A stretch of 36,152 nucleotides of DNA from Candidatus Cloacimonadota bacterium (lineage in GTDB: Bacteria; Cloacimonadota; Cloacimonadia; Cloacimonadales; TCS61), in the NCBI GenBank assembly GCA_018400535.1, contig JAGYMQ010000059.1, forward strand, positions 1-36,152. The letters run 5' to 3'. Below the pieces are notes generated by a model. The model ran no database searches and was not told where the DNA came from. It saw nothing but the letters and a program-made list of their open reading frames with translations. Made by a program: the position numbers and the translations under genes. How positions within the stretch are numbered: position 1 is the first letter of the stretch; every line of letters begins with the position of its first letter. Positions 1 through 36,152 of this stretch are shown piece by piece.

Positions 1-3000
1 GAAACTGTTCCTGTTTCTCCATTCACCTGAACATTTTGGGGTGGATCGAAATCTGGATCAGGATCAAGTGAAAAATCTACTGTAGTGGTTTGTCCTTCGA
101 TAACTTCCACATCTTCAATTGTTTGTGAATTATATCCGTTTGCTGAGCAAGTCAGGTCATACAATCCAGGTGCAATATTAAATGAGTATGAACCATCACC
201 AGAAGTTGTGGCAAATCCATTGATTGAAGCACCAGAAATTCCGTTCCCAGTGGTATAATCGGTTACCATTCCAGCAACTGTTCCGCTTGAACCTTGAATG
301 AGATCAAAGAATTCAGCATATTTTGTTATGAGATCTTCTTTGGTGACAGCGCCGTCATCCAAACCACCAAATTCGAAAGAAGTTCCGATCGTTTTATAGT
401 CACCTTGATCGTAGGCAATCGCACAACCATAATCTGGTGATTGATTGCGGAAGAAATCATAGGCATTGCCAATCGGTTCAATATGATCCATCCAATTATT
501 TTCACCGCTATAATTAAATGTCCAGCCTTCAGCAAAAGTTCCTGCCTGGCCGTTAATCGGACCGAGATCGCTTGAACCATCATCAGTAGCATTGATATTG
601 AACATAGAATGAACAGCTGTTTGTGAGTCAAAATACCAGGTGTCACCGCCTTCCATAAAGAGATTACCGCCATTATTGAGATAATTGGCAAGCGTTGAAC
701 CTTCCGTACTGCTCAAAACGTGATTGTCACTATAAATTCCCAGACATAAGAAAATTGAGGAATAAAGTGACAGATCAGTAGGAATGCTGGTCACATATTC
801 ACTGGAAACGCCGATATTAGTCATAGCAGTTTCTATCTCGGGACCTGAAGAATGATTATCATCAAGATCGAGAATGAGCACGGGGATTTGTCCTACAACG
901 GCATAGAATGAACCAGTTGCGGAATATCCAGCTCCATCCTGAATATTAAAATCGAAGTTTGCCATATGACCCGCTGGTGTGTTTGCATCCGCTGTGACGC
1001 TATAAGTTTGAATTCCATTTCCATTTGCATCGATTGTTCCATAATTATTGGAATTCGTATTGATAGTGACATAGGGATCTGTGATGGAAAGCATTCCGAT
1101 CACATTTTCTGAAGAAGAAGAACCGACATTATTGACAGTGATATCAATATCAACAGTTTCGCCAGGATCGATTTTTCCATTATTGTTTCCTGTTGGATCA
1201 TTGATCGTGAAATCATCATATTCCAAAACAGGTGCATGTGCTGTCATCGAGAAATAACTTTCCCAGGTTTCGTCACCAGTTGCCGTGAGTGTGAAATTTA
1301 TCTCATGTCCATCAGGAACACCATCAATTACGTCAAAGGCAAAGGCATCTGTAAAATCCATGATCGTATTGGCGGGAACATTTCCGAAATATTCAGAATT
1401 ATCTGTGATCGTGACATATGTGTCGCTTGTAGAAACAACACCAGTCACATTGTTTGCCTGATCGCTACCGACATTATTGATACTCATATCAAGATTGATA
1501 GATTCGCCATAATCCACCAGCCCATTTCCATTTCCGGTATTATCATCGATCGTATATGAATCGAAGACGACATAAGGTCCATCGGGTGGAATGACTTGAA
1601 TGGATGTTTCATAACGATAGTAATTTTGTTTCGTGATGACCAGATCAACCATTGTGGGTGGGATCTGAGGTGCGATCTGAACAGGAACAGGAGAGCCGGT
1701 TCCTTCAGCAACGCCGATAAGCTGTCCATCAACAGAAAGAGCAATCAGAGCATCTTGATCTGCTGTGACATTGAATGATGTTGTTCCGCTCAAGATGACT
1801 GGATCATGCACAACGGTAAGGTTTTGTGGCATTTCTGAATAGACAGAAGTGAAAGCATCGCCATGATGGTGGAAAAGGTGATAAGTTACTTCTTTGTTAT
1901 TTGTGTTGTAAGGCCAGTTTGAAGCTTGCAGGAAATATTTTCCAGCAGCATTTCCAAAGGCCGGCAAAATCCCACGTGAATCTGGAGTCGAGCCATAATC
2001 AGGCATAAAATCAGGCCACATGTTGTCATACATTCCCCAGACAAAAGTATCATTCACAAAAGAATATGATGTTTCTGAAGCTGCAACAATTCCAAGTGCT
2101 CCAGCATTCTGCCCATTATGAGTATGGCGATGGAATTTTTCCGCAAAACATTCTCCAGTAATATTATATTTTCCAGTCAGACAGTTTATCGAAAAAACGA
2201 AAGTAAGGTCTTCGTTTGTCAAACTGTTGATATTGGTATTATCAAAATCAGGTTCACCCCAACCAGTCGTGCTGCCGTGATCTCGATGTTGCAGCATAAA
2301 AGCTCCGCTGTTCACAGCATTGATCACATCCTGAGCATTTCCACCATACCAGCCGCCAAGTGAAGCGGGAGTTTCTGGAATGTAACCTAATCCATTTGGC
2401 CCAAAATAATTTACTACCATAGAAGTATTTTGATTGGTGGACCAGGTTGTGCCTGGAGTTCCGCTGTAAACTTCATTGATACGCACTTGATCTTTTCCAA
2501 GTTCATTGTGCCAGAAACCACCGACAGATTCGGAGCAGATCTGGAACCAGCGTTCCGTTTGCCAGCCTAATGCAGTGATCGGATTGTTATAATAATTTGG
2601 ATTTGTGGGAGGATTTCTTTCATAGTCGATCGCTTTTGTAACCATCGTGTGAAGATGTGTGTCATTTTCAGCAGTCATTCTGGCAAGAACGACATCAGGC
2701 ATATCATTTCCGGAGACATCAGCATAGATATTATCAGAGACGCAATATCCGTCCCAAACGGGTGAGACAACTGTGTTTCCAGATGTGCCATAATCTCCCA
2801 GAATCAAGATTGCTGCTGGAGCTGGATCCCAACCTGTGTTCGGGTCCATAATTCCATCAATGTAATTTTCGATGATGTTCGCATTATTACTACCAATTTC
2901 AGCTGTTGTTTTGATTACTGTATGAATACCTTGTTTTGTGCGAAATACTTTAATCGAATCTGCCCATGAGAGGAAGTCAGGATCATCAGGGCAGATGATG

Positions 3001-3734
3001 AGATATTCAGCACCATCGCGTGACATAGCTCTTTGTGAATAATTGATTTGAGGTAGTTGCTGATAATTCAATATGTGGTCTGATAGAATATTATCCCACC
3101 AGCGATTTCGCAATCGATCTGATCCGAAATGTCCATTTCCTCCGCTGAAATTTACTCTCACTTTCAGATCACGATAAACTAAAAGTTCTTTTGTGACCGG
3201 ATTGTATTGGAAGGGAGTTATTCCCAAAGTGACGACGTCAACTCCGCGAATCAATGTTTTTTCGGAAAGCTGAATGGGATTCTGAGGATAATATGCATCA
3301 CGAGAATAAATTTCTCTATCGCGATTATACTCAAGAGGTCCATCTTCTGTGTCTTTTGGGATTCTTGGTGCTGGTGCAATTTCCACATTTTCAAATATTT
3401 CAACACGAGAATCAATAATCTGCAATTCAGCTCTTGCTCCCTGCGGAATTGCAATAAAACGTCCTTGTCCCGGAAGGTTGGGAGCACCTTCATCATTCGG
3501 GAGCATCACGTCTGGCAGATTCACAACTTGCAAGTCTTCGCCATTTATCCTCTGCGAGGAAAGGTAGAATTCGGTGATCGAATAATCTACTTCCACACCA
3601 GCTGCTGATCTTTGCATCAAGCTAAAACCAGCATCATTCCAGCTATCATCATATTCGATAGCTTGAGATTCTGAGGCAAGGGTTGTCGTGAATACAACCA
3701 TCATCATAACTACAAATAGGTTAAATTTCTTCAT
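1..3734 (-). CDS. Gingipain-family (C25) cysteine protease, 3' end outside window
   Basis: Secreted cysteine endopeptidase, open at the left edge (about 1244 codons present). The ATG at 3734 follows an AGGAG site and begins a signal peptide (MKKFNLFVVMMMVV). A C25 propeptide-like region spans about residues 60-185. The peptidase core shows the family dyad: His486 in HRDHGS and Cys518 in SINCLTG, 32 residues apart, followed by CFAEKF as in gingipains. Downstream are two similar Ig/NEW3-like modules (about 725-930), each with a calcium-type DPTGNxNGxxDxGE motif, then a ThuA/GATase-like segment (about 947-1110) and a carboxypeptidase-regulatory-like beta sandwich (from about 1149). The start lies 23 bp after the M14 stop, so it is probably the third gene of that operon. 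Whether it ends in a sorting domain cannot be seen. Family assignment is strong; substrate is unknown. Confidence 0.88.
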   Translation of the reverse strand, partial: MKKFNLFVVMMMVVFTTTLASESQAIEYDDSWNDAGFSLMQRSAAGVEVDYSITEFYLSSQRINGEDLQVVNLPDVMLPNDEGAPNLPGQGRFIAIPQGARAELQIIDSRVEIFENVEIAPAPRIPKDTEDGPLEYNRDREIYSRDAYYPQNPIQLSEKTLIRGVDVVTLGITPFQYNPVTKELLVYRDLKVRVNFSGGNGHFGSDRLRNRWWDNILSDHILNYQQLPQINYSQRAMSRDGAEYLIICPDDPDFLSWADSIKVFRTKQGIHTVIKTTAEIGSNNANIIENYIDGIMDPNTGWDPAPAAILILGDYGTSGNTVVSPVWDGYCVSDNIYADVSGNDMPDVVLARMTAENDTHLHTMVTKAIDYERNPPTNPNYYNNPITALGWQTERWFQICSESVGGFWHNELGKDQVRINEVYSGTPGTTWSTNQNTSMVVNYFGPNGLGYIPETPASLGGWYGGNAQDVINAVNSGAFMLQHRDHGSTTGWGEPDFDNTNINSLTNEDLTFVFSINCLTGKYNITGECFAEKFHRHTHNGQNAGALGIVAASETSYSFVNDTFVWGMYDNMWPDFMPDYGSTPDSRGILPAFGNAAGKYFLQASNWPYNTNNKEVTYHLFHHHGDAFTSVYSEMPQNLTVVHDPVILSGTTSFNVTADQDALIALSVDGQLIGVAEGTGSPVPVQIAPQIPPTMVDLVITKQNYYRYETSIQVIPPDGPYVVFDSYTIDDNTGNGNGLVDYGESINLDMSINNVGSDQANNVTGVVSTSDTYVTITDNSEYFGNVPANTIMDFTDAFAFDVIDGVPDGHEINFTLTATGDETWESYFSMTAHAPVLEYDDFTINDPTGNNNGKIDPGETVDIDITVNNVGSSSSENVIGMLSITDPYVTINTNSNNYGTIDANGNGIQTYSVTADANTPAGHMANFDFNIQDGAGYSATGSFYAVVGQIPVLILDLDDNHSSGPEIETAMTNIGVSSEYVTSIPTDLSLYSSIFLCLGIYSDNHVLSSTEGSTLANYLNNGGNLFMEGGDTWYFDSQTAVHSMFNINATDDGSSDLGPINGQAGTFAEGWTFNYSGENNWMDHIEPIGNAYDFFRNQSPDYGCAIAYDQGDYKTIGTSFEFGGLDDGAVTKEDLITKYAEFFDLIQGSSGTVAGMVTDYTTGNGISGASINGFATTSGDGSYSFNIAPGLYDLTCSANGYNSQTIEDVEVIEGQTTTVDFSLDPDPDFDPPQNVQVNGETGTV

Positions 3735-3757
3735 TTTTTCTCCTTTTTAAATGTTGC

Positions 3758-6544
3758 CTATTTTAACATAATCATTTTTTTATTATCAATTAATTTATTA
3801 CCATATTTTAGACGATAAAGATAAATTCCGGAAGAGACTGGCTGATGATCTTCATTTTTTCCATCCCAAACAACTTTCTGCGAAAGATTGGAAATTTCAT
3901 TTATCTGGAAGGTGCGGATCTTTTGTCCTCTCACATTAAAAATCTCTAAAACAGCTTCTTCAGGTTGATCGGGCGGGATATTAAAGTGTAGTGTGGTTGT
4001 TGGATTGAAGGGATTCGGAAAATTTCCAAGCAATTTTGGAGTAGAGATGAGATGATCATCAGCGTTTGTGAGAAGAGTGTCATCAAAAAAGAGCTCGATT
4101 TCGTAAATGCCTATTTCCGTGTCTATTGTCATAATATCCGAAATGATCTCACGTTGAGAAAGATCGACTGGTAAATTCACTTTAACGTTGAATTCCAAAC
4201 TAACTCCACTTTCCAATTCATAAGGAAAGGAAAGATTTAAGTTATCAATATACCAGTCAAATTCTGTGCCGATCTCTGTGATCTCATTAATAATTACAGA
4301 TGCAGGTGAATTATTTGTGATGGTGAATTCCAAGCCGTCCACGCAATTTTCATAAGTAAAAAATTCCAGCATTGCTGGATTGATAGAAAGTGTAGCTGAA
4401 GGGAAAATTATGTCATCTATCCAACCGCAATCTTCACCATTTGTGACTGCTTGATCCTTGTAATATTCCCAAGTAAAAGTGTGGAATCCGGGAGCAACTG
4501 GATAATTCACTTCAGCCCAATCCATATTCCCACTCCACATATCGATCAATTCGTTATCGATGAGGAATTTCAAAAAATCATAATCTTCTTCGGAAGAAAC
4601 TTTTCGCGCAAAACTGATCTCGGCAGGATTATTGACAAACATCGAGACAGATAGGGAAGAGGTTTGCTCATCGCTGATATTTCCTGATCTAGCAGAATAA
4701 TTACCGTTATAACTATTATCCTGATCGATTATCCAATCTGCATTACCGCTGAATTGCCAGCTATTATTGTATTCACCAGTCTCAAATGTGCCATCATCAA
4801 GAGCAAAAAGATCAAAATCAATTGCGTTATTATTGGGATTAACTGCGTAATTATCGATAATTCCAGCAAACTCAGCTGCATACACTGCGATATCATAATT
4901 GTATTCATAAATGTCGGGGATCGTATATGCTCCAGAATTGTTGGTAGTAGCTGGTGGAATATCAAAACCTTGAATGGCTACGGTAGCATCCGAAATTGGT
5001 TCACCATTGACGCCATTATAGACAAATCCTGTCAAATCGATCGTGTTCGATGATGGAAGCAATTGCACATCCAAAATAGTTGCTTCATCTTCTGTTATCT
5101 GGATATTGTTAAAGGTTTGGCTTTCGTAACCAAAAGCGGAAAAAGTGACATCATAACTTCCAGCTGTCAATAATCGGTAATAAGTTCCAAAGGTTTCTTT
5201 GCTTTGATAAGGATTGCGGAATTCGCCCGTATCATCGATACCATCGATGAAGATCTCTGCAACAAGCGGTTCATTCGAATTTGCATCTGTGATGTGTCCG
5301 GTCAATAATTGATGAGATGCGCGGTTCATGAGGATCAAGCCAGCTTCCAGATTATCTGCGCAAATGTCATCGACTTGCGAAGCTGGTGGAATAAATTCTG
5401 TGGCGAGTTCGATCGTATGCGAGAATATTCCATGTTCACCATAAGCGTAATCTTCGGTAGTTCCAGTGCAAGGATATAGTCCCCAAGCTTCTTGCGGAGT
5501 ATAAAATCCACCATATTGGGCAGGGATAGCATAGGCAAGTTCTTGAGCCAGTTCTTCTTGAGCATCATGATCGGGTGAATAGATTCCACTGGCATAACCA
5601 AAAGGGAAAAGTACTAATTCGCCATAAGAATGATAGCTGATGCCTGCCACAAAGTGATGATCTGCCAATAATGTTTTAAAAGCTTGCGTTTCTGGCTCGG
5701 AAAAGGCAGAGGTTCCCTGATAGGTTTCAGAATACCAGCTTGTGCCTGCGCCACCCCATTCCCAACCATAATTCCGATTGGGATCGACGCCATCATCAGC
5801 ATAATATCCACTAACGTCTATCTCACCATTTTCATTGTTATCACAAATATTCTTTCGCCACATTAATTCAATTTCTTCAGTAACGATTTTATGACCATCA
5901 GGATTGAGAAGTGGAACAAACCAAATCTGTGTGTTGTCGATGTTTTCTGTGATCTGCGGATCTGAACCATAATTATCTAAAATGTGATTCAAAATTGTCA
6001 TCGCTACTTCCAGAGAGATTGGTTCACGGGCATGATGCTCTGCCACGAAATAGATTCCCGGTTCATCTTCTTCGGTTTCCACGTTATCCGATACTTTCAT
6101 CGTCCAAATTTCATGATTGTATTCATCATAATTTGCATTACCAGCATCTGAATAATTTTTCCCGCGGCTGTTTCCAATATCATATAGTTTACAAAGATTC
6201 GGATAATCAGTTTCCAATTGTTGCAATTCACTCAGTAACTCGTTGTAATCTCGGTATCCATCAAGTTCATGATCTCTACCAAGATTGTTGCTCATAGTTT
6301 CTTTTGTTTGCGTTATCTGCAAGTCATAGCCCTGTTCAATTAATTCTTCAAATTTTCTCAGAGAAATAACGATATCGAGAAATTTTCCTGGCTTAAATGC
6401 TGCAATATCATAATTTTGGGGAGTGAATTCTTTGATGATAGCTTGTGTGGGTGCTTCAAAGCGCGCGACAACTTTATCGCTTGCTGATAAAAATGAAATG
6501 ATTATAATTAAGATCAAAACAAAAACAATTTTTTTAATATTCAT
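3758..6544 (-). CDS. Secreted M14 zinc carboxypeptidase with C-terminal sorting domain
   Basis: Zinc carboxypeptidase that would remove C-terminal residues from peptides outside the cell. I place the start at ATG 6544 (MNIKKIVFV), 4 bases after GGAGG, rather than at a TTG 15 bp upstream whose next codons form that GGAGG; this gives 928 residues. It has a signal peptide. The M14 domain (about 100-410) has the metal ligands His171 and Glu174 (HARE), His305 (SYHSYG) and the catalytic Glu379 (TIELAT). Two carboxypeptidase-regulatory-like domains follow, then a MAM/jelly-roll-like domain ending in GWIDDIIFP, an ASH-like domain and a C-terminal LLGNFPNPFNPTT module ending in KKMIMLK, typical of type IX secretion sorting domains. 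The preceding gene is a TPR protein and the next a C25 protease, which suggests an extracellular protein-degradation operon. Confidence 0.93.
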   Translation of the reverse strand: MNIKKIVFVLILIIIISFLSASDKVVARFEAPTQAIIKEFTPQNYDIAAFKPGKFLDIVISLRKFEELIEQGYDLQITQTKETMSNNLGRDHELDGYRDYNELLSELQQLETDYPNLCKLYDIGNSRGKNYSDAGNANYDEYNHEIWTMKVSDNVETEEDEPGIYFVAEHHAREPISLEVAMTILNHILDNYGSDPQITENIDNTQIWFVPLLNPDGHKIVTEEIELMWRKNICDNNENGEIDVSGYYADDGVDPNRNYGWEWGGAGTSWYSETYQGTSAFSEPETQAFKTLLADHHFVAGISYHSYGELVLFPFGYASGIYSPDHDAQEELAQELAYAIPAQYGGFYTPQEAWGLYPCTGTTEDYAYGEHGIFSHTIELATEFIPPASQVDDICADNLEAGLILMNRASHQLLTGHITDANSNEPLVAEIFIDGIDDTGEFRNPYQSKETFGTYYRLLTAGSYDVTFSAFGYESQTFNNIQITEDEATILDVQLLPSSNTIDLTGFVYNGVNGEPISDATVAIQGFDIPPATTNNSGAYTIPDIYEYNYDIAVYAAEFAGIIDNYAVNPNNNAIDFDLFALDDGTFETGEYNNSWQFSGNADWIIDQDNSYNGNYSARSGNISDEQTSSLSVSMFVNNPAEISFARKVSSEEDYDFLKFLIDNELIDMWSGNMDWAEVNYPVAPGFHTFTWEYYKDQAVTNGEDCGWIDDIIFPSATLSINPAMLEFFTYENCVDGLEFTITNNSPASVIINEITEIGTEFDWYIDNLNLSFPYELESGVSLEFNVKVNLPVDLSQREIISDIMTIDTEIGIYEIELFFDDTLLTNADDHLISTPKLLGNFPNPFNPTTTLHFNIPPDQPEEAVLEIFNVRGQKIRTFQINEISNLSQKVVWDGKNEDHQPVSSGIYLYRLKYGNKLIDNKKMIMLK

Positions 6545-6613
6545 GCTTACCTCCACCAAAAATTTTGCAACATTTGTTCCAATAAATCATAGAACTAAAA
6601 AAATATCAGGAGA

Positions 6614-7252
6614 TCATTCTTCTTTTTTCCTCAATATTGCTTCTAATTCTGCTTTCAACTTCTTTATCTTTGAATCGCTAACTTCACCTTCTGGATCAGA
6701 ATCGTAATAGGAAAGTCCTTTATTGAGATTCTGCAAAGCTTCTTCAGGTTTATTCATCAATTTTTGCACTTCTGCTAATTGTATATAGGCATCAAAATGG
6801 TCTTCTCGTGTTTCAATCGATTTTAGCGTGGCTGTTTCTGCTTCTTCCAATTTTCCCTGTTTCATTAATGCTTCGCCTTTGTGACGCCAGGGACAGGGCC
6901 AAGCGGGAAAATCTGCGTTCAATTCTTCATAGATTGGTAAGCATTCATCCAGCCGATTTATTTCCAACAACAAATTTGCATAAGAAAATTTTTCTTTCGT
7001 ATTCAAGGAATCATAGTTTGTTTCCATTTCTGCAATCAGGGAATTGATCTCCATCACATGCAAGTAGGAAAGGAATAACTGGGCGTTGAAATCATTTTTT
7101 TGTTTGGAATAATGGTTGAAAGCTTTTTGAAAATTTTCACTGGTTGGCTCTTTTTGATATTCGGAAAAATGGGAGTTGTCCACTACTTCGTGTTCTGCAG
7201 CGAAAAGAAATGCAATCAAGAACAGGCAGCTGAAAATCAGGATTTTTTTCAT
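6614..7252 (-). CDS. Small exported TPR protein
   Basis: 212-residue protein with an N-terminal signal sequence (MKKILIFSCLFLIAFLFAA), probably periplasmic; there is no lipobox cysteine at the cleavage site. Residues of about 90-185 carry two to three TPR-like helix pairs (WRHKGEALMKQGKLEEAE; AYIQLAEVQKLMNKPEEAL), which usually mediate protein-protein contacts. The C-terminus is a charged helix (KKLKAELEAILRKKEE). The ATG at 7252 has AAGGAG about 8 bases upstream. It is first in a minus-strand run with the M14 and C25 peptidases (70-bp gap to the M14 start), so it may help assemble or export them, but that is inference from position only. No specific family recognised. Confidence 0.8.
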   Translation of the reverse strand: MKKILIFSCLFLIAFLFAAEHEVVDNSHFSEYQKEPTSENFQKAFNHYSKQKNDFNAQLFLSYLHVMEINSLIAEMETNYDSLNTKEKFSYANLLLEINRLDECLPIYEELNADFPAWPCPWRHKGEALMKQGKLEEAETATLKSIETREDHFDAYIQLAEVQKLMNKPEEALQNLNKGLSYYDSDPEGEVSDSKIKKLKAELEAILRKKEE

Positions 7253-7390
7253 TTTAAGTCTCCTTAATAATTTTTACATTCTGCAAACTTTCACGATATT
7301 AAATTTATTCAGAAAAAAAAAGCGCAGAAATAATTTCATTCAAAAATTATTGGACAACAAAAACCGTCAAAATATTTTTACTTCAATTGT

Positions 7391-7467
7391 GCGCTCGTAG
7401 CTCAATTGGATAGAGCATCTGACTTCGGATCAGAGGGTTGAGGGTTCGAATCCTTCCGGGCGTGCCA
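7391..7467 (+). tRNA. tRNA-Arg (anticodon UCG)
   Basis: 77-nt tRNA with encoded CCA. The acceptor stem is GCGCTCG/CGGGCGT (with G-U pairs at the end and in the middle), discriminator G. The D arm contains AGCTCAATTGGATAGAGC. The anticodon stem TCTGA/TCAGA encloses loop CTTCGGA, anticodon TCG, which decodes CGA and probably other CGN arginine codons. The T arm is GAGGG-TTCGAAT-CCTTC. A run of seven T directly follows CCA and could help end transcription. Confidence 0.96.
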
Positions 7468-7837
7468 TTTTTTTCTGACCCGCAAGTTTTCACGATGTTA
7501 TGATTCGATAGCCAGATTTCCTGGATTTCACAGAATGCGCTGAAAAGAAAAGATTCACTAAAGCAATGCTGATGGTGAGAACAAGAGAAAAATTTCCAGA
7601 AACTTTCCACAAAGAATTAAAAATGTTCTGTCATTATGAAAAATTTTGGTTCAAGATAAACAGAAGAAACACTTTTTGAATCTATTTTTTTCAGGATAAG
7701 TCAGTTTTCTATCGGGAATAAAAAAATATAAAATAAATAGAAATTCCTTGCCAAATCTTCCCTTTTCTTTGTCAGGAAACGTAAATTAATGATTCGATAT
7801 AGTTAAAAAATTTATTTTGAATTATTCAGGAGGAAAA
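7468..7837. other. Intergenic region, tRNA-Arg to RND operon
   Basis: 370 bp of AT-rich sequence. It must hold the promoter of the RND operon, but I see no convincing -35/-10 pair and no sigma-54 motif on the plus strand. A good ribosome-binding site (AGGAGG, 7828-7833) precedes the adaptor ATG at 7838. Near the left end, GCAAGTTTTCACGATGTTA (7482-7500) matches 16 of 19 bases of a sequence on the other side of the tRNA (7283-7301). Confidence 0.5.
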
Positions 7838-8851
7838 ATGCCTAATATAATTCGTTTTATAGTTTTATCTCTGATCATCATTTTATCTGGTTGTCAGCAG
7901 GAAACAGAGATTAATGAAAAAATTGAAGAAAGTGGTTTCCGTAATGTCGCCATTTCAAAAGCTTTTCGCGGAGAAATCAATAACTTTCTGGAATATTCTG
8001 GAAAGATCGAATTGGAGAATGTTTTGAATATTAGTCCATCATTTTCCGCCAGGATAGAAAAAATTTATGTGCAAGAAGGTGATCAGGTTAAGAAAGGAAA
8101 AATTTTAGTGTTAATGGATAGTACGCAATTAGAACAGACAAAACTGCAGCTGGATAATGCAGAAAAAAATCTGCATCGGATGGAAAAACTTCTGGAAAAG
8201 GATGCTGTTGAGAAAAAAACTTATGATGAGATCAAGTTATTTTATGAGAAGACTTTATCTACTTATGAGTATATTCGAGAAAACACGTTCATCAAAGCGC
8301 CGATTGCTGGAATTGTTACTTCTATTTCCAAAAAAGAAAATGAGAATTTTGATGCAATGATGCAACCATATTTGATCCGCATCGTCAATAATGATCTTAT
8401 CAAAGCGAAGATTAATGTTTCTGATCGAGATATTCAGAAAATTACAAAAAACCAGAAAGCGATGATTTTCCTAACTAATTCTGAAAAAGTATTTTTGGGA
8501 AAAGTTAGTTATTGCTCACCAGAAGCAGACTTAATTTCTGGAACTTTTTTGGTGGATATTATTATTGAAAACACAGCTAAAATATTGCGACATAATCAAT
8601 TTGTAAAAGTGAAGATCGTTATAGAATCTAACCAAAATGCTATCATTATACCACAAGAAGCAATTGTCGATGAAAACACGATTTTCGTTGTAAAAAATGA
8701 AATCGTCGAAAAGAGAAAAGTGATCACTGGCATTGAAAATGAAAAACAGATCGAGATCAAAAAGGGAGTTGATGCGGGTGAAAATGTCATCGTCACAGGA
8801 ACTGTTGGCTTGTCCGATGGTGAAAAAGTGAAAATCGATCAAGCAAATTAG
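7838..8851 (+). CDS. RND efflux adaptor (membrane fusion) lipoprotein
   Basis: Periplasmic adaptor that would link the inner-membrane RND pump encoded next to an outer-membrane channel. The ATG at 7838 follows AGGAGG at ideal spacing; an in-frame TTG at 7817 is rejected because it lies upstream of that site. 337 residues. Signal sequence with lipobox LSGC, so Cys19 should be lipidated. The order is that of HlyD-type adaptors: first half of a lipoyl domain (VQEGDQVKKGKILVLMD), a short alpha-helical hairpin (LEQTKLQLDNAEKNLHRMEKLLEKD), second lipoyl half (FIKAPIAGIVT), then the beta-barrel and membrane-proximal domains ending near VIVTGTVGLSDGEKV. The stop is 9 bp before the pump start. No outer-membrane factor gene is present, so a channel from elsewhere must be used. 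Confidence 0.93.
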   Translation: MPNIIRFIVLSLIIILSGCQQETEINEKIEESGFRNVAISKAFRGEINNFLEYSGKIELENVLNISPSFSARIEKIYVQEGDQVKKGKILVLMDSTQLEQTKLQLDNAEKNLHRMEKLLEKDAVEKKTYDEIKLFYEKTLSTYEYIRENTFIKAPIAGIVTSISKKENENFDAMMQPYLIRIVNNDLIKAKINVSDRDIQKITKNQKAMIFLTNSEKVFLGKVSYCSPEADLISGTFLVDIIIENTAKILRHNQFVKVKIVIESNQNAIIIPQEAIVDENTIFVVKNEIVEKRKVITGIENEKQIEIKKGVDAGENVIVTGTVGLSDGEKVKIDQAN

Positions 8852-8860
8852 GGATTGAAG

Positions 8861-11800
8861 ATGAAATTATCAGAATTTTCTGTGAATCGAAGAGTCACTG
8901 TTTCCATGCTGACGGTTCTCATCATAATTTTAGGCGGCATCGCTTTCACAAAATTGGGATTGGAAATGTTCCCAGATATGGATTATCCTGTGATCTCGAT
9001 CATCACGACCTATCAGGGAGCATCTTCGCAAGACGTTGAAGAGATGATCACGAAACCGATCGAATCTGCAATTGCGACGGTTAAAAACATTAAAAGTCTA
9101 AAATCTACGAGCATGGAAAATGTGTCAGTGATCTTGGTCGAATTCAATTGGGGTACAAATCTTGATTTTGCTGCCCAAGACTTGCGTGATGTGATAGATC
9201 AAGTTGCTGGCTATCTTCCCGATGATATCTCGCGTCCTTTGGTTATGAAATATAATCTTTCCGATATGCCCATCTTAATGTATGGTGTGACTGGTGGAGA
9301 AAATACTTATAAATTAAGAAATATTTTGGAAGATGAAGTAGAATCCAAACTGAAACATTTGACCGGCGTAGCTTCGGTGCTCGTGATGGGTGGCGATGAA
9401 TTGGAAAAACAGATCATCGTGGATAAAGATAAACTGTATCAATATAATATCCCGATCGATAAAGTGGTGCAGATCGTTGCTGCTGGAAATATCAATATGT
9501 CTGCTGGTTATGTGGAAAGGCGTTCGGATGATTTTCTTGTGCGGACAATGGCTCAATATCAAACTTTAGATGAAATTCGTGATCTTCCTATAATTACAAC
9601 CAAAACGGGACAGACGATTTACATAAAAGATATCGCAGAAGTGAAAGATGGCTTTAAAGAAAAAAGATATCATATTCGCACAAATCAGAAGCCAACAGCA
9701 ATGTTGATGGTTTCAAAAGAATCTGGTGCGAATGCTCTCACAGTGAGTGATCGCGTTAAAGAAGAATTGGCACTTTTGGAAAAACAACTGGGAGCAAATC
9801 TCAAATTCCATATAGTGATGGATATGGGATTACCCATCGAAAAAGTTACTTCTGGTGCTGTCGGAAATCTTTTCGTTGGTGGATTTCTGGCGATTTTGAT
9901 CATGTTCATTTTTCTCAGAAATTGGCGACCAACTTTAGCCATTTCTCTGGCGATCCCGATCTCAGTTATCGCTACTTTTGTGCCGATTTATCTGGCAAAT
10001 TTCTCGTTGAATATCATGACGCTCGGTGGATTGGCACTTGGCGTGGGAATGCTCGTCGATAATTCGATCGTCGTGATCGAAAATATCTATCGTCATCTGG
10101 AAATGGGGAAGAAAAAGTTTGAAGCTGCTAAAATCGGAGCTTCAGAAGTCGCAATGGCAATCACTGCTTCGACGCTCACGACGATCGCTGTCTTTTTCCC
10201 GATGATCTTTGCCGAAGGTATGACAGGAATTCTTGTGCGTGGATTAGCATTAACCGTTGCTTTTTCGCTCGCTGCCTCACTTTTCGTTTCTCTCACGATC
10301 GTTCCCGTGATCGCTTCAGTCATTTTCCGCCGTGCTTCTGCCAGACCTCAAAAAGATCGTTCTGAACTTTTTTTTCTGACTTTTAAAAAAAGTTATATCA
10401 AAATTTTAGAATGGGCGCTGAATCACAAAATTAAAACAATTTTGATCGTTGGCGGTCTGTTGTTGATCTCATTGATCATCCCGATCTCCGGTATAATCGG
10501 AACAGAATTTATGCCTTCGCAAGATATTCCAATGATGGTTATGAGCGTAAAAACTCCCGTTGGAACTTCGCTGAGTGAAACGAACGAGATCGTTTTGCAG
10601 GTGGAAAAAGCTTTTTTGGAAACAGAAGGCGTTCAAAATGTGATGGGTTTGGTCGGTCCAATGTCTGATGCTCAAGCTCAAGCTGATCCTACAAATCCAC
10701 AAGAAGTTAATGAAGCAGTGGTTTATGCAAGATTAAAGCAATTGAAAGATCGAAGATTATCTTACGACCAAATCAAAAATGAGATCAGAAAAAAATTGCC
10801 CTCATTCAATCAGCTTGATATAAATTTTATGTCACGCGAGGAAATGATGGGTCAAGGGCAATCGACTCCGATCGAAGTGAAGATCTTTGGCAAAGACCTG
10901 GATTTGTTGAAAGATCTGGCAGCTGATGTGGAAGAAATTATGAAAGCCTCTGAACACGTTACTGATGTTGGAAATTCTGTCAAAGAAGGGAAACCAGAAA
11001 GTCATATTATCATCGATAAAAATAAAGCTTTTCAATATGGATTGACAGCGCATCAGATCGCTTCTGCCATCAAAACTACTACGATGGGAACGATCGCAGG
11101 AGTTTTTCGCAAAGAAGGTGAAGAGATCGATATTCTGGTCAGACAAAATGAAGACAAAAGAGACAGTTTCGAAGATATCATGCACCTGGGGATCGTCTCT
11201 CCAATGGGTTTCACTATCCCACTAAATCAAATAGCACATCTGGAATTTGCTGAAGGTCCAAAATTGATCAATCACGAAAAACAAACGAGGATAGTCGTTT
11301 TAACAGCAAACGTAATTGGAACTGCTGATATCGGCGGAGTAGTTCAAGCGATCCAGAAAAAAATGAAAAACATAAACAATAATTTACCGACTGGCTATTT
11401 CATTAAAATCGGCGGAGCTTATGAAGATATGCAAGAAGCTTTTTCCACATTGTCTTTTGCCTTACTTCTGGCTGCGATCCTGGTCTATATCGTGATGGCT
11501 TCCCAATTTGAATCTGTGCGTCAACCTTTCATCGTAATGTTCACAATGCCTCTGGCTATTATTGGGGTCCTGATCATTCTGGGCATCACTGGAACGACGC
11601 TTTCAGTTGCCAGTTTTATAGGAGGGATTATCCTTGCGGGAATCGTGGTCAATAATGGAATTGTGCTTATTGATCATACAAATAAATTACGAATTGACGG
11701 AATGAATATGTATGACGCTATCATCCAAGCTGGAAAAGATCGGATGCGACCAGTTCTGATCACGGCGATCACAACGATGATGGGAATGTTGCCAATGGCA

Positions 11801-11947
11801 CTCAGCACGCAAGAAGGTTCCGAATTGAAATCTCCAATGGCGCTAACCGTGATCGGAGGCTTGATCAGTGCGACATTTCTAACGCTCATTGTTCTCCCCG
11901 TGATATATAGCATTATTGCGAAGAAAAACCCTGAAACCAATAAATAG
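8861..11947 (+). CDS. RND (HAE1/AcrB-type) efflux pump
   Basis: Inner-membrane proton-driven pump of the resistance-nodulation-division superfamily, 1028 residues, the usual length for AcrB/MexB relatives. I use ATG 8861, 6 bases after GGGA; a TTG at 8855 is possible. N-terminal TM1 (VTVSMLTVLIIILGGIAF) is followed by the porter motif FPDMDYPVISI. TM4 reads GLALGVGMLVDNSIVVIENI, with Asp-Asn where AcrB has Asp-Asp, a common variant in HAE1 subgroups. Two large periplasmic loops and the second TM bundle (GGIILAGIVVNNGIVLID; PVLITAITTMMGMLPMA) are complete. Substrate cannot be told from sequence. Organised as adaptor-pump-Rrf2 regulator. Confidence 0.95.
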   Translation: MKLSEFSVNRRVTVSMLTVLIIILGGIAFTKLGLEMFPDMDYPVISIITTYQGASSQDVEEMITKPIESAIATVKNIKSLKSTSMENVSVILVEFNWGTNLDFAAQDLRDVIDQVAGYLPDDISRPLVMKYNLSDMPILMYGVTGGENTYKLRNILEDEVESKLKHLTGVASVLVMGGDELEKQIIVDKDKLYQYNIPIDKVVQIVAAGNINMSAGYVERRSDDFLVRTMAQYQTLDEIRDLPIITTKTGQTIYIKDIAEVKDGFKEKRYHIRTNQKPTAMLMVSKESGANALTVSDRVKEELALLEKQLGANLKFHIVMDMGLPIEKVTSGAVGNLFVGGFLAILIMFIFLRNWRPTLAISLAIPISVIATFVPIYLANFSLNIMTLGGLALGVGMLVDNSIVVIENIYRHLEMGKKKFEAAKIGASEVAMAITASTLTTIAVFFPMIFAEGMTGILVRGLALTVAFSLAASLFVSLTIVPVIASVIFRRASARPQKDRSELFFLTFKKSYIKILEWALNHKIKTILIVGGLLLISLIIPISGIIGTEFMPSQDIPMMVMSVKTPVGTSLSETNEIVLQVEKAFLETEGVQNVMGLVGPMSDAQAQADPTNPQEVNEAVVYARLKQLKDRRLSYDQIKNEIRKKLPSFNQLDINFMSREEMMGQGQSTPIEVKIFGKDLDLLKDLAADVEEIMKASEHVTDVGNSVKEGKPESHIIIDKNKAFQYGLTAHQIASAIKTTTMGTIAGVFRKEGEEIDILVRQNEDKRDSFEDIMHLGIVSPMGFTIPLNQIAHLEFAEGPKLINHEKQTRIVVLTANVIGTADIGGVVQAIQKKMKNINNNLPTGYFIKIGGAYEDMQEAFSTLSFALLLAAILVYIVMASQFESVRQPFIVMFTMPLAIIGVLIILGITGTTLSVASFIGGIILAGIVVNNGIVLIDHTNKLRIDGMNMYDAIIQAGKDRMRPVLITAITTMMGMLPMALSTQEGSELKSPMALTVIGGLISATFLTLIVLPVIYSIIAKKNPETNK

Positions 11948-11956
11948 GAGTCTGGC

Positions 11957-12358
11957 TTGAAACTATCGAGAAAAAGTGAATATGCGATTTTGGCAATGAT
12001 CAGTCTTGCTCGAAATTATGGCCAAAAGTTAATGACGATCCAGAATCTAGCAGATGAAAATGAAATACCACGAAAATTTCTCGAGCAAATTTTGATTGAT
12101 CTGAAAAGACAAAAATTAGTGAGAAGCATTCGTGGGCCACACGGTGGATATCTGCTGGCAAAAAATCCAGAAGAAATAACTTTGGCTCGGATAATTCGAT
12201 TGTTTGAAGGACCACTGGCATCAGTTGATTCTGCTAGCGTTCATTTTTTTGATCATACACCTATCGAAAAAAACCGTAAGTTCATGAAATTATTGAAAGA
12301 GATTCGAGATTATGTTTCATTCAAATTGGAACATTGCACTTTGGATGAATTGATCTAA
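11957..12358 (+). CDS. Rrf2-family transcriptional regulator
   Basis: 133-residue winged-helix regulator. It begins with TTG at 11957, 7 bases after TAGGAG, giving the classic Rrf2 N-terminus MKLSRKSEYAILAM. The HTH lies in MTIQNLADENEIPRKFLEQI and the wing in RGPHGGYLLAKNPEEITL, both highly typical. The three-cysteine cluster of IscR/NsrR is absent: the only Cys is near the C-terminus (EHCTLDEL), and the equivalent loop reads SVDSASVHFFDHTP. It therefore probably does not bind an Fe-S cluster, or uses other ligands. It lies 9 bp after the RND pump stop and is probably cotranscribed, so it may autoregulate the efflux operon and perhaps act on the TauE-like gene next door. Confidence 0.92.
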   Translation: MKLSRKSEYAILAMISLARNYGQKLMTIQNLADENEIPRKFLEQILIDLKRQKLVRSIRGPHGGYLLAKNPEEITLARIIRLFEGPLASVDSASVHFFDHTPIEKNRKFMKLLKEIRDYVSFKLEHCTLDELI

Positions 12359-12386
12359 ATATATTCTATAATATCTACCGATTAAG

Positions 12387-12415
12387 TTGACATTAAAAGC
12401 AACCTCTAATATTTG
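12387..12415 (+). promoter_or_regulatory. Possible housekeeping promoter for the TauE-like gene
   Basis: TTGACA (12387-12392), a 17-nt spacer, then TATTTG (12410-12415) matches the sigma-70 layout in the gap between the Rrf2 and TauE-like genes. The -10 element is imperfect. It would give a leader of about 20 nt before the ATG at 12442. Confidence 0.4.
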
Positions 12416-12438
12416 CCTTTTAAAAAAATTGGAGGTTG
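12400..12438 (+). promoter_or_regulatory. Possible hairpin masking the TauE-like RBS
   Basis: CAACCTC (12400-12406) is an exact reverse complement of GAGGTTG (12432-12438), and the latter overlaps the Shine-Dalgarno GGAGG (12431-12435) of the TauE-like gene. In a transcript that reads through from the Rrf2 gene this could sequester the ribosome-binding site; a transcript from the promoter proposed here would start too late to contain all of it. It is a 7-bp stem with a 25-nt loop, so it could also be chance. Confidence 0.3.
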
Positions 12439-12441
12439 ATC

Positions 12442-13275
12442 ATGGAATGGTCGTTTATTATTCAGACAGGAATGTTGATCATCGTTATGGCATTTATTGC
12501 TGAATACTTTGACTCTACTTTGGGAATGGGATATGGAACTTCGCTCACACCAATTTTATTTCTATTAGGTTATGAACCATTACAAATTGTTCCCAGCATA
12601 TTGCTTTCGGAATTGTTGACAGGATTAGGGGCGAGTTTAGTGCATAACAAATTGGGAAATGTTGAGCTTTTTACTTTTGGAAAAAATGATCAGAAAAAAC
12701 CAAACTTACCTTTTTTGCAAAATCTGAAAACTTTTCTTCCGCAACATCTAAAAGTTGCGCTTATTATCGCAGTTTGCAGTATTTTGGGAACAGTCTTAGC
12801 TGTCGTCATCGCTTTGAATATCCCAAAATATTTCGTGAAATTATACATCGGAGTCTTAATCTCAATAATGGGAATATTAATTTTAATTACGAGTAAAAAG
12901 AATTTCAGATTTTCCTGGAAAAAGATCATCGGATTGAGTTTGATCGCTTCTTTCAACAAAGGTATTAGCGGTGGGGGATATGGACCAGTGGTGACCAGCG
13001 GGCAGCTACTATCTGGAGTTAATGGAAAGAATGCGATCGGAATTACTTCATTAGCAGAATCGCTAACCTGCTTTGTGGGTTTGATCATCTACATAATTCT
13101 GGGAGCAAATATCGACTGGTCGCTTGCGCCATATCTAATAATCGGTGGTTTGCTTTCCGTTCCCTTAGCCGGTTGGACAGTTAAAAAAATGAAAACAAAT
13201 TATTTGCGTATCATAATCGGCATCACAACTTTATCTCTAGGAATAGTTACGCTTTACAAAATAATATTTATCTAA
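12442..13275 (+). CDS. TauE/SafE-family membrane exporter
   Basis: 277-residue polytopic inner-membrane protein with about eight hydrophobic segments. ATG 12442 lies 6 bases after GGAGG. Family signatures occur in both halves: DSTLGMGYGTSLTPILFLLG near the N-terminus and NKGISGGGYGPVVTSGQLLSG with GITSLAESLTC in the second half. A hydrophilic loop of about 35 residues (GNVELFTFGKNDQKKPNL) separates TM segments near residue 80. Members are proposed or shown to export sulfite, sulfoacetate and other organosulfur anions, but specificity here is unknown. It follows an Rrf2-family regulator gene, a family that often controls sulfur or redox genes, so a link is plausible but unproven. Confidence 0.88.
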   Translation: MEWSFIIQTGMLIIVMAFIAEYFDSTLGMGYGTSLTPILFLLGYEPLQIVPSILLSELLTGLGASLVHNKLGNVELFTFGKNDQKKPNLPFLQNLKTFLPQHLKVALIIAVCSILGTVLAVVIALNIPKYFVKLYIGVLISIMGILILITSKKNFRFSWKKIIGLSLIASFNKGISGGGYGPVVTSGQLLSGVNGKNAIGITSLAESLTCFVGLIIYIILGANIDWSLAPYLIIGGLLSVPLAGWTVKKMKTNYLRIIIGITTLSLGIVTLYKIIFI

Positions 13276-13296
13276 CTTTAGTAAAGATTTTGATAA

Positions 13297-13331
13297 TTTA
13301 GTGATAATCTAAACAAATAATTGTCACTAAA
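13297..13331 (+). terminator. Inverted repeat after the TauE-like gene, possible terminator
   Basis: TTTAGTGATAA (13297-13307) pairs with TTGTCACTAAA (13321-13331) over 11 positions with one G-U, with a 13-nt loop, 22 bp after the stop codon. An AT-rich tract (AATATTTTC) follows but there is no strong U-run, so the terminator role is uncertain. Confidence 0.4.
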
Positions 13332-13354
13332 ATATTTTCAGGTTGACTTTAAAC

Positions 13355-13417
13355 GAAGTGATCTCTTTTACAAGAATCAAATTTGAATAGAGATCGCTTC
13401 TACTTAACTCTTGTAAA
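13355..13417. repeat. Two interleaved inverted repeats
   Basis: GAAGTGATCTCT (13355-13366) pairs with AGAGATCGCTTC (13389-13400), 11 of 12 plus one G-U. TTTACAAGA (13367-13375) pairs exactly with TCTTGTAAA (13409-13417). The order is A-B-A'-B', so in RNA the two stems are either mutually exclusive or form a pseudoknot. The function is unknown. Confidence 0.6.
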
Positions 13418-13899
13418 TCATACAACATCTGTTTTGGAGAATTATCGCTAGTTATGATCACAATATAGATAGGAGATTTTTGCTTCATTTAATTGATTCG
13501 TTATCTTCAATAAAAAAAGCCATTTCTTATGAGAAGATTTTTTTCTTGTTATCAAAAACTGATTGACTATTAATAAATGAAATCTGCTATTTTACCACTC
13601 ATTTTTTGCCTCTAAGAATAATTTCGTTGCTGAATCGTTAATCTTTAAAGAAAAATAAATTTTCAATACATTGAAATATTGAAAAATAAATAAAATCTAA
13701 TTCGGACTATTATCTATGTGATTATACTATTTGTTTTCAGCAATAAGATTTATTATTTGTTGGAAATTAAAGGGAATTGCAATTTCTACTCGGCTGTATC
13801 TGTTTTTCAAATAAGCCAGTATCATATCTGATCGGTGATATAGCATTAGAAAGATCATAAAAATCTTGTCATAAAATGATAAATTAATTTTCTGTATAT

Positions 13900-15696
13900 A
13901 TGAATGAAAATAAAGAAATACAATATCAAACAAAGTCTAATTTGAAAGAGAAGATCAATTCTCTTTTGAAAAGCTGCTATATTTCCTATAATTCCAATCC
14001 TGAACTGGTCATTGAGAATACTGAAAAAGCGATCAAATTCGCAAATCAGATCTCTGAACAAGATCTATTGGCAGAAAGTATCAGAATGAATGGAGTCGCT
14101 TATTATATCAAAGCAGAATATGATCTTGCCCTGCAACAGTATAACAAAGCTCTAAACATTTTCCAAAAAAATTATCACTTGAAAGGAATTGCAGATTCTT
14201 TGTTCAATATTAGTTATATTTTTAAAGTGAAAGGTGAACATGACAAAGCTCTGGAATATTTATTCCGCAGCGTAAAGATCAGAGAGCAGCTTGAAGACGA
14301 GAAGGGTTTATTGGTTGCCTATAATGCAATTGGATTGAATTTCTGGTTGTCGGGAAATAATAAACGAGCGCTTGAATTTTATGAAAAAACTATGCAATTA
14401 GCAGAGAAACAAAATGATAGTATCATGATCTCGAAAGCCTGTAATAATATCGGGATCATTTATAGAAGGAATAATAAATTGTCTCAAGCTCTGGATTATT
14501 ATTTTAAAGCTCTAAAGATCAAGAAACAGATCGGCGAAAAAATGCCCATCGCAAATTCTTATCAAAATATCGGTGTGATTTACATTGAAAAAGAAGATTA
14601 TAACAAAGCTTATGAATATACGAAAAAAGCTCTGGATCTGATGCGTGAAGTGGGTAGCAATAATGGAATCGCCAGAGCAAAACTGAATCTGGGACTTATC
14701 TGCATTTCAAATCAAGACTTTGCTATAGCAGAAAAATATCTGCTGAAAGCTCAAAAGACAATAGCAAAGATCGAAGCTAAACAATTGGAAATGATCTGCT
14801 ATGATTATTTAACAGTTCTTTATGAAGAGGAAAAGGATTTTAAAAAAGCCTTGGAATATTGCCGAAAATATTATGAATTAGAAAAAAAACTGTTCAATGA
14901 GAGCAAAGAAAAACGAATTTTGGAGATCACCAAAAAATACGAATACGAGAAAGAAGAGAAAGAAAAACAGATCTATCGCTTGAAAAATATCGAGCTGAAG
15001 AAGGTGAATGACGCCAAAGATAAATTCTTTTCGATCGTAGCTCACGATCTAAAAAATCCATTTCTGACAATCATTTCATTTATTCGCATTATGAAAAATT
15101 CTTTGGATAAATACGATAAAAATAGGATATTGGATTTGGTGCAAGAATTGGAAAAAAGTACCAATAATACTTTTGCTCTTCTGGAAAATTTGTTGGAATG
15201 GTCGCGTTTACAATTGGGAGCAATAACATTCAATCCCAAGCTCTTTGCTATCGATAATATTATCATTGATTTAGTTAAAAATGTGCAACCGCTGGCAAAT
15301 CAAAAAAAGATCGAAATTACAACTGAACTTCAGGAAAAAGCCTACGTCTTTGCCGATATCAATATGATCAAGATGGTTATTCGAAACCTGCTTTCCAATG
15401 CAATAAAATTTACGTATTCTGGCGGTTCGATAAAAATTTCAACGACAGAAGAAAACGGAAAAATCAATGTTTCGATCCAGGATAATGGAATCGGTATCAA
15501 ACATCAGGACCTATCCAGATTATTTAAGATAGATTCCAATTTTTCCAGAATCGGAACTGCCGAGGAAAAAGGAACCGGCTTGGGTTTGATCCTTGTAAAA
15601 GAATTTTTGGCTAAAAACAATAGTAAAATTCGGGTGGAAAGTGAATTTGGCAAAGGCACGAAATTCTTTTTTACACTTCCTCAAAGACGCTATTGA
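13900..15696 (+). CDS. Orphan cytoplasmic TPR-histidine kinase
   Basis: 598-residue sensor kinase with no signal peptide or membrane segment, so probably cytosolic. Residues of about 20-345 form a series of about seven TPR units of the RapA/MalT type (NNIGIIYRRNNKLSQALDYYFKALKIKK; SYQNIGVIY). A charged coiled coil (about 345-370) leads to a HisKA domain with phosphoacceptor His382 in VAHDLKNP. The ATPase domain has an N box with Asn500 (NLLSNAIKF), G1 DNGIGI and G2 GTGLGLILVKEF, all intact. It should autophosphorylate in response to a ligand or protein bound by the TPRs. No receiver gene is adjacent. ATG 13900 lacks a Shine-Dalgarno sequence (upstream TTTTCTGTATAT), so it may be leaderless or weakly translated. 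The GNAT gene starts 19 bp downstream. Confidence 0.9.
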   Translation: MNENKEIQYQTKSNLKEKINSLLKSCYISYNSNPELVIENTEKAIKFANQISEQDLLAESIRMNGVAYYIKAEYDLALQQYNKALNIFQKNYHLKGIADSLFNISYIFKVKGEHDKALEYLFRSVKIREQLEDEKGLLVAYNAIGLNFWLSGNNKRALEFYEKTMQLAEKQNDSIMISKACNNIGIIYRRNNKLSQALDYYFKALKIKKQIGEKMPIANSYQNIGVIYIEKEDYNKAYEYTKKALDLMREVGSNNGIARAKLNLGLICISNQDFAIAEKYLLKAQKTIAKIEAKQLEMICYDYLTVLYEEEKDFKKALEYCRKYYELEKKLFNESKEKRILEITKKYEYEKEEKEKQIYRLKNIELKKVNDAKDKFFSIVAHDLKNPFLTIISFIRIMKNSLDKYDKNRILDLVQELEKSTNNTFALLENLLEWSRLQLGAITFNPKLFAIDNIIIDLVKNVQPLANQKKIEITTELQEKAYVFADINMIKMVIRNLLSNAIKFTYSGGSIKISTTEENGKINVSIQDNGIGIKHQDLSRLFKIDSNFSRIGTAEEKGTGLGLILVKEFLAKNNSKIRVESEFGKGTKFFFTLPQRRY

Positions 15697-15715
15697 TTAT
15701 TCTTCCTAAGTTTTA

Positions 15716-16453
15716 ATGAAATATAAAATTATACAAAACATTCCTGATCATTTAGAGCTTCAGAACGAACTAACATCTCAAGTTTGGCCGGAATTCATGC
15801 TTCACGATGAAATTTGTGATCGCTTTTGGTATAGATTATTTAACGAGTTTTCAGATTTTCAATTCACACTTATGGAAAAAGATATTTCAGTGGGGGTTGC
15901 AAATTCGATTCCCATCTCCTGGCAGAATTCCTGGCAAAATTTGCCAGATCAAGGCTGGGATTGGGCGTTGGAAAAGGGTTTTGAAGATCGCAAAAAAGGA
16001 AAGAAAGCCAATATCCTGGCTGGTTTACAGATCGCTGTTCATCCAGATCACCAGAGAAAAGGATTCAGCAAAGTTATTCTGCAGCATCTAAAGGAACTGG
16101 CAAAAAGATCCGGTTTTTCCGCTCTTATCATACCGGTTCGTCCCAGCCAAAAATCTCAATATCCATTACAATCTATAGATGAATACATTACCTGGCGGCG
16201 TGCAGACAGAAGATTATTCGATAACTGGTTGCGCGTGCATGAAAAGGTCGGCGGTAAGATCATAAAAGCCTGTAAGAAAGCAATGTATATTTCTGGTACT
16301 GTAAGCGAATGGGAAACATGGACAGATCTGAAATTTAAAACCAGTGGAAAATATATTGTTCCGGGAGCACTGGTTCCTGTGCAAGCTGATCTGCAAAAAG
16401 ATCTTATCGAGTATGTCGAACCAAATGTTTGGGTATTGCACGAATTGGTGTGA
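15716..16453 (+). CDS. GNAT-family acetyltransferase-like protein
   Basis: 245 residues. The acetyl-CoA-binding GNAT core is seen at about 98-150: beta strand NILAGLQIAVHPDHQRKGFS (with the Q-x-x-G-x-S pyrophosphate loop) and helix VILQHLKELAKRSGF, followed by a strand ALIIPVRPS. The C-terminal 100 residues (YITWRRADRRLFDNWLRVHEKVGG) resemble a GNAT subfamily of unknown substrate. It starts 19 bp after the orphan kinase, with only a weak AAG-type ribosome site, and is probably cotranscribed with it; no functional link is evident. It converges with the giant protease gene, whose stop is 96 bp away. Confidence 0.82.
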   Translation: MKYKIIQNIPDHLELQNELTSQVWPEFMLHDEICDRFWYRLFNEFSDFQFTLMEKDISVGVANSIPISWQNSWQNLPDQGWDWALEKGFEDRKKGKKANILAGLQIAVHPDHQRKGFSKVILQHLKELAKRSGFSALIIPVRPSQKSQYPLQSIDEYITWRRADRRLFDNWLRVHEKVGGKIIKACKKAMYISGTVSEWETWTDLKFKTSGKYIVPGALVPVQADLQKDLIEYVEPNVWVLHELV

Positions 16454-16470
16454 ATTGGGGTTTAGAAATG

Positions 16471-16531
16471 CTGGAGTCCGGTTAAGGCTGAATTTCTATC
16501 ACAACAAAACTGGAGTCCAGTCAAGCCTGAA
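16471..16531. repeat. Degenerate 22-bp direct repeat, 39-bp period
   Basis: A 22-base element beginning CTGGAGTCCGGTTAAGGC at 16471 recurs as CTGGAGTCCAGTCAAGCC at 16510 with about 19 of 22 positions matching. The second copy forms one side of the hairpin that follows the giant protease gene. It may be a relic of a dispersed palindromic element. Confidence 0.55.
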
Positions 16532-16538
16532 CTCCAGT
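16505..16538 (-). terminator. Terminator-like hairpin downstream of the giant protease gene
   Basis: On the minus strand ACTGGAGT and ACTCCAGT (16531-16538 and 16509-16516) form a perfect 8-bp stem, with a 14-nt loop, directly followed by TTTGTTGT. It lies 10 bp past the protease stop codon. On the plus strand it could also stop readthrough from the GNAT gene. Confidence 0.55.
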
Positions 16539-16548
16539 CGAAGAACTT

Positions 16549-19500
16549 TTAATCGGCTTTAACTGCTGTGATGCAATAGAATTTTTTCTCAGCCGAAACA
16601 GCTTCACTCCAGGTGGTGCTGGTAACTTCTGCTTCGAAATCCCAGTTTTCCATAACTGCGCCGGGATCTGTAGATGAATAGACCTTGTAGGAATCGGCAT
16701 CACTCACGCTATCCCAGTTCAAAATAATATTACCTCCGGAAATATCTATCGTCAGATTAGCTGGAGCCGAAGGTGGAAGAACAGCATTTGTAGTGAAGGT
16801 TAGTTCATTACCATAAATGGTTCCCACATCATTTGTTGCGTAGGCTCTCACATAATAGAATGTATCCGGTGTTAGATCGGTAAGATCACTGGTGAAGGTA
16901 CCGATTTCGCTACCGTCTGTTGTGTGATCGTCTGTTAGATCGGGATCTCCGGTAGTATTCCAGCAAACCCCACGGGCAATTACCGAGCTTCCACCATCGC
17001 CTGTAACTTCTCCACCACCAATTGCAGTCGTAGAAGTTATGTTGGAGAGCGTTGCGGTTGTAACGATCGGCAGTGTGATGCCTGTTCCACTCACAGCTAC
17101 GTTCTCGGTTACTGCGCTTGTGCTGCCATGAGAAATATCTCCGCTATAAGTGGATTGTGTACTAGGATTGAAGCGTACATAGATCGTTGTTGTCGGGATC
17201 GAACCTGCCGTGGGTGAGAGGATTATCTGTGAAGCAAAATCACGGTTGTTCCCTTTTTTATTAACAATTTCATCTGATTCTGTAGTTAAAGAGATCTCAA
17301 AATCTGCCGGTGCATCGATCGTAATATCATCGATCAGGTATTCGCCCGAAACAGTGTAATACTGAACGGTCGAGTAAGTTCCAACTTCCACATCGCCAAA
17401 ATCGGGAAGGGATGAAGTGGAAACAAAGATCTGCGGTGTGAATGTTGTGAATGTGATTTCCATTCCATAACCTGTTCCGAGGGAATTAGTTGCGTAGGCT
17501 CTTACATAATAGGATGTGTTTGGGATCAAGTTTGTTAGGTTGCTGGTAAATTCTCCCAACCCGGTACCGTTTGTTGTGTGATCATCGGCTAGATCGGGAT
17601 CTCCGGTAGTATTCCAGCAAACTCCCCGGGCAGTTACAGCATAACCTCCGTTCGAGATAACAATGCCGCCGGAAGTAGCGGTGGTCGAGGAAATATTGTT
17701 AGCACTGTAAGTCATCACAACCGGCTCGGAAACACCTGAACCTGTGAGTGCGATCAATTCATCGCTACCGGAAGCGTTGTGTGTGATGATGATATTCCCG
17801 TTGTAAGTTTGAGCGTTCAAAGGTTGGAAATTTACATCGAAGGTTTGGATATAACCCGAATCTATATTGTAGGCGAGTACATTTCTTTGAGATCGATCTT
17901 TACTTTTGATGCTTTTTTCTGTGATGGATTCTGTAACCGTATATCCGACAGGACTGGTTATCGATCCGGAAAGTGGCATCGTTCCCAGGTTTTCAATCGT
18001 AAAGTATGAAGTTGAATCATTTCCAACTATTACTTCACCAAAATCGATCGAAGATGGCAATATCGAGATCGAAGGTGTACCGATGGTAAGTGTAACATTG
18101 ATATTTTCAGCGGGTTGCTGGTAGTCATTACTGTTCAATATGATATTCGCAAAATAGATACCTTCGGCAAGACCGGTTCCGTCAAATTCCACATCGATAT
18201 CATGAGAAGCAGCACCGGGAGATAACGTATCCATCAGGAAATCACTACCATCGAGGCTCAGCCATAAATAGGAACTTTCGCTACCTGTTATTTCCACATC
18301 GTCGATGCAGATCCCATTTCCCCAGAGATTATTGAATACCCTGAAAGCTATCTGAATATCCTGCCCGTAATAGGAAGCAAGGTACTGTGTTTCTTCAATG
18401 TAGCTTTGAGAGTAACTGTTTTGACCACAGGTATCTATGAAAGTCCAGGTCGTGCCGTCGGTACTAACTTCTATCCCGAAGCTTCCACCATAATAGGGGG
18501 GATCGTAACTTCGGATCCAATAAGATAACTCGCAATCATAAGTTGCGGTGAAAACAGGTGAGATCAACCGGGCATCTTCCACTTCCCAATAATTTGCTTC
18601 GGCACAAAGGCTGCCCCAATGAGGATAGAGTGAACTTTGTTCCCAGTCACCGCTGCCGGAAATGATCTCTGTTGTCCAACCTGTTACTACGAGAGAATCT
18701 TCGAAACTTGTTTCTTCCAGGGTAAGTGTGTCGGCATCGGGATATTGCACATATGCCTGGTAATTCAGATCGATATTTCCTACATTATCGATTGTGAAAA
18801 TTTCTGTAGCTGAGCTGTCTTCCCGAATAAGAGCTGAAAGTGAATCGGGTGAATGAACCAGATCTGCTGCAATTCCGCTACCTGTAAGATCAAGATCATC
18901 CGAACCACCGGGAGCGTTATGAGTTATTACAATCGAACCATCGTATGATTGTGGTGCATCTGGTGCAAAAGAAACGATATAATAGCGAGACATACCGGAC
19001 GAGATCGAAAAACTAAGAGTATCACGATTTGCTCCCAGCTTTTCGCGAATAAATCTACGAGGAGAATTTCCGGTATTTTCTACGAGCTCGTAAACATTGT
19101 AACCAGCTGGGATATCCATTTCTCCCTCCAGATCTCCCCAGCCAGTATTGGTAATCGTTAGAGAAGAATCACTCGAAGCCCCCACAGCAAGATCGCCAAA
19201 ATCTATCGTATTAGGATCGAGTGAAATTCCCGGAGTCCCAACAATAAAGCTAACCGGAACAGACATATTCGCTAATTGGGGATCGTTACTCATGAACATA
19301 ATATCAGCCATATATTCACCATCTGGTAGACCGGTCGCATCGAAGCCGAGATCGATCTGATCGGCAGCACCACCAACCGGGATACTGCCCTGAGTTACAG
19401 CATTTCCATCGAAACTAAGCCAGGTATAATCGGGACTGGGATCTCCAACTATTTGAACATCATCCAGAAAAACTCCATGGGCGTAACTATTGTTGTATGC

Positions 19501-22500
19501 TCTGAAAGCGATCAGGATCGATTGACCACTGTAGGATGCCAGAGACAGGAATTTTCTTTGATAATGATCGCTCAGCTCATCTTGTGAATAATTATCTATT
19601 GTTGTCCAGTTTAGGCTGTCTGTAGAAACTTCCACTGCAAAATCTCCTCCGGTTGAGTATATGTCATTTTGTTTGATCCAGTAGGTTAGGATGCAATCGT
19701 CGGTTGCTGTAAAATAGGGAGTGATCAATCTGGCATCATCTAAACTCCAGGGGCTTGCTTCTGCGGCACAACTGCCACTGTGTGCTCCCCAACAGGCTTG
19801 AGACCAAGTTCCGTAGCCACTGATAACTTGTGTACTCCAACCATAAGGTGGCACATAGGTTTCGAAGCTGGAGCTTAAGATACTATCGCGTATCATTGTA
19901 GAATATCGTGCATATGCAAGGTAATCTAACTCCAGGTTACCGATATTGGAAACTGTCATCGTTTGTGTAGAGGTTTGACCGGTAAGTAGATTTTCTTCAA
20001 AATAGAGTGGATCGACATCTAAGCCTGCTCCTACACCGGAACCGATTAATACTACAGTTTCATCTGGACCGGAAGCATTGTGGGTGATAGTTATAGTTCC
20101 ATCGTAATTCTGACGTTGATCGGGATGGAACATGACCTGGTAATCCATAAGGTCATCACCGGGGATATTAAAGGAAAGGGTGTTCCTGCCATTCTGGGAA
20201 GTCGAGTTCCCGGTGAAATATTTTTCACCATTTTCTGTTCTTCCGAATTCACTGATCGTGTAACCATAAGGTGTGCTTATATTTCCAACTAGTGCCTGCC
20301 CACCGGCATTGAAGATATTCAACCATTCTGTGCTATCCTGATCGACGATGATATCACCATAGATCAGAGAATCGGGTGAAACATCGATCTCGGGTGGCGG
20401 CGGTTGAATACCGTTTCCTTCCACAGGGAGATATTCATTGGATCCTCCGGCATTATGGGTGATCACAACATTACCGGCAAAAGTTTGTACAGTGTCTGGT
20501 TCGAAAGTTACATAATACCAGTTGGTATTTCCACCTTCTACCGAATAAGTTATTGTATTATCGGTATTGCTTAAAGGTTTTTTACTGTTATCCGAATAGG
20601 AACCGACTGTAAAACCGGCAGGTGAGAGCAGTAGTCCCGTGAGTGTGCCACCTCCGGTGTTCTCGATGGTGAAATCGAGAGTGGATGTTTGGCCAACAGC
20701 TACATCCCCGAAGGAGAGAGAATCTGGTGAAACAGCAATATCGGGAGCTAAAGTCCAATCTACTCTGTTATGTGGATCGTATTCATAGGAACTGCCGGCA
20801 AAATCTCCGAAAGCACCAACGAGTTCGAGATGACCAAGATTAAAACTTTTATAAACATTATACATGCTGGAGGAATTATTATCGAATTCTGTGTTGGATA
20901 TCAGAAGATCCTGATCATTTTCGATCCTGAGCAGTGAACCACCGGAAATTCCTTTCCAGAACAGGCAGTTATTGAAACCGGTGTTGCCATCTCCGATCGC
21001 TGCACCGTTTTTAACATACACACCATCGGTTGCCATATACTCGAAAATTCCATATTCAGCATCGATCGCACCACCACTCTGGATAGTAAGGTCGTAATAG
21101 TGTCCACTGCTTTTTCGTGTGATCTTTGCTTCATCTCCATCTGAGCCATAAACTCTTAGCATTCCACCACTGTTAACATTAAGTTCTGCATCATCTCCGA
21201 TCTTTAAGATCGCACCTGCATCGACTTCTAATATTCCTCCGCTATTTACACTAACATCTGTATCGCAGATAAAATTACTGCCATTCAGATCGAGAGTTCC
21301 GTTTTCCACCACCAGACTTCCATCGTTGAGTGCATACATATCGGATAGCATTGTGAGAGAAGCAGCACGTGTGTTATCGGATAGGGTTTTATTTATGGTT
21401 ACATCCCGGAAAACAACGCTGCCGGTTTTGTGATAGGTATGATCTCCGGTTCCCATGAACTTGATATGTCCCTGAGGAACCCACCAGCCACCGCTTGCAA
21501 CTTCAAAATCCCCATAAAATTCCTGGGTTGTAACATCGGCATCTTTCCAGGTACCGTCTATAACCGTAAAATCTCCCAGCACTTTTGCGTCGCCGTTTAA
21601 AATAACGCAATCGTAATCGGGATTAGTTCCGGAATTATCCACCACAACATTGTAAAAATCCATGGAGCCATGCATGGCAGTTACAGTCTGATTATCTGTG
21701 CCGTTAAAAGTGACAGTAGAAAGCCCTTCCACAAAACCATAATCCCAGGGATAACCTGTTGTATTCTGATTCGACCAGTTACCGGAAATATTAATGAATG
21801 AAGGATCGCTAAGACATGCATATAGATTGGTATCTTCCGAGATCACCAGGTCATTCTCGATATTCAAGGTAGAATTTGGACTCAACCTTAAAGAGCAATC
21901 GTTTATATCGACATCATTTTCCACAGTTACGGTTATCCCATCATCGATAAACAGATAAGTGAATTGACTACCGTTTTTATCGATCTCCAGGTTATAAAAA
22001 GTTTCATCTGTAAGAAGATATGAATCCGAATCATTTATAAATCTTACTGTACCATTACCTTCTGCAAATCCCACAGCTCCGCGTTGATTCGACCAATCTC
22101 CACCTACTTTCAACAAGCCATCATCCGGGTCGATAAATCCACCTGTTCCTATGGTAACGGAGTTATTCACAGTGATCTCATTTGCATATCCCATTAATTT
22201 TCCACCATATACGCCCAGATCATTATTCACGACAAGATCACCATAGAGCATGCAACCTCTGAGAGTTTCGGATTTCGATATTACTAGATCGTGAAAATAA
22301 TTTCCATTTGTTACTTCGATATTCGACCACTGGCTACCAATAAATTGTACTGATCCGCCATTTGGTTGGAAAGCATTTGCTACTGTCGCCTGTAAACCTC
22401 TGCCTAAATAGATATCGGCATTATCGATATTAGGATTGGTCGTGAAACGAACATTCTCATTCCAGATCACAAATTGCCCTTCAAGCAGATTTAAAGTTCC

Positions 22501-25500
22501 GGCAAAGGTGAGATAATTTCCTGTATAAGATTTATGCGAAATAAAATCACCACCATCGATCGTGAGAACTCCATTGCTGTTTAATTGGAAATCTTCATTA
22601 GTTCTGAACATACCACCGAAGATCTCGATCAATCCATTGGATTCGACATCTGCATTTATCTCGATAAGTCCATAATCTGATTTGAATTCTGCGTTATTGT
22701 CGATATACAACTCTCCATTCAATTCAAGGTTATCTGCTCTAAACTCGTTATCGGCATTTAGTGCTAGATCACCATCCACGACCATATAAGCAGAATAGTA
22801 CATTTCTCTTGTTGTATATCCACCCGATTTATCCAGGATAACATTACCAAATTTTGCATTGTCAAATTCATTGATAAATATCTCCGAGATATTACTGCCG
22901 ATAAATCGTACCGTATTACCCGTTCCCAGAGTTGCATTAGTTCCTTCTTCAAAACGCCAGTCTCGACCCAATTTGATCTCACCGGCAGAGATTAGATCAT
23001 AAGAGCCATCCTGCCAGATAACATCTGTTGTAACTTCCAGTAGATCTGCAGGATCGCTCATTTTCAAAGTACCGGCGATCTCAACTTTATTTGCATCGAC
23101 GCTATGACCATTCAGATCAAACACTCCACCATTTACATCTAATGTGCCATTTAGTTCCAGATCTTCCTGCAGGTTAGCATAACCGGATCGTGTGTTTTCA
23201 GTTGAACGGGAATTACGTCTTGATGTGGGAACCGGTTCTGCTGGAGTATTTTTGTTCCTTGCGGAATTATCCGATAGAGTTTTATCGATGGTGATGTTAT
23301 GGAATGTGTTACCCCAGCCGAAATCGAGATCAACATCATCAGAACCATAGAGAAGTACTGTTCCTCCGCTGGGATCAAAATCGTGACGATCTGATGAGAA
23401 ACTGCCATTCATTTTAATCGTGCCACCTGTGATAACATGGGAAAAAAGATGCAGATCGTCAAAGTGTATTCCCCAATCCTTCACATCGAGAGTTCCTCCT
23501 TCCATGTAAAGGTAAGTATCGTATGTGTGTGCAAAATAACAATCGTCAGCACCTCCGTGAATATTAAATTCTCCGTTGTAGATAATTATGCTGCCATTAA
23601 CGTCCGGATAGTGACTGGCATCCTGGTGCAGGTCGATCTGCCCATTGTTCAAAATATAGGTTCCCACAATGCTGTTATCTGCCAGATCGAGTGCTTCGAA
23701 CTGTCCTCCCTGAACCTGTAACATACCAGAATTCCAATTATAGGAATCACAGATCACATTAGCTCCCGATGGAATGATCAGTTTACCGGAAGATTTTTGT
23801 AGGATAAGATCATTAAAAGTTTCGCCATAGCAATACTGATCTGAAGTTCCATTGAAAGTAACCGAGCCGGTACTTTCCAGAAAGCCCAGCAGTGGTCCAA
23901 TATTGTTTGTCCAATCTCCGGTTATATCGATATCATAACCATTAGATTTCAATCCACCGGGATCGATTGTCAGGTCACCCTGAATGGAGATATCGCAGTT
24001 CATTTCCACAAGAGCGGAAGAATTGATCTCCAAGTTGTTAAAATGATCTCCTGCAAAGGAATTAATCTCCTGCAATATACCTGAGAAGAAGAAAGTAGCA
24101 TGATTCAACCACAGGTTCCCATTACAGGTAAGATCTCCTTTCAGAACGATGTCGTTTGTTTCGTATTCATTAACAACTGTTGAATTCGCTCCGATGATAA
24201 GGTTTCCACCAATAACGAAGGGATCGACAAGTTCTCCGGATATCTCTACTTGAGCGGTGTTTTTATCGATCTCCAGGTCATTTACATAGGAATCATCATC
24301 ATAACAACTGATCACGGCATCGGAACTACCGATCAATTTAATCAATCCCTTATCCATTTGCACATCGGCACCATAGGAAAAGGCAAAGTGACTCAAGCAG
24401 TTGATCAAAGCCCCATCGGCAGAGATATCCACCGAAGATCCATTATGCCATGATAGAGTACCGTAAACATTCAGTACGGAATTATCCTGATTCATAACCA
24501 ACTCACCGGCAATACTTGCATAATCATAAGCAGATAATGATTTTCCCTGGATGGTCAATTGTGCTCCGGATTCGATAGTAAGTTCATTACAGAAGGCATT
24601 GTATTGATAGATCTTGGGTGAATAAGTAGTACCGGCAGGAATGGTTACATCATCACTTGAACCGGGAACATCATTACTGTACCAGTTATCTGGATCGTTC
24701 CAGTTATTGGAAACATCACCTTCCCAGATGTATGGTAACCAGCCGGCTTCGAAAGTATATGGTAGATAGTAATCTGATGTAACCATACAATAAATTATTT
24801 CTTCGGAATTTACAGGTTGATTGAAGTCTATCGAAACAAAACCAGAAGAATTTGTTAGACCTGTACCGAATGTACCACTCTCTGTATATGCAGAAACTCG
24901 CAATCCGGCAATGGCAGGATTAACTACAACGTCCAGATGATCCATGCCAATAGAGGGATATGTGATGACATTTACATAATTAATATCGTTCAGATTATCA
25001 GTTGGCCAAATTTTTAGTGTAGGATCACCGAATAAGTTTAACTCATAATACTGCCATCGCAAAGCTGAATTACTATGCCCACTGTTATATTTTGAATATT
25101 CCTGCATACGACCGAGTTGATATATAGGATTTGATGATTTGCACATAGCGTGGAAAAAATAGCGATCAAAGTGTTGACCTGAACCAACTAACCCAAATCT
25201 GGAATTACCAACAACTCCTAGAACACCTTTTTCGTGTGTAGTGAATTTTTCTGTCATACAATCATAAGAATAATAAGTGCCGTCTGTTAAACGATTATCA
25301 AATGAAGAACCGTAACATGTTTGGGAATAGACGAAATAGAAGTTATGATTCGTACCGTCTGATGTTAATTGCTCGACAGAATTGTTATCTACTCTAAATC
25401 CCATATAGCTACCTACATTTCCATGTCCCAGATGATTCATAACATTTGTACCAGCATTCATCTTATTGATTAAATCTGCAACCGGCCAAGAACTATCCGG

Positions 25501-26856
25501 GTATGTGTGAGCATATTGAAGTTGACAAGTAAAACCATCATCGACCAGACCGGCAGTCGTGTAACCTTCGTAAGAACCACCTAAGCGGATTTGTTCCTTA
25601 TGTTCATCTCCGCACCAACCATCCCACATTTTTTCTCCGACCATAATACCTTTTTTGTTATCAGATTCTACTGGTGTTTTTTGATACATAATCTGTTTAT
25701 TCAATGCATTGGCAAATTCGCTGCTAGAATCAGCACAAATTCGTCCAATAAAAACTTCACTTAAAAAATCTGCTTCAGTGATATCTCCAAAATCGGGATC
25801 ATTTACATCATATTCACCCCACATAGAGTCATTATCGACATTCCAATCGGGACCCGAACCTGTACCGACTCTATCCAACGCAGCATAATACATATCTGCC
25901 GGGACGTCATCATCACTGTAATGAATTGGTTCTGGATCTGCATTTGCCCAATAATGGCCAAACAATCCTCGATGTGGTATATCTTCAACATCTCCAGCAA
26001 GAATAACATATTCGGTACCATTATTTTGATAATAATCACGAATACATAATCTTATTTCATCCTGATCATCATAACCAGTATAAGTTGAATAAATATCTTC
26101 CACCGTAACTATTAAAGTGTTATAACCTTGTAGTTTTTTGAATTTTACAAACTCAGTGAGATCATTTTCAAAATAATCTGTAGTAATAATCAGTAGGTTA
26201 ATATCATAATCTTCTCTCGTGATGTTTTGTATAGGATATAAATCCAGGTTTTCAGGATTCTGAACAAATTCCCTAATGGTATTTCTAGTTTTCTCATCAC
26301 TTCTATATAAATCTGTGTAAGCTTTTGAAGCTTCTGTTGTTGATGATGTTCTTATTTTAACTTTCATTTCTGTAAAATAACTTAATTCACCTTTAGCGGG
26401 TATATATTGTACTGGATAAAGATTAAGAATTGCTATGGAATGTCCACGATAATAATTTGTTTCAACAGGTGAATTAACAACTTCCGGATAAACTTTATTC
26501 GAAGAGTAAAGTTCAATGTCTGGTTCGGTGAATTTATACAGATGTGATTGGCTAGTATGAGTTTCATATTGACCAGGATATAACTTGTAATTTTGACCGA
26601 TTATTTGCTTTTTGAATCCGATAACTTCTACCGAAATCGCTTGTTCTTCCGAAGGTAGTAATAATCTTACGGGTTTCATTGGTACAACTGGTTTCTGAGG
26701 TTCATTCATCTCAAAACAATCTAACATTTCAATGTAATCATAACTATCTTTATGTGTTATTGATGGTTCTTCGAAATGAAAAGTTTTTTCGACTAATCTC
26801 CCATTAAGGGCTACTACAAATAATACAAAAAAAAGAAAACATAACTTCTTCTTCAT
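16549..26856 (-). CDS. Giant gingipain-like C25 protease/adhesin (3435 aa)
   Basis: Secreted multidomain protein. Start ATG 26856 (MKKKLCFLFFVLFVVALNG, signal peptide) lies 5 bases after GGAGG; an in-frame ATG at 26868 is not supported by a ribosome site. A C25 propeptide region (about 95-190) precedes a C25 catalytic domain (about 215-660) with His478 in LGHGN and Cys514 in SQTCYGS. An Ig-like domain follows. Residues of about 700-2040 are a beta-helix-like repeat passenger (many GDLTI, NGTLDVNGG strands). Then come four ASH domains (about 2045, 2160, 2542, 2929; motif VSPDSLSFGDVAVGQ) alternating with two cleaved-adhesin/MAM-like domains (about 2327-2470 and 2715-2855), two RGVCWNTTGDPDL/YYVRAYATN modules around another ASH-like domain, and a final Fn3-like domain ending KKFYCITAVKAD. 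There is no PNPFNP sorting domain. The start codon overlaps the upstream receiver stop (ATGA), so translation is probably coupled. Confidence 0.93.
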   Translation of the reverse strand: MKKKLCFLFFVLFVVALNGRLVEKTFHFEEPSITHKDSYDYIEMLDCFEMNEPQKPVVPMKPVRLLLPSEEQAISVEVIGFKKQIIGQNYKLYPGQYETHTSQSHLYKFTEPDIELYSSNKVYPEVVNSPVETNYYRGHSIAILNLYPVQYIPAKGELSYFTEMKVKIRTSSTTEASKAYTDLYRSDEKTRNTIREFVQNPENLDLYPIQNITREDYDINLLIITTDYFENDLTEFVKFKKLQGYNTLIVTVEDIYSTYTGYDDQDEIRLCIRDYYQNNGTEYVILAGDVEDIPHRGLFGHYWANADPEPIHYSDDDVPADMYYAALDRVGTGSGPDWNVDNDSMWGEYDVNDPDFGDITEADFLSEVFIGRICADSSSEFANALNKQIMYQKTPVESDNKKGIMVGEKMWDGWCGDEHKEQIRLGGSYEGYTTAGLVDDGFTCQLQYAHTYPDSSWPVADLINKMNAGTNVMNHLGHGNVGSYMGFRVDNNSVEQLTSDGTNHNFYFVYSQTCYGSSFDNRLTDGTYYSYDCMTEKFTTHEKGVLGVVGNSRFGLVGSGQHFDRYFFHAMCKSSNPIYQLGRMQEYSKYNSGHSNSALRWQYYELNLFGDPTLKIWPTDNLNDINYVNVITYPSIGMDHLDVVVNPAIAGLRVSAYTESGTFGTGLTNSSGFVSIDFNQPVNSEEIIYCMVTSDYYLPYTFEAGWLPYIWEGDVSNNWNDPDNWYSNDVPGSSDDVTIPAGTTYSPKIYQYNAFCNELTIESGAQLTIQGKSLSAYDYASIAGELVMNQDNSVLNVYGTLSWHNGSSVDISADGALINCLSHFAFSYGADVQMDKGLIKLIGSSDAVISCYDDDSYVNDLEIDKNTAQVEISGELVDPFVIGGNLIIGANSTVVNEYETNDIVLKGDLTCNGNLWLNHATFFFSGILQEINSFAGDHFNNLEINSSALVEMNCDISIQGDLTIDPGGLKSNGYDIDITGDWTNNIGPLLGFLESTGSVTFNGTSDQYCYGETFNDLILQKSSGKLIIPSGANVICDSYNWNSGMLQVQGGQFEALDLADNSIVGTYILNNGQIDLHQDASHYPDVNGSIIIYNGEFNIHGGADDCYFAHTYDTYLYMEGGTLDVKDWGIHFDDLHLFSHVITGGTIKMNGSFSSDRHDFDPSGGTVLLYGSDDVDLDFGWGNTFHNITIDKTLSDNSARNKNTPAEPVPTSRRNSRSTENTRSGYANLQEDLELNGTLDVNGGVFDLNGHSVDANKVEIAGTLKMSDPADLLEVTTDVIWQDGSYDLISAGEIKLGRDWRFEEGTNATLGTGNTVRFIGSNISEIFINEFDNAKFGNVILDKSGGYTTREMYYSAYMVVDGDLALNADNEFRADNLELNGELYIDNNAEFKSDYGLIEINADVESNGLIEIFGGMFRTNEDFQLNSNGVLTIDGGDFISHKSYTGNYLTFAGTLNLLEGQFVIWNENVRFTTNPNIDNADIYLGRGLQATVANAFQPNGGSVQFIGSQWSNIEVTNGNYFHDLVISKSETLRGCMLYGDLVVNNDLGVYGGKLMGYANEITVNNSVTIGTGGFIDPDDGLLKVGGDWSNQRGAVGFAEGNGTVRFINDSDSYLLTDETFYNLEIDKNGSQFTYLFIDDGITVTVENDVDINDCSLRLSPNSTLNIENDLVISEDTNLYACLSDPSFINISGNWSNQNTTGYPWDYGFVEGLSTVTFNGTDNQTVTAMHGSMDFYNVVVDNSGTNPDYDCVILNGDAKVLGDFTVIDGTWKDADVTTQEFYGDFEVASGGWWVPQGHIKFMGTGDHTYHKTGSVVFRDVTINKTLSDNTRAASLTMLSDMYALNDGSLVVENGTLDLNGSNFICDTDVSVNSGGILEVDAGAILKIGDDAELNVNSGGMLRVYGSDGDEAKITRKSSGHYYDLTIQSGGAIDAEYGIFEYMATDGVYVKNGAAIGDGNTGFNNCLFWKGISGGSLLRIENDQDLLISNTEFDNNSSSMYNVYKSFNLGHLELVGAFGDFAGSSYEYDPHNRVDWTLAPDIAVSPDSLSFGDVAVGQTSTLDFTIENTGGGTLTGLLLSPAGFTVGSYSDNSKKPLSNTDNTITYSVEGGNTNWYYVTFEPDTVQTFAGNVVITHNAGGSNEYLPVEGNGIQPPPPEIDVSPDSLIYGDIIVDQDSTEWLNIFNAGGQALVGNISTPYGYTISEFGRTENGEKYFTGNSTSQNGRNTLSFNIPGDDLMDYQVMFHPDQRQNYDGTITITHNASGPDETVVLIGSGVGAGLDVDPLYFEENLLTGQTSTQTMTVSNIGNLELDYLAYARYSTMIRDSILSSSFETYVPPYGWSTQVISGYGTWSQACWGAHSGSCAAEASPWSLDDARLITPYFTATDDCILTYWIKQNDIYSTGGDFAVEVSTDSLNWTTIDNYSQDELSDHYQRKFLSLASYSGQSILIAFRAYNNSYAHGVFLDDVQIVGDPSPDYTWLSFDGNAVTQGSIPVGGAADQIDLGFDATGLPDGEYMADIMFMSNDPQLANMSVPVSFIVGTPGISLDPNTIDFGDLAVGASSDSSLTITNTGWGDLEGEMDIPAGYNVYELVENTGNSPRRFIREKLGANRDTLSFSISSGMSRYYIVSFAPDAPQSYDGSIVITHNAPGGSDDLDLTGSGIAADLVHSPDSLSALIREDSSATEIFTIDNVGNIDLNYQAYVQYPDADTLTLEETSFEDSLVVTGWTTEIISGSGDWEQSSLYPHWGSLCAEANYWEVEDARLISPVFTATYDCELSYWIRSYDPPYYGGSFGIEVSTDGTTWTFIDTCGQNSYSQSYIEETQYLASYYGQDIQIAFRVFNNLWGNGICIDDVEITGSESSYLWLSLDGSDFLMDTLSPGAASHDIDVEFDGTGLAEGIYFANIILNSNDYQQPAENINVTLTIGTPSISILPSSIDFGEVIVGNDSTSYFTIENLGTMPLSGSITSPVGYTVTESITEKSIKSKDRSQRNVLAYNIDSGYIQTFDVNFQPLNAQTYNGNIIITHNASGSDELIALTGSGVSEPVVMTYSANNISSTTATSGGIVISNGGYAVTARGVCWNTTGDPDLADDHTTNGTGLGEFTSNLTNLIPNTSYYVRAYATNSLGTGYGMEITFTTFTPQIFVSTSSLPDFGDVEVGTYSTVQYYTVSGEYLIDDITIDAPADFEISLTTESDEIVNKKGNNRDFASQIILSPTAGSIPTTTIYVRFNPSTQSTYSGDISHGSTSAVTENVAVSGTGITLPIVTTATLSNITSTTAIGGGEVTGDGGSSVIARGVCWNTTGDPDLTDDHTTDGSEIGTFTSDLTDLTPDTFYYVRAYATNDVGTIYGNELTFTTNAVLPPSAPANLTIDISGGNIILNWDSVSDADSYKVYSSTDPGAVMENWDFEAEVTSTTWSEAVSAEKKFYCITAVKAD
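16797..17720 (-). repeat. Near-duplicate segments within the giant protease gene
   Basis: Segments at about 16797-17055 and 17444-17720 encode homologous RGVCWNTTGDPDL/VRAYATN modules and are alike at DNA level too: GATCGGGATCTCCGGTAG and most flanking bases match. This implies a fairly recent internal duplication or gene conversion. Confidence 0.7.
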
Positions 26857-27224
26857 TTTATCCTCCATGATATTTTTTTCAATGCCTGTTTCACATCGTT
26901 GTGCCGAAAGGGTTTACTAATAAAATCGATCACACCTTTCTGGCTGGCTAATTTTTCTATGTTCACATTTTTATTTCCTGAGATCATGATCACCTGGATA
27001 TGAGGATAAAGCTTGTTGATATGCTCCAGCACGACGATACCGTCCATTTCCGGCAATGTGAGATCGAGAAAAACGATATCGACGGGATTGTTCTTCAGGA
27101 TCTCGAAAGCGGTGGAAGGTTTGGCTGATACGATCACCTGGTATTTTTTTCTTACCAGGAATTCACTGAGCTCTTCACAAACCCTCTCTTCATCATCCAG
27201 GATCAGGATAGTGGTATCAAACAC
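26853..27224 (-). CDS. Receiver-only response regulator coupled to giant protease
   Basis: 123-residue CheY-like receiver with no output domain. GTG start at 27224, 5 bases after GAGG. The acidic pocket is DDEE near residue 10, the phosphoacceptor is Asp54 (VFLDLTLPEMDG) and the conserved Lys lies in ISKPF. The sequence resembles the receiver of the NtrC-type regulator just upstream: both share E-ELSEFL near residue 20 and KPFRHxDVK near the end, suggesting duplication. The last codons (TGG AGG ATA AAA) contain the ribosome site of the giant protease, and TGA overlaps its ATG. It is probably transcribed from the sigma-54-like promoter at 27280-27295. It could relay phosphate to a non-DNA target or drain phosphate from the NtrC partner; this is inference. 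Confidence 0.92.
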   Translation of the reverse strand: MFDTTILILDDEERVCEELSEFLVRKKYQVIVSAKPSTAFEILKNNPVDIVFLDLTLPEMDGIVVLEHINKLYPHIQVIMISGNKNVNIEKLASQKGVIDFISKPFRHNDVKQALKKISWRIK

Positions 27225-27279
27225 AGTATCCTCGAAAAATAAAATTCATGCTCTTTAAATATTCCATGAAGATGTATTC

Positions 27280-27295
27280 TGCATTTGAGATGCCA
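27280..27295 (-). promoter_or_regulatory. Sigma-54 promoter candidate for receiver-protease operon
   Basis: Minus strand TGGCATCTCAAATGCA matches TGGCAYRNNNNTTGCW at all key -24 bases (TGGCA) and at the -12 GC, with exact spacing; it differs at two less-conserved positions. Predicted start near 27269, giving a leader of about 45 nt to the GTG at 27224. Two NtrC-family activators are encoded immediately upstream. Confidence 0.65.
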
Positions 27296-27430
27296 GTTGG
27301 TTAACAGGGGATAATATTTATTTCGTTAAGTTTATAAGATAGCTCTTAATAAGCTGATGATCGTGCTTCAGGGAGTAATAAAATTTTTCATGGAATTGCT
27401 CATTAACTTGATTTAGATAATCCGTAAAAA

Positions 27431-27471
27431 GCAATGTGCGTTTTCTTTGTATTATAATCGCACAGTGTGCG
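27431..27471. promoter_or_regulatory. Palindrome and half-site, possible activator-binding enhancer
   Basis: CGCACAGTGTGCG (27459-27471) is a perfect palindrome about a central G. A further TGTGCG half-site occurs at 27435-27440, 31 bp from the one at 27466, close to three helical turns. It lies about 170-195 bp upstream of the sigma-54-like promoter, a usual distance for an NtrC-type enhancer. It could instead be a weak hairpin after the NtrC gene, though no U-run follows. Confidence 0.4.
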
Positions 27472-27474
27472 AAA

Positions 27475-28836
27475 TCAGATGTTATATTTTTTCATTCTCC
27501 TTATCAGGGAGTGGCGGGAGATGCCTAACAACTCAGAAGCTTTTGTCTGGTTTTGATCTGCTTTGCTAAGGGCGGCTATGATCAATTCTCTCTCATTTTG
27601 CTCCAGGTTAAAACTTCGATGCTCATTTTTCGCAGATGCTTGACGGGTACAGTTCAGAGGAAAGTGATCTTTTGCCAGAATTTGTGAATCACAGATGATC
27701 AGAGCAAGTTCTGTGAGGTTTTTCAGCTCACGAACATTTCCCGGGAAATCGTAGTTCTGTAATTCGGGGATCAAGGCAGGATCGATATCGGGTGGGGTAC
27801 GATTGATCTTCTGCGAAAAGTTTTTTACGAAATGTTTCAGCAAAGGTTCGATGTCGTCTGGTCGTTCTCTTAGCGGTGGGATCTCGATCAGCAGCGTGTT
27901 GAGCCTATGGTAGAGATCGAGCCGGAAATCGTTTGAATCTACCAGTTTTTCCAGGTTATGATTGGTAGCTGCTACGATCCGAACATCCACGGTGAATTCC
28001 TTGTCTTCACCGATCCTTTTGAGCTTTTTTTCTTCCAGGACTCGTAGTAATTTTGCCTGGAGATTAACCGGCATATCGGCTATTTCATCCAGAAAAAGCG
28101 TACCACCATCGGTTAGTTCAAAAAAGCCCTTTTTATCTTGTGATGCTCCTGTGAAAGATCCTTTTTTGTGTCCGAAGAATTCACTTTCCAACAGGGTTTC
28201 GGGAATAGCAGAGCAATTCACCGGGAAGAAATTTTCGTCTTTTCTGCTGCTGGCAAAATGGATTATCCGGGCGATTATCTCTTTACCGGTTCCACTTTCC
28301 CCCGTGATCAACACATTCACGTCTTTGTATTGTGCTGCATTAAGAGCCAGATCGAGCACTGCTTTGATCGCTGTACTTTCCCCGATGAATTCTCGCTCGA
28401 TCTTATTTTCCAATTGCATGGAAATGAGTGAATTTCTGTCTGATGCATATTGAAGTTCCTTCTGCATTTTGATGAATTTACCGGTACGTTCGATGGCGAT
28501 CTTAACATCCAGATGCCTGAATGGTTTCTTTAGAAAATCGATCGCACCTAATCGCATCGATTCGATCACCGTGTCCATATCTCCATGACCGGTCATCATG
28601 ATCACTTCCAGGTTGGGATATTTTACTTTCACTCTTTCCAGGAATTCCAGACCATTCGTATCTTTCAGGCGGATATCCAGGATCAAAATATCTATCGCTT
28701 TATTTGCCAGTAGATCGTTCGCCCTGGCGATATGGTTGGCAGAATAAGCCACAAAACCATTCCTTTGCAGAAATTCACTCAGTTCATCGGTAGTCCTTTT
28801 TTCATCATCGAAAACTAAAATTTGTAAATTATTCAT
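27475..28836 (-). CDS. NtrC-family sigma-54 response regulator, partner of TPR kinase
   Basis: 453 residues. Receiver 1-120 with Asp10/Asp11, phosphoacceptor Asp54 (LILDIRL) and Lys in LKKPF. AAA+ sigma-54 activation domain from about 150: Walker A GESGTGKE (179-186), sigma-54 contact loop GSFTGA (226-231, Ser for the usual Ala), Walker B TLFLDE (Asp250-Glu251), and FPGNVRELKN near 370. C-terminal Fis-type HTH NQTKASELLGISRHSLIRRM. All parts needed to open sigma-54 promoters are present. The ATG overlaps the end of the kinase gene by 8 bp, so the two are cotranscribed and probably translationally coupled. Likely target: the sigma-54-like promoter at 27280-27295 just downstream of this gene. 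Confidence 0.95.
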   Translation of the reverse strand: MNNLQILVFDDEKRTTDELSEFLQRNGFVAYSANHIARANDLLANKAIDILILDIRLKDTNGLEFLERVKVKYPNLEVIMMTGHGDMDTVIESMRLGAIDFLKKPFRHLDVKIAIERTGKFIKMQKELQYASDRNSLISMQLENKIEREFIGESTAIKAVLDLALNAAQYKDVNVLITGESGTGKEIIARIIHFASSRKDENFFPVNCSAIPETLLESEFFGHKKGSFTGASQDKKGFFELTDGGTLFLDEIADMPVNLQAKLLRVLEEKKLKRIGEDKEFTVDVRIVAATNHNLEKLVDSNDFRLDLYHRLNTLLIEIPPLRERPDDIEPLLKHFVKNFSQKINRTPPDIDPALIPELQNYDFPGNVRELKNLTELALIICDSQILAKDHFPLNCTRQASAKNEHRSFNLEQNERELIIAALSKADQNQTKASELLGISRHSLIRRMKKYNI

Positions 28837-30928
28837 TTGTATCCTTTTTTAATTTGATCAAAAATATCGTACCTTTACCAACTTCACTTTGCACCGTTAT
28901 GATCCCGTTCATGTCGGAAACTATACCGGAAGCGATAGAAAGACCCAAACCGGTGCCTTTATCGGTTTTCTTGGTCGTGAAGAACGGATCGAAGATCCTG
29001 TTCAGATCCTGCTCGGGTATTCCTGTTCCGTTATCTGCAAATTCCAGGCACACATATTCCTGCTGCTGATAGGTTTTGACCTGCAGTATTTTCCGGAAAT
29101 CTTCATCCTCTTTTTCCGCCTGCTTTTCTACAGCATATTTTCCGTTGGAGAGCAGGATAAGAACAACCTGTTCAAAGCGGTAAATGTTTCCCAGAACCTT
29201 ACAAAGTTTCGGATACAGATCTACTTCCAGATCTATCCGATGATTGGCATATTGCTCTTTGATCATATTCAGGGCACTGGTAACGCTTCGGTTTATGTCG
29301 AAGGGAGTTTTTTCCTCTTCTGTCTGTTTGCGTGAAAAGGTTCGGATGTGATCTACGATGCGTTTCATACGTTCGATATCTTCAAAGATCCGTTGGGTTT
29401 TCTGTTGAATATAGTTCTTGTCGGCATCGTCTTCTTCCAGAGCAAGCGACATATTATCCATGGAAAAAGCGATGCTATGTAAGGGTTGGTTGATCTCGTG
29501 GGCTATTCCGGCAGCCAGTTCTCCCAGGGCGGCAAGACGTGATTGTTCCACAGCTTTCTGTTCCTGGGCACGGCGTTTTGATACTTCTGTTTCCACTCTC
29601 GTTTCCAAATTTTTATTCAGATCGTTCAATTCTCTCTGGATAACCTTTCTTTTCTCGATCTCTATCTTGGCTCGATGATAGGAAAAATAGATGATAAGTG
29701 CCAGAGCCAGAATTAAGATGAATCCTATAATGAAGGTAAACTTCAAAATTCTATTACGTCGCAGTTGAAGTTCACGGATCTGGGAGTTTTTCTTGAGTAT
29801 CTCGATCTCACGCTCTTTCTTGGTAGTTTCGTATTTGGTCTGGATTTCCTGAATAGCTGTTATCTTTTCCTGGTTGAAAAGAGTATCGTTTAATGCTATG
29901 TAGGAGCTAAGGTAATCGTAGGCAAGTCTGTAATTACCGATTTGTTCGTTGTGTAGTGCCAGATCTCGATAGCATTGCAGTATATGCTGTTTCGAACCGA
30001 GCTGTTTTGCCAGTTCCAGGCTTTTCAAAAAATATTTTTCGGATAGTTCCAGATTACCCAAAATATTTTGGACAGATGCGATATTACCTAAGGTGTGCAT
30101 TTCTCCTCTCGTATCTTTCAGGTTGCGTTTGATCTGTAAGGATCTTGTCATATGATCGAGAGCTTTTTGATAATCTTTTTGCAGATAATACAAGTAACCG
30201 ATGTTGTTCAGATTAAAAGATATCCATTCGTCGTTCTCCATTTCTTTGTTCAATTTAAGGGCTTCAAAATAGAGTTCCAGTGCCTTTTGATATTTTTCCT
30301 GAAACATGTAGATCATAGCTATGTTATTATAGGAGCCGGCTATTCCTCTTTTATAGTTTAATTGTTTTCTTATTTGGAGTGCAGATTCATAATACTCCAG
30401 AGCTTTATCATATTCTTTATTGAATTTGTGTGTACTACCGATCCGGTTCAAGATCAAAGCAATATTAAGCGAGTCTCCTGTCTGCTCAAATATCTGTAAT
30501 GCACGATTATATAGCTCATTAGCTTTCAGATAATTCCCTTGCGATTGATTTACATACCCCATCTCCGATATTACTTCGGCAATATTACTTCTATCCTGTT
30601 GCTGCCGGAAAAGATCTAATGCGAGCTCAAAATTTTTTAGAGCTGCCTCGTAGTTATCCTCACGAAGGTACAATTTTCCCAATCGTTTATAATATGAGGA
30701 AATAGATCCATCCGATTCGCCTTGTTCCGTCAGGAAAATTATTTCTTTCAGGTGATCGATCGCTTTTTGATATTCATGGGATCCGGAATATTCTTTCACC
30801 AGTTCATTCAAGATGGGGATCTTTTCTTTTCCTTTTAAGCTGGATAAAACAGAATTCAGACTGTCGATACCTGTATTGGCATGTAAAAATTGCAAAAAGA
30901 GAAAACCTATGAATAACATCTTTTTCAA
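28829..30928 (-). CDS. Sensor histidine kinase with periplasmic TPR domain
   Basis: 699 residues. TTG start at 30928, 6 bases after GGGAG, giving MKKMLFIGFLFLQFLHA, a signal peptide or first membrane anchor. Residues of about 20-360 contain about eight TPRs (SYNNIAMIYMFQEKYQKALELYFEALKLNK), placed in the periplasm by the topology. A coiled coil (KYETTKKEREIEILKKNSQ) precedes TM about 393-414. A second coiled coil leads to the kinase core with phosphoacceptor His477 in GIAHEINQPLHS, an N box LLSNGKYAVE, G1 DNGTGI and G2 GTGLGLSIASG. This is the NtrB/ZraS-like class that pairs with NtrC-type regulators, and its 8-bp overlap with one supports that. The TPRs probably sense a periplasmic protein or peptide; the signal is unknown. 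Confidence 0.94.
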   Translation of the reverse strand: MKKMLFIGFLFLQFLHANTGIDSLNSVLSSLKGKEKIPILNELVKEYSGSHEYQKAIDHLKEIIFLTEQGESDGSISSYYKRLGKLYLREDNYEAALKNFELALDLFRQQQDRSNIAEVISEMGYVNQSQGNYLKANELYNRALQIFEQTGDSLNIALILNRIGSTHKFNKEYDKALEYYESALQIRKQLNYKRGIAGSYNNIAMIYMFQEKYQKALELYFEALKLNKEMENDEWISFNLNNIGYLYYLQKDYQKALDHMTRSLQIKRNLKDTRGEMHTLGNIASVQNILGNLELSEKYFLKSLELAKQLGSKQHILQCYRDLALHNEQIGNYRLAYDYLSSYIALNDTLFNQEKITAIQEIQTKYETTKKEREIEILKKNSQIRELQLRRNRILKFTFIIGFILILALALIIYFSYHRAKIEIEKRKVIQRELNDLNKNLETRVETEVSKRRAQEQKAVEQSRLAALGELAAGIAHEINQPLHSIAFSMDNMSLALEEDDADKNYIQQKTQRIFEDIERMKRIVDHIRTFSRKQTEEEKTPFDINRSVTSALNMIKEQYANHRIDLEVDLYPKLCKVLGNIYRFEQVVLILLSNGKYAVEKQAEKEDEDFRKILQVKTYQQQEYVCLEFADNGTGIPEQDLNRIFDPFFTTKKTDKGTGLGLSIASGIVSDMNGIITVQSEVGKGTIFLIKLKKDTNE

Positions 30929-31048
30929 ATCGAGCTCCCGGTTAGCTTTTATATTTTACAAATTTAATGACGATGTAAATTAGATGGTAGAAATTAATCA
31001 ATGTAATTTTTATTTAGATGATAAGGATTTACAGTTTGAAATTCTATC

Positions 31049-31064
31049 AGCTTACTTCATGCCA
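31049..31064 (-). promoter_or_regulatory. Sigma-54-like site upstream of TPR kinase operon
   Basis: Minus strand TGGCATGAAGTAAGCT keeps TGGCAYR and the -12 GC at correct spacing but has AA rather than TT before GC. It overlaps the last codons and stop of the YdeI-like gene. The predicted start is about 110 nt before the kinase TTG. Weaker than the other two candidates. Confidence 0.4.
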
Positions 31065-31600
31065 AGCTTTTTCCCGGCAGCTAATAACTCGATCGCTTCT
31101 TCGATCCTTTTTTGTTTTGTAGTTTCTTTTTTTGCAGCACCTATCCATCCAAGATAGTTTCTCCTGTAGGAAGGTGCAAGATCTTGGAAGAATTCACATG
31201 CTGCGGCATTTTTCTTTAAAGCCTTTTTGAAAGCAGAGGGCATACGAATCTCTGCTCTTTGCTGTTTTTTGTGTAATAGTTCCAATGGGAACTTTGCCCG
31301 TCCCCACTCGGTCATCCTGTCGCTCTCCCATAATTCTCTCATACGTTCGATATTTTTGTGGGACCAGTTGCTTGTATCTTTCCTGGGCGTGAATTTCCGC
31401 AGGTAGGTTTTTTCATCCTTTTTCTTGATAAGACTATCTATCCAGCCAAAACAAAGTGCTTCGCATATCGCATCTTCATAGGAAATACACGAGACGCCGG
31501 TATGTTTTTTATAGAAGATCATCCAGATCGAGTTTACCGAATCATGATTAGCTTTCAACCAGTCGTGCCATTCAGTTAGATCTTTAAAATAGATTTGCAT
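31052..31600 (-). CDS. YdeI/OmdA-like protein
   Basis: 182 residues, soluble and basic. The N-terminus (YFKDLTEWHDWLKANHDS) and the motif YEDAICEALCFGWIDSLIKK, followed by FTPRK-TSNWSHKN and a C-terminal FQDLAPSYRRNYLGWIGAAKK, are characteristic of the YdeI/OmpD-associated (OmdA) family. Its biochemical role is poorly defined; some members have been linked to protection against bacteriocins or peptides. The start codon (ATG 31600) follows AGGTAG, and the gene begins 48 bp after the upstream NtrC-type regulator, so it may be the third gene of that operon or simply a readthrough neighbour. Confidence 0.88.
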   Translation of the reverse strand: MQIYFKDLTEWHDWLKANHDSVNSIWMIFYKKHTGVSCISYEDAICEALCFGWIDSLIKKKDEKTYLRKFTPRKDTSNWSHKNIERMRELWESDRMTEWGRAKFPLELLHKKQQRAEIRMPSAFKKALKKNAAACEFFQDLAPSYRRNYLGWIGAAKKETTKQKRIEEAIELLAAGKKLGMK

Positions 31601-31648
31601 AAACTACCTGTTAATTTTTTCCCACATTTATTTTATCAAAAAAAATAT

Positions 31649-33055
31649 TCAGAGTTTCTCTATATCGTATTTTTTCATTTTTTTGTACAGAGTGGTTCGA
31701 TCCAGACCGATAGATTCTGCTGTTTTGCCGATACGACCATGATTTTTGCGGAGATGGTGCTCGATAAACATTTTCTCGAAGTTCTGTATGGATCCATAAA
31801 GGTTGTTATTTTCTAAAAGTCTGTTATATGTTTCTCGTTGTGCTTCTCCAGAACCTTCACTCAGCCGATGGTTATGCTGGATGTGCTCCTCGAATTCCTG
31901 CAGGAGAATGTGATTGTCGATCTTATTATGAAATTCGGCTGTAAACCGGCAGAAATTTTTAAGTTCGCGTACATTTCCCGGGAAGCTATAGGATTCTAAC
32001 CGGGTTTCTATTTCCTTCAGGTCGATATCCAGAGATTTATTGAACTCGCGGCTGTAATCGATCAGGAATTCTTCCATAAGATAGGGAATATCGCTGGCTC
32101 GCTTTCTGAGAGGAGGTAAATGGATATTGCAGTTAGCAAAGCGGAAATAGAGATCTTTGCGAAATTCACCTTTACCGATCATCTCCCGCAGATCCCGATT
32201 AGTAGCAGAGATTATCCTGGTATCTATCTCTTTTGTTACTCCGCCACTGCCAATGATCGGTATTTTTTTCTCATCGATCACTTTAAGTAACTTTGCCTGA
32301 TCTTCCAAACTCATGTTGGAAATTTCATCGATGAACAGTGTTCCCTTATTGGCAGCCTCGAAATAACCCTTTTTATCGTAATTGGCTCCGGTGAAAGCTC
32401 CTTTTTTATGACCGAACAATTCGGATTCCAATAATGAACGTGGCACAGATTTTATATCGATAGATTTAAAGGGCATATTTTTCCTGGGAGAATTCTGGTG
32501 CAAAAGTTCTGCAACAAGTCCCTTGCCGGTTCCTGTTTCTCCGGTGATCAAGAGATTCATGTTCGAACGGGCAAATTTTCCGATCTCATCTTTTAATTTA
32601 AGCATGGTTGGATGTTTACCGTAAAGAACAGAATCTATGGATTGTTTTTTTAGGTCATGGATCTCTGCTTCGCGGTTTTTCAAAGAAAGAGCCTGGCTGA
32701 TATCTGCCAGGAATTTGATACGATTGAAGTTTTCTCCTTTCTCGTTAAAGTTAACCGCTCCCAACTTCATTGCTTCCACTACTTCTGTTTTGGTAGCTTC
32801 ACTGGAGAGAACGATCACCTTTGCCTGGAAATCCTGTTTGGATTGTAGTTGGCGAAAAACTTCGGTCCCATTTAATTCACTGTTCTTCAGAACAATGTCC
32901 AGCAGGATCAGATCGGGCTCAAATTGCTCATATATTTGGAAGAAATCTGTACTATTCAATGCGATCCGTACTTCATAACCTTCCTGCTCGAGCATTTTTT
33001 TATAATACTGTGCGATGCGCTCTACATCTTCTAATAAGATAATCTTACCTTTCAT
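31649..33055 (-). CDS. Second NtrC-family sigma-54 response regulator
   Basis: 468 residues. ATG 33055 lies 5 bases after GAGG. The receiver has the acidic pair Glu9-Asp10, phosphoacceptor Asp53 (LILLDIVL) and Lys in FNEKGENF. The loop after Asp53 carries a small insert (KNSELNG) and the usual KPF is replaced, so its switch may differ from standard receivers. AAA+ domain: Walker A GETGTGKG, intact GAFTGA, Walker B TLFIDE, and FPGNVRELKN. A linker (HRLSEGSGEAQRETYNRL) leads to Fis-type HTH GRIGKTAESIGLDRTTLYKKM. It is the likely partner of the sensor kinase encoded upstream, from which it is separated by a 310-bp tandem-repeat array. Confidence 0.94.
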   Translation of the reverse strand: MKGKIILLEDVERIAQYYKKMLEQEGYEVRIALNSTDFFQIYEQFEPDLILLDIVLKNSELNGTEVFRQLQSKQDFQAKVIVLSSEATKTEVVEAMKLGAVNFNEKGENFNRIKFLADISQALSLKNREAEIHDLKKQSIDSVLYGKHPTMLKLKDEIGKFARSNMNLLITGETGTGKGLVAELLHQNSPRKNMPFKSIDIKSVPRSLLESELFGHKKGAFTGANYDKKGYFEAANKGTLFIDEISNMSLEDQAKLLKVIDEKKIPIIGSGGVTKEIDTRIISATNRDLREMIGKGEFRKDLYFRFANCNIHLPPLRKRASDIPYLMEEFLIDYSREFNKSLDIDLKEIETRLESYSFPGNVRELKNFCRFTAEFHNKIDNHILLQEFEEHIQHNHRLSEGSGEAQRETYNRLLENNNLYGSIQNFEKMFIEHHLRKNHGRIGKTAESIGLDRTTLYKKMKKYDIEKL

Positions 33056-33082
33056 GCTTTCCTCTTACTTAAATTCCATAGC

Positions 33083-33367
33083 ATTAGAACTTCCGAATGT
33101 CCCGATTTTGACGGGTCTTCGGAATGTTCGATTTTTACCATCATAACATTCGGAAGAGCTACGCACATTCCGAAGTTATTAGAATTTCCAAATGTCCCGG
33201 CTTGGACGGGTCTTCGGAATGTTCGATTTTTATCAGCATAACATTCGGAAGAGCTACGCACATTCCGAAGTTATTAGAACTTCCTAATGTCCCGGTTTCG
33301 ACGGGTCTTCGGAATGTTCGATTATTACCAGCGTAACATTCGGAAGAGCTACGCACATTCCGAAGTT
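33083..33367. repeat. Three tandem 95-bp palindromic repeats
   Basis: Units begin at 33083, 33178 and 33273; the period is exactly 95 bp and identity is high. Each contains CTTCCGAATGT, then CCCG/CGGG around a T-rich loop, CTTCGGAATGT, ACATTCGGAAG and ACATTCCGAAG: two interleaved inverted repeats in A-B-A'-B' order. The unit ends form an imperfect terminal inverted repeat. The array fills the gap between the sensor kinase and its regulator, and its right end supplies the last two bases of the kinase stop codon. REP/BIME- or MITE-like; no transposase is nearby. The period is not a multiple of three, so it is unlikely to encode protein. Confidence 0.92.
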
Positions 33368-35978
33368 ATTCCAGCTTTTTCGGTATTCTCATAATTACTT
33401 CAACAATACCGTCTTTAGATTCAATAGCAAGTTCACCATTAAAATTCTCGATGATCTTACGGGTGATCTGAATGCCCACACCGCTGCCACCGGAACTTTC
33501 CGAGAACAGACCGGATTGGATTTTCGAGAGGATATTCTCAGAAATTTTGCCCGGATTGGAGATCGAGATCTGATAAGTATTTTTGTGCACATCCAGTTCG
33601 ATCTCTATTTCACTATCCGGCTCGGAATATTTCATTGCGTTGTTCAGCAGGTTGCGGATCGCTATCTGGAAAAGATTCTCATCGATATCCACATAGAACG
33701 ATTCTCTCTCTGGTTCGAAAAAGATCCTGGAAAACTGTGGATGGTTGGCATATTCCATGATCAGATTCTCCAGCAGCATGATGAGATCTTTGCGTTTTAT
33801 GTTCAGCTCGAATAACCTGGAAAAGCCGGAGAGCAATAATGTTTTCTTGTAGATCCCTTTCATCGTGGGTCTTATCTGTTCGATCAACTTTTCTGCTGTT
33901 TTCTGCTTGGCTCTGTCTTTTTCGTCCATTTCCTGGTCTGCCAGTTGCAAGTTTACCAGATGTAACTGATTTTTTATGTCATGGGCGATCCTTTGGACGA
34001 GAAAGAGCTCATTCTGGGTATTCAAACGGAATAACCTGATCTGCATGACCGGCAATTTCTTCTGATAGATCTCTTTGAAATCTGTGGTCAGGTCTTTCAA
34101 CAGGTAGAAGAATTTTTGCTGGGAACGGGAAATATTTCGGGGAAATCTGTAAAAACTCAATTTTCCGTAAATCCGCCAGAAATAGAACAAACCAAAAAAA
34201 TTATAGAGCACAGCATAGCTGGATTCTCCCGAAACAAAGGGCAGGAAAAGGATCTGACGGAAGTAGTAATAGATCAGGATCACAAGTAATTCAAATAATA
34301 ACAACAGCAAATAAAAAGGATTAATTCTAAAATTGGATGTTAAAGTTACCTTTTTTAAATAACCGGTATTATCATTAATATAGTAAATTGAGTTTCCTTG
34401 AGTTTCGATGTCTTCATAATTGATCTCTTCCGAAATAGAATAGATTATATTCAATTTATCATCGATCACCTGGAGAGGAAACCAGATCATATCATAATTT
34501 TTATTATCCATCGATAATGCATCTTCCTGGTAATATCGATACCTGTGATTTGCGGAACGACTTATTGTGTTCTCTAATTGTAAATCCTTTGATAAAGTTA
34601 ATTTCTGCAATTTTTCGCTGTTTTTATTCATGCATACAATATTATCATCAACAGCAAACAGGTGCAGCAAAATATTATAATCTATATCGGTGCTAATTAC
34701 ACTATTTGTGGTCAGATCAAGATATTGCAGTTTCTTGATGTATTGATTCTTTGACCATAAACCTAGTACTACTCTTTTTTCTTGAGGAAGAGGTAAAAAT
34801 TTATAGTGATAGAATCCGATTAAGTCGTTACGAACCATTACTTTTTCATTATAGATCTTTTTGAAGCTGCCATCTTTTTCCAATATTGTGAAAAAACAAT
34901 GCATCGAATCATCGATATAGTCTTTGGACAATTTATCGATAGGCATTTCATAGCAGGGTGAATGAGTGGAAAGCAAAATGTCTTGTTCTCCATCATTATC
35001 GATGTCGATTATCTGTAGTTCTTTGATCTCTGTTATGAAGTCTTTCTCCCAGATAATTTCTGCATTTTCCACATCGTAAGCAATAAATTGATCGGGTAAC
35101 CATCGATCGTTTCGGATGAGTAGAAGTAAGTCTGCCTTTCCATCTTCGTTAACATCGAGCTCTCCAAATATGTTTACCCAGCTATACATCAACTGATCGA
35201 ATTTATATTGATCAAATTTTTTCATATAAAAATGTCTGCGTCGAAAATATTGGATGATCCTATAGATATCTTCATAAGTAAATTTTCTGCCGGTCAATTG
35301 TGATAAATTCTCAGCTATATCATTATAAAAGCGAATATTCAAAGAATCCAGCTCCAGCTTCAAACAATCGAGCACAAGAGAATCATAAATAGCCGGATTA
35401 AACACCAGTCGATGAGTGTTATCTTCTTTGATGATTCTACATCTATCTTCATAAGAAATCTTTTCATTAACAGAGTATTTTTGGAAAACAGTTTCCTTTA
35501 TAGTCAACAAAGAATCGGTGGTTATCTTTGCTAAGTTGTAATTTTTAATATGCTTAACCTCGGTCCGGATGGATTTTTTATTATCGTGTGTTTCAAACAG
35601 CGAATAATTATGTTCATCATCTATTAAAACAGTATAAGACACATTTCTAAAATCGGAATTATAAAATATAGTACCATATGGTTGATATACTCCGGCAAAT
35701 TCCTTTTGTGTTAATGCCAGATCTTCACTATCAAGATAATAAAAGCTTGTAGCGTTTGACTCTGCTCTTCTCGAAAGATATAAAAGGTCATTGTGATCAT
35801 TGTTTTCTAATAGTGTAAAAGCGGAAGTTTGATTATAGGTTTCACTATCACTAATTATCTCACGATCGATCAGTTTGTTCTTTATTACAAATAGATATAG
35901 ATTTATCCCGATAAGTAAAACAATAATGAAATATCGAAAAACAGAATGCTTCTTCCTTATCAAACCGATATCGTGCAA
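33366..35978 (-). CDS. Membrane sensor histidine kinase with FG-GAP-like ectodomain
   Basis: 870 residues. TTG start at 35978, 5 bases after AAGGAG; there is no ATG near. TM1 about 15-33 (YFIIVLLIGINLYLFVI), then an ectodomain of about 520 residues with two calcium-type loops of FG-GAP/integrin-like propellers (DVNEDGKADLLLL and DIDNDGEQDILLS). TM2 lies near 555-580 (FYLLLLLFELLVILIYYY) with a possible further hydrophobic stretch. The kinase core has phosphoacceptor His666 (RIAHDIKNQL), N box IRNLLNNAMKYS and G2 box GGSGVGIQI. The usual G1 aspartate motif is replaced by SNPGKIS, so nucleotide binding may be unusual. The stop codon abuts the 95-bp repeat array, beyond which lies the likely partner regulator. 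Confidence 0.9.
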   Translation of the reverse strand: MHDIGLIRKKHSVFRYFIIVLLIGINLYLFVIKNKLIDREIISDSETYNQTSAFTLLENNDHNDLLYLSRRAESNATSFYYLDSEDLALTQKEFAGVYQPYGTIFYNSDFRNVSYTVLIDDEHNYSLFETHDNKKSIRTEVKHIKNYNLAKITTDSLLTIKETVFQKYSVNEKISYEDRCRIIKEDNTHRLVFNPAIYDSLVLDCLKLELDSLNIRFYNDIAENLSQLTGRKFTYEDIYRIIQYFRRRHFYMKKFDQYKFDQLMYSWVNIFGELDVNEDGKADLLLLIRNDRWLPDQFIAYDVENAEIIWEKDFITEIKELQIIDIDNDGEQDILLSTHSPCYEMPIDKLSKDYIDDSMHCFFTILEKDGSFKKIYNEKVMVRNDLIGFYHYKFLPLPQEKRVVLGLWSKNQYIKKLQYLDLTTNSVISTDIDYNILLHLFAVDDNIVCMNKNSEKLQKLTLSKDLQLENTISRSANHRYRYYQEDALSMDNKNYDMIWFPLQVIDDKLNIIYSISEEINYEDIETQGNSIYYINDNTGYLKKVTLTSNFRINPFYLLLLLFELLVILIYYYFRQILFLPFVSGESSYAVLYNFFGLFYFWRIYGKLSFYRFPRNISRSQQKFFYLLKDLTTDFKEIYQKKLPVMQIRLFRLNTQNELFLVQRIAHDIKNQLHLVNLQLADQEMDEKDRAKQKTAEKLIEQIRPTMKGIYKKTLLLSGFSRLFELNIKRKDLIMLLENLIMEYANHPQFSRIFFEPERESFYVDIDENLFQIAIRNLLNNAMKYSEPDSEIEIELDVHKNTYQISISNPGKISENILSKIQSGLFSESSGGSGVGIQITRKIIENFNGELAIESKDGIVEVIMRIPKKLE

Positions 35979-36050
35979 ATTGACTCCTTAAAATAGATCT
36001 TAATCCAATTTTGTTTGGTTTTTATTTTTTGCAACTATTTCTTTAACCAA

Positions 36051-36066
36051 TGCCTTTCTTGTGCCA
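36051..36066 (-). promoter_or_regulatory. Sigma-54 promoter candidate upstream of FG-GAP kinase
   Basis: Minus strand TGGCACAAGAAAGGCA has a perfect -24 box (TGGCAC, then A) and GC at -12 with exact spacing; AG replaces TT. The predicted start is near 36040, about 60 nt before the TTG at 35978. An AACCT/AGGTT inverted repeat lies 40-63 bp further upstream (36106-36129). Confidence 0.55.
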
Positions 36067-36152
36067 AATAAGAGATAAACAATTTTGATAGGCTTAATTA
36101 TACCTAACCTGATCGATCGGAAATAGGTTGTCACCTTTAAGTGTTTTATATT

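Follow-up and report, generated by a model that had tools for sequence, protein, structure and literature searches.

The repeats considered here resemble several described systems. In the E. coli REPtrons, which combine y, z1, and z2 REPs and BIMEs with a TnpA-REP/RAYT, the REPs are imperfect hairpins whose stem contains an irregular zone. They form inverted doublets whose partners are not identical, occur in tandem copies, and are mostly intergenic, and the transposase gene lies between its own repeats (PMC8266576, PMC2817692). The REPINs of Pseudomonas fluorescens SBW25 are inverted REP doublets of ~100 bp that act as the unit, are linked to a RAYT, and also form tandem arrays (PMC3116915). 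TnpA-Y1 subclass 2.6, from Bacteroidetes, comprises transposases of ~179 aa with N-H-x-H and YIH[QN]NP motifs, flanked by nonstandard hairpins ("atypical secondary structures") with copies elsewhere in the genome (PMC6006769). The RAYT/REP papers that we consulted cover mainly Proteobacteria, Bacteroidetes, and Cyanobacteria, and in the literature that we searched, we found no description of REPs in Cloacimonadota.

The DNA studied here (the window) is a whole stretch of 36,152 nucleotides, contig C59 of a Candidatus Cloacimonadota genome of 2.62 Mb in 146 contigs. Between a histidine kinase gene and an NtrC-type regulator gene, the window carries an array that we interpret with high confidence as three REP doublets (BIME/REPIN type) in tandem, members of a Cloacimonadota repeat family linked to RAYTs. 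The features are as follows, with positions counted from the first base of the window.

31649 to 33055, minus strand: NtrC-type response regulator gene with receiver, sigma-54 interaction, and Fis-type HTH domains, downstream of the array.
33056 to 33082, minus strand: remaining 27-bp regulator leader, outside the array, with the likely ribosome-binding site GAGGAAA.
33083 to 33367, no strand assigned: three 95-bp units in tandem; a unit consists of a REP doublet (90 bp) and the linker ATTAG (5 bp).
33088 to 33128, plus strand: unit 1 hairpin 1, reading AAC / core TTCCGAA / TGT / CCCG stem-loop CGGG / TC / core TTCGGAA / TGTT.
33145 to 33177, minus strand: unit 1 hairpin 2, inverted, reading core TTCGGAA / TGT / GCGTAGC mini-hairpin (C-GNA-G) / TC / core TTCCGAA / TGTT.
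33183 to 33272, no strand assigned: unit 2 doublet, in which the first box has decayed to TTTCCAAATGT.
33278 to 33367, no strand assigned: unit 3 doublet, in which the first box has decayed to CTTCCTAATGT; two bases of the kinase stop codon come from the end of this doublet.
33366 to 35978, minus strand: histidine kinase gene with an intact HATPase_c domain, transcriptionally upstream of the array.

The three repeats of the preliminary description were recovered as units of exactly 95 bp (33083-33177, 33178-33272, and 33273-33367) with 92 to 94% mutual identity and a TRF score of 499, and the window holds no other tandem array. Since the units differ pairwise at 6 to 7 positions, they are not copies of one read. 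Exact 11-bp boxes occur 10 times in the window, against ~0.03 expected from base composition. The boxes of each unit follow the order A (CTTCCGAATGT), B (CTTCGGAATGT), A', B'. This order, which had been read from the sequence at the outset, is real, but because units 2 and 3 carry a mutated box A, the match of A with A' is perfect in unit 1 only. The inner CCCG/CGGG stem is present in the first half of the unit, and between A' and B' we found another inner hairpin, which is shorter and reads GCGTAGC on the minus strand. Elsewhere in the window, the minus strand encodes a predicted secreted protein of 3439 aa that combines a C25 (gingipain-type) peptidase domain with many Ig-like/ASH domains (16549-26868), as well as an M14 zinc carboxypeptidase whose C terminus weakly matches type IX secretion sorting domains (3758-6559).

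The elements are dispersed within and between genomes, in line with the suggestion that they might be REP-like and mobile. Diverged full units and half-units lie on ~10 further contigs of the same genome. A single-hairpin search pattern (CTTCSGAATGT-N6-30-CTTCSGAATGT) gave 11 exact matches in this genome and found exact hairpins in 16 of 40 family genomes (our own and 15 of the other 39), at 1 to 25 per genome, while the reversed pattern, used as the control, gave zero matches in all 40. Scanning one genome for each of 84,980 species yielded 54 DNA stretches, and Cloacimonadota MAGs were the source of nearly all of them. Matches in two other MAGs, one of Bacteroidales (L081) and one of Ruminococcus (L090), were set aside as unrelated, though this is unproven; the first is an array with a 21-bp period, and the second has the same spacing. 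Dispersed copies are 85 to 110 bp long, and tandem units occur in one further stretch (L084) besides the window. Most classifiable hairpins (66 of 75) are intergenic, and their gene contexts (10 convergent, 9 divergent, and 47 codirectional) show no clear departure from background. Integron attC arrays were rejected as an identity for the repeats, whose copies lie scattered across contigs and whose boxes lack the nesting seen in attC.

Two side observations came from these searches. The MAG CSMAG_2426 (L069, L074, and other JAUWNO01 contigs) is labeled Armatimonadota, but the label looks wrong because the MAG matches G022, which is in the same family as the Cloacimonadota genome of the window. 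Another repeat, CCTGAAATCCTAACCCCCCGATGAAATGTTCAACAAATTGAATTT, is shared by the ends of contigs C43 (L023 from ~880) and C26 (L033 from ~870) of our genome; it probably represents another mobile element, located at assembly breaks.

We compared 57 distinct full units and found each to consist of two hairpins in inverted orientation. Read in its own orientation, each hairpin is NAAC-(core of 7)-TGT-(inner stem)-TC-(complementary core of 7)-TGT. As a T usually follows the final TGT, the AAC can also pair with GTT, with one T bulged. The inner stem varies in sequence yet stays paired, at positions 1, 2, and 4 in 79/88, 82/88, and 51/55 hairpins, respectively, against shuffle means of 37, 40, and 25. 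Most eight-base heads are C-GNA-G mini-hairpins plus a T (GCGAAGCT, GCGTAGCT, and ACGAAGTT), and the units of the window carry the GCGTAGC form. GNA loops closed by G-C pairs, e.g., d(GCGAAGC), are exceptionally stable in DNA (PMC4686876). Such heads favor single-stranded DNA as the form in which the element would act.

The preliminary description had taken the interleaved arms as the meaningful structure, forming alternative stems or a pseudoknot. The pairing across copies does not support this. All 14 core pairs are kept by local hairpins (A with B and A' with B') in 41 of the 57 units, by interleaved pairing (A with A' and B with B') in just 6, and by one long nested hairpin in none, these counts being drawn from related copies and not from independent events. 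In the commonest unit, the second core pair is ATCGGAA/TTCCGAT in place of TTCGGAA/TTCCGAA; this change is compensatory, preserving the local hairpin while disrupting the interleaved pairing. By DNA folding energy, the local pair lies within 2 kcal/mol of the minimum in 41/57 units; single units of the window are able to fold in the nested form, so that folding energy alone does not exclude it. The conserved structure is two separate, local, inverted hairpins.

The one-base difference between the boxes follows a rule. The box centers read C,G|G,C or its mirror in 47/57 units and never the equal-order arrangement (0/57); in the remaining 10, a center is mutated or ambiguous. The opposite order (C..G with G..C) holds whether the long hairpin or the mini-hairpin comes first. 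Part of this rule could reflect common descent of whole units. With the one base pair swapped, each local hairpin would still pair perfectly, but the long fold would be spoiled and the two strands could be told apart. We offer only as a doubtful proposal that the rule is functional, a one-base-pair strand code for a RAYT that reads hairpins without GTAG.

Y1/HuH transposases (PF01797) were present in all nine family genomes tested. In G022, a RAYT of 178 aa (L069:748-1284, minus strand) lies between full units that come within ~20 bp of each of its ends. Its nearest homologue, 72% identical and from another genus (G053), has two units on each side. The repeats are thus linked to an HuH RAYT in two genomes, which bears out the idea of a REP-associated transposase; in our own genome, none was detected as cognate (best score, 27 bits), nor was one in most carrier genomes. 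In these genomes, the RAYT as mobilizer is therefore putative. Contigs often break near these repeats, so that for our genome, loss in assembly is indistinguishable from true absence. As candidate cognate transposases, we rejected the Y1 genes of our genome on contigs C96, C70, and C55, which had no boxes in the flanks examined, and the RAYTs of G007, G008, G044, G049, and G010, with no full units of this repeat family beside those examined.

The residues N54-H55-x-H57 and Y115-x-H117-x-N119-P120 are invariant in 21 RAYT proteins. NF047646, the NCBI model for REP-associated tyrosine transposases, matches 21/21 relatives, with the G022 protein itself below the NCBIfam curated cutoff, and the RAYT profile matches the solved TnpA-REP 4er8 (3.2e-9). 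On either side of homologues at ~40 to 50% identity lie hairpins of different sequence. Examples are CTTCCGAACGG/CTTCGGAACGG in G021, CCATTCGCAAGG/CCATTGCGAAGG in G040, and near-identical ACCTTCCGATCTTT/AAAGATCGGAAGGT hairpins at 570-620 and 1260-1310 in G003 (L209, G003:C171), and a G007 RAYT is flanked by a AACCTTGAAAGTGC array. On contig C73 of G007 (L205), a RAYT lies between long arrays (1250-1470 and 2080-2330) of an unrelated repeat, AACCTTGAAAGTGCTAATAAATGATAGCCCTGAAAAGC..., implying several independent RAYT/repeat pairs in this Cloacimonadota family.

The repeats belong to the REP/BIME-RAYT systems in the broad sense; they are for the most part familiar in kind but vary in hairpin design. 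They depart from textbook REPs in their 5' foot, in the many C-GNA-G heads, and in the opposite core order of the two hairpins of a unit. The likeness to the REPtrons covers the imperfect hairpins, the inverted and tandem doublets, the intergenic placement, and the transposase between its repeats. However, GTAG or GTGG (GT[AG]G) was not found at the 5' foot of the hairpins, which is NAAC in nearly all units. Copy number is low (1 to 25 exact hairpins per draft genome versus hundreds), and, as noted above, most carriers show no detected cognate RAYT. The Pseudomonas REPINs, similar in size and arrangement, are symmetric and form one long hairpin, whereas each half of a Cloacimonadota unit is its own hairpin. 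The units thus match neither the canonical GTAG REP nor the symmetric REPIN. Judged by motif, the nearest described group appears to be TnpA-Y1 subclass 2.6, which differs in phylum and in having NH[LIV]H and WQ where the G022 protein has NHYH and FE.

At the locus itself, the array abuts the kinase stop codon, as first reported, and indeed contributes to it, since both A's of the TAA (33368-33366, minus strand) come from the last repeat unit. The claim that it fills the leader of the NtrC gene holds for most of the leader, but the 27 bp before the regulator ATG (at 33055), including GAGGAAA, are left outside. The gap between the two genes is 310 bp, of which 285 are array. We examined five orthologous kinase-regulator pairs with context; the contig of the nearest orthologue (G008) ends inside the regulator gene, so this is not a matched empty-site comparison from a close relative. 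In two pairs with complete context (G015 and G005, where the regulator is 51% identical), the kinase gene overlaps at its end with the start of the regulator gene, and in a third (G019), only a few bases separate them. In the other two (G045 and G007), the genes are ~100 bp apart without these boxes. The array was found in none of the five. In the window, it parts sensor and regulator genes whose counterparts overlap or lie almost end to end in three of these pairs. A second sensor-regulator pair lies close downstream in the window (27475-30928, minus strand), a TPR histidine kinase and an NtrC-type regulator whose genes overlap with no repeats between them.

This position, exactly between kinase and regulator genes, is what speaks for a regulatory RNA of the operon, in which the leader would form alternative stems or a pseudoknot and set the kinase-to-regulator ratio. 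The RNA of the array is also much more structured than shuffled sequences (z = −6.0). However, the same element adjoins many unrelated genes in many genomes, the interleaved pairing on which such a switch would draw is broken in most copies, and the orthologous pairs lack the element. No terminator-like site (including rho-independent) or promoter-like site was found in the array, and an Rfam search of the window gave no match to it, the sole match being a tRNA at 7391-7464. We regard such a regulatory role as very unlikely. Least credible is a MITE of an ordinary DDE transposon moved as double-stranded DNA, with A and B' as terminal inverted repeats: the outer boxes are near-perfect inverted repeats at the unit ends and the short elements are dispersed, but the sole transposase that we found flanked by the repeats on each side is a Y1/HuH RAYT, the inner stems show hairpin covariation, which a double-strand mechanism does not require of its terminal repeats, and no target-site duplication was evident in copies inspected by eye.

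Taken together, these are hairpin elements probably spread by a single-strand DNA transposase. By analogy with E. coli TnpA-REP (PMC8266576), the RAYT would recognize one hairpin as single-stranded DNA, cut it, and rejoin it, and this strand-specific cutting and joining would spread the doublets into intergenic DNA. Tandem units would then arise by local duplication. Insertion at this site may have fixed where the kinase reading frame ends and moved the kinase and regulator genes apart, and this separation could have uncoupled the translation of the two genes or weakened its coupling. Strong hairpins left at the 3' end of the kinase mRNA might also alter mRNA ends. We hold these last effects at low confidence.

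Our analysis adds an uncultured phylum, Cloacimonadota, to the RAYT/REP systems and points to several RAYT lineages within it, each between its own hairpins. These lineages offer natural experiments on how RAYTs read hairpins that lack a GTAG foot. The locus in the window is also an example of an operon in which closely spaced sensor and regulator genes are split by a REP array.
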